64,000 nt of DNA, taken from contig JAJEKV010000017.1 of assembly GCA_021234155.1 (NCBI GenBank), positions 8,871,525 to 8,935,524 of the forward strand, given 5' to 3'. A program made the position numbers and the translations under genes. The DNA is from Isoetes taiwanensis (lineage: Eukaryota; Streptophyta; Lycopodiopsida; Isoetales; Isoetaceae). Under the pieces are notes generated by a model that did not search any database, was not told where the DNA came from, and saw only the letters and a list, made by a program, of their open reading frames with translations. Positions within the stretch are counted from its first letter, which is position 1. The number at the start of each line of letters is the position of its first letter. Of this stretch, positions 1-64,000 are shown one piece after another.

Positions 1-39
1 TGAAACAGTTAACCTATCTTGGACTACAAACCACAAGTG

Positions 40-2105
40 AAAGACTACCTTTAGGGTGTTCTATGGTACAAAACCTGATGTCTCTCGCATTTGAAAATCT
101 TTACGTGTCCTGCTTTTGTGCATCCATTCAAATTGGAAGGCGGCAGTAGGGCAGTCAAATGCATTTTTATTGGGTATGCTGATGGATATAAAGCTTACAA
201 ATTCCTATAACCCAGCCACTGAAAGCATGATCGGTCGATGCCAAATTATGGAGGATGGCCTACTATGATACTTCGAGCCTGATGGCCAGATGCGCCTTTG
301 ATGTCATTCTTTGCTTGATTTGGACACTCAGCAGAATGCAGTAATGCTGCTCCAGTTGCTGCTGTACCGAGCCAGCGTTTGTGATCATATAGTGATGATG
401 GCCGAAAATGATCCTTATCTTGCTGCTTGTCTGATATTCATTATAATCAGCCTGCTAGTTCTAGGGCTGCTTCAGCCCGTCTCCTCTTGCAAATCATAGT
501 GTGCCTCTGCGATCTGAGCGGCTTAAGGCCTGCGTGCACTGTGGCAGCAAGTGTTACCTTTTTATTTATGCTTTGATGGCAAAGATCTGCTGTAGAATCA
601 TCGCCTTCTAGTTTGCCAAACTCTTACCAATCCAGATTGGGTAGCTGCGATGCAACATGAATGACCTGCTCATTAGGAATGAGACTTATCGTTCACTTCT
701 AAAGGAAAAGCGATTGGATCAAAATGGATCTTTAAAAGATTGATACAATGCAGATGGCTCTCAATGAAAGCACAAAGGCAGACTTGTTGCCAAAGTTCGC
801 TCAGCAGCATGGCATTGATTATGATGAAGTCTTTGCTCCAGTTGCAGGAGGGCCTCAACACGTCTTGGCTATTTTTGCCTTAGCAGCTAAAGGATGGCCC
901 GTATATCAAATGGACTTCAGTGCCTTTTTGATGGAGACCTGTCGATGAAGTTTATGGCAGCGGGGTTTTGTCTCGGAAGGGGCCGAGGGGCACTTGGTTT
1001 GGGGTGAAGAAGAGTCTCTCGGCCTTAAACAAACTTATAGTGCTGGTACCTCTGGATTTCTTATCTTAAAGCATGGCTATTCTTTTCCACAGCAGATCCC
1101 AATTTTGCTACTTTAAAACTAAAGGTACACATCTCTCTGCATTGTTGTGTTGTTATGCGTTGATGATTTGCTGCTTGGGAGATGCCATGGTGCCGATCAA
1201 TTCTTGCACTTAAGCTTATACATGAATTTGCTGTGACAGACTTAGGTCTGTCCATTACTCTTGGGATGAAATTTGGTAACTCCGATATGCTTTGTCTCAA
1301 AGTAATCGTCCAAGATCTTCTTACAAAATTTCACATGACAGATTTTAAGGTTGCTTAAACAGCCCATGGAGCCTGGTTTGAGAGTTATCAGTGAGTCTCC
1401 TCAGGTAGAATGCTACTTTGTCGTTCGCGGTGGACTAATTTACCTTACAGTCACCAAACCAGAGATCTCTTTACGGTGGGCATGTTGAGCCGTTTGCCAA
1501 GCCTGTCCAAAACAGAGCCATTGGCAAGCAGCCCGAAAATTAACAAAACATTTAAAAGGTACTCTTAATGAGGGCCTCTGCTATATCGTGATCCGTCGCC
1601 TGCTTTGCATGGTTTAGATGCTGATCATTCTGGTTGTCATAATCTGCAACGGCCTTTAGCACCACAGGTTATGTGTTTGGCCTTGGTAGGTACATCATTA
1701 CTTGGCTCAGCAGCGTCAGCCCTCAGTCTCTCTTCCCTGTACGGAGGCGGAGTATAAAAGCCTTAGCGATTACTGCGCTGCTGAAGCGGTTTGGTTAATA
1801 AACTTTTTTTTTTTGCAAAGTAAATGACAACGCAACACTGACCCACTCTTTTAGCGACAACCAAAGCTCTTTGCAACTTGCTAATAATCATGTGTTTCAT
1901 GCGGCGCAGCAAACACATTGAAACACGGTATTATCATTTTGTGCGAGAGAAGGTCCTTGATGGTCAACCAGTCTTCATCCTGCGTTCAACCACAGATCAA
2001 TTGGCTGACCTCTTCGCAAGCCATTAGCAGGAGTCTACATTTCAAATTCAGACTCAGCCCGGTATTGAATGCTCAGCTTAGGGGAGGATTACCACGATGG
2101 CTGTA
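40..2105 (+). pseudogene. Copia pol 3' half (RT and RNase H), frame-broken copy
   Basis: This is the duplicate of 28,580-30,715. Short open pieces still read as reverse transcriptase ([13 protein letters not shown] near 810-845) and as the RNase H region (around 1,620-2,000), but the frame changes repeatedly. No long open frame survives. A run of about ten T at 1,803-1,812 has no counterpart in the other copy. It has no coding capacity as written. Confidence 0.8.
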
Positions 2106-2161
2106 GCATTCTTCTTTTATTCTCGATCTTCTTTGATCAGTTCATATATGTGTGGCGGGGA

Positions 2162-2438
2162 TGACGAAATAATTCTTAATGGTTAAGCACACATATATTG
2201 CTGACATGGCAACTATGTGTTTACATAGGACCATGGTCTATAGTTTAGCATATATTTATGTTCATGTAGCACCCCTAGGTTGGGTGTCAGCGTGCTATGC
2301 TCTACACGTCACATATGTGACCATCTTCTGTAGGAAAAGCCAATCGATCCATCATATTCCTTTTTCTGAGTTACTCCGTCTTTTCTCTCTTGTTTTTCTT
2401 GCTGTTTGATTCTAGCCTAGATCTACAGAACATCCCAG
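2162..2438 (+). repeat. Copia LTR, third copy in the window
   Basis: The sequence matches the LTRs at 25,889-26,177 and 30,775-31,063 and the solo LTR at 21,169-21,456, with small indels. It starts with TGACGAAATAATTC where the others read TGACAGAAATAATTC. Its last bases are altered, so the usual ending TTTTGTCA is missing. Confidence 0.85.
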
Positions 2439-2722
2439 TCTTCTTTCCTAGCTATTTCAAGTTCACTTTCATAGCATTACTATCATGGTATCAGGGCCTC
2501 TTTGATGCAGAAAATGAGGTAAGAAACATATAAAGTATCTCAGAGCCTCAGCAGGGCAGAAAGACTTGGTGAAACAGCCGTGTCTTGAGACAGGCTGCAT
2601 GCTGGGAGTTTTGTGCGATAGGTTTCGTTTTGTCTATTCTCTCCGGTTTTGCTAATAGACAGTTCCGTTTCCCTACTGCTTATCTCTTCTGAGTCTGGTC
2701 CAAAACGAATGGTATCAGAGCC
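2439..2722 (+). repeat. Outer LTR tail with PBS and second element's 5' LTR (degraded copy)
   Basis: A primer binding site TGGTATCAGGGCC at 2,486 ends the outer LTR. A second site TGGTATCAGAGCC at 2,710 ends the 5' LTR of the inner copia-like element. Both are complementary to the 3' end of initiator methionine tRNA. The arrangement copies 31,064-31,369. Confidence 0.75.
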
Positions 2723-3459
2723 AGCTCAGGAGAGCAAGCCAGAACTTACTTAGAAGGGAGAACATCCAAGATCATCAGCCTTTATATATAGAATGGGTTT
2801 TTTGTTTGAAAGCAGTACTTGAGCAATAGAGGCAGCTTTTGGGCCAGTTTTCATCTGACATTAGGGTTGGTTAAAATCATTGTCTAGTCACTTTTTAGTC
2901 CTGAAAAAATGCTGTTTTACTATGGCACAATTTCTGGTGCGATCATGACTATGAAGATGAGGAAAGTCCTTCAGGAATTGAAAGTTTGGTGCTGATATTT
3001 GACAGCAGGTTGCTTGGGAATTTGAGTAGTAAGAAAGGTGAGTCACAAATTCTCCAATGGAAAGCTTTATCACAAACTATTTGGCTTATAATAATAAGGA
3101 ATACTAGAACTGGTGGCCCAGGGAAACAGTTCAAGGCATTACCAAAGATTAAAGAAATCTGTGAAGCTAAATTACATCAATAGCCAAATCTGAAAGCCTA
3201 CAAGTTAGAGATCTGAAAGCCTTTAGCCAAAGATCGCCAGGTTTCAGCCTTAGCCAAATTCATCAGCCATGCATGTATGCAGAAAGCAAATCTGCCATAC
3301 AACTCATAAACAGGTGCAATTTGTGTCATATGCAATTCTCTTCTTTAGCTTGGAAGGTATAGCAAGATATCTTCATGGGTCTACCTTGCAATGCAAAGTC
3401 TGAGTACTAGAAAACAAAACTTTAAAATTATTAAAATCAGACTGGCCTGAAATCAAAGA

Positions 3460-5060
3460 CTTAATAATAGCAGAAGTACGTATCCAATGAATTCAATAGT
3501 ATTTGATGGAGCAGAGCATTCAAAGAGTTGATAGCACCGTATGCTCATGCACAAAATGGTGTGGCCGAGAGGAAAAATAGATCCTAATGGATGCTTACTC
3601 GGGTCAATGCTTGCACGCACTAGATTGCAAACCTTTTTTGGGAGAAGCCGACAATGGCGCTAGAAAAACAGCGTGAGTGTGGCGCCATTTGAGGCTTTCT
3701 ATGGAAAACCCAATGTCAAAAATTTGAGAAGCGTTTGGCTGTATGGGCTGTCACTCTGCCCACTTAGTAAAGAAATAGCGGAAGTTAAGCCAGAGGCAGT
3801 TAAAACCATTTTCGCAGAGCTTATCCTTCTGAGGAAAAGCAGATTATGATCAGGTCAAGCTTCATCATCAAGCAACTTTATTGACGCCATCTACGATGCT
3901 TCAATATGGGCTGATTTACCTGCTGATCAGTTTCATCATATTCTTTGCTTGGGGAACTCTGAAGAAAAGCAGATTATGATCGATTGAAAGCTTCTTAATA
4001 TTATCAAAAGCGTCGGTTTACTGAGGACCACCTATGATACTTCAATATGGGCTGATTTGCTGATCAGTTTCATGCATATTCTTTGCTCGAGAACTCATTG
4101 CTGCCGCGGAATTTTTGAAAGGTGGTTCTTCTCTTGCAATTTCTCGCCGTCATCTCTTTTGAGATGACTGGCAGTACAACTCCATTAGATGAGGCAAACC
4201 AAGTATTTGACACACTCAATTTGCGGGAAAGAATTTCGACACAATAAAATGCACGATGTTCTTCTGTTGCTGAACAACAATTTGGCTTCAATCACCAAGT
4301 AATGGATCATTATGATCCCGTATCCTTTCAAAAGAGCTGCCATAGAACAAAATATACTTAGAAAGCAGCGTCAGCGGGTGTATGACATGCTCATCAAGCA
4401 AAATACATGGGAACTTGTTGATCGTCCCACCTCATAAGGAATGCTATTAGAAATAAAGTGGGTCTTTCACACTAACTTTCATGCCGATGGCTCATTTCCA
4501 AGTGCAAAGCTTGCATGGTAGCCAAGGTTATTCTCAAGAGGCATAGATTATGAGGAAGTTTTTGCCCGGTGGCTCGCATGGATACTGTTCGAGCTGTGTC
4601 ACGTTTACAACGGATGGCCTTTCCGTCGGCTTTTGGAACAGTGACCTGCAGGAAGAAAGTTTACACATACTTTGGATTCAGGTTAAAGGAATGAGCACAT
4701 GGTATGTAAGCCTTCTGGTCTTAAGCAAATGCCTCGGTCTTGGCATTCCTAGAGCAAACAATTTTTCTTGGAAAATGAATATTGAAAGAAGTAAAGTGGG
4801 TCTAAACTCTGCTAAGTTTTCAGGTCAAGAAATATCCATTGTGATCTCTTATACCTGATGATTTAATAGTGCATTAATTCCGAGATCAGTCATGTGAAAT
4901 TTAGCGACAAGATTGATCTTTAACTCTGATATAAGATCTTTTTACTTTTCCCGTGATGTATTTATAAGCATTGGTATGGAAAGCAAAGTATTGGTATTTT
5001 TCTTTAGCAACAAAATTAAATCAGGGGAATTATTGCAGAAATCTGACCAGAGTAATCTGA
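3460..5060 (+). pseudogene. Second copia-like element, integrase and RT remnant (degraded copy)
   Basis: This is the duplicate of 32,160-33,700. Fragments still read as the end of an integrase core and the start of a reverse transcriptase, but frames are broken throughout. A stretch near 3,830-4,090 contains a partial local repeat (GAAAAGCAGATTATGATC twice, followed by similar text) that is not repeated in the other copy. That would be typical of a mis-assembled or noisy read. Confidence 0.7.
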
Positions 5061-5189
5061 CATACAAAAACTCTTAGCATCTTTTGTGTCTCTAATAACA
5101 TGAAACATGTCATATGTTTCACTTACTCACCACTTCCTCACGAAACAAATGACTCGTCAAACCTGAGATATCAAAAGAAAACAAACTGA

Positions 5190-6179
5190 TTGGAAGTGTT
5201 TGGCGGAGTCGCCGAAGTAACATCCATGATAACGTCTGCCGATCCTAGTCGGGCATTGTTTAGAGTTGAGACTAGGATGGTATTTAATCATCTTGAGCCC
5301 AACTTCGTTCTTGATTAATAGAAACATCATGGCAAATGCTTCATGATGATTCGTCTTTCATAAATTCAAGAATTTTCACCTCTGACAATGAAATACAAAT
5401 GCTAACTATCCTATTAATCATTACTTGGTCATTACCGGTCCCAAAAGACCAGCGGAAAAGTGGCCCTATCACGTTATTCCATGCTAACATATTCGGATCA
5501 TAGGCCTGCTTTGAGCACTCTAATTTTTCAAAAGTAACGGCATCATTTCATCCCAGCCCAATTAAGGCCCAGGACAACGTCGCCAACTAGAAAATTGGTG
5601 TCCATCCCACGAGATCTTCTGAGCTTTAAGCTGTAACTTAAATATATGCTGGGCACTGGAATTACATGACTGCGGCGCAGACTTGCCCTCAATGGATCCT
5701 CATTGAAACTAGATTATTACTCATTCGATTACCGGACTTGTAAACCCGGTATTATTGTCACTACACCTCCAATATCAAAGATTGGGTAATTTGCTTGTAC
5801 CTTTCTTTGCCTTCCTTGGATATTTGTGTACCGTCTCTACTCAAGCTCCCTCTCTCGGTCGAACCTAATTCTGCCCGGGCGCTGCTCGGGAAAGGCTAGT
5901 TTTAGGTTCATATATATGACTCCACTCGCCAGACTCTAATTTTGTCCTACAAGACATCCGTAAAATTGGAAAGATTGGCATATTTTCACCAAGGATGACA
6001 CGCGCGGTGAACCCCAATCTTTTGTCACGAATCAACATGTCACCATCCTACCATGTCAAAGAAGTTGATGAGGCAAAGGGTGATTGAATATCGCGCTAAG
6101 ACCGTGCGATTCGACTAGATTATCATGAAGTCGCTCGTGGCGGGCAAACTGCCTGACTCTTGGCAGGATCAACGGTAGC
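5190..6179 (-). pseudogene. 18S rRNA fragments with U6 insertion (degraded copy)
   Basis: This is the duplicate of 33,845-34,886. Antisense 18S rRNA runs from about 5,199 to 5,905. A plus-strand U6 snRNA piece follows at about 5,945-6,010, then antisense 18S again to its 5' end near 6,179. Known 18S words such as ATTAATGATTAATAGG-type blocks are recognisable on the minus strand. It is not a functional rRNA gene. Confidence 0.8.
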
Positions 6180-6317
6180 TTCCATAAAGGACAATGAAAG
6201 CTGAACCTTATGCGCTACTGTTATCGCTTCTCTCCTAAAGCTGAAACTATCTTCATCTAAGCTAAGTAATTTGTGGTTTAAGCTGGGATGAGAAACTCAA
6301 TTAAGGGGAGAGAGAAG

Positions 6318-6488
6318 TGATAACAGCAGCAACAAATTCAACTTTCATCATCATAAACCATCCATCAGTTTTGTTTCTTGAGTTTTTTGTCGTTAGATTT
6401 GGCTTTTGTTTATTATTCTCTCTGGTTTTCCTAATAGACATTCTGTTTCCTGTGTATCCTTCTGCGGGTCTCTGGTCCAAAACGAATA
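6318..6488 (+). repeat. 3' LTR of the second copia-like element (degraded copy)
   Basis: It begins TGATAACAGCAGC directly after a purine run (GGGGAGAGAGAAG) and ends CCAAAACGAATA. It matches the LTR at 35,045-35,221. Similarity continues past the LTR to about 6,868. Confidence 0.75.
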
Positions 6489-6868
6489 GAAAATTTCTGG
6501 TTGTCAGAAAATTTGACGACAGTCTGAGATAGGCCAACCATTTGTTAACTTTTACAAGCTATTAATGACAATGATTGGAAATGGGACTGTAGAGATCTTA
6601 TAGTTCTGCAAACAGGGTTGTAGGGGCTGTTTTAAGTGGAAGGAAGATTTGGAAGTAAGTAGTTGGAGATTTTCCTCTGTTTCTTCTGGGGATTATCTGA
6701 CAGGTCAGTTTTGGTCTATCCATGGATTATCCAGTTTTCTATGAGTATCGTCTTTTTGCCTTTGTGATTGCTGTCAGGCAATTTGATTTTCTCCAGTCCA
6801 GGTTGTTGGTTCTTGTCATTAACTGATCTGATTTACCAACATTCTTGAAGTTTTAGATGTTTGGTTGG

Positions 6869-9800
6869 TGCAATGGCCTCGCTGAAGTTATCTTAGTGCT
6901 CTCAAGTTGTCCGTGCGCCCATCGCCAGGTTCTAAGGCATAGATGTTTATGAAGTTAAGAGGTAGTAGGTATTCGTATCGCGTTGAGCTTTGTTTGGTGA
7001 AGAAATTGTTCGCCTCTTCTTTATGCTTTACCGCTGGAACCGACCCGATTGAATAAAGAACCGGTACCATCGGCAGGCGTATTGAATTTGAAGTGACTAC
7101 CGTAATGCGTTTGGGTTAATCAGCTCAAATGCGTAATATGTTATGAAGTAAATCAGCAAATTTTATAGAACATAACAATCCTCATAGCGCTCGAGCGAAG
7201 AAAAACTACGGCAGCCCGGTCGAGAAAGAACAAAACTGAAATAACCTAGCCGTTATTCGTCTAAAAAAAAACAATTACAACAAAGTAAAATATTTTATTT
7301 AAAATATAGCAGGAGCTTTATAAAAGTGATTGCCGAGTAAAAGGCTGGTAGTGGTGCAGAGATCAATAATTAACATCATCTTTCAATGTAATCTGTCCTC
7401 TGAATCAGGTGCCGTCATCAGCTTGAGAGGTCATTTTAGCCTCCGGCATTCCTGAATGGTGGGTCCTTGATCTCTATAGTTCTTTGTGTCCTTGGGTTTA
7501 AAGTTAAGAATATTTCAAAATTTAATATAATTGTTTAGTGGACTATATCTGCCGTCACATTAAACTCGCTTTCGTTTGTACCACTGTCTCTGTATGCTTC
7601 AAGACTCCATCTCCTCAGAGAATGAGAATGAGGAATGATTTTTTATGTGATCTGCAGGGCCGAAAATCGACCTAGGGGACCCAAGGAAAGCCCTTGACAA
7701 ACGCTGGCCTCCCCAGTGGGTTAAGAACCTGCCCAGGGTTTGAGAGGAAGATAGTCGAGAACTTCATTCCGGCAACATGTGACAGATGGAGTGCAGTCGT
7801 TATGAGATCTCTCTGAATTTAAAACACCTATCACAGACTTTGGTGAAATAAAGGCCAGAAGTCTGTCGTTACGTGATCCGAACGAGGTAGCGGTATGGCT
7901 TCATGCATTTTACTTCGTGAAAAAGCTGCCAGTTAAACTGGCAAAGAAATAATGTTATGCGATTCAACAAAATGTAAAGTAACTCGAAAATGGGATATCT
8001 TGTTGACTTGATGCAAATAAGATGCTGAGTCAGCTGATTAAACATATGTGGTGGTGACAATATAACTTTCTTATGTATTTACCCTTTAAAATTATGAATT
8101 CAAAAGCGCTCTGTCTTGCAAAAAAAAATCGCTAGTGATATTAATGTAGGTCATGAAACGTTATGCCTCATCTTCATTGTTCATTACATACTAATATTGT
8201 TTTCATCCAACCTTTCTTCAGTATGGATGCAAACTCAATGAGAACCGAAAACTCCAGCGAGAATAGTCTTGGGTTGCATAGATGTGGAAGAATGTAACCA
8301 TACTGCGCCGAAACGCCTCTACGCTTAATAGGGAATTAAAAGGCGGAACAAAGAGAGAGAGCTCAAATAAGGTTGGCTGGTAATCAGGAGAGAAAAGCGA
8401 GGACAAGCTACAGTGCGGCATCAGGAGTTTGTTAGAAGTTTGTTAACTATCATCAGGAGACAAACTCTCCCTGCATCGGAACATTGAAGATGTGTGGAAA
8501 GTAGTTGAATCTTGCACATATTTTGATTTTACAAATGATCAAACACTAGAGGAAATGGAGGTGTGGACAAGATTTCTGATTCAGCCTTAACCAACTCTTG
8601 GAGATGGCATTTTTTAGATGTCAAAAGAATTCTGATCTAACAGGCTCTCACAGGTGTGTGCTAATAAATTGATTTCTTAGATAAACAAAGAAATTGACTG
8701 GGGTGAATCATGGGTTCCGGAAGGAAATGAGAGTGCACTATGGGCTTAAATACCATAGATCAACATCTTTGGATATGGGAGATGCTTGTCTGTGGAGACG
8801 GTACCTAATATCGTCGTTTATGACAAGATGGATCCATAAACACAGTTTTACTTGGTTCAAGACTACCAAATTGACTTACCAGAGTCTTTCACCATTGAAG
8901 TATCACTAAGGACGGATTCACACCATCATGGCTTGAGGCCCGATTGCATCAGGTCATTTGGTCAGAATTAACAGGGGTTGTTCAGTCAACTATGGCATTA
9001 CCGAAAGCATTCAGGACAGGGCCTTGGTTTCCATCGAAAGATGCTAAAAACAACTTGTTACATCTCATTTCAAGGCATTTTAAGGTAACACTATTCTATA
9101 AGCTTCGAAGGATTTTAATACTGGGGATGATGACCGACTACAAGCAAATATAACTTATTGTTATCTTCAAAATATCAATAGATATACTTGTTACACATCT
9201 TGTGCAGTATCATTGTATGGGTTTGGAGTAGTTCGAAATGGTCTATGTTGAATGCGATGCAGGCACATAAAGGAACATTGATGCAATGTTTGGAGACAAG
9301 ATCAAGAGGAAAAGTTTGATCACTGCCTGTCAGGGGCTTTTTAGACTGTTAGCGATGTTGCTAAAACACCCCTCCTATTGGTTTATTAATGCACAGAAGA
9401 ATTTTGGCGGTTCATAAAGGTTACTGTACTCAGTAGAAGACCTTATTGGGCATAGTGTGCCATTACTAATTTAGGTTTTGGGTGAAGAATGAAGCTAATA
9501 TTTGCAATGCTGGGAGTTTGGAGATCTGTTGTGGGAAGCGGAATAAAAGATATAATGATTTGGAAGAAGGATATAGCCAGAGTGAACAAACAGGTAGGGC
9601 ATAATGAAACTGGGTTAGGAGAAGTGGGAAAAGGGCCCGTGAGCAGAGGACTATGAAAGGATATGGATTATACTCAGAAATCTTTGGGAAAGTCATGGCA
9701 GATAAACTTGACTTGGAAGAGGGCACTGTAAGATTCATTAGGGGTAAGTTACACACAGAGGATTTGGACTTTAAGAATGATGATCCTTGAGAGGGTTGAC

Positions 9801-10420
9801 TACCTCAAAGTGGATGTTTCGACCATGGTCAGGGTGTCATGAACCGACCGTCATAATGAATGAAGGAATGGAAGAGGGAGGTGGAAGAGAATGAAGAGCC
9901 ATGTTGGACTGACCTAGAAAAAAGCGTCCCAAGTATGGACTTGCTCCATATGATCCTAAGATGGATTTGAAGGATGGCCAATATTTTGATGTCCGAACCA
10001 TCGGATGAAAATCTTATCCTATTTGGTTAGAATTATGCATCTCAGTGTTTGAAAGGAAGCTAATAACCCTAATAGAAACAAGGTGCATGTAGATTGGTGA
10101 GGCGTCGATGAAGTGGAAAGAGTCATTCTTGAAAAAGCTACAAAGATTGTTTAATAAGCAGTGAAGTATGATGCAAAGTGATCCGCCCAATGGGTGAAAT
10201 AAAATTCGATATTGATGTCATGGGACCCCGGAAAGGGCAAGGTGGATCCCAGGTGCATGAAGATTCCAATCTACGTGGACGAGGATAAAGTTCACGAAGT
10301 CACTGAAGATAGCCTAACAAAGCAAAATAAAGTACAAAAGTCTATGGTATCTTATGATGTGAATCTTGCTTTCATTATAAATCCCCACTGCTTTCGATTG
10401 CATTTCCATTTATGATGGGT
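6869..10420. other. No recognisable gene; scattered coding-like pieces
   Basis: I found no family signature here. Some plus-strand stretches look coding-like but are broken by stops and frame changes, for example around 7,660-7,740 (DKRWPPQWVKNLPRV), 8,810-8,960 (DLPESFTIEVSLRTDSHHHG, across a frame change) and 10,212-10,415. They could be an old transposon or a decayed gene. I cannot name either. Confidence 0.4.
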
Positions 10421-11013
10421 GCTTTCATTTTGTAATCTTGCTTTAGGTATGTAATTATCTTCTGCCGAATAAATCGCAGCTTGTGATTAATACTTGATTA
10501 TCTACTTGATTGGAATCTTGGCTTGTGATAAGATGTTAACCTTATTTTAGAACGCCATTAGAGATTAAAGTGATAATAAAAAACCATTGAAATTGTGGTT
10601 GTCACTATTTTGTAAATTTCAGCGTGATGGAATAATTTTAAAATAATGGAATCGGGTTCTCTTTTATCTTGCATAAGAGATGGCGTCAAAACATTATCTG
10701 AAGTTATGTAGACTTTTAAATAGGGAACATGTAATTCATGTACAGGTATTCTGTGCCAAAAATTCATGGCGATACGTAGCGGTATTTGGTTGAATTACTC
10801 TTCAAACCTTATGAGTGTTAAACGGTTAGATGCACCTAAGACCTGCTTTGCTGTCTCCGCTTAAATAAAGGTTACTCCGGGTTTGTTCCATTTATTGTTC
10901 AAAAGCATTAGCTTCAGGTTTTGCGGCGGAAAAAAATATTTTTGCCATATTTCATAAGCGAGATAGCATCTGAAAAGATTCTATCACGGTGATTACATGC
11001 AATTCTTATTTCG

Positions 11014-11628
11014 TGAGTTTCATGTTTTAGAGTGTACAATTATTTCATAAAAAGATTCTATGGGTGAAATTATTCTATGCAGAACATTGGGGACTATGCG
11101 GATAGGATCTTCACCAATTTAAATAATGTCATTCCAAATCCAAGTATTTGGTAACACAATCCAAAGACCATGGCTCTCTACTGCTCCCATTCATTGTGCT
11201 TGGTATCATTTTTTCTCCATTTTGCGTAAATCAAAGCTCTGAATCCACAACTTTGAACATCTGTATTCTCATACTCATAGTACTCATAACCTTCAAAGCT
11301 TTATTTCCAAGCACTTCCTTCCGCCATTCATGCCCTTCTACTTCTTCATCATACTCCTCGCACAGGGGCTTAAATTGTCAAAAAATCCATAGTCTTGATC
11401 CACCGAGGATTAATTTCTTGCTATAACCGTAGTCAAAGGCTCAGCGTTCGTGCTCACACCGGCCGCTTAGGGCCGCCCATATAGTTCTCTGCCAAGTCAT
11501 ACCCCATCTCCTGAAAGTTTCATGTTTTGGACTGCATAATTATTTCATAGCAAGATTGTATGGGTACAATTATTCTATGGCAACGCAGTGGGACTACCAA
11601 ATAGGATCTTCACCAATTTAAATAATGT
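11014..11628 (+). repeat. Direct repeat pair, about 115 bp each
   Basis: Positions 11,014-11,129 and 11,514-11,628 are imperfect direct repeats. Both start GAGTTTCATG or AAGTTTCATG and end with the shared words GGATCTTCACC and AATTTAAATAATGT. The 385 bp between them has no recognisable content. They could be two LTRs of a tiny element, but no primer site or target duplication is visible. Confidence 0.6.
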
Positions 11629-11639
11629 GGATACACGCC

Positions 11640-14600
11640 AAGAATTGACGTTGATAAAGGAGTATATATATGCTAATGGTCACAATTGGGAGTTCATTGA
11701 TGCTCTAAGACTCTCGCATTCCAACTCATACCGCCCCATAACTTATGCCTGAATGCCTGTGTAATTTTGTTCTTCTAATCGGTATTGCTACACACATTCA
11801 CGTTACTCCCTCGATGTCGAGGGCGGAACCCCGCCTGTCAATAGCAAACAAACCCAAACAAAAAAAGGGGACAAACAGAAAACAAAACAGTAACGCTTGA
11901 TGTCGCCAACATCAACTCAGTTTCACGCCATCTGAGTTCACCCCACGCTCTAGCCGCGATCTCTTTGGTAAGTTTGAAACACAGCATTATATAACTCAAA
12001 CACACCTTCCGGCTGCCTCTTTCTGTGACACTGCCTCCTAAACCTATGGCCGCTATGGCTTAAACCGACCGCATGCTCCTCCCTTTATATCAACACAAAG
12101 CCTTTATCATTGAGAAGACCCTGTATGCTCCGATAGCTTCCCGTGAAAATCACCAACACTTTCCACAATAGTTTCTAGAAACGCCTTCATCCCTCTTGCA
12201 ATCTTCTTAGTAGCTTCCTCGCATCTAACCATTGAAAATTTAGGCTCACGCGTCTATTTATGGAACATTCCAGAAACAACCCCTTTATAATTACATGTTA
12301 GAGATATGGAGTAGATAACGCCGGGCAGGTAATTCTTGAAAAAAAAATTGAGGGCCATCAAAATATGAGGGTGCGCGTAGGCGTACGCTCCCAGCCATTT
12401 TGATGGGTCTCAAAATTTTTTGAAGTAACACTGAGGGCCGTGGCGCTATCGCCTAACTTAACGCCCGAGAGTTTTGGGCCATCCATCATTATCAAAATTG
12501 ATCTTGATCCGCCCATTTCATAACATCCTAGGGTGTTATGGAGTAGTAGTGTGTTATAGTTCTCCAGTAACAATAATCGGACAAGATTGATCTGAACCGC
12601 TGGATCACTATAAACTTGAGGGGCGTGTTAAGGAGCTATTGGATGTTATGTTAAGTTCTACGGTCTTCATGGATGTTACTTCGTGCTATAGTAGGTAATC
12701 ATTTATTTGCGTTTGGGTTCTATACAATCTTATACTATTGGCGATTAACTTTCCTTATCTCAAACCTTTCCTTCCAAGCCAAAGCCAAATATGAAATTTT
12801 GTGTAAGTTTGCGTTTAGGATTTCAAGGTGTTCTTTTCCCAAGTCTTTTCCAGCCAAAACTTTGATTATAACAACTAGTCCATTATCCGGACCAGCAACT
12901 AAGGCGGACAGTTGCTATAGTGACACGAGGACCATTTCCAATATCAGATTCAACTTTTACAACTATCACAGCATCCAACGGCAGCCTCGGCCAACTCAGA
13001 TATGAAGATTCAGCCACCACTAAAAAAATTCACTGCCATGATCTTCAACAGATAACAAAACCAATTCTATATGGCCGTTCAAAACACAACAAAGACAGTC
13101 CAAACTGATCAATGCAATTGCTCCGTATCAAAATGTCATCCTACCAAGAAATTTCAAAGTATTATCCTCATCTTCATACGCATGTGAACAATTTAGATCA
13201 AGACAACTTATGTGCCAAAAAATTACAAAAAGAAGTCAGAACAAAAGGAAGTAAAGGAAGACTAGACCGAGAAAAGAGGTTATGTTAAAGGTCAGCCACA
13301 GAAAGTCAATTCAAAATTCGAAGAAGTGACATCGCCAAAAGAGATCTGAGAGAAAAACTCCCGAGTAAGAGTAGATGGCTCAGGGAAATCTCAACAATTA
13401 TAGCATATGCCTATTGCTGTGAAAAGAGCATCAAATAACAAAACAAACATGAGAAGCCGATGTCGTCAAAATGGCAAATCAAACATAAGAAGTCGAATAT
13501 TTATTTATCGCCTTCCCTCTCAAGAATGGCGATCCAACAGTGGAGATCAATACCATCATCGTATATTTTTAACAAGAGTAATTGCTGCCATAAAAATGTT
13601 GATGCCAATATATAGTCCACAACACAATAATTAACAAATAGTCGCTAGCTATATCAAAGACTTAAGAATTCGATATTCTAGTTGTACATTTTTACCAAAT
13701 GCCAAGTAGGTATATGCGAGTACAAGATATCATGAGAGATATGGTTGAGGAACATCTGGATATCACTGGCATCTAACATTGGCAACTTGGTTGTTTGCAA
13801 ATACTTTCTTCATGTGCCAAGTTCCAACGTAAAACAAACATCTGCTCTTTGCTTTTAAATCCAAATAACCAACATACTTTGATCCAAACAAGTCAATATG
13901 CATAAGATGGTGTGAGCAGCAATAGGAAAATCAGGGTTATTGAAGCCATTGACTTCTTTGCAGTTGAGTATCATGTTGATTGTCTAACACTCCAAGATAT
14001 TTCACCTCCCATTTAAATAACCTTGTGTTGTATTTGAAGGACAAGCGAAACTATAGATTTGGAAAATCCTCTATAGTGATTTTCTGATCGAAAAGTACAA
14101 CCTTTTCAAACGCTGTAAGACCTACCTTGCCAATGCCATAGATTCAAACACAAGATAAACTCGAACTACAACAGAAACCCATGTTCATCAATACATGAAA
14201 TGCGGAAAAAATTTAACCAGTTGAGCATCACCAAAGTAGTTGCTTAGGGCCCATCTCCATTAGGGTCTTCTACCAAAATACTTCCGCTCATGATTTGTCT
14301 TTTCCGTTTTGCTTCCACCAGAGGTCAATTGAGGTTACATGACACTGCACCCGGTAGAATTTTAAATGCACCATCAGTGTATTTGAAAAACTGAAGTTGC
14401 CATGGAGTTTGTTAGGGTATATCCATACTGCCTTCCAGTTCTCCCGCGGAATCAAACCAGTTAACTTAAAGGTAAGAAAGCGTTTGTTGCTCTATCAGCG
14501 AAATCCAAAAGGTAAGAAATGCGATTGAAGATGGAAATGATCTGCATTTGTTCCGCCAGTAATTGCAAATGTAGCGCAAGCATGAAACTCGAGTATGATG

Positions 14601-15160
14601 CTAATGTTCCACCCTTAGTGTCAAAGTGCTACACATAGAATTAAAGGTTTTCAGAGACTGGTCCATTTGCCAGGTTTAGGACTGTCATCTTATGTTATGT
14701 AAAATATGCATGACAGAATTTGAAAACAAGCTTTCGGTTTTTAGCCCCTTGTCAGCTTTCTGGTTCTTTGATTAATGTGCAGGGAATAGAGATAGAGAGT
14801 ATTTAGATAGGGCTAATTTATGCCTTGAGCCAGTCTTTTATCTTGATAACTTGTTGGCACCTGCCAATACCTTCAATAATATTCTTGGCACTGCATTCTT
14901 GCTAGCTCTGCCACTTATCTTGATCTACAGCAAAAAATATATGCTTCGAAGTACCAGGACGAGTTTATGATACTTATTCCAGACATCTTCAGCTCCCTCG
15001 CTGCCGGCATTTTCTCTCAAACCCCCCTTTTTATTTTAAACAAATGTAACTTTGGCCAAGGACAAGTTTAAACGCAAATGCTAATTAACAAATCCATCAA
15101 TTCAAAAACCTGATTGTAGGTTGTCCTGGTTAGATGTCCAGGCAGCACTACCATTGATTT
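11640..15160. other. No recognisable gene
   Basis: This AT-rich stretch lies downstream of the host gene. Open frames are short and unsupported on both strands. On the minus strand near 14,950-15,010 a short stretch reads as plausible protein (SEGAEDVWNKYHKLVLVLRS), but it lacks clear splice partners. Confidence 0.4.
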
Positions 15161-15180
15161 AGCAAAATAATTTTTTTTAC

Positions 15181-15280
15181 CTGGTTTCAGCTTCCGGAGA
15201 AACCACTGGTAAGGTTGCCACTTGCTTCCAGTCTCTTCAGGAAAACCAAGAGCCTTCCTAAATCTAAAAGACGGAACCAT
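15181..15280 (-). CDS. Possible exon of a downstream minus-strand gene
   Basis: The minus strand shows an acceptor (CAACATAG), 100 nt of open sequence beginning MVPSFRFRKALGFPEETG and continuing SKWQPYQWFLRKLKPG, then a donor GTAAAA. It lies about 300 bp after the stop of the HEAT-repeat gene, so it is more likely to belong to another gene than to that one. I do not recognise the protein, and no neighbouring exon joins to it convincingly. Confidence 0.3.
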
Positions 15281-15585
15281 CTATGTTGCAAGAATGCAAA
15301 CAATCATGTGTCCCACATATTTACTTAACCTGATGTGCTTGCCGGATTATATTGTAATCTTAAACCTGTGTAAACCCTGTAATCACACATTCGGGCGATT
15401 TCTAACCTGCTAACAGCTGTTCTTGGTGTACCTATCTGTTATCTACCCCTTCTGTGCCATCATCTCCCTCTAAAATATTTTAAACTAAGCTTTTTGTTTT
15501 GGACTCTTCCCAAGGAGCAGGTACAATACCACTCCAATTAAGACATCAAGCATAGAAATCGCATTAATTCCCAAAATTAATCGCT

Positions 15586-15761
15586 TTATTGGGACATACA
15601 AGCCAACAACTGTTCACAAAGACTACGCAGTTCAGGTGATGAATCTAAAATGAGATGCTGGACAACACTCTTTTTAACATCGATTAATTGTGTTGCAATA
15701 TCTTCAAGGATTTGCTCATTAGAAAGAAGCTGCCATTAACTTTGCTCCCCGCAATCCGTTC
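15586..15761 (-). CDS. HEAT-repeat gene, terminal exon with frame problem
   Basis: The acceptor TATGCAG leads to ERIAG in the expected frame. A run of four G then shifts the frame, KLMAAS follows in a second frame, and [20 protein letters not shown] continues in a third to [12 protein letters not shown] and a TAA. The exon is 176 nt, two bases off a multiple of three. Either there are two one-base errors in the sequence or the gene is damaged at its very end. Confidence 0.65.
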
Positions 15762-18700
15762 CTGCATAACAGCAAGGTTCAGCCTACGTAGTGAAGGGGC
15801 CTCATCATAATGGCAGTAACAATACGCTAAAGCGAAGCTATTGTCAGTATGACAAAGCAGACAAGGAACACCAGTGCTCTACATCACTTGAAGTAACTAA
15901 AATAACCCAGCCACTCCATCCTTATTTCTAACATGATACCAGATCCAAGGTTGACAAATCATGCAAAATGATGTAATCAGTCACTTGACCACTTAAATAA
16001 CTCACGAAATTGGAAGATGAATTAGGTTTAATGAGAAGATGGAAGATGAATTGGAAGATGCATAATTGGAAGATGAATTAGGTTTAATGAGACCTGTCTG
16101 GCACCAACAAATTGACCCATAAGATGATGTTAAGTATGGAATCTCTATACATGTCCACGTGTACAAACATGTGAGTGCCTATTTATTCTGTAACATATCA
16201 ATTATCGATTGAACCAGTTCGTCCCATTCCTCTCTCTCTTTGCATCTGGTATCAGAGCTACGGCTCTAGAGAGATGAATAGTTTAGCAGCATTGCATTAT
16301 TGGTTTAAAAGTCAGATCATAAAGATTTGTGAAGCAGGTAAAAGGCTTAGATCCTGGTTGAATTTGAGCATTTAAGGCTTGATTTCTTGCAAAATCTTTG
16401 CTAAACTTGGAGAAGCAGGAAGGATCTGTCCCGGTGTCAAGCGTTCTTGTTGTTTTATGGTCAAATTCAAGGGAGATTTTATACATCTTGAACAATCTTT
16501 GCAAAATAGGTTTAAATCTTGAGAACAAAGAAATAGATCTATAAGATCAAGTGCTGGTTCCTCAGGCTAAGGGTGTTTCTTGCATGTATTTGCAATATTA
16601 GCTTGATTGAAGGCAGATCTAGGAGGATTTATTATAACACTACTGCTAGGATGAAGAAATTTGGAGCAGAGAGTAGACCCGAATGGAGCATTCTTGCAGA
16701 AAGGGAAGAATCGATCGGAATCTACAGTCTTCAGAAATTCTCCTATGAGTGATTTTTATTAAACTCCTAGATCTGGCTGTAGAATTATCTGTAGCATGAA
16801 AGGATGCCAGATCTGCAGTCGGGACGTGTTTTTTGTTGATTCAATGGTCAGATCTGCAGTAGCGACAGATTAGTTGATAATCTATAGGCGGAAATAGCCC
16901 TTTAAACTTGTTGACGAATAAGCGGAAGCTATTTTTTGTTGTTTTCCAAAAACGTGCAGTGACGGAGCTATTATAGGTTTTCTTCAAAACCCGCTCAAAG
17001 GGAAAAGGGGTCCGTACATTTTTGGTTAACGTAGAAGGCACGGAAGAGGATTTCGAACCAACTGGAAGCAGGAAATTGGAAGGAATTGATTGGCGGTATT
17101 TGGTCTTAGAATTTGTCTGAAGGGCTAATCCGAAGGGCTGATTACTCAATGGGCAGCTTTCCTGTGGTGTTGATCAGAATTATTAGCAATTTGATGCTCT
17201 AACTGGAGTTGCATATAAATTTTATGGGAGTTACCTGGAGGTTTTTTGAGGAATTTATTTCCAGCATCCATCAAACTAAGTCCTCATATATATAAATTTT
17301 TTTTTTGAAGTCTTCGATATATGACCAGGTTATGGAGCAGGGGGCAGAGGTTTCATTCTGTTTTCCTCAAACTGATATATGTTAATCAGTATTCAGCAGC
17401 TTGGTCTTATTGGAACAATAATTTGGAGGATTTCAATGGCTACAAATGTAAGGATACAATTCGAATGTAGCATTGGAAACAAATCTGCTCTTGAAGATCC
17501 CTCTGTTTAATGGATTGCTATGTTCAAGTCAGCTTGTTCCAGAATTTAGGCTTTGTCAAGCAGTGGTAGAAAAAGTCAAATGAGGGTGCATCCCCATTAG
17601 CCAGCACCAGCAATTTCATGCAGTAATTTCAGGGTCCCAGTTATCAGTTTCTGAAGATCACCATTCCTATTGCACCTGAGATGACGTTTTAGCCAGTTCT
17701 GACAAAAAATAGGAAGACGACAAACGAAATCAGGAAGAGGACAAACGAAATCTTGCTAGAGGACAAATTCAGTTCTGATTTAGGGTATTCAGAAGCTTTC
17801 AAATCCATCTGAATTGGAGTTCCAGGCCTGTGCCATATCCGCAAAATCAAACTCCAGTAGCGAAATGGGAACGTTACTCCGGTGCCTGTAACTTGCAAGG
17901 TGTCACAGTTACCGGCCTGTTTTGAGCGTAATGAGGATGCACCCTGGGGCCTGTTGCCAGGAAAGCTTGGAGGCTTGTTGCTGGGAGAATCTTGCAATTG
18001 GCAGATTTGAGGCTTGTTGCCATGACCTTGCAGTTTGCTGGTCTGAGGCTTGTTGCCAAGGAGAGTTTAGCAGATTTGAGGCTTGTTGCCATGACCTTGC
18101 AGTTTGCTGGTTTGAGGCTTGTTGCTAAAGAAGAGTTTGCAGGTTTGCAAGTTTCAGGTTTGGCTTGTGCTATATTGGGCTCACAAAGTTGGTTGGAGTT
18201 ACACTGATTTTAATCTTGCAAACTCTAGTTCGTACAAATTCTTACAAAGGACAGGGAACAATATTCCTTGTGCACAAAACATGGTGTCCCAAACATATTC
18301 ATACCTCAAGGAGAGTTATTGGATTGCTGATGCACTGTCATATGATTTAGGCTGTTGTGTTTTTAGCTTGGGATTTGTTTGTTGTTAGCTGGCCATTGGT
18401 AGATGTAAATTTTTAGTTGCAGGTCAGCAATGGGATTAATCTTCAACCTTGATGGTTTCCAAAGCATTCCTTATCTACAGGTATTTGGTCTTGATGAAGA
18501 AAGTTTTGGAGCAGAATTTACTTGAAGATCTATGCCTACTGTAAGTTCAAGGATTTGAATTTATAGAATTTATTGGAATGCTTTGGCAGGCTTACAGCAA
18601 GAAAATTTCAGTTTGAGGGAAAGTTTTTCAAACTGAACTTTTCTTCCATTTTGAGGTTGAGGGAGAGCAGATTATGTACGTTGGTGGGTTCTTGCTTGAT

Positions 18701-21700
18701 AAGGGAAAAGGAAAGGCAAGGGGACTCCAGTGCTATGACATGTTAGTGCTATGAGTTGTTAGAATATCAAGGACCTCAATCTTCTTCTAGTTTGCAAAGT
18801 ATCAGCTGATCTTGGAGTTCCTTTTAGTTGCAGATGATCTTGATATTTGAATGAGATCGGTTTGATCCTAGAGTCTTATGCAGCCGGTTTCTTATAACCG
18901 GATGGTTGCTGCACATGATGGATGAGATATGGATGAGATTTTATCTCAGGGAGAGATTATTATCTCATGTAGATTTTATGGTGTGTTGAAAATGTGTACA
19001 GGTTTGGATTCTCACACATAAGAGTTTCAGGAAGAGTGTAGTATGGAATCTCTATGTGTAATATATGTATATATACTTGTACATATATCTGCATGTCTAT
19101 GCGTACAAATATGTGTACATGTGAGTGCCTATTTATTCTGTAACATATCAATTATCAATTGAACCAGTTCATCCCATTCCTCTTTCTCTTTGCATTTCTC
19201 ATCGATCTTTCACGTTATCAAATGACGAGCAGGAATATGGCCGTAGAAACATTTTGGTACTAAAATCAAAATACAATAAATCAAGATAACTCAAGGCAAC
19301 TGGAGTATATGGTGGTATTTGTTCCTTTCTTCCTTTCCAAGAACTGCTTAAGGTTCTGTTGAGCTTTCAATCTTATCCTTTTAGGGGCGTTCAAGTAATG
19401 CCGCTAGAGCCACTTTGCTGCCTGTTTTACTCTTTAGGAGCCCTCAAGAAAATTTCTAGAGCCACTTTGTCCCCAGGTGGAGGTAGGTCAGATTCCTTCT
19501 TGTTGCTCTTCTCATCCCCAAAGACAGCTTTAATTTGCATATTACCAATTCTCAAATTGATTACAACAGTAAAATTTCAGATTGTGCCCCCAAATAAGAA
19601 CTCTTTCCCATTGTGCATAAAAGATGAGGTTTGAAGTGCATGAAGTGTACATACCTCAGGACAGCCTTTTTCTTTGATGTGACTTAAAGACAGCATAAGT
19701 AAATCATTTGCATATGGTACAAGAGCACGATCTTTGAAATGATAAACCAGGTTAAAAAATATGTTGAGAATAGCTGTCCGTATACAAGAAATGATCTCAT
19801 TCTGTAATACATAAAACAAGAGCAGATGAATATCAAAGCTTGATTTAGACTTGAAACTAGAAACATACTATACCATACCATACCATACCTGAAGATGATT
19901 TAGGAGGTGTGGTACAATGAAATGTATAAAATGACAATAAGAAATGACTGGAAGTTTTGAACAAGTGCTGATTAGGACGTTTGCCATACACAACCGGAAT
20001 GCAAGAATGCTTTGCTCAGGACCACTGTCCCTTATATGTACGTTTTCTGATATTACACTGGAGGAAGAGAAAAGGCTTAACGGCATTGCATGAGCATCAG
20101 ACAATAGGCAGCTCATTACAGCATTCAAAACCTTATGTTCTGTCCTGTCGCCAAGGCCTATAGATAAACCAAAAAGAAATTATCAGCAGCTCAAAATATG
20201 TCAGAAATTTGCATATGAATAAGCACCTATATATTTTTTTGAGCCATGTTTGTCCATTGCAAGTTCAGTACGGATCATTATTGCAAAGCAATCTATGCAA
20301 CCATGCTGAGCCTTCTGTATGTTAACAAAGTCTACAAAAAAAAGGGTTCATGCAGCTAAATATAGTACTAAATATGACAGATGAGAACCAACAGCAAGAA
20401 AAACCTTCATGAGGAACAGGCCACATCAGTATAGATGCTAATAATGCTTGGATCAGCATCATCTTAGGATTTTGAAAGCTTTGGCTCTCCCAAATCTGTA
20501 AGATATTAGCAAAATTAAACGAATTACAAAATTTTGCAGGATGTTTGACATACCATCAGTGAGTTGCATATGGCAAAGATGTATGCTTTTACTCTTGGCG
20601 CATCCATTGCCTTTGTTGCTTCTTCAAGTCGAAATGCTAACATAGGCAGTATGACCTGAATAGTTGTGAACATACCATTTAGATACCAAAATTGCTTATA
20701 TGTGCACTGATATAACAATAATGCTGGCAGCATTTAGCTGATTACAAGTAGCTTATGTAGAGAAAACCTCGTATAATCTAAATGGAGATGAGAAGCTATA
20801 GGAAGATGGAAGGCAGTAAGCTGCCAAAGACTAAATGATACATTGAGCACCTTGGTGATAATGGGAATTACTTCATTTTGCATGAGGTGGAACCGTCCTA
20901 CAGTCGTTTACAATTGGTAGTTAATGCTTTAACATAACTACATCGCATATGGATGTTTATATGCTAATATGCTCCACAAAGTGAAGTTTAATCGGCTTGA
21001 AATTTGATGCAAATTTGGCCAATCATCAGCTACTTTTGTCTTTGAGTTACAGTATCACAAATTTAACTGTTCCAGGCTTTATCTGCTCACGGACAAAACA
21101 AACTTTAATATCCAAATAATCGCTATTTGGATGTCATTCATCTTGGACTCTTTAAAAGCTGTTGTCAGTGACAGAAATAATTCTTAATGGTTAAGCACAC
21201 ATATGTGCTGACATGGCAGCCTATGTATTTACATAGGACCATGGTTTATAGTTTAGCATGTATTTAAGTTCATGTATGCCCCCTAGGTTAGGTGTCAACG
21301 TGCTATGCTCTACACGTCACATATGTGACCATCTTCTGTAGCACCGAGAAAAACAACAATCCAATCCATCATATTCCTTTTTCTGAGTTTCACTCCGTCT
21401 CTTTTCTCTCTTGTTTTCTTGCTGTTTGATTCTAGCCTAGATCACAAGTTTTGTCAGTCAGAATAAAGTCATTCTGCAGGCATATCCTGTAGCCTTGAGT
21501 AACTAAATTGACTATGATATTTCCTGATTGGCACTAAACAGTACATTTCGTCTTCTAGTCTGCTTTTCCAGTGCTCAAGTAACCATTCAATTCCTCCATG
21601 GAAACAGACCCCCGAGGTCCAAACGAAATCTGCTATCCACTCATGCTTTGCTAAGCGGAAGAGGGAAAAGCAGATATCAAAAAAGTCCCAGTGAGCTGCA

Positions 21701-24700
21701 TAATAGGCGACCACCTTGCGCAAAAGATGTTCTTCATTCTTTGTACCATGTGATAAGAAGACTCCTTGCTTAGTGTCAATGGTGCTTTTCACTTGCTTCT
21801 GCAGACATTAACAAAATCTTTCTTGCTCTGACCATTGCCCATCTGCAAGTGGTGAACTGCACTGCCAAACCTATAACCAGCTGGCATACGTCCTTTACAA
21901 AGACACGGACAGAATCCCAAGTTAAAGAAAGGGACTTGCAAATATTCCAGCTTAAGGGAGAACCGAGCAACCTCAGCACATTAAGTAGATCTTGGATATG
22001 CAAAACGTGCTTATGTCAATGAGTTGGTGACAGGACACATTTAGCCTGACTTGGACTAAACATTGTGGACCAAAAAATTGTTAACAGTACTTATATAGAG
22101 GGACGTATCCTTTTGTCTTTCATATATTGCACTCTCTCTCTTCTCCCATTTGCAACTAGGCATACTTATACATAAGATGCATCAACTAGGAAACTATAGG
22201 CTCGACAAAGAATGTCTGGCATAAAAAAGAATGTTGCTATGCATAACTTGGATACACACAAATTTGCTTATAATAAATGATGAGACTAGTCAGCAATCAA
22301 AAATTCTATTCAAGAACAGAAATTTAGAACAATGTAGGGATGGACTCGTGGAATAGAAGTTGATTTGGCTTTAAAAACGCCCTTACGCTTAGGTGCAATT
22401 TAACAGGATCATTTCCTCAATATTAATGAAGACGGCTTTCTTCAAACCCCAAGATTTTAACATCCATTTATTATCAAAGAGGCCAAGCAGCTGATGTTGA
22501 TCACTCTTTGCGAACTCTGTCATTTGGCTGAAATCAAGTACGAAGTCCATTTTGTCTTCAATTTCAAATCAGAGATAAAAGGAGCAGGATGCCTGATGAG
22601 AATTTGTCAGGTTCAATTAAGAAATCTAGGTAACCCACTAAGCCACAAGAGAGCAGAGACTTTATCCCCTCAGGGTTGACTTTCAGATAGAAATCGATAT
22701 CGTCAACCGAAAGAAATGCAAACAAAGAACTGCTCAGCTATAGATCTCTAGTAAGCAGTAATAGGTTCAGATCCATGCCACGACAATTTTGCTTGCTCAT
22801 AGAAGATCCTATCCTCATCAAAAAGCAAAAGACTGAAATTGCAATGTACAAAAGCTGTATTAGGGTGAACTCACACTTGTGGCCGCCCATGATCCTAAAT
22901 TCTAATCCTTTTTGGATTCCTGGGCGCCCCCTCTATCACACTTGGGGTGCCCAGGATGCAATTCCCTTGGGGCTTCCCTATGGGAAATATCCCACTTTTT
23001 CAATACAGTAAAATGGATGATAATCTGAATTTTACTCAGCAAGAAGTTAATCAGCTTATACACCATGACTTGGAGTGTCTTTATGTTTCAAATACATGGG
23101 TAAATCCATCAAAGATCTCCCTGCTAAAAACAAATTCTATAAGGATAACTTCCTAAATATATCAGCAGATGGTTTCATCGTATGGCTGCCGAATAAAGTG
23201 AGATACTCTATGGGGCAGTTTAGAGTGTCATCTCACCAGTTGGAGATTGAGGTTGATAGGGCGAAAAATTTTAGTTGTGAAGATCGGAAATGCCCAATGT
23301 GTGATCTAAACATGGTTGAGTCATAAGAACATTTTATTTTTACCTGCCCAACCTACTAGACCATTAGAGGCAGATGTCATTGTCTTTTTAGAGACCCCAA
23401 ATCTCTTAGACAGCTGGTAGAATATTACGATCAGAAATGTGTATCTTACATTGTATATGAACTATCCCTAGAAAGGAGAAATATTCTCAAATAAAAAATC
23501 CAATGAGTCTGAAGCAAACAGAAATAACTAATTTCTTTTCATCTGAGTCAAATGATGATAAGATGATAGTGGAGTCATCACAAAAGAGGAAGTAGCGTGA
23601 CCCTAAAGGGGTGACTTTGGCACTGTCTAAGAAGATAAAACGATCAGGAGTCATGCAACATAAAAGGTCTTTCCAGAAGAGGCCGAGCATCAAGCATCAA
23701 AGCAAGTCAAGAAAGGGTATTATGAATTACTTTGCAGCAGTCACAGGAACGAATGGGCTATCCCCATCAAATTTTCCTCCTGAAGGTCTTGAATTCTGTA
23801 TGTGTTATGGTCTCACAGACCCTTCGGGTCTTACGTAGACATTAACAAATCTTTCTTTCCTTCTTTCTTTCGTTCTTGCTGTCTTTAAGTGCACATGTAG
23901 TTTGCTAAACAAACCCTCTGGCCGGAACCTCATTCTCAACTCCTATTCTCTAAATTCCGAATGTTCTGATAACATGCATGAAGCAATATTGATATGTGGT
24001 TGTCAATGTGTAATGGATAACTACAATAATTAGGATGACGTCATGCCCCTTCAATTGAGGTACGTATATGTTAATGTCAATGTGTAATGGATAACTACAA
24101 TTGTTAGGGTGAAGCCATGCCCCTTCAATTGAGATACCTATATGCTAACAGTAATGACAGCGTTCGGATAAATCCCTTACATCTGGCAAGAGCCTGCCAC
24201 ATAACTCAGCAGAGAGTTTACGGACATCCTCATACTCAGTGTTCCCAGACATTCTGAAAAGAACGGGATAAAATAACAATGGTGAAATTGCTGATACAGC
24301 AAACCAGATAACATATAACTAGATGTTTTACCTGTCTATTAGAAGCATTGCTATATTGGTGCAGGATATGGCCCCAGAAGTTGCATCAACTGCAAGTGCC
24401 TCTAGGTAAGTGTCAACAACTTACATATTAAGAAGGCGACCTTTCTGGTAAATGTTAAAGAAAGCTTACCAGAAGTTAGATCGTTCTTAATGCCCCCATA
24501 AAGTTCCTTGCTATCGATATTTTGGAAAGCTTCAAGATTAAGAACCTTTAGAACCAGCAACGGGCTCAACCATTGAAAAATTCTACTCCCATCATCATCA
24601 TTGTCTTCCCCCTGCTTCTTTTCTTCTAATGACCTGAAATTACACGTAAACAAGATATTAAGTATTTCCTGCCATGGAATGAAGGAAAACATAAAGAACT

Positions 24701-27700
24701 TTGGATTGCCTAGTTCCTTGAAGAAATGTACTGTATTTCTGGATAAGATTGTATGCATAAATGATTCCCTCAAAGATATTAAGCCTGATTGACTGACTTC
24801 CTTTCCTCCAAAAAGGAAACTATCAGCCAACTGCGTAGGTAACCTGCAACCTAATGACATAATGAAGCTTCATTATGCTAGTGACTTCCGATTTTATTTT
24901 ATAATGTCAAACTTCAAGCCTTCTCTCAGAAGGACTATTGAACTATCATTTTGTATTTCAGGATACCCTCATTCCGCAAACCCCAATGCAGAAACGTGAG
25001 GAAATTGAAGGGAACTGTAAAAACACACTTACTTTGTCTGTACCATCATCAACTCAAGGATACGAGGAAGAAGTAAATCTGGCCTCTTCGAAATGTATCT
25101 GCTAATTCTACTCAGGAACATTGGAAGCAGAGGATTTTCAGGTTCAGCAAACATCTTATCCAGGAGGAAGCTGATAATAGGGCCCCAATCAGTTACCTGT
25201 ACCAGCAAATTATAAAACTTTGGCAGAAGGATTTGCAAAATTGAAATGGCAAATTTAACACATTCTTAGCCCCACCAAGCACATGCACATTTTACATTTC
25301 CTTAACCAAAAAAAAACTTTAAAGCACTGACTGTGGTTGCCCAGCTTGGCATTAAATTCATTATCCGTTCGGGATCTGCATTGGCAAACAGACAAACTTT
25401 AATTTCGTATGACTATGTTAGGTTGGAAGCATAAGACCCATGTTCAAGTATCGACATAATACCAGATTTTCGAACCTTAGATTCTCCAATATATCCTGGA
25501 TGTACTGGAACCTCCGTGATTTCTGATAAATTCCTGATGTGACAAGCAGATTGGTTAGAAACCTAGGACAACGTGATGTTGGAGGTTGGTAAGGGTGAAC
25601 TCGCCCAGCGCTGGGCGAGTTCTGTAGTGCGTAGATATGATATGAGGATGTAAAATAAACTACATTATGTTAAGAGAAAGTAATGGATAAAAATCTGCAA
25701 GACCATCCTCTCTGCTGACTGTACATAGTCTGACATGTCAGTCACACTTCTCATCTGATACCTGACAGCTCAACAAATGTCTGGAAAGATATCGTTACAC
25801 GCGAGAATTAGTGTTCATTTTCTCCTGCATGTCATCTTGTTTGGTCACCATTTTTGAGTAGGACTGACCTAATCTGATTTCTTATCTTTGACAGAAATAA
25901 TTCTTAATGGTTAAGCACACATATGTGCTGACATGGCAGCCTATGTATTTACATAGGACCATGGTCTATAGTTTAGCATATATTTATGTTCATGTATGCC
26001 CCCTAGGTTAGGTGTCAACGTGCTATGCTCTACACGTCACATATGTGACCATCTTCTGTAGCACCGAGAAAAGCAACAATCCAATCCATCATATTCCTTT
26101 TTTCTGAGTTTCACTCCGTCTCTTTTCTCTCTTGTTTTCTTGCTGTTTGATTCTAGCCTAGATCACAAGTTTTGTCATGGTATCAGAGCCCAGGGTGGCT
26201 AGAACCAACCAGTGAGGGAAATTTGTCAGAGGTGAATTCAGAAGTTGGCAACACTGCCGAAATTGGACGTCTTCAACCAGAATTGCAAAATCGGCCAATT
26301 TTTTGTCACGTCATCAACAAATTGTGTACTTTTGTTCAAATTCGAGATTTGGTTGCACAAAGGTGCCGTTTTTTGCCGTTTTGTGCCGTTTTTGTTCAGA
26401 AAGGTTGAACAATTGGTAATTTTGGCTCTAGGAGCAATTTCGTGAGAGATTTGTCAGGATTGAGCAATGTTGATGCAGTTTCTGTGACATACCATCTGTC
26501 TGGGTAAATCCCTTGGTTTGTCTTCTTTGTGCATCTAAAGCTCAGTAATCTCTCTCTTAGTGCTCTTTGATAAGTTTTAATACCTTCAGGGATGGATTCC
26601 ACCAAATTCAACAATCCAAATGCTATCCTGAAAGGAGATAATTATTTTCAGTGGATTGATGTGTTTGAAGGTTATCTCCTCATGCATTGTTTGGATGGAC
26701 TTGTTGATGGCTCTCTTGACATAAAAGATGCAGATTTCTCGTCAAAAAATAAGAAAGGCTTGGGCCTCTTGAAAGTTCTTGTATCACCAGAAGTTCAGTG
26801 CCATATCAGGGGTTGTAAATTATTGTCTGAAGCACTAGATCAGCTGAAAAGGGTGTACGCTCGAGATACAGATTCTAGAGCCTTTTTCTTGAGAGACGAA
26901 GTTACACTCTTTTGGCGCTTGGACAATTGTAAAGATATGCTTGATTATATTTCCAAGGCCAAAGAGATTAAAAGCAAATTGGATGATATGAAACAGCAAG
27001 TACCAGATGGTGAGGTAATTTCCGCGATTGCTTCGTGGTCTTTCTATAGATTATCAGCCTTTTATTCTTGCATTAGGTGCAAGAGACAGCCCAATTAAGC
27101 TGAAAGACTTGCCTAATCTTCTCCTTCAGACTGAATTGGAGTTGAAAAGGCGGTCAGATCAGAATGCTTTCTTTTCCAAACATAATCCCAAGAAGCACAA
27201 TGATAGGTTCTCTCGAAATAAATCCTCTGAGTCTTCAGGTAGTAATTCTAATCGAGGGAGCGGAAGCAAGAAAGGTTCAAGCAGATATCCATGCAGATAT
27301 TGCCACGAGAAAGGGCATTGGATTAGTGATTGCCCAAAGCGTTTAAAGAAAGAAGCCAAAGCTGCTGCAGCAAGTAAAGATCAGCCCGCTCATGCTAAAA
27401 ATCAGCCCGCACATGATCGTAAGGAGCGATCTAATTTCGTAGCTGCTGAATTTGAACCAGAAAGTGCTGATATTGAATGCTTATTCAAAGCTTCTGAGAT
27501 GTCTTTGGACAGATCTGGTAGTGATCCGTGGTACCTTGATTCCGGTGCCACTTCGCACATGACAGGAAAAAGAAAGTATTTTTCTAAACTACAACAAGTG
27601 GATGGTGGTCGAGTTAAATTTGCTGATAATTTCAGCTATCAGATTCAAGGGAAGGGCGACGTCACATTTTCTACTCAGGAAAGCGGCATAAAGTATGTTA

Positions 27701-30700
27701 AAGATGTTATTTACATTCCTGGACTTGAAGAAAATTTGTTGTCCGTTTCCAAGGTTGATAACAACTGCTTGTATGCTATATTTGGACAAGGAGAAGCTAT
27801 ACTTACTCCTACGCGCCCTGCTATTCCCGACTCTGATATTGTTGCTCGCGGCATTCTCCAAAATGGTTTGTACAAATTTTGCGCTTCTGTTGTAGAGCAG
27901 AAAGGTTTGCTTGCTGCTGCTGCTATTAGCATGTCTTCGGATGAGCTATGGCATGCTCGGTATGGTCATTTGAGTTGTCAATCTCTTTGTATGATGCATG
28001 GAAAAGAGATGGTTGTTGGGCTGCCTGCTGTACATACTCATAAACTGCAATGCGATGCTTGCAATCTTGGAAAGCAAGTAGCTGCATCTTTCCCCAAGGA
28101 GGCCGTGAAGAAAACCAATGATATCTTCCAGCTCGTGCATAGTGATGTATGCGAAGTCAGGGTCCCTTCTTTGAGTGGAGCACGCTACTTTTGTACATTC
28201 ATTGATGATCATTCTAGGATGACGTGGGTGTACCCTTTGCATTACAAATCTGATGTACTCTCTAAGTTCAAGGAGTTCCGGATTATGGTTGAAAAACAAA
28301 CAGGAAAGTTGATTAAGGCATTCAGGTCCGACAATGGTGGTGAGTACAAAAACCATTCTTTTGATGCCTATCTTCGAGATTCGGCATTGTTCGCGCGAAG
28401 TTGAGTGCTCCATATTGTTCGCCACAAACGGTGTAGCTGAACGCAAGAATCTCGCTCTTATGAATTTGGCAAGAAGCATGCTTGCTTATAAACGCTTGCC
28501 ACTGTCATTTTGGGGTGAAGCAGTTAAAACAGCAGCCTATCTTTTGAATAGAGCTCCCACAAAAATTGTGAAAGGGCAAACACCTTTCGAGGTGTTCTAT
28601 GGTACAAAACCTGATGTCTCGCGATTTGAAAATCTTTGGCTGTCCTGCTTTTGTGCATCCGCATTCAAAATTGAAGAAACTTGATGATCGGGCAGTCAAA
28701 TGCATTTTATTGGGTATGCTGATGGATATAAAGCTTACAAATTCTATAACCCAGCCACTAAGAAGCTTGTGATCAGTCCTGATGCCAAATTCTTGGAGGA
28801 TGGCTACTATGATGCTTTCGAGCCTGATGTTGGTGCGCCCTTTGATATTCATTCTTTGCTTGATTTGGACACTCAGCAGAATGCAAGTAATGCTGCTCCA
28901 GTTGCTGCTGTACCGACCAGCGTTTGTGATCATAGTGATGATGACGAAAATGATCCTTATCTTGCTGCCTTGTCTGATATTCATGCTGCCAATCAGCCTG
29001 CTAGTAGTTCTAGGACTGCTTCAGCCCCGCCTCCTGCTGCAAATCATGATGATGGTGTGCCTCTTAGGCGATCTGAGCGCTTAAGGCCTTATCTGATGCA
29101 CAACCAAGTGTTACGCACACTTGTAATTATGCTTTGATGGCAAAGATCTATGAAGATCATCGCCTTCTAGTTTTGCTGAAGCTCTTACCAATCCAGATTG
29201 GGTGGCTGCGATGCAACATGAATATGACCTGCTCATTAAGAATGAGACTTGGGATCTCGTTCCCTTCCTAAAGGGAAGAAAGCGATTGGATCAAAATGGA
29301 TCTTTAAAGACAAATACAATGCAGATGGCTCTCTCAGTAAGCATAAGGCCAGACTTGTTGCCAAAGGATTCGCTCAGCAGCATGGCATTGATTATGATGA
29401 AGTCTTTGCTCCAGTTGCAAGAATGTCAACCGTCTTGGCGCTATTTTTGCCTTAGCAGCTAGTAAAGGATGGCCCGTTATATCAAATGGACTTCCAAAGT
29501 GCCTTTTGAATGGAGACCTGTCCGATGAAGTTTATATGCAGCAGCCAGAAGGTTTTGTCTCGAAGGGCAAGGGCACTTGGTTTGTAAATTGAAGAAGAGT
29601 CTCTCTGGCCTTAAACAAGCACCTCGGTGCTGGTACCATAAGATAGATTCTTATCTTAAAGCACATGGCTATTCTTTTCCACAGCAGATCCCAATTTATA
29701 CTTTAAAACTAAAGGTACATCTCTGCATTGTTGTGTTGTAACGTTGATGATTTGCTGCTTACAGGAGATGCCCATGATCTTATTGATCAATTGCGCACTT
29801 TCGCTTATACATGAATTTGCTATGACAGACTTAGGTCTGTCCCATTACTTTTTCTTGGGATTGAAATTTGGCAAACTCACGATGGCATCACTTTGTCTCA
29901 AGGTAAGTACGTCCAAGATCTTCTTACAAAATTTCACATGACAGATTGCAAGGTTGCCAAACAGCCCATGGAGCCTGGTTTGAAGTTATCCAACTCTGAT
30001 GAGTCTCCTCAGGTAGATGCTACTTTGTATCGTTCACTTGTTGGTGGACTAATTTACCTTACAGTCACCAAACCAGAGATCTCTTTTGCGGTGGGCATGT
30101 TGAGCCGTTTTATGGCCTGTCCAAAACAGAGCCATTGGCAAGCAGCGAAAAGAGTGCTCGCTTATTTAAAAGGTACTCTTAATGAGGGCCTCTGCTATAT
30201 GCGTGATCCGTCGCCTGCTTTGCATGGTTTTGTAGATGCTGATCATTCTGGTTGTCTTGATACGCGACGCAGCACCACAGGTTATGTGTTTGGCCTTGGT
30301 AAGAACATCATTACTTGGCTCAGCAAGCGTCAGCCCTCAGTCTCTCTTTCTAGCACGGAGGCGGAGTATAAAGCCTTAGCGATTGCCGCTGCTGAAGCCG
30401 TTTGGTTAGCCAAACTTTTTGCAGAATTAGGCTTTGACACCAGCACTATTCCACTCTTTTGTGACAACCAAAGCTCTTTGCAACTTGCTAATAATCATGT
30501 GTTTCATGCGCGCAGCAAACACATTGAAACACATTATCATTTTGTGCGAGAGAAGGTCCTTGATGGTCAGCTTGATCTTCATCACGTTCCAACCACAGAT
30601 CAATTGGCTGACCTCTTCACCAAGCCATTAGCAGGGTCTACATTTCAGAAATTCAAGACTCAGCTTGGTATTCGAATGCTCAGCTTAGGGGAGGATTACC

Positions 30701-33700
30701 ACGATAAGCTGTAGCATTCTTCTTTTGTTCTCGTCTTCTTTTGTTCTCAGTTCATATATGTGCTTAGGGGAGGATGACAGAAATAATTCTTAATGGTTAA
30801 GCACACATATGTGCTGACATGGCAGCCTATGTATTTACATAGGACCATGGTCTATAGTTTAGCATATATTTATGTTCATGTATGCCCCCTAGGTTAGGTG
30901 TCAACGTGCTATGCTCTACACGTCACATATGTGACCATCTTCTGTAGCACCGAGAAAAGCAACAATCCAATCCATCATATTCCTTTTTTCTGAGTTTCAC
31001 TCCGTCTCTTTTCTCTCTTGTTTTCTTGCTGTTTGATTCTAGCCTAGATCACAAGTTTTGTCAATCTTCTTTCTAGCTATTCAAGTTCACTTTCATAGCA
31101 TTACTATCATGGTATCAGGGCCTCTTTGATGCAGAAAATGTTAGAATAAGGGAAACATATGAAACATCTCAGAGCCTCCTTGAGGCAGAAAGACTTGGTG
31201 AAACATATGACACGTGTCATCTTAGTAGAGACAGGCTGCATGCTAGGAGTTTTTGTACGTCAGATTTCGTTTTTGTCTATTCTCTCCGGTTTTGCTAATA
31301 GACAGTTCCGTTTCCCTACTGCTTATCTCTTCTCTGAGTCTGGTCCAAAACGAATATGGTATCAGAGCCAGCTCAAGGAGAGCAAGCCAGGAACTTACTT
31401 AGAAGGGGAGAACATCCAAGATCATCAGCCTTTATATAGAATGGAGTTTTTTGTTTGAAAGCGGCAGTACTTGAGCAATGGGCAGCTTTTGGGCCAGTTT
31501 TCATCTGACATTAGGGTTGGATAAAATCCGTGGACGTTTGTCTAGTCCCTTTTTTAGTCCTGAAAAAATGCTGTTTTACTATGGCACACCAATTTCTGGT
31601 GGAAATCCTTGAGGCAACTGAAGACAGGGAGAGAATCCTTCCAGAAATTGAAAGTTTGGTGCTGATATTTGACAGCAGTTTACTTGGGAATTTTGAGTAG
31701 TAAGAAAGGTACTTTGAGATTGATCCATTTAAATTCTCCAATAAGTCATGGAAAAGCTTTATCACAAACTATTTGGCTTATAATAAGATGGGAGCAGTGT
31801 TAGAAACAGATTTCAGACGTACCAAAGATTCGAAATCTGCCAAGCTAAATTCATCAGCCTTAGCCAAATCTGAAAGCCTACAAGTTAGAATCTGAAAGCC
31901 TTAGCCAAAGATCGCCAGTTTCAGCCTTAGCCAAATTCATCAGCCATGCATGTGCAGTTGGAAAGCAACCAAATCTGCCATGCAACTCATAGAGCAGAAA
32001 ACCATTGGAGTTGTTACACAGCAATTTGTGTCATATGCAATTCTCTTCTTTGGCTGGAAAAAGGTATAGCAGATATACATGGGTCTATGCCTTGCAATGC
32101 AAAGTCTGAAGTACTAGAAAAACTTAAAACTTTCAAAAATTATTAAAAATCAGACTGGCCTGAAAATCAAAGACTTGAGAAGCAATAATGGCAGAGAGTA
32201 CGTATCCAATGAATTCAATGAGTATTTGATGGAGCAGAGCATTCAAAGAGAGTTGATAGCACCGTATGCTCATGCACAAAATGGTGTGGCCGAGAGGAAA
32301 AATAGATCCCTAATGGATCTTACTCGGTCAATGCTTGCACATGCTAGATTACCAAACAGTTTTTAGGGAGAAGCCATTGTGACGGCCTGCTATTCGGCAC
32401 CTAGAAAAACAGCGTAAGGTATGACGCCATTTGAGGCTTTCTATGGAGAAAAACCCAATGTCAAAAATTTGAGAGCGTTTGGCTGTATGGGCTATGCCTC
32501 TTTGCCACTTGAAAAGTAAAGAAATAGCGGAAGTTAAATGACAGGGCAGTTAAAACCATTTTCATAGGCTATCCTTCTGAGGAAAAGCAGATTATGATCC
32601 GGTCAAGAAAGCACTTTTCATCATCAGAAGCGTAAACTTTATTGAGGACGCCATCTACGATGCTTCAATATGGGCTGATTTACCTGCTGATCAGTTTCAT
32701 GCATATTCTTTGCTCGGAGAACTCATTGCTGCCGCAAAATTTTTTGAAGGTGGTTCTTCTCTTGCAATTTCTACGCCGTCATCTCTTTTTGTCGAGATGG
32801 CTGGCAGTACAGCTCCATTGGATGAGCAAACCAAGTATTTGACACCTCAATTTGCTGCCAGGAAAGAATTTCATTGCAATAATAAAATGCACGATGTTGC
32901 TTCTGTTGCTGAATGTAATTTGGCTTCAATCACCAAAGTAATGGATCATTATGATCCCGTATCCTTTCAAGAAGCTGCCATAGAACCAAAATGGCAAAAC
33001 GGCGTGGCTGAGGTGTATGACATGCTCATCAAGCAAAATACATGGGAACTTGTTGATCGTCCACCTCATAAGAATGCTATTGGAAATAAGTGGGTCTTTC
33101 ACACTAACTTTCATGCCGATGGCTCGGTTTCCAAGTGCAAAGCTTGCATGGTAGCCAAAGGTTATTCTCAAAGAGGAGGCATAGATTATGAGGAAGTTTT
33201 TGCCCCGGTGGCTCGCATGGATACTGTTCGAGCTGTAATACGTTTACAGCAGCAAAGGGATGGCCTTTCAAATCGGCTTTTTTGGAACAGTGACCTGCAG
33301 GAAGAAGTTTACATGCTGCAGCCTTTGGGATTCCAGGTTAAAGGGAATGAGCACATGGTATGTAAGCTACGGTCTTAAGCAAATGCCTCGGTCTTGGCAT
33401 TCTAGAGCAAACAATTTTTTCTTGGAAAATGAATATTGAAGAAGTAAAGTGGGTCCTAAACTCTATGCTAAGTTTTCAGGTCAAGAAATATCCATTGTGA
33501 TCTTATACCCTGATGATTTAATAGTGCATTAGTCCGAGATCAGTCATGTGAAATTTAGCGACAAGATTGATCTTTAACTCTGATATAAGATCTTTTGCTT
33601 TTCCCGTGATGTATTCTCTAAGCATTGAAGTGTGGAAAGCAAAGTAATGGTGTTTTTCTTTCGCAACAAAGGTACGTCAGGGAATTATTGCAGAAATCTG

Positions 33701-33936
33701 ACCAGAGTAATCTGACATACAAAAACTCTTAGCATGCTGTGTGTCTCTATTAACATGAAACATGTCATATGTTTCACTTACTCACACTTCCTCTGAAACA
33801 AATGACTCGTCAAACACAGATATCAAAAGAAAACAAACTGATTGGAGGTGCTGGCGGAGTCATCGAAGTAACATCCGCAGTAACGTCTGCCGATCCCTAG
33901 TCGGGCATTGTTTAAGGTTGAGACTAGGATGGTATT

Positions 33937-34005
<69 letters not shown>

Positions 34006-37000
34006 AGTTCGTCTTTCATAAATTCAAGAATTTCACCTCTGACAATGAAATACAAATGCCCCCAACTATCCCTATTAATCATTACTTCGGTCATTACTTC
34101 GGTCCCAAAGACCAACGGAAAAGGACTGGGGCCCTATCACGTTATTCCATGCTAACATATTCAGATCATAGGCCTGCTTTGAGCACTCTAATTTTTTCAA
34201 AGTAACAGCATCGGCTCGGCATCCCAGCCAATTAAGGCCAGGACAACGTCGCCAACTAGAAAGGGGTGGACTGTCCATCCCACCCCGAGATCCAACTACG
34301 AGCTTTTTAACTGTAGCAACTTAAATATATGCTATTGGAGCTGGAATTACCGCGGCTGCTGGCACCAGACTTGCCCTCCAATGGATCCTCATTGAGAGAT
34401 TTAGATTGTACTCATTCCAGTTACCAGACTTGTAGAAGCCCAGTATTGTTATTTATTGTCACTACCTCCCAATATCAAGATTGGGTAATTTGCGCGCCTG
34501 CTGCCTTCCTTGGATGTTGTAGCCGTCTCTACTCAAGCTCCCTCTCCAGGATCGAACCCTAATTCCTGCCGAGCTGCTCAGGGAAGGCTAGTTTTTGGGT
34601 TCATATATGTGACTCCACTTAATCACATCGAACTCTAATTCCCTGTCCTACAAGACATCCAATAAAATTGGAAAGATTAGCATGGCCCCTACCCAAGGAT
34701 GACACGCATAAGTCGAACCCCAATCTTTGTCACCCGTCACTGTCACCATCCTACCATCGAAAGTTGATAGGGCAAAAATTTGATTGAATATCGCCGGCGC
34801 TAAGACCGTGCGATTCGACTAGTTATCATGAGTCGCTACGTGAGCAGGCAAGCCTGCATATGACTACTGGCAGGATCAACCAGGTAGCTTCCATAAAGGG
34901 ACAATGAAGAAAGCTGAACCTTATGCTGCTACTGTTATCACTTCTCTCCCTAAAGCTGAAACTTCTTCATCCCCAAAGCTAAGTAATTTGTAAGGTTTAA
35001 GGAAGCTTTGGGGATGAAGCTTCAGTTTAAGGGGGAGAGAGAAGTGATAACAGCAGCAGCAAATTCAGCTTTCATCATCATACAAAAACCATCCATCAGT
35101 TTGTTTTCTTGAGTTTTTGTACGTTAGATTTCGCTTTTGTTTATTCTCTCTGGTTTTCCTAATAGACAATTCTGTTTTCCTATGTGCTTATCCCTTCTCT
35201 GAGTCTGGTCCAAAACGAATAGAAAGAAGTGCAAGTTTGTCCAGAAAATTTGACGACTTGATCTGAGATAGGCCAACCATTTGTTAGCTTTTTTACAAGC
35301 TATTAATGACAATGATTGGAAATGGGACTGTAGAGATCTTATAGTTCTTGCAAACAGGGTTGTAAAGGGGCTGTTTTAAGTGGAAGGAAGATTTGAAGTA
35401 AGTAGTTGGAGATTACCTCATTTCTTCTGGGGATTATCTGACAGGTCAGTTTTGGTCTATCAATGAATTATCAGGTTACTCTGCACTGAGTATCGTCTTT
35501 ACCTTTGTGATTGCTGTCAGATAATTTGATTTTCTCAGTCAGGTTGTTGGTTCTTGTCATTAACTGATCTGATTTACCAACATTCTTGAAGTTTTTTAAC
35601 AGATGTTTGGTTTGACTCTAGGACTTTCCCAATTCTATGGTTGATCCTGATTCCTGGAAAAATCCGATTCTTGACGGTATCCCTGGACATGTATGTTAGA
35701 CTTACATGCTGACATGTCGCATTGCTGACCCAGCACACTGCAAGCTTGTTGCTGACATGGCATTCTTATGCAAGCCATAGTCACACCTATCTGTAGTTAG
35801 TGATTTTTCCTGGAGTTTGTGGTTTCTGTTAGATGCTCATACTCTGTGTCTTTATTCCATCATGAATACATTGCAATGTCTACATGGTATCGGAGCAAGG
35901 CATGGCTAGGAGTTAGCATCTGATTTGTCTAGACAGAACATTTTGAGGATTGAGTGTCTTGTTGCGGAAAATTTACAACCTAAAACGGATTTGGATTGAG
36001 AAAGTGCCTTTTTCTGGTAATCTTCAAGATTGTGCGCTGGATCGGTCTAATCTTGATGTTATCCAGTTAGTCACCAGTCTGGTTATGCTGTGGAAAAGCT
36101 TTGGAAAGCTTTCTTTACACGAATAGCATACATTTTTTCAGATTGATCGAAATTTGAACATCTAGCATTTCATTTGGTATCGAATTTTTGTGGCTTTGCA
36201 TCTGGTGATTGGACCTCATGCTCAAACTTGGACCGTAAACAGTCCCTAGTTCTTTAGAGCTAAGAAAATCTGGTAATGCCCAGGAATGCACTTCTGGATA
36301 AACACAAAACTGGATATAATAAAAAAAACATCGTCATCTCCAAGACAAAAAAAATTGTCAGTGTTTCCTATGCATCATTATCTTGAAGAAACTGTGTCAT
36401 ATGCACATTCCATTGTGAATAATTGTCACGAGACAAAATTTCAAATCCAGAACTAGCTGTCAGCTTTTCATAGCGTCAGTTTTCTCTGAAATTTTCACAA
36501 ACCCCTCCTTGCAAAACTGTCCAAGATTTGCTCAAAAAATAGAGCTAAGCTAAGATCCAAAGTTTGGAGATCAAAGATTTTCAAAAATAGATTGAAAATG
36601 ACAAGCCTTAGCTGTAATCACAAAGATCTTGTCTTTAAGAACCCTTCAGAGAATGTTCTTGGAAGAAAACAACAAGAATACTGTTTAAATCGAGCAAAAT
36701 TCTCCTGAAAACCTTGAAGAAGTTAAAGTTGAAGAGTTCTCAGGAATTGCCCATATTCTGAGCAAAAAACAAAGAAAATTCCGTGAATCTCAGCCAATGA
36801 TCTCCCAAATTCTACCAAAGAGAATCAAGCTTCGTCTGGTCCAGCCATAATGCAAGATCGTGCAGCAGAGCTAATAAATTTTCCAATCAATAGATCCAAT
36901 GACCAGATCTTCCTCAATCTTGGCCAATCCCGACCAATTTCTGCAATAGGATCTCCTTTCAATTGCACCCATTAGCAATCATGGGCCATGAATCTCAGAA

Positions 37001-40000
37001 ACTTCTGTTTGCCGGATCACACCCTTGTTTACCCTTCAACAGAAATAAGCATTTCTGGACCAAATAAAACCCGTAAAGCAAATTAATGCCAATGACACGG
37101 CCAGATCTTGCCAACAGATCGGACCGGCAAAAGAACCACGTCACAACACCAGACAACAAAAAGATGCCAAACGACACCAGATCTTTGCCCAAACACCAAA
37201 TCAAACTAGACAAGATATGACAATTCTGTCATGAGAGCAAAAGATTTATAGTTTTCCAGATGAAAATGGGCTAGGTAACTGAAAATTATCACATGATAAT
37301 TCCACATCAAGAACTTGAGAAATTTTATCAGAAAAAGCCTCTTCACAGATAGTCTAAAAAGAATTTGCAAGATTTCTCGAATATCCCTTTGATTTGAAAA
37401 AGATCATGCTTGTTGAAAACACCAATCCAATACAGCCTGTGAGTCAGTTAATCCTAATAAACTAAGTTCCACAAGGTGATTTGTGCTAACTTCTATCCCA
37501 AGCCCTATACCATTTGAATCTATACATGGAAAAGAAAGAAACATACAACAGGATAGAAGCTGCTAACAGAAATACTAGCTAGTGAAAACAGCTTAGTGGC
37601 CCTTTTCTTCTTTTGGAAAGATTTCATGTGGAGCTGTCTTAGCGTTTTGGCCTTTTTAGAATGACACCAGCAAACACTTCCGATTTCTTTCTTCGCACTG
37701 TTAAATAGTTATTAAAAAAGAGGTCAGCATCGTTTTCTTTAACCCTGAAGTAGCTGATGCACCCTCTTTTTGTTTGATCATGCTTATCCTGAGATTGCTG
37801 AGTTCATATATATATAAAGCAAGACATTTCTGGCCTGGAAATTTCATGAGCTGCCTTCAAGTGGTTAGGTCCCTGCCTCTTATTCCAAGGTATTCTTCTG
37901 GTTCCACCGCCCATATCTATCCCATTCAAGCTGCAGGAAGCATCTTCTTGATCCGAGAAGCTTTTTGTCCTCAAAGGGGAGTTAGAAATGACTGTACATT
38001 GCTGGCGCAGTATACCTGAGTGCAGTCTGACACATCATTGATATGACCTAATTTACATGACACTTACCTTCCTTGTTTGGTCGGCAGCTTAGAATAAGAT
38101 TGACCTATTCTGATTGCTTATCTTCTTTCTAGCTATTCAAATGCATTCTCATAGGGCTAAAAAATAACTAACGGACGAAAGGTAATGAATGGCACCAACG
38201 AACAGAGGGTAATAATAGCATGGCATATGAAACCATACCATTTTTGAATCTCAGAGATTTTGGGATTGATATAACTAACATAACCGTGGCTATTCTTACT
38301 ATCAGCTATTACCCTGCCCTTACCCTTATGTAAATATGCCCAACATTTAGTTGCAGACCTTCGTAAAACCTATCTAACAGATAGTTCTCGTTGACTAAAT
38401 ATCAACGAGAACTATCTCGTTGCTATCTTCTTTCTAGTTCTCGTTTATTATCAGCTATTACCCTGCCCTTACCCTTATGTAAATATGCCCAACATTTAGT
38501 TGCAGATCTTGGTAAAACCTATCTAACAGATAGTTCTCATTGACTTGGTTTGCTACTGTTTTGGCATGCAGCTGCACATACAAATCATCTCCCAAGCTGT
38601 ACAGGCATCTCTAATAAAGCAGTTTGCTCCAGAAGTTTTCAAGTCCAGTGTATTGCCAACGTATTGTTGGGAATTAGACCAACTTTCTAAGATATTAAAG
38701 GGTAATGGTGAGATTTAACCTGCTTATATTCAAGAGCACGGAGATTGCAAGGCACTGATTAGAATGACCTGCCAACATGGCAATCAGAGCCGAACTTGCA
38801 GCAGATCGAACTCTAGCATCAGTGGCATATATAAGCTGTACAAGTTGAGGAAGCACAAATCTTGGATCTATAAAAAAGAAAGCAATAAGGTCAGCAAGAA
38901 AAACTTCAGAACAAGATGAAGCACAAATCTTGGATAGCACCAAATAATATATTTAGCAAACAAACTTGGAGATCTGTTTCAAGAAGAACAGAATTGTTTA
39001 TATATCATGGTTTATTATGTCTGAAATGTTGTCTAGGTTTTGGAGGTCGTGATGAAATGGTTTCCATGTCAACAACATGCCCTCGCTCGCACGGGATCTG
39101 CATTCGCCACGCAAGACTGGCCGGGCCCACAGTTGGCGCCTCAGTCCCACATTGGTGGCCTCCTCCTGCGCCCCGGCTGATAATGGGCGGCCTGACATGT
39201 CAGCACAGGTCTTTGACCATGTGCCAATATGGTTGCTTCCCCCAATGCAAACATGTAAAACATACACAAAAATAGGAAAGCTTGCTAACTCATAGTAGAT
39301 AACATTCCACAAAGTCATGTTCAAGGTAATTTGATAGCTCCTAACATGTCAATTGCAGCTAACCTGTCGCACTCATTTATGTCATGGACTCACTTTTCGT
39401 TTCCTACTTTAAAGACTTCACAGCTGCATCCTGCAGACTCTGTTGTGCCATGTGTGTTAGTTAATCGCTCCTCAAGAGATAAATGTGAGTCATGCGGGCA
39501 GGCAGGTAGGCAATGTCAGTTATGCTAAGCCGATCTACCTGCAAACCTAGAATAAGCACAATGTCTTTGACTGTTTTATGATATTCCTGTTCTATTACGA
39601 GGTATAATAGTCTAAAATACCTCCGGTTAGCAGAATTTCCAGCCACTCTGCAACTGGATGCAGCATTCCAGTTAGTGTCCTTTCTGCATAAAGTGCACCA
39701 GCTTGGGTCCTCCCAGCAGGGTCAATGCAGGCTTCCATGGATTGCCCTCAAGGTTTAAAAAGGTTGGCAATTTGCCTTAGAAGGACTTTAAAGATAAGTC
39801 ACATGTTAATAAGGTGACAGGGAAACAGTAGCACAAACTTTACGACCTGATGTGGCTTAGCATGTCATCCAGTATGACTGTCGTCACTTTGTCCTGTCTA
39901 GTCTCTCTATCGCATTGCCCTTAGCCTAAATTCTGAAGCTCTAACAACCATTCATGCCCAGACTTAAACGATGGAAAAGGCCTGAACGATGGAAAAGGCC

Positions 40001-43000
40001 TGAAAAGGGATGCACCTAGAGGTAGAATTTACCGAGCCTTGAAAACAAATTTGCTGCCTTCGTGCGATTAAATAGCTCTTCATCACCAAGCCGCTTAAGT
40101 AAATGTTGTGCTACAGTCTCCCTGTAAATCCAATACCATGAAGGTGTCTGTCAGAGATTGTAAGAGCAATAGAGAAATCTGGTGATAAGGAAAGCAAGCA
40201 AGAGTTTATTCAGTCTATAGGAGACTATTGGGGAAATTAATACATCAATCCTTTCATCGAGGGCATTCCCGTAGAGGTTGGAACTGCTTGATAAATGTGG
40301 TAAGTAATTAAGAAATATAATACAGGGTGGGTCTACGAGAGTGAACAAATACATCAATTCTTTCAATTGCCAAAAACAATATGACAAGGAGGGAGCATGG
40401 CCCAAACCTTGGCCATCACATCACATATCCAGCCATGATAACCCAAGGATGTGATTAGGGCATGTAATATTTCCATGAATTAACTGTTCAGACTGTAGGT
40501 CCTCAGAATTCTTCGCCTTCCCTTTATTCTGCTTCTTGATGGTCCCTTTGATGAGTGGTATAGAGACGAAAGACGAGGAATCTGGCCGCAGACCAACTAC
40601 TTCTCCTGCAAAATTGGAAAAATCTAAAGAGATGACGTGTAAGACTTCCAAAACTGGTCTAGTAACACTTTCTTCCAACACTTTGCTGAGTTGCCAATTG
40701 TATTAAAAGACTTTTTTTCCTTTGTGATCAGATACTAGAGGCCGCCACAGACTTGCGATAGGAGGTCATGTCATAGTGTGTTTGAGCTTTTCACAGAACC
40801 TTACATACCTCATCCATTTTGCGGCATTTGCCCTCTATTTGTTTGTGGCGTTTGAGCTCACAGCATTTTTTCCAGTCTTAAAGGCGTACATAGATGAACC
40901 AATTAGAATGTAGATTCTGAAATAAGATTTACCACTAGGCAATTTGTTTTTCTTAAATTACTTGCTAGATTTATGTAGGACTTTCAACCTAGATGGGATG
41001 GAGAGGCTTCGGGAAGCCATCCAGAAGCCAATTCTTTATAGGACAGTAAAGTGGTGAAATCAATCCATTTTCTTAGATATTCTCTGGCATAGCAACTTGC
41101 ACATCAACGCGCTTCCCATTAGGCATCTTTAGCATAATAATTTGGCTCCACTGTTACAATGAAGATTGGCAGGCTTCCACCCATGCTAATTCCTCATAAA
41201 GATGAATCAGCAATAGCATTTCCTGTGCCGATTGTTTCTTTGAACTGTAAGTAATTGAATTCTGTACGAAGACCGCATGTTGCCATATGATTATTTGCAA
41301 AGAGATTGAGGTCACTAATGTGAAAGAGGACTCCATATCCTGCCTGAGGAGTCCCATGTGTGGAACTATTCTCCTAATTCTATCTTGAAGAAAAGAAGAG
41401 TTTATGGAATCAGGACCTATTCAAGAAAACCTTCTGATTTTGAGCCCTGCAAGTAATGAAACACACCTTTTGTTGCTTTTCAATGAGTTTATTCAACAGC
41501 ATCTGCCTATTGCATAAATCAAATCCGGGCAAATGGTTATAAATAACTGCTTGTAAAGAGTGGGATCTGCATCTTCATCAGCAAATTCAAGCGACCGTTC
41601 TTTGTATTGGAGGGTGTTTGAAGAGACTTACAGTCTGTCATATGAAATTTTTCCAACAACTGGCCTCAAACTGGTTATATTGGTACATGGTACACTACAG
41701 AAGAAATAGGCACTCACGCATATGTATTTGTACACATATGCATGCAGATATATGTACAAGTATATGTACATATGTACACACATAGAGCTGCCATACTCTA
41801 ACGCTCTCCCTGAAACTCTATGTGTGTGAAATCTAAATTACTATCTACACATCTTCAAATCTGTACACATCCTCAAACTTGTACACCTTGAGACCTATAC
41901 AAACCTCTTCAAACCTGTACCTTAAGGAAAACCTATATGAGATAATAATCGCTCCCTGAGATCAAATCTCATCCATCATCATGTGCAGCAGCAGATGAAT
42001 TCAATAGAACTTTCTATTAAACGAAATCAGCTGCCATAACACTCTCCCTGAGATCAAATCGATCTCATCCAAATGCACAAAAATTCCTTTGTATTATCAA
42101 CCAACAAAGGACCATAAAGAATTGACGCAGCATCGGAGGTTTTCATTCAATGACCAGGAGCAACTGAATTTAATGTTGCTATGACAATATATTTCAAAGA
42201 ATTATTCTCAAGAAATTCGGTTTTACAATGCAAACAACGGTATTATTCCTCTGGTAGTACACATGGCCTCTCTAAAGTTCGTATATGCTTACATATTTAT
42301 ACAGTATTATCCCGATCCCTACCATCAGGCCTAAACAGGGATGTTCTTTCTCCTGTATGGATGAATTGGAGAACTTCGTTCAAGCTTTACGAGTAGAAGG
42401 GCCAGACTTGCACAACAGCACTAGAACACAACTACATGGTCTCTTGGGTGGGAATGAAGGATGATGCTTTCCTTTATCAAGGACAGGCTGTGATATTGTA
42501 TCATCTGGGAGTGGAATTTTCATGCCCACTTTTTAGATTAAAGAGTGCAGCTCCCGTCCTCAATCATTTAGAACAGCAATGTTACCAAACACATTGAAAA
42601 ACCGGACATCCCATGAATGCAACTCTCACCAAGATTAATCAAAACATCCCAATCGAGTTGACTAGCGACTCTTACCACACGCATTGACTGTAATATGGTT
42701 TGAGAGGGCCATGGGGACTACTTGAGTAGATCTTGGGGAGGCGGCACCTAATTATCACATGTAGAGGGTCAAACCTCAATGTCTAGACGCTTTTGCCCAG
42801 TTGGTTGGGGCAAGATAATTAAGGTGTCGTATCAGACTGCTAGGAGAGCATTGACATGCCAAAAGGTCAACCATTTGACCAAACAAGACAAAATAGCAAC
42901 TTATCCAGAAGCATCCTAGCCATTTGTCCATAAACAGCAACTTCTACCAACAGAACCTAAAAGACAACAAAGCCCTTGGTTTCACACTGCAATTATTTTT

Positions 43001-46000
43001 ACTTAAAGTGGACCAAAGATCACATCAAACAGAGGCAAAGCCAACATTTGTCCACATGCAACGGATTAAGGGACATTTGAACCTTTCTGATCCTGTAATT
43101 ATATGACCAAAGGCGCATGCCTGAAAATGCTTACTAATATTCTTTTTATTGTCGGCGAGAACCCTAAGAGGGATGGAGAGCAAAATCTTTGGAGCATCAA
43201 GCATCAAAGCAAACCAAGAAGGGGTATTATGAATTACTTTGCGGCAGTCACAGGAACGAATGGGCCATCTCCATCAAACCCTATCTGAGCAGATTCTTAG
43301 ACTTTCACTATAAGTTTTTGTTAACTTAATATTTTTGTTTGCATACTTTAGATAACAGTTTTCCTCCTGGAGGTCTTGAATTCTGTATGTGTTATGGTCT
43401 CATAGACCCTCCGGGTCTTACGTAGACGTTAATAAATCTTTCTTTCTTTCTTTCTTTCAGATAGGAATTCAGGATGTTTTTGATACTGGCAGACTGGAAC
43501 ATTGGATGAACCAGGAATCTAAGCAGAGCTTATTGTATAGAATCACGGTAATGCGTATATGTTTCATGAGCTGGCTTGCTCTTATGAAGAGAAAGTTCCA
43601 ACTTTGTTCTTCAGAACCGTTACTCTTCATAATTTATGATGAACCTATAAGGGATTGAGAACCAACATTATTTCTTCCTGCGCCACATGGAAGGCATTTT
43701 CGCAACTACATTACTTTTACTTTAATGCTTTAAGGGATGTCAAGCAAAAAAGAGACTTCATCCCACAACTTCCTCAACATAAAAAGCTGATTCCTTTGTG
43801 ATTCAGTGAACCTGAGATATTCATGAATTACCTTATCGATGAGTCTTCTGAACCTGGAATTGGGGATACAAGCTCAGATATAACATCAAGAGCATTGCGC
43901 CTCTGCACAGCATTTCCTGTATCTAATAACTGAAACAATTTCTCAAGTCCTGATGGATTCCTGAAACAGAGCAATATAAACATTTATTATACAAAAGGTC
44001 AAACTGAGAACAGAGACATTTGGTTAAGGGAGAATACAATAACAAATATTCTGCAATGAGCAGCACAACAGCTCTTGCAGTCGAATCACGCCTATCCAAT
44101 AATTCCATAAGACAGGGAGCAATTGCCTCCATCCTTAAACGTGATGCGCTATCATTGGTCACTGTTGGACGAAATATGATTGCCCTCAAAATGGCTGCTA
44201 TGATATCCACTATATCATCTTCTACCCTGTATAGCTGATTGAAGAATGGAAATATGTAAAAAACTTTAGCGGGATGACAAATGTATGGACTCCCCTCTAT
44301 TGCAGCTATGGCATTAAACATCTCATTCATACAAACAGTAAATCTGGGATCTAAACTTATACACCCCCTTCCCCCAAACAAAAGCTGTGCCTTTGTGCCC
44401 TAATTACCTAAACACAATAAGACCTGCTAAGCAGGTGCCTTGAACAGCTCTTTTAGCTCTTAACTCCCTTTCATTAAAAACCTAATTAGCAAGGTTGTTT
44501 TCATGCCAGAGCCTGTGAATGCTGGAAAATAAACTCCAAAGTATTTTGTCTTTAACTTAAACATCTAACAACTAGGAATGTGTCCCAACCTCTATTTATG
44601 CAAGGTGTACTTTTACCCCACAAAAGCTATGCACTTTGTGCTCCAACCACCCAAACACAATAAGACCTGCTAAGCAGGTAGGGACCTTGAACAGGTCCCT
44701 TAGCTCTTACACTCATTTTTGGAAACCTTAACTTAGCAAGGTTGTTTTCCTCCCAGAGCCTGTGAACGCAGAAAATAAACTCCTTAAGTATTTTGTCTTT
44801 ATCTTAAACACCCACGACTGCGACTATGGGTCCCAACCTCTATTATATGCAAGCTGTATTCCCAAGATCATGTCATCGAAAAAATATATGAACGAGTTAA
44901 ATGGTTCGGCTATTTTAGCTATAATACCTGACTTAGAAGAACCTGTACGAGTGACTGCTCAGATTCAACAAGCACCGCCTCTAATAATTGATGACTAAGT
45001 TTTCCCAATAGAAGTGCCACGCAAGTAATCAGATAAGCCTGAATTTCATTAAATCTTCTTGATCCTTCTGATGCTGCCCCTTTAGAGCAATACTGATATT
45101 TCTGCATCAATAAATGGGCATCAGCCATGGTTCTTGTATAAACAACCAATGCAGCTTTTCACAATTGCCCTTGGGACATGATCCATCCCAAGACCACAGT
45201 TTTGAAATGGAACAAGCAGAGAGGCAACTTCATCATTTAGGGAAAGCACTTTGATAATTTGGTTTCCTTGTAAAACAATTTATGCAGGTATAATGACTTG
45301 CAAATGCTTGATTAACTTATATTGCTAACAAGGATATTCAGAGGAAGTTTCCCAACCTCTAACCCACATGTATATTTTTGAAGAAGAGAAATAACTTCTG
45401 AGGTGCTAGCGAACTCCTCGAAGGACAAAAGCATGCTGTACTCATGCCAACTTGTTGTCACTATTGAGATAAGAGCATTAACTTCACCTGCCATAACAAC
45501 CAATCAGGAATAAAGAGCAGAGACATGTTTCTGTTCCTTCATATACTCAAATAGTGCTGATTGGAAACAAAATACATATATACTAGTAAACGTGTGCCCG
45601 GCGTTGCCGGGCTTATGTCTTGGCATATGCTTTACATGTCCCCATACACAGGGACATGTGCATGACATATATAATTTTACAGAGATATATGTAGAAAATC
45701 TAAGAGCATTAGAAAAAAGTCCAACAAAACATCTAATTGTTTGCCGTTATATATGTCTCCCGTTGCTTTCGAATTCTTTTTTGTTGCATAAGGAATTGAG
45801 AGAGCGCATGAGGCTTGGAAGTCAAGAATAGGAAGACCCTGAAGGCCAAATTAGCCCCTGAAGCAGAATCCAAGGCCCAATGGTGCATAGGAGGTGAACA
45901 CCAGGTGGATCTAACCCAAGCAATCCCGACAAAATACTTGAGCAATAGGGAAAAAATTGTTAAAACTAGAGCCTTGAAGTCCAATCCGGTGGATTTAGCA

Positions 46001-49000
46001 GGTTTCAAGTTGACCATCATGTTTTTTGGTCATTTTGAGTCAAAAGACTTCGACAATGGGGAGAAATTTCAAATACTCCTTATGCTTGTGTTTCTTCACT
46101 TACTATCTATATAGCTTAACAACTTGCACTACATAAGGGTGATCCAATAAGTTCTAGACGAAAACTTGATTGTGACATTCTGGTCTGATTCTACTCTTTT
46201 TAGAATTTTGTTCAGATCTTTCTTCTTTCTTCACATGCATACAAGTATCTCAGAAGCTCTGTCCCAGGAACTTGTCCTTATCCTTTGTGCATGCCTCATT
46301 GTTAATACAAAGGATTTAGGGCCGCCGTTAATGCTGAGTATTACTACATCAGCCCATTCAAGACAGGCGAGCATAGTGCAGATCAGACCCTGCATAGTAA
46401 GAACTACAAACTCAGCTTGAGAAATTTACTTATGCCGCAAGCAATGGAGGAAATTTTCAGCAGTTTAAGATCACTTCACCAGAGCAGGCCAGCCCCTGAA
46501 TAATTCTCATTGCTGTTAAATCATGCCCCTGGCTACCGAATCATCCCCCTCTCCTCTATCTTCTTTATCTACAAGATTTCTCAAGGTGAACACTATCTTA
46601 TATCTATAACTGGGCTGCAGCAGGAACATGCCTTCTTCTCCTCTAGATATAGAGCGTGGATTCTGAATTGGAGGCATTCAGCCATAATCCTGGCTTCATG
46701 CCAGTGGTTTTTCAAACCATGCACAATGACCAAGCATTCAAATCTTTTACTAGATAGATAGAAGAAAATTCTGAACTTCCAACAGACTGAGTTGGACGCC
46801 TAAGAAGGTGGTAAGCCCCGTATATATATTAACATGAATCCAGATTGGAACTGCTTTAGGGACATATAGCTATACCTGACTCAGCATGTAAGATCAACTT
46901 TATACTAATGTACTTTTGTTTTCATCTGTCACCTTCCATGTCATCAATTGCTATAATGAGAAGGACAGGACATATCCTTAAACAATGCAACTAACAAGCC
47001 TACAGCACTACAGATAAACTGTATTGTTATAGCCTACACATAACGGTCAAGCATGCTACATGAATATCATATCTGCACAGGCACTTTAACATCCTCATTG
47101 ACGCACTTATGTGGATTGTGGAATTTTAGTTCATGCTATTGCAAATACGTGCACATACTGAAATTTCAAATGACGTAGTAAAACCTTCAGCCTGGCAAGA
47201 GTCACGAAATGTGACAAGATTTTTTAGATGCTTCTTGATCTGCAGTATTCCTCTGGCATGCAGTGGCCGATCAGAATCATTCCACTATTGAACATAGTGT
47301 GTTAGTGAGCATATGCTACAGAGCTATAACGAGAAATGATGTAACCAGATGTTGAAACAACTAACCTCAAAAAGCACCTGTACTAAGGTAACCAGATTGT
47401 CCAACATTTTGTAAAGGACCACTTGTGTCTCTGTTGGAGCATCTTGATCGAATGTTTCTTTATTACTATCTATGTCGACCAAATAAGTGGGTGAATATTC
47501 AGAATCCATGTCTACGGATATCCTTTCTGTAAGTGCTCTAGTAATCACCAGCATACAATCCGCTGCTGCCACAGCCAACCGGGTGGGAGCTTCTCCAGAT
47601 CTGAGAAAGTCAATGTAATTAATGAAAAAGAAGCTGCTATGCTACAAGATCAGGATATATGCATTTAAAACTATGTACCTTCCACTGCAGGTAATTTGTA
47701 GCAACAGAGGAATGCATGATGCATATCTGATAATTCCTTTAGAAATTAAGGATTTCTCTACCAGGGCACCTGGAAGAAAATCTGTTAGTCTTCTGTAGAT
47801 ATCCTATGCCTGCACACACTTATATCACCACTGTGTCGATTCAACGTGATCAGGAAATATAAATAGATGAGAGGAATATGTAGATGAAGGAACGGTTGGT
47901 GCACTGGTAGGAAGAAAAAGTCTTCGAGTCTTCTTGTGATTCTGAAATGACTGCCCTTCACATCGCTCTCCCAGTGGGACAGGATGGTTGAGCTATTACA
48001 TGATCAAAGCAAAATCCATCAAATACTTAGACTAGATAAAGACACGCCCAGTTGCTGATAACAGTAATTAGCTGCCTTCTCAACCTTGTTGCAATATCTT
48101 CATTCCTTTGCCAACGTAAACTTAATTTGCCAATGCCAGTTTGTTATGCCTAGTAGACAAAGCAGTCATACAGTTCTGCTGCCACAAAGAGGAAAAATAT
48201 TTTTAACGTCTACTAAAGACCCTTAGGGTCTAACAGACCAAATATATACCTCAGTTCTTAATGATCTATCCTCTTAGCTAGGCACAGCTAGCAATAAATG
48301 ACAAAAAGACATTATAAAGTCTAATAATCTGCATCCTAACTAATCTTATATTTCCCCCTAATGGTTCTGAAAAACAAAGTGATTCCTGTTTACCCCTAAA
48401 AGCCTTATTCTTGTTTTGAAAATAGTCTTTACTTGTGTTGGATAAGTGCCATTTTGTATCAAATAGGAGTTGACGGATACTCTGCAAATGATACCAGAAT
48501 GATCACATGCAAAACCCTCAGTGCCACATAATATAATCTTAAGATAATTTGCTGCCAAACCTCTGCAACTGCATTATAGGCCGTTGACCAATTTTATATA
48601 AGTTGTGTGCATTGTGGTTTTGGGTAGAGTTCCTTATGGAGACCCCCGCAACAACAATAAACAACTTAATAGCGAAGAAAGAAAACAACAATTTAAAAAC
48701 AACAAAACAACAATTTTAAAACTGTTTTCTAGATGCATGGTTTTCTGAATGGTAGAAATAATTTCTGGCTTCTGGCATATTTTTGCGTTGTTTTTTCGAC
48801 TGACGTACCTGTTTCTGATCATTTTCCAAAACCCGAGGGTTTTTTTTGGGGGTGGATAATAACTCGTCCCTTTTTTTATGTTTATGAATGAATGTCCATA
48901 TGAAATTACCCTTATCTCGGCTTTTGACCTGACTGATCTCGGCTCATGGAATACTGTATTAGGTGTGGAAGTTTGACAGCAACATAGAGACCTGAAGGAA

Positions 49001-50226
49001 TTCAATTCTCTGTTGCAGCAGTATTCCATATGCAATATTTGCAAGGCTGCCACCAGCCCCATGAAACCAAGTATGATCACAACATTTCTGCTTCCAACTT
49101 GAATATGTCCACTGCTCTTCCTAAAATCAGCTACCTGACAGCATTACTAAAAATTTGGTTGCCTCCAAATTCAAGGAATAAAGGACGGTATAGGTGCTAA
49201 TGCACACTCCTTCTGACAATCCCTCTTTATGTTAAGTGCAGCGTACATCACTCTTGGAGTAGCCCTAACTCCTTATCTGGTTTTGGCATAGCACATACAC
49301 ACTTTTCAACCAACTCACTCATCTGGCATACACTACATGAACTGTTTCTGCCAACTTCACTTATAAAGCCAAAGGAAGCATAATGGTTCTTTAAATGATT
49401 GATGCAGCTCAAAAGATTGTAAGTCTGTTATCAGAAGTTGAATAATTCAGCAACAACTGATATGATGTTCCGACTTGATTCCATTTTTCAAGTAACATGG
49501 TCTCTAACATTTTACGAGATCTGAAGGGAGAAAACTAATCAACTACATAATCACATAGATACCACTTAAGCAATATCTAGTGCTGGAAAAGCATTGGTAA
49601 ACAGAATCCATGACTCAAATTGGTATTTCATGTTTGGAAGTTAACCCTTTCATTACCAGCTTCGAATGACTGCGAAAGGAGGGCTCTTTGTACTAGTCCC
49701 CGCACAACTAAACACCAGCCAAGTCGGAGACGATTATCAAGTTCTAATATTTCATTTGTTGATGCAAGGGAACGCGTAAGACCCAATTCTAATTCCTCAC
49801 TCTGAAACAACCATTGAACAAGACTCAACACCTGCTTATAATTGCGCTGATCTTTTGACTTGACAACCTGAAATTAGACAAAAATATATTTAATCAAACA
49901 GTATGAAGCAAGAGGAGACACGAAAACGACTCACATGCTCCAATAATGGCGTCCAGAGGTGCTTAGTAGCGGTTCCATTGCTCAAACATATTTTTACATG
50001 CTCCATAAAACACAAAAGAGTTCGTCCAGCTGATCCTGCATGAAGGCAGATTTATCCATCATTCAATAAATAAATCCATCTTAGTTTCACTCGAAATACC
50101 TGCTCCACTAAGCAATGCCTTTTCAAGCTTATGTCTATCCATGGATAGAACTGCAGAAAGCACTCGTCCCATAGGAGGAAGCTCAATCTTGCCATGATCT
50201 CCAACGAATTTTTCTGCAGTCGCCAT
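15586..50226 (-). CDS. HEAT/ARM-repeat alpha-solenoid protein, 25 exons
   Basis: This is the only clear host gene, about 34.6 kb with roughly 3.38 kb of coding sequence (about 1,125 residues). I joined 25 exons whose phases all agree and which nearly all have GT-AG borders. Residues 1-42 come from exon 1 at 50,226 and the stop lies at 15,586. The product is helical and leucine-rich throughout, with HEAT-like helix pairs such as [20 protein letters not shown] (exon 12) and [14 protein letters not shown] (exon 9). I see no catalytic motif, signal peptide or membrane segment. Such solenoids usually serve as scaffolds, but the partner here is unknown. Exon 16's 3' end is uncertain. The last exon has frame problems that may be sequencing errors. 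Introns carry the transposons described separately, mostly on the opposite strand. Confidence 0.8.
16012..16093. repeat. Short tandem repeats just outside the LTR element
   Basis: The words GGAAGATGAATTAGG and TTTAATGAGA recur within about 80 bp, including two near-identical copies 56 bp apart. They abut the 5' LTR at 16,128. Confidence 0.7.
16128..16244 (+). repeat. 5' LTR of the LARD-like element
   Basis: This 117-bp copy shares GTGAGTGCCTATTTATTCTG and CATATCAATTATC with the 3' LTR. Confidence 0.75.
16247..16259 (+). other. Primer binding site (initiator tRNA-Met)
   Basis: TGGTATCAGAGCT lies two bases after the 5' LTR and is complementary to the 3' end of initiator methionine tRNA. Confidence 0.8.
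17970..18148 (+). repeat. Internal minisatellite of the LARD-like element
   Basis: The word GAGGCTTGTTG occurs five times within about 180 bp. One longer unit of about 70 bp is repeated twice. The plus strand would read [12 protein letters not shown] repeatedly, but the frame is short and lacks support as a gene. Confidence 0.8.
19037..19194 (+). repeat. 3' LTR of the LARD-like element
   Basis: It follows the purine tract CAGGAAGAG and carries a run of TATATG/TACATA words that the 5' LTR lacks. Confidence 0.75.
19427..19550 (-). other. Short coding-like segment in intron 24
   Basis: The minus strand reads [20 protein letters not shown] then [20 protein letters not shown] and a stop. The composition looks like protein and the [12 protein letters not shown] part is imperfectly repeated just downstream. 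Its entry phase does not fit exon 24, so I do not treat it as an alternative last exon. Confidence 0.25.
19655..19801 (-). CDS. HEAT-repeat gene, exon 24
   Basis: The exon encodes [20 protein letters not shown] then [20 protein letters not shown] (residues 1020-1068). The acceptor is TATTACAG and the donor GTATGT. The following 3.9 kb intron contains the non-coding LTR element. Confidence 0.8.
19889..20157 (-). CDS. HEAT-repeat gene, exon 23
   Basis: This is the largest exon (269 nt, residues 930-1019). It reads [20 protein letters not shown] early and [18 protein letters not shown] at its end. The donor GTATGG starts a short run of GTATG repeats. Confidence 0.85.
20227..20331 (-). CDS. HEAT-repeat gene, exon 22
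   Basis: The exon encodes [20 protein letters not shown] and [15 protein letters not shown] (residues 895-930). The HGCIDC stretch looks like a conserved core of the family. The acceptor is TTTGTAG and the donor GTGCTT. Confidence 0.8.
20405..20495 (-). CDS. HEAT-repeat gene, exon 21
   Basis: The reading is [20 protein letters not shown] then [10 protein letters not shown] (residues 865-895). The acceptor is CTTACAG and the donor GTTTTT. Confidence 0.8.
20554..20655 (-). CDS. HEAT-repeat gene, exon 20
   Basis: 102 nt encode [20 protein letters not shown] and [14 protein letters not shown] (residues 831-864). The acceptor is CTATTCAG and the donor GTATGT. Both borders are in phase 0. Confidence 0.85.
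21169..21456 (+). mobile_element. Solo copia LTR with 5-bp target duplication GTCAG
   Basis: The sequence is nearly identical to the LTRs of the full element at 25,889-31,063. It starts TGACAGAAATAATTC, ends CAAGTTTTGTCA, and is flanked on both sides by GTCAG. No internal sequence remains, as expected after recombination between two LTRs. It lies in intron 19 of the host gene, in the opposite orientation to it. Confidence 0.92.
23010..23886 (+). pseudogene. LINE 3' portion with zf-RVT domain, in intron 19
   Basis: Plus-strand frames read [20 protein letters not shown], then [11 protein letters not shown] with a stop, then [10 protein letters not shown]. The CPMC...H...C spacing is the zf-RVT zinc-binding cluster found after plant LINE reverse transcriptases. 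Further on come a basic stretch and a 3' end with a hairpin and a CTTT-rich tail to about 23,886. Stops and frame changes show it is dead. Only the 3' end of the element is present, as is usual for 5'-truncated LINE insertions. Confidence 0.65.
23817..23831 (+). other. LINE 3'-end hairpin
   Basis: AGACCC-TTC-GGGTCT forms a perfect 6-bp stem. It is followed by TTACGTAGAC and a T/C-rich tail. The same structure occurs at 43,404 and, on the minus strand, at 48,217. Confidence 0.8.
24001..24149. repeat. 74-bp tandem duplication just past exon 19
   Basis: Two copies with period 74 share TGTCAATGTGTAATGGATAA and CATGCCCCTTCAATTGAG. They lie within 35 bp of the exon 19 donor. Confidence 0.85.
24181..24253 (-). 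CDS. HEAT-repeat gene, exon 19
   Basis: The exon encodes [20 protein letters not shown] then LLPD (residues 806-830). The acceptor is TTTTCAG and the donor GTAAGG. The next intron holds a LINE fragment and the solo LTR. Confidence 0.8.
24332..24401 (-). CDS. HEAT-repeat gene, exon 18
   Basis: 70 nt encode [20 protein letters not shown] and LID (residues 783-806). The acceptor is TACCTAG and the donor GTAAAA. Confidence 0.8.
24470..24633 (-). CDS. HEAT-repeat gene, exon 17
   Basis: Residues 728-782 start with a charged linker ([16 protein letters not shown]) and continue [20 protein letters not shown]. The acceptor is AATTTCAG and the donor GTAAGC. Confidence 0.8.
24700..24843 (-). CDS. HEAT-repeat gene, exon 16 (3' end uncertain)
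   Basis: The exon encodes [20 protein letters not shown] and [19 protein letters not shown] (about residues 680-728). The acceptor is GTTGCAG. Several weak GT sites in the right phase follow. I took the one at 24,699, which leaves a 66-bp intron before exon 17. The whole segment stays open to exon 17, so retention of this intron cannot be ruled out. Confidence 0.6.
25033..25196 (-). CDS. HEAT-repeat gene, exon 15
   Basis: Residues 626-680 read [20 protein letters not shown] and [20 protein letters not shown], ending in [13 protein letters not shown]. The donor GTAAGT is near perfect. Confidence 0.85.
25332..25375 (-). CDS. HEAT-repeat gene, exon 14 (44 nt)
   Basis: This very short exon reads [15 protein letters not shown] (residues 611-625). 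The acceptor is AATGCAG and the donor GTCAGT. It bridges exons 13 and 15 without a phase conflict. Confidence 0.8.
25463..25533 (-). CDS. HEAT-repeat gene, exon 13
   Basis: 71 nt encode [19 protein letters not shown] and VRKS (residues 587-610). The donor GTATTA at 25,462 is needed to join exon 14 in frame. An earlier GT inside the exon is not. The entry phase matches exon 12 despite the 13 kb intron between. Confidence 0.8.
25844..25888 (+). repeat. Outer element LTR, part left of the copia insertion
   Basis: The sequence from CTTGTTTGGTC to TCTTATCTT resembles 38,074-38,127. The LTR is cut at the target duplication ATCTT and resumes at 31,064. Its true 5' start further upstream is unclear. 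Confidence 0.6.
25889..26177 (+). repeat. 5' LTR of the copia element
   Basis: It runs from TGACAGAAAT to TTTTGTCA, 289 bp. It contains a CACATATGTG palindromic word twice and a T/C-rich 3' third. Confidence 0.95.
26178..26190 (+). other. Primer binding site (initiator tRNA-Met)
   Basis: TGGTATCAGAGCC follows the LTR directly and is complementary to the 3' end of initiator methionine tRNA, where minus-strand synthesis would start. Confidence 0.93.
26592..28404 (+). CDS. Copia Gag-protease-integrase (one frameshift)
   Basis: Gag begins [20 protein letters not shown], the usual N-terminus of plant copia Gag. One extra T near 27,028 shifts the frame. The reading then continues for 458 residues without a stop. 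In order it shows a CCHC zinc knuckle ([14 protein letters not shown]), the protease motif [13 protein letters not shown] with its catalytic aspartate, the HHCC integrase zinc site ([10 protein letters not shown] ... CDACNLGKQ), and the integrase core up to HSDVC, FIDDHSR and [10 protein letters not shown]. The frame is lost at 28,380, just before the last catalytic glutamate region. Gag packages element RNA. Protease and integrase mature and insert the copy. Confidence 0.93.
28405..29892 (+). pseudogene. Copia integrase end and reverse transcriptase, frame-broken
   Basis: In shifting frames one can read the integrase end ([19 protein letters not shown]), the linker, and reverse transcriptase ([20 protein letters not shown], then [13 protein letters not shown]). 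The YVDD active-site area near 29,750 is disturbed by an extra base. I count at least eight one- or two-base frame breaks in 1.5 kb, with hardly any in-frame stops by substitution. The flanking parts of the same element are open, so sequence error is a likely cause. Confidence 0.85.
29893..30714 (+). CDS. Copia reverse transcriptase C-terminus and RNase H
   Basis: This 273-residue open frame covers the thumb and connection of reverse transcriptase ([20 protein letters not shown]) and a complete RNase H. The RNase H acidic residues sit in [23 protein letters not shown] and [11 protein letters not shown]. It ends 60 bp before the 3' LTR. In life it would be the end of the single Gag-Pol polyprotein. 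Confidence 0.92.
   Translation: MSQGKYVQDLLTKFHMTDCKVAKQPMEPGLKLSNSDESPQVDATLYRSLVGGLIYLTVTKPEISFAVGMLSRFMACPKQSHWQAAKRVLAYLKGTLNEGLCYMRDPSPALHGFVDADHSGCLDTRRSTTGYVFGLGKNIITWLSKRQPSVSLSSTEAEYKALAIAAAEAVWLAKLFAELGFDTSTIPLFCDNQSSLQLANNHVFHARSKHIETHYHFVREKVLDGQLDLHHVPTTDQLADLFTKPLAGSTFQKFKTQLGIRMLSLGEDYHDKL
30766..30774 (+). other. Polypurine tract
   Basis: AGGGGAGGA lies immediately before the 3' LTR and would prime plus-strand synthesis. A second copy of the same word lies 80 bp upstream, near 30,687, in the end of the RNase H frame. Confidence 0.9.
30775..31063 (+). repeat. 3' LTR of the copia element
   Basis: It is the same length as the 5' LTR and nearly identical to it, and is followed by the target duplication ATCTT. 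Confidence 0.95.
31064..31122 (+). repeat. Outer element: LTR end and primer binding site
   Basis: The LTR resumes after the copia insertion (ATCTTCTTTCTAGC) and ends ACTATCA at 31,109. The primer site TGGTATCAGGGCC follows at 31,110. It differs from the usual site by one base. Confidence 0.75.
31199..31356 (+). repeat. 5' LTR of the chimeric element (start uncertain)
   Basis: It is followed directly by the primer site. Only the last 110 bp align well with the 3' LTR. Confidence 0.6.
31357..31369 (+). other. Primer binding site (initiator tRNA-Met)
   Basis: TGGTATCAGAGCC follows the LTR end CGAATA with no gap. Confidence 0.85.
32175..33700 (+). pseudogene. Integrase end and RT start of the chimeric element
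   Basis: The reading begins [20 protein letters not shown] and [20 protein letters not shown], the last part of a copia integrase core including its glutamate. A 222-residue open frame at 32,710-33,378 ends in reverse transcriptase ([20 protein letters not shown], then [20 protein letters not shown]). Later pieces with YVRELLQK-like text near 33,670 correspond to the RT region after the active site. The frame breaks several times and stops where the 18S sequence starts. It is a different copia family from the element at 25,889. Confidence 0.85.
33845..34570 (-). pseudogene. 18S rRNA fragment (antisense), first part
   Basis: On the minus strand this reads as the 5' to middle part of nuclear 18S rRNA. 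It includes the universally conserved GCCAGCAGCCGCGGTAATTC, the block around AGAGGTGAAATTCTTG and the stretch TTAATCAAGAACGAAAGTT. It has many small changes and is not part of an rDNA unit, as no 5.8S, ITS or 25S sequence follows. It joins copia sequence at its 33,845 end. Confidence 0.9.
34645..34716 (+). pseudogene. U6 snRNA fragment inside the 18S segment
   Basis: The plus strand carries ACATCCAATAAAATTGGAA then AGATTAGCATGGCCCCT and AAGGATGACACGCATAA, the core of U6 spliceosomal RNA. About 11 bases are missing in the middle (the ACAGAGA region), so it cannot be functional. There is no upstream U6 promoter element. It sits between the two 18S pieces in the opposite orientation to them. Confidence 0.88.
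34727..34886 (-). pseudogene. 18S rRNA fragment (antisense), including the exact 5' end
   Basis: The minus strand begins TACCTGGTTGATCCTGCCAG at 34,886, the mature 5' end of 18S rRNA. It then skips roughly 250 nt and continues to the region next to the U6 insertion. Ending at the first rRNA nucleotide fits reverse transcription that ran off the end of an rRNA template. Confidence 0.9.
34925..35060. repeat. Inverted repeat of the purine tract and LTR start
   Basis: Arms at 34,925-34,980 and 35,004-35,060 are imperfect inverted copies separated by 23 bp. The right arm contains the real polypurine tract and the first bases of the 3' LTR (TGATAACAGCAGC). The left arm is the same in reverse. On the minus strand an LTR-like piece therefore runs straight into the 5' end of 18S rRNA. 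Confidence 0.88.
35029..35044 (+). other. Polypurine tract of the chimeric element
   Basis: AAGGGGGAGAGAGAAG directly precedes the 3' LTR. Confidence 0.85.
35045..35221 (+). repeat. 3' LTR of the chimeric element
   Basis: It starts TGATAACAGC and ends CGAATA, 177 bp. The second half matches the 5' LTR. Confidence 0.8.
35694..35884 (+). repeat. LTR of a further copia-like element
   Basis: The 191-bp segment starts TGTTAGACTT, ends TCTACA and is followed by a primer site. No partner LTR was found, so the element is probably truncated. Confidence 0.6.
35885..35897 (+). other. Primer binding site, one mismatch
   Basis: TGGTATCGGAGCA resembles the initiator tRNA-Met site with A to G at position 8. 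Confidence 0.65.
35898..37990. other. Non-coding interior of intron 12 retroelements
   Basis: No gag or pol motif is visible in any frame. The part just after the primer site is probably the leader of the truncated element. The rest likely belongs to the outer element. Confidence 0.4.
38074..38152 (+). repeat. Outer element, 3' LTR remnant
   Basis: CTTGTTTGGTC, then TTATCTTCTTTCTAGC and CTATTCAA match the outer LTR split by the copia insertion (25,844-25,888 plus 31,069-31,109). The ends have diverged. It marks the far border of the nested block. Confidence 0.6.
38300..38544. repeat. 95-bp duplication around a perfect 16-bp palindrome
   Basis: Copies at 38,300-38,395 and 38,449-38,544 differ at only a few bases. 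At 38,379-38,417 the arms AGATAGTTCTCGTTGA and TCAACGAGAACTATCT form a perfect 16-bp stem with a 7-base loop. It lies about 180 bp downstream of exon 12 in the direction of transcription. Confidence 0.88.
38720..38867 (-). CDS. HEAT-repeat gene, exon 12
   Basis: The exon encodes [20 protein letters not shown] then [17 protein letters not shown] (residues 538-587), the clearest HEAT repeat in the protein. The acceptor is TTTATAG and the donor GTTAAA. The next intron is 13.2 kb and almost wholly transposon. Confidence 0.85.
40033..40121 (-). CDS. HEAT-repeat gene, exon 11
   Basis: 89 nt encode [20 protein letters not shown] then KAANLFSRL (residues 508-537). The acceptor is TTTACAG and the donor GTAAAT. 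The pattern of paired helices continues directly into exon 12. Confidence 0.85.
40421..40605 (-). other. Coding-like segment in intron 10
   Basis: After a good acceptor (ATTTTGCAG) the minus strand reads [20 protein letters not shown] then [20 protein letters not shown] and stops. The entry phase does not match exon 10, so inclusion would shift the frame. It could be a poison exon or a captured fragment. Confidence 0.25.
41690..42010 (-). mobile_element. 3' fragment of a LARD-like element, in intron 10
   Basis: On the minus strand this matches the end of the element at 16,128-19,194. It has the same ATCTCAGGGAG motif, the purine tract CAGGGAGAG, then GTTAGAGTATGG and the TATATGTACA-rich LTR. 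The LTR is cut short near 41,690 and the interior is mostly missing. Confidence 0.7.
43193..43462 (+). mobile_element. LINE 3' end, second copy, in intron 10
   Basis: Positions 43,193-43,278 and 43,359-43,462 match 23,685-23,886, including GGGTATTATGAATTACTTTG. Between the two parts is an extra 80 bp, absent from the other copy, that ends like an intron acceptor (TTTAGATAACAG). A (CTTT)n tail closes the element. Confidence 0.75.
43404..43418 (+). other. LINE 3'-end hairpin
   Basis: AGACCC-TCC-GGGTCT, the same stem as at 23,817, is followed by TTACGTAGAC. Confidence 0.8.
43832..43960 (-). CDS. HEAT-repeat gene, exon 10
   Basis: The exon encodes [20 protein letters not shown] and [20 protein letters not shown] (residues 465-508). 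The acceptor is TGTTTCAG and the donor GTAATT. The exit phase 2 matches exon 11 across a 3.7 kb intron. Confidence 0.85.
44038..44234 (-). CDS. HEAT-repeat gene, exon 9
   Basis: Residues 400-465 read [20 protein letters not shown] and then a typical HEAT pair ending [14 protein letters not shown]. The acceptor TCAATCAG gives phase 0. Two nearby donors (GTATTC and GTTATT) both fit the next exon, so the 3' border may move by 3 bases. Confidence 0.8.
44371..44860. repeat. Diverged tandem duplication filling intron 8
   Basis: Two units of about 240 bp (44,371-44,610 and 44,616-44,860) share CACAATAAGACCTGCTAAGC, TAGCAAGGTTGTTTTC, CAGAGCCTGTGAA and GTATTTTGTCTTTA. They take up most of the 708-bp intron between exons 8 and 9. 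No coding frame is shared. Confidence 0.85.
44943..45154 (-). CDS. HEAT-repeat gene, exon 8
   Basis: 212 nt encode residues 329-399, including [20 protein letters not shown] and [20 protein letters not shown]. The acceptor AAAAG is weak but is the only one that avoids an upstream TGA. The donor is GTTCTT. Confidence 0.75.
45368..45487 (-). CDS. HEAT-repeat gene, exon 7
   Basis: The reading is [20 protein letters not shown] then [20 protein letters not shown] (residues 289-328). I chose the donor GTGGGT because it keeps phase with exon 8. Another GT at 45,356 would break the frame. The 3' border is therefore slightly uncertain. Confidence 0.7.
45583..45612 (-). mobile_element. Helitron 3' terminus (minus strand), in intron 6
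   Basis: On the minus strand GCCCGGC-AAC-GCCGGGC forms a 7-bp hairpin, followed by nine bases and CTAG, with T next to the break. This is the standard Helitron 3' end. The element body would extend to higher coordinates, within intron 6. I could not find its 5' TC end. Open frames on both strands at 45,733-46,114 may belong to it but are not recognisable. Confidence 0.75.
47185..47284 (-). CDS. HEAT-repeat gene, exon 6
   Basis: 100 nt encode [20 protein letters not shown] and then [13 protein letters not shown] (residues 256-289). The exon exits in phase 1. The following intron (1.7 kb) holds the Helitron end at 45,583. Confidence 0.8.
47366..47600 (-). CDS. HEAT-repeat gene, exon 5
   Basis: This 235-nt exon covers residues 177-255. 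It starts [20 protein letters not shown] and ends [17 protein letters not shown]. An acidic loop rich in D, E and S between the helices ([19 protein letters not shown]) is probably surface exposed. The donor is GTTAGT. Confidence 0.85.
47679..47769 (-). CDS. HEAT-repeat gene, exon 4
   Basis: 91 nt encode [20 protein letters not shown] followed by LLLQITCSG (residues 147-177). The acceptor is TTCCAG and the donor GTACAT. Intron 3 (1.9 kb) carries a LINE 3' end at 48,170-48,240. Confidence 0.8.
48170..48240 (-). mobile_element. LINE 3' end, third copy, in intron 3
   Basis: The minus strand reads GGTCTGTT then AGACCC-TAA-GGGTCT and TTTAGTAGACGTTAAAAA. This matches the 3' ends at 23,810-23,850 and 43,398-43,438. 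The hairpin loop differs but the stem is conserved. Confidence 0.7.
49657..49867 (-). CDS. HEAT-repeat gene, exon 3
   Basis: Residues 77-146 include [20 protein letters not shown] and [20 protein letters not shown], a clear amphipathic helix pair. The open frame runs on past the donor GTAATG, but the next exon fits only if this donor is used (phase 1). Confidence 0.85.
49935..50035 (-). CDS. HEAT-repeat gene, exon 2
   Basis: Acceptor TGCAG and donor GTGAGT flank 101 nt reading [20 protein letters not shown] and on to WTPLLEH (residues 43-76). The entry phase matches exon 1, across an intron of only 64 bp. Confidence 0.85.
50100..50226 (-). CDS. HEAT-repeat gene, exon 1 (start codon)
   Basis: The reading starts [20 protein letters not shown] and continues to residue 42, ending LEKALLSGA. 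The ATG at 50,226 is the only start that leads into the joined frame. The donor is GTATTT and the exon ends in phase 1. Confidence 0.8.
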
Positions 50227-50479
50227 GTCGTAGCTAGAGCAAACTAAAGCGCGATGTTCATAAATCGTCGATTTAGTGTCCTACTGGCCTGCCCGATTGA
50301 TATACTCGTATAAAATACCTTATGAAATTTTCTTAATTTATCCCCGCAAACATTTCTTTAATTCCAAACTGTTGGACCCCCTAACAATATTTGATAAAGC
50401 AATGCCTGCTTAGAAAAATGGATATCACGTTTGCAAAGAAACACATTCATTAGTTAAAAAAAAAGGAAGGGGAAACTTT

Positions 50480-50600
50480 CGGGAGCAGGGGGTTTCCGGG
50501 GGAAACTGGCCTGGCGGCGCCGCCGAGAGCGGCGGCAGCCCTTGGCGGCGCCGCCCGAGCCGGGTTTCCCGGAAACACCCTGCGACCGAAGTTTCCCGCC
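50480..50600. promoter_or_regulatory. GC-rich patch upstream of the host gene start
   Basis: About 120 bp of very high GC content stands out from the AT-rich surroundings. It contains the 12-bp palindrome GGCGGCGCCGCC twice (50,512-50,523 and 50,543-50,554) and GTTTCC/GGAAAC words. It lies 250-380 bp upstream of the ATG and could be promoter or 5' leader. No convincing TATA box is seen. Confidence 0.45.
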
Positions 50601-51180
50601 GTAACCCACGAGACCCTAAAATTTCCTTATTCTTGAACTGTGATGAGAAGTCTATCGAATCCAAGGAAGTTTTCAGTCAGAAAGCTCAAAAGAAGCCATT
50701 TTAATCTGCTATTTCTCGTCTTCATCCATGTAATCTCTTGATTTTTTTTGTGGAAGATCTATTATGGCTGGAGTAGGAAACGAAACACACCTTTTCGCTG
50801 AAGAAAATGGAGGAATGCTTTCGCTAGGGCTTGTAGAGCTTTTGGCTATGGCATACGAAAGTGAGCTTACGGCTATGGCTTTACATTGCCGGTTATGGCT
50901 TTGAGCTTCGCATACTGAGCGAGCTTCTGGCTCACGGTTATGGCTTTCGGGGCGAGCATCCCCTACGGCTTATAGATCACGAAGCAGGGATTCATTTTGT
51001 AATAGATTCGTGCCTGGAACAGAGATGTCTTCACGCAGAGCAAAGAGACCCCAAATTTTGCTCCTCAAGAAAAACTCTAGCGGCGCCACCAGATCGCCGC
51101 CAGAAACTTAGACCCTGAAGTTACTGGAAAAAAAAAAGTTACTGAAACTGTCGGAAATTTTAGGGTCTCGTGGGTTACGG
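50599..51180. repeat. Perfect 28-bp inverted repeat, 526 bp apart
   Basis: Arms at 50,599-50,626 and 51,153-51,180 are exact reverse complements (CCGTAACCCACGAGACCCTA... and its complement). Matching stops abruptly at both ends of each arm. The space between has no recognisable gene but contains repeated GGCTATGGC/GGTTATGGC words at 50,840-50,960. Confidence 0.92.
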
Positions 51181-51551
51181 GTAGAGAGCATTCATGAGCC
51201 CTTAACCGAAGGATTTGGTGCCATGTTAAAGAGGGGTTCGTTGGGAGAAGGGATTGATTTTGGAGAGCCAATATACATGATGAGTTTCTATCAGAATTTA
51301 TTGAGATGATCGAAGTTTGAATCAGCTACGTTAGAAAGGAGAAAAAAAATGATGGTCATTGTTGATATTATTTTTTATTGGAGAGTAATTGTATCTCGGA
51401 ATATGTCTACATGTACCATTAAATTTCACTGATACTTATCGAAAAAATATGGTGTAGATTCAAGATAGGGATAAAGATTCATGAGGATACTATACTAGCT
51501 GACATTAGAGAATCTTAATAGCTGAATTCTAATGATCCCTATTTTTGAATT

Positions 51552-51600
51552 CACACACACACACGCGCGTGCGCGCGCACACACACACATACACACAAAA
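51552..51600. repeat. Alternating CA/CG simple repeat
   Basis: A (CA)n run passes through CGCGCGTGCGCGCG and returns to (CA)n. Strict purine-pyrimidine alternation makes it able to form Z-DNA. Confidence 0.95.
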
Positions 51601-51838
51601 AGAAACATTGAAAACAATGCAAAACAAACTTTTGAATTCCAAAAGAAAATGCCTCTTTCGGATGTCGCATGGGTACGCCACATTGGCACAGCTATGATTT
51701 GTTGCCTTGACAAATTGCTACTTCAAAATTTGTGATCCACACATTTGGATCATCCCTTGGCTTCAAAATTTTTGGCTGGAAATGTTTACACATTTGGATC
51801 ATCCCGGGTCTCGAGCTCCACTAGTGCTTAGCGGGTAA

Positions 51839-51906
51839 GATCTCAAACTCTTATTTTGGAAATATGAACCAAGATCCCAAACTCTTATTTTGCGAATATG
51901 AACCCA
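51839..51906. repeat. Two 34-bp tandem copies
   Basis: GATCTCAAACTCTTATTTTG and its neighbour GATCCCAAACTCTTATTTTG each lead to AATATGAACC. Confidence 0.9.
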
Positions 51907-53651
51907 CGTTAAGCACCATGCTTTTCTGTTGGCCAAAACAAACGCCAACATACCTATTCAAAATCCATGTGTCTCCATATTGTTTGAATCTAAAACTATG
52001 TAATTCAGCATTTGCTACAACTATGTAACTTCACTTATTGTTTTCCGAATTAATCTCAATTGCCTTCATTTAAGCTAAATATTGTTGATCCTGAGTATTG
52101 TCAATCTTTTTTCCTATTCCAGCTCAGTTTAGAATTTTTATACAGAACCATCTCTTTTATATATGAGGTTTAAGAACAATAAGTGAGGAAACATAGCTAG
52201 CCTCAAAAAGATATGAATAGCAGATCAAAAGATTTTCAGCATAGATGATATTGATATATATTGGTATACCACTATCAGAACTTTTATAGAGCATTGTCCA
52301 ACACTTTCTATTTCTATTTTTAGCTTCCACAAATTGCATGCCAACCAAAGCTTATTAGAGAAACAACAAATCTGAACCTTCTAATATCCTAATGATTTTC
52401 TAGCGAAACCAGAAAGATCTATATGGTATGGACCTTTTACGGAAGGTGTAGTGTCTACACTGTATAGTTTTGAAATCAGTTAGTTTCTAGAAGTTGCCAA
52501 CTGAAAACTTGTTTTCCCTGATTTATGAGGCCCTTAATAACAACCATTTGATAATCCATGGAATTTTGTAAAAGGGAACAACACTCCTGATCCTCTGCTT
52601 GCTATGATGTTTTCAACCTCAAACTATGGCAGTCAAATGCCAACTTTAAGAAGTATTGATTGCTTTCCTATTAATGTAATGAATTTAATCTATGGGTGAG
52701 ATTCCATTAGGGTGGGCGTCTTTTATTGACGTGGCACTAAAAGTCTCCATATTAAAATGGAGTGTTTGCGCATGAGATTCCACATTCATGCATGTCCTTT
52801 TGAAAAAAAATCACATCAAGAAAAGGATGTTAACCTTTCTTCCCACATGGCGATAAGAGACATGTGGTTATATTTTTATTTTCTAAAGGACAGGGATATT
52901 GGCCGACAGTTAAAATAATGACACCTTGGCTTATGCACATAAAGACCAGGCAATGTCAAGCTTCTTAATTTTCAGACGTGTCGAAACTTTATTTGCTTGT
53001 AATTAAAAGTTAAGTTTTTAAGTCATCATATGTTTCTAAGGGCGTAATGCAGAATAACCTAAAGCACAGTCTTGAAGTTCATATCATTATATTTATATGG
53101 CTATTGGATTACACGGTCGTATAACCATTGAGATATGATTGCTATTTCAAATTCCAGAGGTTAAGGCTACCAATTTGGAGCCAAAACCCATTCAAACTTA
53201 TACAGCTCAAAGTTGGCCGAAATCAAAGGCTCAACAGATGAGTTATCACCTATATATATTTATACATCTATTACATAGTATGTATAGATGAAATCCGGTG
53301 AATTCCCCAATGATTCCATCTTGTTTCATGCATTAGGTTTACAGTCAAATGTCTACACCAAATTGGTCAACGACCATATGAACATAGTTCTGCTGAAGGG
53401 TTATTTTTAATGGTTGCATATTAAACAATTGAAATCTAGTTTCATAGTTAAGGATCATAACACTTGAATGATTTACTCTATTGAAATGCATTGCTTTGAG
53501 TAACATGATAGCAATCATTATTGTTTCAAGGATCGAATCATTGTAAAACCATCAAATCTTTGATATGAAACGTTTATAACAGAATCAGATGACTTTCAAG
53601 TACCACCATTAGCTTAAGATCAAGGAATTACATTAGGATTGGTATGCGTAC
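51907..53651. other. No recognisable gene
   Basis: This is AT-rich sequence without a coherent open frame, splice set or repeat structure that I could identify. Confidence 0.4.
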
Positions 53652-53765
53652 CTGTTTGTTGCAAATTCCCATTAATTTTCGCTCTTTTACTCACAGTGCC
53701 TTGCAAGGGAGGAAAATCCCCTTCTTCGAGAACCACTGGAGCAGAAGGCAAAGAACTTTCTACTG
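53652..53765 (-). other. Exon-like segment of unknown origin
   Basis: The minus strand reads ESSLPSAPVVLEEGDFPPLQ then GTVSKRAKINGNLQQT and meets a donor GTACGC. The DFPPL word recalls LINE ORF1 or Gag-like proteins, but nothing else supports this. No neighbouring exon was found. Confidence 0.3.
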
Positions 53766-56189
53766 AATTATTCGCTTCTTTTTGCACTTAAACTGGGAGG
53801 TCACAGATCATCAAGTTGGCGGTAGGATCACGTCGTTTGGTTGCTGCCTTGGATGAAGCAGTATCTGTCAATCTCTACAGAAATTGGTCGAAATCAAACA
53901 GCCCTAAATCGGTCCACAACCTGATAGCGAACTCTAACAAAATTGATACCTTTGGAGAGCTCTCGAGTCAAACTTTCCAACGAGCAAAAGATCATTGAAA
54001 CTGAGTCCGGATGCACAAGCTCAAGGAAAAATCCCAGCAGCCCTAAGCACCATAGTCAGGAGTGCCCATTCTCCCTAGGTCTGCAAGCATTTTCGCACAT
54101 GAGGTAACATAAACACAGACTCTGCTCCATCTACTTCAAGGAAGGATATGCATCAACAAACTTCAAGGAGCAATGGAAGCATTTCTTGCAGTTTCCCAAA
54201 TTATTTCTTCTGTGTAAGCGACCAGAGAAGATGAATAAAATAAACTTCATGACATGATTTAGATAACCCATCTTCTCGAAGAGATATGGAGAACATAGAG
54301 AAGGCTAGGATAGACCTTAATAAGAAAGAGCAGAAAAGCAAGTCCATTAGGGCAAAAACAGGAACAACTTGAGGAAATAGAAAAGCAAGTCCATTAGGGC
54401 AGCCTAAGCTTGTGAATGCCTCGAACACTAGTTTTATTCTTCTAGCTAAGTGATATAGCCTTGAAGATATGTATATGCATTGCATATGTGAGGTTCCAGG
54501 TATCTATACGGTATACGTATGCGTACCCTGACACGTCACCAGTACATAGTGGACCTAAGGGGCAAGTGAGGGTTCGCCTATAATGGTTTTTATTAGCTAT
54601 GCTAATAAAACTAAAGGATAATCCTATTGTTTAAATTTGGTTTTTTCGGCAAGTCGAAAACTTTTTGGATTTTTTTTTCAGGCTGATTTCCCAAAGTTTC
54701 AAAGTTTTACCTAAGTTTTACCTGCCGAAAACAATTTCCGGCAATCCAAAAATCGTGTCCATTATTTTTGCTATGGTATGAAAAATTGGCATTTTGGGTT
54801 AAGGGTAATCGTCCTCCATGGAGGGTTTGGCGGACTCCTTATGCGTTGCATGTAAGCCATGGAGGACCGAGGTTTTTTCAGTGGAATTTGTCTGGATACT
54901 GCCTTTGGTATATCAGTTTTATTTCTGGCAGAGATGATGGTGATAGCAGATAAGGAGCCGATTTGGAGATGGGCTCTCCACGATGCCCTATTTTTGCTTG
55001 GCCAATGTTTTGTGGTAATACAATAAAAATGGAGGGAGAAGCCGTGCTGGAATGGCTGGAGGTGAGCAGATAGAGTTTCTATTTTCTGTGAAGGATTAGC
55101 CTTCTTTCTCCAATTTTGATTTTGTTATATGCTGGGCATGGCAAGATTTTTGTAAGTATATCTTCATGATCTTAGACTCCATTTTAATTTTTGCCAGGGG
55201 ATGCATGTAGTCTGATTGTTTTTGCCATGTTTAGTGCAGAACTGATTGGCATCGATTTTGGTATAACAAGTTATAATTGCAAGTTAAACTCCCATATTTT
55301 CAAGACAAACATGCAGTGCTACTTGGTATATTTAAGAGGTAAACATTTCTCCTGGCTACAATGTATAGCATTAAGTCTAAGATGGGATTGACATGAAGAG
55401 CATATTTTTGTGTAATGTCTATTGAATGGTCTCATAGACATTCAATTGATGTAGGACACATCATTTATTACGGCAAGTTCTTGATATATGCACATGCATC
55501 TTCTAATACTTGAATCTCTTTGTTGTAAGTTACCCATTCAATGTTGGACAGGTGAATTCATGGATGCTATGGGTCCTCTGCCCTGCTGCTGTGTCTATGC
55601 CTACATATTCGAAGTGGTTCAAAAACGGTTGCAGCATACCTTTTCGTAGTCTGATGGCAATAAATTTATGTATATTTTCTTAAAGCTAATCGTGATTGAT
55701 GTTTTTGGGACTGTCATAGGGCAGTACGAGCTTGAGCTGTCAGAACCAAGACAATTCAGAATTCAGTGACATCAGCAATGTCATTTTAACAGTGTTCTGC
55801 ATATTCACCATCGAAGCTTTATGGGTAAGTTGCTTAACTTCACTTTGTTTGTTTGTTTCAACCTTCTTAACATGATTTCATTTGGACATACATATACTAT
55901 TTCTGCGTCTAATTTCTCTATACATCTAGACCTAACAGGGGAAAATTACTATAAACCGGTCTAAACCAAGGCAGCCATATATTCCAGGATTCGAGGTGGA
56001 TTCAACTAAAGACATTCCACAGCAGCATACGTTACAAAGGAATACAAATGTAATGTCTCTTTCCATATTCTAGGTTTATTAGTTTTGTTCTTCATTTCTT
56101 CCACAAATGCTTAGAAAGGTGTGGACAGACTCAACCAAAAGCCTTTATACGTGCAGGACATTTATATGGATTCTCCATGATGAATGCTT

Positions 56190-57130
56190 TTTTAAAAGAT
56201 AGTATATTTTATCTCTTAAACCTTACAATTTTGTTTCTCATTTGTTTCAGGCCACAGTTTTAGGATATTCAAGGCTTGCTCTGGATCATAACAATGATGC
56301 ACAATAGGTATAGCTCTTAGTGTTTGGAGTTTGGAGTTGCTGCAACAGTATTTTATTCTGATATATTTAAAAAGTAATTTATTGCACCCAGTTTTCCATT
56401 ACTATTTACTTTGCTTATTTATCATTTCCTATCAGATTTTGTCCCTGCAAGAAAGGATATTTCTAGAAATTGCTTAGAATATGGTACATTACAGCCTCAT
56501 GCATTTATTCTTCTAGAATCACCAACAATTATCAATATATTGGTAACTTTCTTTTTGCTTCGAACCATCTGTTCCAACTGTGTTGGTTCTGCAAGAGAAG
56601 AACTTGAATGCCCATGTCCTATAGGTGGGATGTAGAGCCATTGGTTTAATTTTCTCTGTTTCATATTCTTGGAGGACTTTGCAGAAGACAAATGTGCCAT
56701 GACAGGAATCCCTTTGATGATGTTAACAGTAGAAAATTTGCAATTCCTTTGAAAAGGCTGTATGTTTTATCCCTTAGACCTTACAATTTTGTTTCGTTTC
56801 AGGTCACAGTTTCAGGACATTCAAGGCTTGCTGGATCACAATACCGATGCATCAAGGCTTGCTGGATTACAACAGTGATGCACACTAGGCATTATCTCTT
56901 AAGAGCTGCTGCTACAGTATTTTGTTCCAGTATTTTCAGAAAGTACCATTTCTTATCAGACACTGTTTCTAGGACAAACAAATATTTATAGAAATCGCTA
57001 TATCACCAACAATTGCCAGCACACTGTTAACTTCTTTTCTAACTGTGTTCCAACTACGTTGCAAACTTCAATGCCCATGTCCTAAAGGTAAGTTGCAGAA
57101 CCATTGGTTTAATCTTCCCTATTTCATACT
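56190..57130 (+). repeat. Duplicated exon-like block
   Basis: Two diverged units (about 56,190-56,660 and 56,755-57,130) share CTTACAATTTTGTTTC, an acceptor followed by CACAGTTT and ATTCAAGGCTTGCT, CACCAACAATT and ATGCCCATGTCCTA. The piece GGCTTGCTGGAT is itself duplicated inside the second unit. Exon-like text also occurs upstream (56,000-56,030, QPYIPGFEVDSTKDIPQQH). The block lies upstream of the Helitron end at 59,488 and may be captured gene sequence. Confidence 0.6.
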
Positions 57131-57139
57131 CGACCATAG

Positions 57140-59460
57140 CTCAACACACTTAACAAACATAGCACCTTTGCTTGGTTTGGAGCCCTAATCAAAGAAAGAC
57201 AATTCAAAAGATTTAGTAGGTTCATTTACATGAATCTGTTGATTCAATTTTCGGAGGCATTTCCTGCAGTTTATTTCTATGGATTCAATTCCCAGTGGCA
57301 TTGATGGCAGAGGCCACGTGGTCATGCTACACTTTATGACTTCTATATCAGCAGCCATATTTTCTTTCTGCAGTATTCTATCCCAATTGTAGCAGCCAAA
57401 AAAACTATTAATCCAATGTGTAGTGCATGTAGAATTTGGTATCTCCCTACCTTATTATCAGATTTGAAACCAAGAATATGAGAATGGGTGATACTAATTT
57501 ATTTCTGATGTGACAAATATGTAACAGAAAATAGAATGGCACGCTTTTGTCACCATAGATATTTTCATTTACCTCATTGTTGCGAAATTTCAAGTACTTG
57601 AATGAAACAACTCCATTATGAATAAAAATCATCATATCAGGCTGCAAGGATCTGCGAGGCCCTAGCCACTTTCTCCATGTTCTTCATTCAAGCAAATTCC
57701 ATGCTCCACCAGGTAGCCACTTTCTCCATGTTGTTCATTTCCACTACGTCATTTGAAGTATACTCTAGACAATAAATATTCAATACATCATTCTGAATTT
57801 CTTTCTTAATGAAGTAGCAGGTCGCCATATGAAGATGGAGCTTATACTCCAATGTCATCGTTTGGATGGAGCCATGGGCAACACATGCATTCTTATTCTT
57901 ATACTACTACTAAACTTTCCAATGAGCAACACAACGCATTCGTATTCCAAGCTCTGTTTGTCTTAACATCACGTGCGTATCATAATTGCTGTGGATTTCT
58001 CATCAAGTTCAATCCCCATTGTGCTTCATTATCTTCAATCAGGATAATATTCTGGGAAGGCTTTCCAAGAAAAAGAAGCAAGGAGTTTCACAGATCTTTG
58101 AAATGAAGAGTTGAAGCCACTCATAGTGTATCAGGCACCATCACCAATTACACTGTTTGCAATTCCTCTTTTCAGATTATCTCCATTATTACATGAATCC
58201 TATATCATGTGTCCATCAAAATTATTGAAGCTCGGGTCTGATTCCAGGAGTCAACCAATTTCGTTCACTATGTTTCTGTCATATGTCCTTCAAGTGCCAA
58301 TTGCCAATTCTGTTCAATATGTTTGTCATATATTTATGAAATGCCAGACATGCACGGGTTTTTCATGCTCTGGGGATCTTGATGCTCATTTGTAAAAATT
58401 TCAATATCAACGATTCATGTCAACAATTCATGTCAACGAGCAATATTTCTAAGCTTGGAACTATTCTAAAGGCTGCAATATTCTAAAGGCTGCAATAAAT
58501 AGGACAGGTTTTTTCTAATTACATTTTTGATAGGAAGAGAGTATCATTTGAAGTGACACATTTGTATAATTGTGTTATGCACATTATCTAGGATGTAATT
58601 GTGTCTTGCCCAAAATGACTCCAAGTTTGCTACTCAACATTATTTGCTTCCTTCATCATTGTCACTTAGTTTTAGACCAAAATGTTCATATTTGCATTAG
58701 CCTTGCCAATATCAAGGATAATCTATGTTCTACAAATTTTAATTTTCTTGCGTTAGATACTAACTTCGCAAACACAATGTCATACTCAAGAAATGCTTTG
58801 AAATCTACAAATCGAGTAAATAACTATAATCCATTTACCTCGCAAAGCAAACAAACGTTCAACCAATCATGCCTTCAGATCTCAAACGAAGTAAATAACT
58901 AACATCCAATAATCTTGCAACCAAACAACTAACATCCAACCAATTATATTGTCTGACTCGACTATATGCCATCTTCTTATATATAAGTATCAAAAATTCT
59001 CTCCCAAAAGATGACCCAACCAGGATATGACACATTTGATATTGAAATATGAAAATGACCTATATATTTCTAAATATGCATAAATAACCTTACCTTTTTT
59101 TCTAAGATCTTAGCAGCTGCCCTTCACAAATGACACTGGATGTAACAAGATTAATGGCTATGGTAACACATTTGTAATTGCCCTTCACTTATGAAGCTAG
59201 ACGTAGCAAAATTAAAAGCCATGATATAACAAATTAAAAGCCATGGTAACAAAGCCATGATTGCAAGGAATCTATAGTAGATGAACATAGGGCATCTTCG
59301 GCAAAATGGATCATTGAGTAAGTAACTAACATACCTTTGTTTCTGTTCTTATCTATAAATATTGTTTTCGTGCATGCTACACCTTCATTTTCGACCCACA
59401 GATGTGACGTTAAGAACGATGACCAACAATTAAACAGCCACCCTATCAAATTGTACTAAA
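57140..59460. other. AT-rich stretch, probably body of the Helitron ending at 59,488
   Basis: No gene is recognisable. Several short local duplications occur (for example TAGCCACTTTCTCCATGTT at 57,662 and 57,713, and AACTAACATCCAA near 58,900). There is no Rep or helicase motif, so any Helitron here would be non-autonomous. Confidence 0.35.
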
Positions 59461-59488
59461 GCCCGGCAACGCCGGGCACCATAACTAG
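59461..59488 (+). mobile_element. Helitron 3' terminus (plus strand)
   Basis: GCCCGGC-AAC-GCCGGGC (59,461-59,477) is followed by seven bases and CTAG at 59,485-59,488, then T. The hairpin is identical to the one at 45,583-45,612, so both belong to one family. The element body lies upstream. Its 5' end was not found. Confidence 0.8.
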
Positions 59489-60086
59489 TTATGGATTATA
59501 ATGGCATAATTAACCTAATTAAGCCATTATGGTCTAATTAACTAATGGTGACCAATGTGGGTGTGCCACCTGGCCCAAATAGATTGGCCAGGAGGGATTT
59601 ACCATTTTGGGGCAAGGAATAGGGGTCCTACCCTCCAATTTACCCCAAATTCGAATTTGGAGAGAAGGGGAGCAGCAGCCAGCAGCTTACACTTGTATTT
59701 GCCAACACTTGACCACCAGCCTCGAACTATGGATGCCTACCGTGACCATGGCTCTAGCCAAGACACCGGTTAGTCAATAGATAGCTTATTTTTCGCTGAC
59801 ACTTCTTTGAGTAGATGGGATGATTAAATTCTCTTTTGTAAGTTACTCTGAGTATTTGAATGGTGTTTACAATAGTTTTTTCTGCTTTTTCCGTGTATTG
59901 GGAACTAAGGGAAGGGTAGAGACCTAAAAGCTTCTTAGCATTAGAGATGTCTCTAGCTAGATCCCTTAATACCCAATAATTGCGGCCTGTGCACAAAGGC
60001 CAACCTGGCTGTGGATTCTATGATGTGGTTCAGCACCAGACAACGAGTATGAGGGTGAATCGGGGGTGGGGTCTTGCCTAGCGCGG

Positions 60087-60562
60087 CAGTGACAGAATAC
60101 GGCCGTATTCATGTTAGAATACGGGGAATACGGATTTTTAAAAAATCCCGTATTCAAAATCACCATACGCCGTATTCAATCTTTGAAACTGAATACGCCC
60201 GTATTCCTGGCGTATTCACACAGAATATGCCCGTATTCTGTTACAAGCCAAAAAAAAGGTCGAAAAGGGCATCCATCAGTCTCGTCGAATACTATTGGAA
60301 TGATCACTCCATATTGGAATTTTAATACTATTGGAATTTTAATACTATCAGATAAATAACTACTTACTATTGCAGTAGAAGATTAAACAGTTCTTATAAT
60401 TAAAAAATAGAGATTAAGCTGATCAAAATGAGTACAAGCATGTTTCTTGTAGAATATTCGAAGGGAATATTCTCGTATTCTCCGTATGCATATTTTCTGT
60501 ATTCGTATTCCGTATTCATTCTTGGGCCCCGTATTCATTTCCGTATACGTATTATGTCACTG
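60087..60562. mobile_element. Terminal-inverted-repeat element rich in GTATTC/GAATAC
   Basis: The ends CAGTGACAGAATACG and its inverse (CGTATTATGTCACTG on the right) differ at one base. The 476 bp between are packed with GTATTC and GAATAC words at both ends, giving much hairpin potential, and contain no transposase. CAGTG-type ends suggest the hAT superfamily. The flanking 8 bp match only partly, so target duplication is not proven. Confidence 0.6.
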
Positions 60563-61359
60563 TGGCGGCTACAAGACTCCTATAGTGTGCTAGGCTTATA
60601 CCTGGTCACTGTGCGTGGGCCGGGTATGGGTCTGACACTCTCTGGGCCAGAGGGCGGAGCCATAGAGGGCCGTCCTGGGCTCGAACGGGTTGGTAAGCTG
60701 ACCTTTAGATTTAGGGGAGTAAGTCGGGTACGGATGCGGGGGTCGTTGATGCGGCACGTGTTCTCTAGCACACCCAGGGATCCATCATACTTGGGGAGGA
60801 GAAGCCATCGGACCGGGGAGATGTAACCCGGAGTAGTCCCGAAGGGTGATTCCTCGGGATTGCGTCTCCGGAGGGCTACAAGCACGTCATAGCATGATTC
60901 AGCCTCTCTGGAAGGTGTGCATAGGAGGGGCGGATGGAGTGGACAACCCTAGCCATTGTCTTATGCCAGCCAACGCCATATTGTACTTCCGTCTGTTGGT
61001 ATCTTGAGACTCTGGCCGTCAGTTGACCCCCTTGGAGTCTGAGCCCGGGGTAGTGCTTTGTTATGGTGTTATTTCATGTTATTATGGATGTCGTATGATG
61101 ATGGATGGGCCACCCTCCATGGTGGTATATTAGTTTGCATGATGATTGTATGCTAACGTGTATGTATGCTTCCGCTGTATAGGATTTCCCATAGAGGACG
61201 TGGGACGAATGACACCTCCGTGTTCTTCGCCCAGACACTTGGCCATCCCAAGTGGCCCGAGTATGACGGAGGGCCTTGCCATGGTGATGTAGTTGCCATG
61301 GGAGGGAAATTCCCATATTTATACGATGGGAGCATCGTATAGATTCTGGGAGCGTCACA
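60563..61359 (+). repeat. Probable LTR (5' border not determined)
   Basis: The stretch ends GCGTCACA at 61,359 and is followed, one base later, by a primer binding site, so it should be a 5' LTR. It is relatively GC-rich. The real start may lie before the inverted-repeat element at 60,087, which could have inserted into the LTR. No pol motif of this element is visible downstream, because a LINE occupies that place. Confidence 0.5.
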
Positions 61360-61360
61360 G

Positions 61361-61373
61361 TGGTATCAGAGCA
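61361..61373 (+). other. Primer binding site (initiator tRNA-Met)
   Basis: TGGTATCAGAGCA matches the 3' end of initiator methionine tRNA at 12 bases. Confidence 0.75.
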
Positions 61374-61459
61374 TGATTTTGGTGGACCAAAATTATTGCA
61401 CTTGCCATAGTCTAACTATTTCTCCTAGGTTAGAGAATCCCAACTCTGTAATTAGTACC

Positions 61460-62150
61460 TTAGTTAGGCCCCGAGAGACAATTCTCTCCTCTCCCCCATA
61501 AAAATACATATATATTTGGGACCTGGCAGTATAGGACATGAGATAAGTTTTTTAGAGGGGGAGGGAGGGAAGGAGGGAGAATTGTAATGAAATCGGATGA
61601 AATGAAATCTTTATTTATTGCGTCCGTGAGACCATTAGGCCTAGAAGATGTTTTTAACATACACTCAACATCATAGATTAGTTCATCTAATATATCTTCA
61701 AGTAAGAACATATTAGAGCTCTCCTCCTCATAATCAAACTCATGGACTTTGATTAGCAAATTTAAATTGCGAATACTGGTATCTATCACTTTTATAAGAA
61801 AGCACCCAATTGCAACTATGGAAGTTTAAAGAAACTTGCCAGATTTTTTATATATATTTGGAAATTCGCCCAAATGGACTGATAGGCGGGACATTGTAGA
61901 ATAACATGTCCTTGTCCTCAACTTCATTTAAACCACAAACCTTGCAACACCGTAATTGATGTGATATATTTGTTCATCGCCCAACATCCACCCCCATGCC
62001 ATGTGAGTCGAGCCTCATCTACTTATCATATGTCTAAGCTTCATTGATAGCCCATTTTTTGGATATAAGGCATCCTATAGTTTGGGGTTCATGACCCTTT
62101 TATAATATGGAGGTGCCTTTTAGCTTAGCTCTTTAACAGAGTATGGCAAC
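61460..62150 (-). pseudogene. LINE C-terminal zf-RVT region, decayed
   Basis: On the minus strand, across one frame change, the text reads LRCCKVCGLNEVED then GHVILQCPAYQSIWANF and a tail ending near SSRPNGLTDAINK. The CKVC...H...C arrangement is the zinc cluster after plant LINE reverse transcriptases. It is a different LINE family from the one at 23,010. The 3' end lies near 61,560 in a T/C-rich stretch. Confidence 0.65.
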
Positions 62151-62920
62151 TCTAACTACTAAATCTGCCACTATGAATTTCACAATGTGTGGCTGGCCAT
62201 GACGTTGAATCTCAAGACGAGTTGTCCAGACAATGTGCACAGGAACATGGAAGCTCATCTTAGAGAGGAACATTGTTCGTATCTTCGCCCTAAAATCTAT
62301 AGGTGCCTCCTCAACGATGCGTCGAACCACCACATTATGGCACCTGCCTCTCTGTTCATGTTGCTCCTTGAGTGCTCGCCCAATATTCTTTGTTCGATGG
62401 GCTGATGCATTAGTGCGTGTGGCTAGGTGGGTCGGTTGTCAGGGGGTTGGAGGTCTGTCTGAGATAGATCTGGTTTGCCTTGCTTTTGCATGCTAGTGAC
62501 TACTTGTGGTGGACATGCCGAGTATATTGGACATGCATGAAGTAGCTCAAAATGGGTAGTGGGTGCAACGTCTATGCTTGTTTTTAACTTTTGTAGCTAA
62601 GAGCTTAGCTCTTGGTGCTTCTCCGTCTATTTCTGCACCTCCTGGACGCAAACTGTTCATAAGCCGTGACATGTAGCCCCTTTCCTTTTGCCTTGCAAAG
62701 TGAGTATCTTTTCTAGCTCTTGGATATCATGTTCTTAATTGGAGGAGCCTTCTTCAGATCTCTGAAGTCTGGAGGTCACATCTAGTGTCCCAAGCGGAAC
62801 TTGCCTTCTCCAGGGTGATGATTCTGTCCTATAGAGGTTGTTGGATACTGATAGCCATCTCCATGATCTCCCTACAGAGTTTTGCCAAGGTCCCCCCTAA
62901 TTTTTTTAATCAAAATTTCA

Positions 62921-63590
62921 GCGGAGCTAGGCATACAGAAGTTAGTTTGGCAGTGAATCTGCACAGGTTGCTAGTCTACTCAATTAAAAGAGGCTAGTGG
63001 TATGAATCTATCTTCTTATCCCTGTTGTTTGTTCCCACCTACAAATGCTTGACAAGGTGTAGATCTTGTTCAGCAACAATCATATAACCTATAGCGTTGG
63101 ATACACCACCTTGATTCTCCTTTTCGCAAGTGTAGAAGGAGGATGGCCATTGTATAAGACCAATGCAAATGAGCAAGTCAAAGATATTGCACATCTGAAA
63201 CAATTGTCTTCCAAATCACATAACAAGATGCCATAAGACTTTGCTTGATCGTAATCCAGGCGGAGTTGAGGCATACAGAAGTTAGCTTCGCAGTGGATCT
63301 GTGCAGGTTGCCAGTCTACCTAAAAAAATAAAAAAAAAAAGCAGCTAGTGGTCTGAATCGATCTCCTCATCTCTATTGTTTGTTCCCACGTGTGGATGCT
63401 TGACGAAATATAGATCTTACTCAACAACAAGCATGTAAAGTATGATGCTAGATATACGCCCTTGATTCTGCAAGAAAGTGTAGAAAGAGGAGGATGGCCA
63501 TTGTGTGAGACCAATGCAAATGAGAAAGTCAAAGATATTGCACATCTGAAACAACTGTCTTTCAAATTATAACAGGTGTCCAAAAGTCTT
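62921..63590. repeat. 339-bp tandem duplication within the LINE
   Basis: Units starting at 62,921 and 63,260 share GGCATACAGAAGTTAG, GTTTGTTCCCAC, AGGAGGATGGCCATTGT and AAAGATATTGCACATCTGAA. The duplication repeats part of the endonuclease coding region. Confidence 0.88.
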
Positions 63591-63960
63591 CTGTTGTTGG
63601 AACTGCTTCATGTCCTTTGCCAGTGGATGGAACTTTGTTAAGTGCTCTGTGCTTGTGCTTGCATTGAAGTCTCCAACTAGCATTACATGCCCTAGTTATA
63701 TGTACTACTGCATGTCATCGTATAGACCGATAGAGGAGTTCAACATGTCTACATCTGAATATTTGTGATAGAAGTTTGAATCTACATGTGGGAAGCAACA
63801 GAGGGCCAAGAGAGGGGTATTCCACTCTAGTTTTACACCCTTATCCACATGTAATGATTGTGTCTGTCTGCCTATGTAAGAAAACAGAAGGTGCCAATGT
63901 TGTCTTATAGTAGCAGGATGTTCCGCATGTACGAGTTTGTCTATACAGTCATTGAACAAT
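63000..63960 (-). pseudogene. LINE endonuclease region, decayed
   Basis: The minus strand reads GHVMLVGDFNAST near 63,690, the catalytic GDFN motif of the endonuclease-exonuclease-phosphatase fold. After a frame change it continues MCNIFDFLICIGLTQWPSSS and YTFLQNQGRISSI. It probably belongs to the same element as the zf-RVT region at 61,460. The reverse transcriptase between them (62,160-62,900) is lost or unreadable. Confidence 0.65.
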
Positions 63961-64000
63961 GAATAATGTCTAAAATCCCGATAGATCTAATATCCTCTGA

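What the first reader, a model, noticed from the sequence alone, without database searches (positions are those of the whole stretch)
33845..34886. Copia-like element carries 18S rRNA and U6 snRNA sequence
Between the broken reverse transcriptase of a copia element and its 3' LTR lie antisense 18S rRNA, a plus-strand U6 fragment and a second antisense 18S piece ending exactly at the mature rRNA 5' end. U6 chimeras are known from LINE template switching. A copia cDNA that joined both rRNA and U6 would be unusual, and I know of no described example. The structure exists in two places in the window (also 5,190-6,179), so it is not a single read chimera unless the duplication itself is false.
Basis: partly seen in the sequence, partly recalled or inferred. 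Interest (0 to 1): 0.9.

Follow-up and report, generated by a model that had tools for sequence, protein, structure and literature searches.

The report
U6 inside LINE-targeted quillwort 18S rDNA
A piece of ribosomal RNA gene that already carried a retroelement end and a U6 snRNA copy at a preferred insertion point has ended up inside a copia retroelement's LTR in a plant genome (probably a quillwort); the second copy in the window looks like an assembly artefact, and the more interesting thing is the preferred insertion point in the 18S gene.

Summary
The observation largely holds: antisense 18S (513 bits) with a plus-strand U6 piece (47.5 bits) lies inside copia sequence at 33845-34903. Three details change. 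(1) The second copy (5190-6179) belongs to a false tandem duplication: identity between the two 27-kb blocks runs 72% -> 100% -> 81-88%, and the left copy's differences are mostly private to it. A separate contig (C338) carries the same structure, lacks the neighbouring young copia and has its own 6.3-kb insertion, so the chimera is real. (2) The piece runs 17 nt past the mature 18S 5' end into the ETS, and sits inside the U3 of an inverted copia LTR. (3) Copia did not join U6 to 18S. Six or seven other rDNA copies without this copia carry inserts at the same 18S position (nt ~379), antisense, with a 13-nt target repeat; one locus (C996) has nearly intact U6 there. The junction of insert 3' end and target occurs 123 times in the genome, control 0. 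Best reading: an 18S-targeting, LINE-like element of (probably) Isoetes taiwanensis put U6 into 18S by target-primed reverse transcription; a later event, mechanism open, moved that rDNA piece into a copia LTR. The LINE assignment itself is weakly supported.

The parts
31198..31355 (+). partial 5' LTR of the host copia ('copia-2'), followed by a primer-binding-site-like stretch 31356-31374
   Evidence: 31247-31356 matches 3' LTR 35111-35221 at 90%; PBS motif located (label recalled)
32118..33707 (+). copia-2 integrase fragment (32118-32363) and broken reverse transcriptase (32581-33375, then a degenerate tail)
   Evidence: Pfam rve 3.1e-4 (below cut-off), RVT_2 7.7e-25; tail read by eye
33709..33847 (-). 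inverted LTR piece: U3 resumes beyond the rDNA piece
   Evidence: parts align to the 5' and 3' LTRs and to the rDNA-free relative L046
33845..34566 (-). 18S nt 1080-365 (antisense on + strand)
34551..34566 (-). target copy A (ATCGAACCCTAATTCC)
34567..34626 (+). 60-nt insert, taken as a short 3' end of the 18S-targeting element
   Evidence: 34587-34644 matches the L023 insert at 81.7% over 60 columns; aligned 3' ends
34627..34642 (-). target copy B (ATCGAACTCTAATTCC)
34645..34716 (+). U6 snRNA copy from nt 1, with internal losses (5 and 11 nt against the Rfam model), ending where U6 TCGA overlaps the target
   Evidence: Rfam RF00026 47.5 bits; 78.6% to U6 gene L038 over 84 columns
34712..34725 (-). 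target copy C (GTCGAACCCCAATC), then 18S resumes
   Evidence: AAATCGAACCCC in C338
34744..34859 (-). 18S nt 339-223
34856..34903 (-). 18S nt 31-1 (to 34886) and 17 nt of 5' ETS (34887-34903)
   Evidence: 100% to L018; 31 of 57 rows
34904..34980 (-). inverted U3 start (37 nt, 34904-34940), PPT and pre-PPT
   Evidence: inverted repeat 34904-35078, 73.5%; aligns to L046
35026..35221 (+). PPT and 3' LTR of copia-2 (LTR about 35045-35221)
   Evidence: relative L046
25889..31063 (+). neighbouring young copia ('copia-1'), LTRs 289 bp 100% identical, 5-bp target duplication ATCTT; absent at C338
1..6866 (+). right end of the falsely duplicated block (it begins about 20 kb left of the window)

Best explanation
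Three steps. Step 1 (site, orientation and repeats shown; LINE nature inferred): in this genome a LINE-like retroelement inserts at one point of 18S rDNA (sense strand ...AATTAGGGTTCGA^, nt ~379), antisense to 18S, duplicating at least 13 bp; inserts stack because each duplication recreates the target. Step 2 (structure shown, mechanism inferred): its machinery sometimes used U6 RNA as template; the nicked strand end ...TTCGA can pair with a UCGA of U6, so the U6 copies begin at U6 nt 1 and end at that UCGA. Step 3 (structure shown, mechanism open): one such interrupted rDNA piece (5' ETS -17 to 18S nt ~1080) ended up in the U3 of an inverted copia LTR, in place of about 13 bp, by ectopic break repair or by template switching of copia reverse transcriptase, before the C985 and C338 copies diverged; no further copy of the composite was found.
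For: Site and inserts: in 9 sequences (L013, L023, L035, L042, L043, L044, L045, window, C338; 7 or 8 loci) inserts lie at the same 18S point and their 3' ends are followed by TCGAACCCTAATT or a near copy; none of the seven outside C985/C338 matches the window's copia, only its 18S, insert and U6 letters. Of 9 loci read with both flanks of the site, 5 have inserts (L023, L035, L043, L044, window) and 4 do not (L012, L016, L017, L018) (not a random sample). Genome count of 3'-end/target junction: 123 at up to 3 mismatches, 0 in the reversed control. U6 in 18S without this copia: L035, 83 of 84 nt identical to U6 genes, between target copies, and its near-copy L042. Exact U6/target junction at 2 places, 10 at up to 3 mismatches, control 0. 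The 18S-U6-18S stretch of the window and its right junction were found only at C985 (right copy and false duplicate) and C338 (each scored 40 of 110 and 40 of 116 candidates). LTR placement. False duplication.
Against: The LINE nature rests on one 3.5-kb insert (L013, read on one side) whose frames look LINE-like from recalled motifs only; Pfam and two protein searches found nothing. U6/TCGAACCCTAAT joins also exist outside 18S: L040 (20 nt of U6 behind an A-rich stretch) and L041, where only the target motif matches 18S; 4 of the 10 places were not read. Many of the 123 junctions have other letters after TCGAACCCTA (AAGT, ATA, AGGT) in clusters I did not read, so specificity is probably not absolute. 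Insert 3' ends differ (CTACCAC, CTCCAA, GAATAA), so more than one element may be involved. Whether the window's and C996's U6 are one event is undecided. The search with the left copia/18S junction did not complete.
Confidence: 0.7

Rival explanations
1. Copia reverse transcriptase joined copia RNA, 18S rRNA and U6 RNA by template switching in one cDNA.
For: The rDNA piece is in the same sense as the LTR it interrupts, and U3 leaves and resumes only about 13 nt apart, as a jump out and back would give.
Against: U6 is in 18S at the same point without this copia; an insert 3' end and target copies sit inside the piece. A copia switch explains at most the capture of an already chimeric pre-rRNA.
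Confidence: 0.05
2. Step 3 by template switching: copia RT captured a pre-rRNA from an rDNA unit already interrupted by an insert and U6.
For: Same sense as the LTR, ETS included, near-returning jump; inverted U3/PPT copy beside it.
Against: Little or no microhomology at the two ends (judged by eye: about 0 nt at the ETS end, 2-3 nt at the other); 18S nt 32-222 missing; no amplified copies found.
Confidence: 0.3
3. Step 3 by break repair: a double-strand break in an inverted copia LTR was filled with an ectopic rDNA piece.
For: Small deletion at the site and joins with little homology, a genome with 18S pieces on many contigs, only one composite found.
Against: Does not by itself explain the same-sense placement or the inverted LTR/PPT.
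Confidence: 0.5
4. Whole structure is an assembly artefact.
For: The left copy is one; the assembly this seems to be is nanopore-based with gap filling (PMC8566536, passages).
Against: C338 has the same joins but differs by a missing copia, an extra 6.3-kb insertion and about 3-10% of letters.
Confidence: 0.05

Closest known systems
U6/LINE-1 chimeric insertions and U6 retropseudogenes of mammals (PMC13174262, passages; PMC4476161, listing only)
   Same: U6 RNA used as template by LINE machinery; 5' end of U6 kept; target duplications
   Different: here the target is one 18S point, U6 ends at an internal UCGA that the target shares, and the host is a plant; the machinery is not proven to be a LINE
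R8 of Hydra, which inserts into 18S rDNA (PMC3636483, passage), and R1/R2 (recalled)
   Same: recurrent insertion at one rDNA position
   Different: R8 is an R2-group animal element; here inserts are antisense to 18S, in a plant, and the clade is not established
Cassandra, Helenus, Ajax: LTR elements with 5S or tRNA sequence in their LTRs (PMC10886601, passages)
   Same: structural-RNA sequence lies inside an LTR
   Different: those are amplified families with the sequence in both LTRs; here one composite, 18S sequence, one inverted LTR piece
Utopia, Keno and Dada-U6 (PMC4640811, passages)
   Same: target-specific elements tied to RNA genes
   Different: there snRNA genes are the target; here U6 is the cargo and 18S the target

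Membership tests
rDNA-specific non-LTR retrotransposon (R-element type) | recurrent insertion at one rDNA nucleotide | tested here: met
   9 sequences, 7 or 8 loci, with inserts at the same point; 123 junctions vs 0 control
rDNA-specific non-LTR retrotransposon (R-element type) | target-site duplication | tested here: met
   L035: 18S 38-380 | insert | 367-705; target motif on both sides in L023, L035, L044, window; L013 and L045 read on one side only
rDNA-specific non-LTR retrotransposon (R-element type) | conserved 3' end, variable 5' truncation | tested here: inconclusive
   a common ...GACTCCACCTACCAC-type end with inserts from 60 nt to 3.5 kb, but at least two other ends also occur
rDNA-specific non-LTR retrotransposon (R-element type) | encodes reverse transcriptase and endonuclease | tested here: inconclusive
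   L013 frames resemble a LINE ORF2 tail only by recalled motif; Pfam and protein searches negative; search for longer copies not answered
rDNA-specific non-LTR retrotransposon (R-element type) | confined to rDNA | tested here: not met
   L040 carries the element's 3' region in 4 kb without 18S beyond the target motif; junctions with other target letters (not read)
copia LTR retrotransposon (host element) | PBS, integrase, RVT_2, PPT, LTR | tested here: met
   RVT_2; integrase below cut-off; PBS, PPT and LTR by motif and by relative L046
Cassandra-like LTR element with structural RNA in LTR | RNA-derived sequence in both LTRs and amplified copies | tested here: not met
   3' LTR lacks rDNA; composite found only at C985/C338
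processed U6 retropseudogene | U6 copy between target duplications | tested here: met
   L035 and window U6 between target copies

The most novel reading that the evidence does not exclude
Isoetes taiwanensis carries a LINE that has become specific for one site in 18S rDNA, which would be the first such element in a vascular plant that I know of, and its nick end pairs with UCGA of U6, so U6 is repeatedly written into 18S genes at that site; rDNA pieces carrying this cargo then reach other elements such as copia LTRs.
Probability: 0.43. Interest if true: 0.72.

Novelty: new variant of a known kind. Interest (0 to 1): 0.55.

Why it matters
A site-specific retroelement in plant 18S rDNA would extend to lycophytes a phenomenon that I know mainly from animals (recalled), and a fixed target with a defined primer end makes template choice (why U6?) directly testable. 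The false duplication is a caution for reading duplicated features in this assembly.

Tried and rejected
Rejected: (a) a real tandem duplication of the copia-18S-U6 block: the identity profile and one-sided differences contradict it. (b) The palindrome at 34904-35078 as a normal feature of this copia family: one relative, L046, has PPT-LTR without it; two further relatives (C952, C1034:17480318) were not read. (c) My early idea that copia-1 is followed by a tandem copy: C338 shows the empty site at 31064. (d) A U6 promoter carried along: the match to U6 gene L039 starts 8 nt before its U6, but those window letters are target copy B; nothing further upstream matched.

Led nowhere: the plasmid search found one 1764-base record labelled Acinetobacter that looks like stray 18S (inference); Pfam and protein searches for the L013 frames; paper searches with 0 papers for LTR + 18S + U6 + template switching + chimeric, Isoetes taiwanensis + 45S and lycophyte 18S insertions; the listings (20 of 61; 8 of 25) showed no plant 18S-specific LINE by title or abstract start. 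That is not proof of absence: most subscription papers are not held.

Not done: the queries with the left copia/18S junction (window 33480-33890) and with the L013 coding region did not complete, so neither was tested genome-wide.

Mended on checking: copia absence at the other rDNA copies was tested only; the LTR gap is 13 nt by alignment, not 16-20; the clusters with other target letters were not read; confidence lowered from 0.72 to 0.70 and the novel case from 0.45 to 0.43, because insert 3' ends are of more than one type.

Full report
WHAT THE WINDOW IS. The window is G000:C985:8871525-8935524 of an assembly of 1,658,258,908 bases in 1110 contigs. The published Isoetes taiwanensis assembly has 1658.30 Mb, from nanopore reads with miniasm, racon and pilon, Bionano scaffolding and LR_Gapcloser (PMC8566536, passages read). 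The species is inferred from this size; no tool named it.

THE OBSERVATION. Rfam finds 18S on the minus strand (513.2 bits) and U6 on the plus strand at 34645-34728 (47.5 bits, gathering score 44). In coordinates of an intact 18S of this genome (L018) the aligned pieces are: 17 nt of 5' ETS and 18S nt 1-31; nt 223-339; nt 365-1080; nt 32-222 are missing, and an insert with target copies lies between the last two pieces. So the piece does not stop at the mature 5' end. In one search, 31 of 57 listed rows match from 34856 or 34857 and stop at 34900-34905, which puts the ETS boundary at about 34903 (40 of 116 candidates scored).

THE SECOND COPY IS FALSE. The left block (window -19981 to 6866) and the right block (8497 to 35612) are collinear. 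In 1-kb steps their identity is 72% at the left end, 95-100% between about -16000 and -6000 (one step 92%), and 81-88% over the last 11 kb. With C338 as third sequence, counted in alignment columns, the left copy has 321 private differences, the right copy 19 and C338 63 in 31064-32570; 228, 32 and 151 in 33400-34740; 156, 7 and 66 in 34760-35612; 178, 10 and 83 in 24676-25888; and, in the well-matched middle (21457-22644), 18, 2 and 116. Two old sister copies would share the load about equally. This is what two noisy contig ends joined without merging would look like (inference). The copy at 5190-6179 is therefore most likely a poor second reading of the same locus.

SEPARATE SUPPORT. Contig C338 (134 kb) is collinear with the right block and beyond, at 90-97% over window 18569-49635 and 87% at 15299-17619. 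It has the same copia/18S, 18S/U6, U6/18S and 18S/ETS/LTR joins. It lacks copia-1 (empty site, target ATCTT) and has its own insertion of about 6.3 kb inside the 18S piece. Whether C338 is the other haplotype or a paralogue was not tested. Its U6 lies below Rfam's gathering score.

WHERE THE PIECE SITS. Reading the minus strand: pre-PPT, PPT, LTR U3 nt 1-37, then ETS-18S-insert-18S, then U3 again from the ATCAGTTTGTTTTCTT region to ...GTCAGATT, with about 13 nt of U3 missing. A relative at C1034 (L046) has PPT and LTR in order, with neither rDNA nor palindrome, so the empty state exists. The rDNA therefore interrupts an inverted LTR piece that lies between the copia RT (plus strand, ending about 33707) and the plus-strand PPT and 3' LTR.

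THE 18S INSERTION SITE. Inside the piece, the 18S target occurs three times (34551, 34627, 34712; the second and third with changes), with a 60-nt insert and U6 between. The same point is occupied in other rDNA copies: L023 (C929, stacked inserts), L035 and L042 (C996), L043 (C1007), L044 and L045 (C964), L013 (C1089). None of these seven matches the window's copia; only 18S, insert and U6 letters match. L035 and L042 are 95% alike and about 25 kb apart and may be one locus read twice. Of 9 loci with both flanks read, 5 have inserts (L023, L035, L043, L044, window) and 4 none (L012, L016, L017, L018); L013, L042 and L045 show one flank in what was read. In L035 18S runs 38-380 before and 367-705 after the insert, a duplication of about 14 nt. 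Most insert 3' ends resemble ...TGACTCCACCTACCAC; ends CTCCAA (L023, L043) and GAATAA (L035, L045) also occur, so more than one element may be present. The pattern CTCCACCTACCACATCGAACCCTAATT has 123 matches at up to 3 mismatches (65 + 58), 0 in the control; many listed places lie on contigs that also carry 18S (C964, C1089, C1007, C1048, C91). Clusters with other letters at the target end (C907; C1089 at 7.5 Mb; C1048 at 1.3-1.5 Mb) were not read.

U6. In L035 U6 begins at nt 1 and ends ...CGCATAAATCGA, 83 of 84 nt identical to U6 genes L038/L039, with target copies on both sides. In the window the same ends are found with decay and internal losses. The join U6/target has 2 exact and 10 total matches at up to 3 mismatches, control 0. 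Of the 10 places, 6 were read: C985, C338, two at C996, and two outside 18S: L040 (20 nt of U6 after an A-rich stretch, followed by the element's 3' region) and L041 (U6-like, 86.7%). The four letters UCGA shared by U6 and the nick end would explain why the U6 end is constant (inference).

MECHANISM. Shown: place, orientation, target repeats, shared 3' ends, U6 ends, absence of this copia at C996. Inferred: target-primed reverse transcription by a LINE. The coding evidence is weak: L013 frames 5470-6372 and 6697-7374 resemble a LINE ORF2 tail by recalled motif, while Pfam and protein searches were negative. A different sequence beside 18S in L012, where 18S stops at nt 170, has an RVT_1 fragment (E 1.7e-6, 28.3 bits against a cut-off of 29.6), but it is not at this site. 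Open: how the rDNA piece entered the copia LTR; break repair and copia template switching both fit.

KNOWN OR NEW. U6, 5S and 28S chimeras of LINE-1 are known in mammals (PMC13174262, passages). 18S-targeting is known for R8 of Hydra (PMC3636483, passage). Structural RNA in LTRs is known for Cassandra, Helenus and Ajax (PMC10886601, passages). My paper searches showed no 18S-specific LINE of a plant and no 18S/U6 piece in an LTR in what they listed; the library lacks most subscription papers.

VERDICT. Real, rare, and largely explained: one old event placed a U6-bearing rDNA piece in a copia LTR. The more general finding is a hot insertion point in the 18S rDNA of this plant.

Noticed in passing
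window 25889-31063: A young copia with two 289-bp LTRs 100% identical and target duplication ATCTT, but with its reading frame split over several ORFs; absent from C338.
   Followed up: partly
window 6867-8497: Stretch between the two falsely duplicated blocks; the part at 7000-8000 matched nothing in the right block; possibly a misjoin or gap fill.
   Followed up: no
L040 (C941) 1960-2342: A-rich, mRNA-like stretch joined to 20 nt of U6, then the 18S target motif and the element's 3' region, outside 18S.
   Followed up: partly
L012 (C1028) 5619-6320: An 18S copy that stops at nt 170 and is followed by sequence with RVT_1 fragments on the strand antisense to 18S.
   Followed up: partly
C907:16335876-16462122, C1089:7529702-7590014, C1048:1340290-1486055: Clusters of the element's 3' end with target letters AAGT, ATA or AGGT after TCGAACCCT(A): perhaps other tandem targets.
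   Followed up: no
one search list (40 of 371 candidates scored): Most 18S matches in this genome are 78-91% like the window's piece and lie on many contigs, which suggests scattered, degenerate rDNA or noisy assembly of rDNA.
   Followed up: no
L035 and L042 (C996, about 25 kb apart): 18S-U6 copies 95% alike, possibly another false duplication.
   Followed up: no
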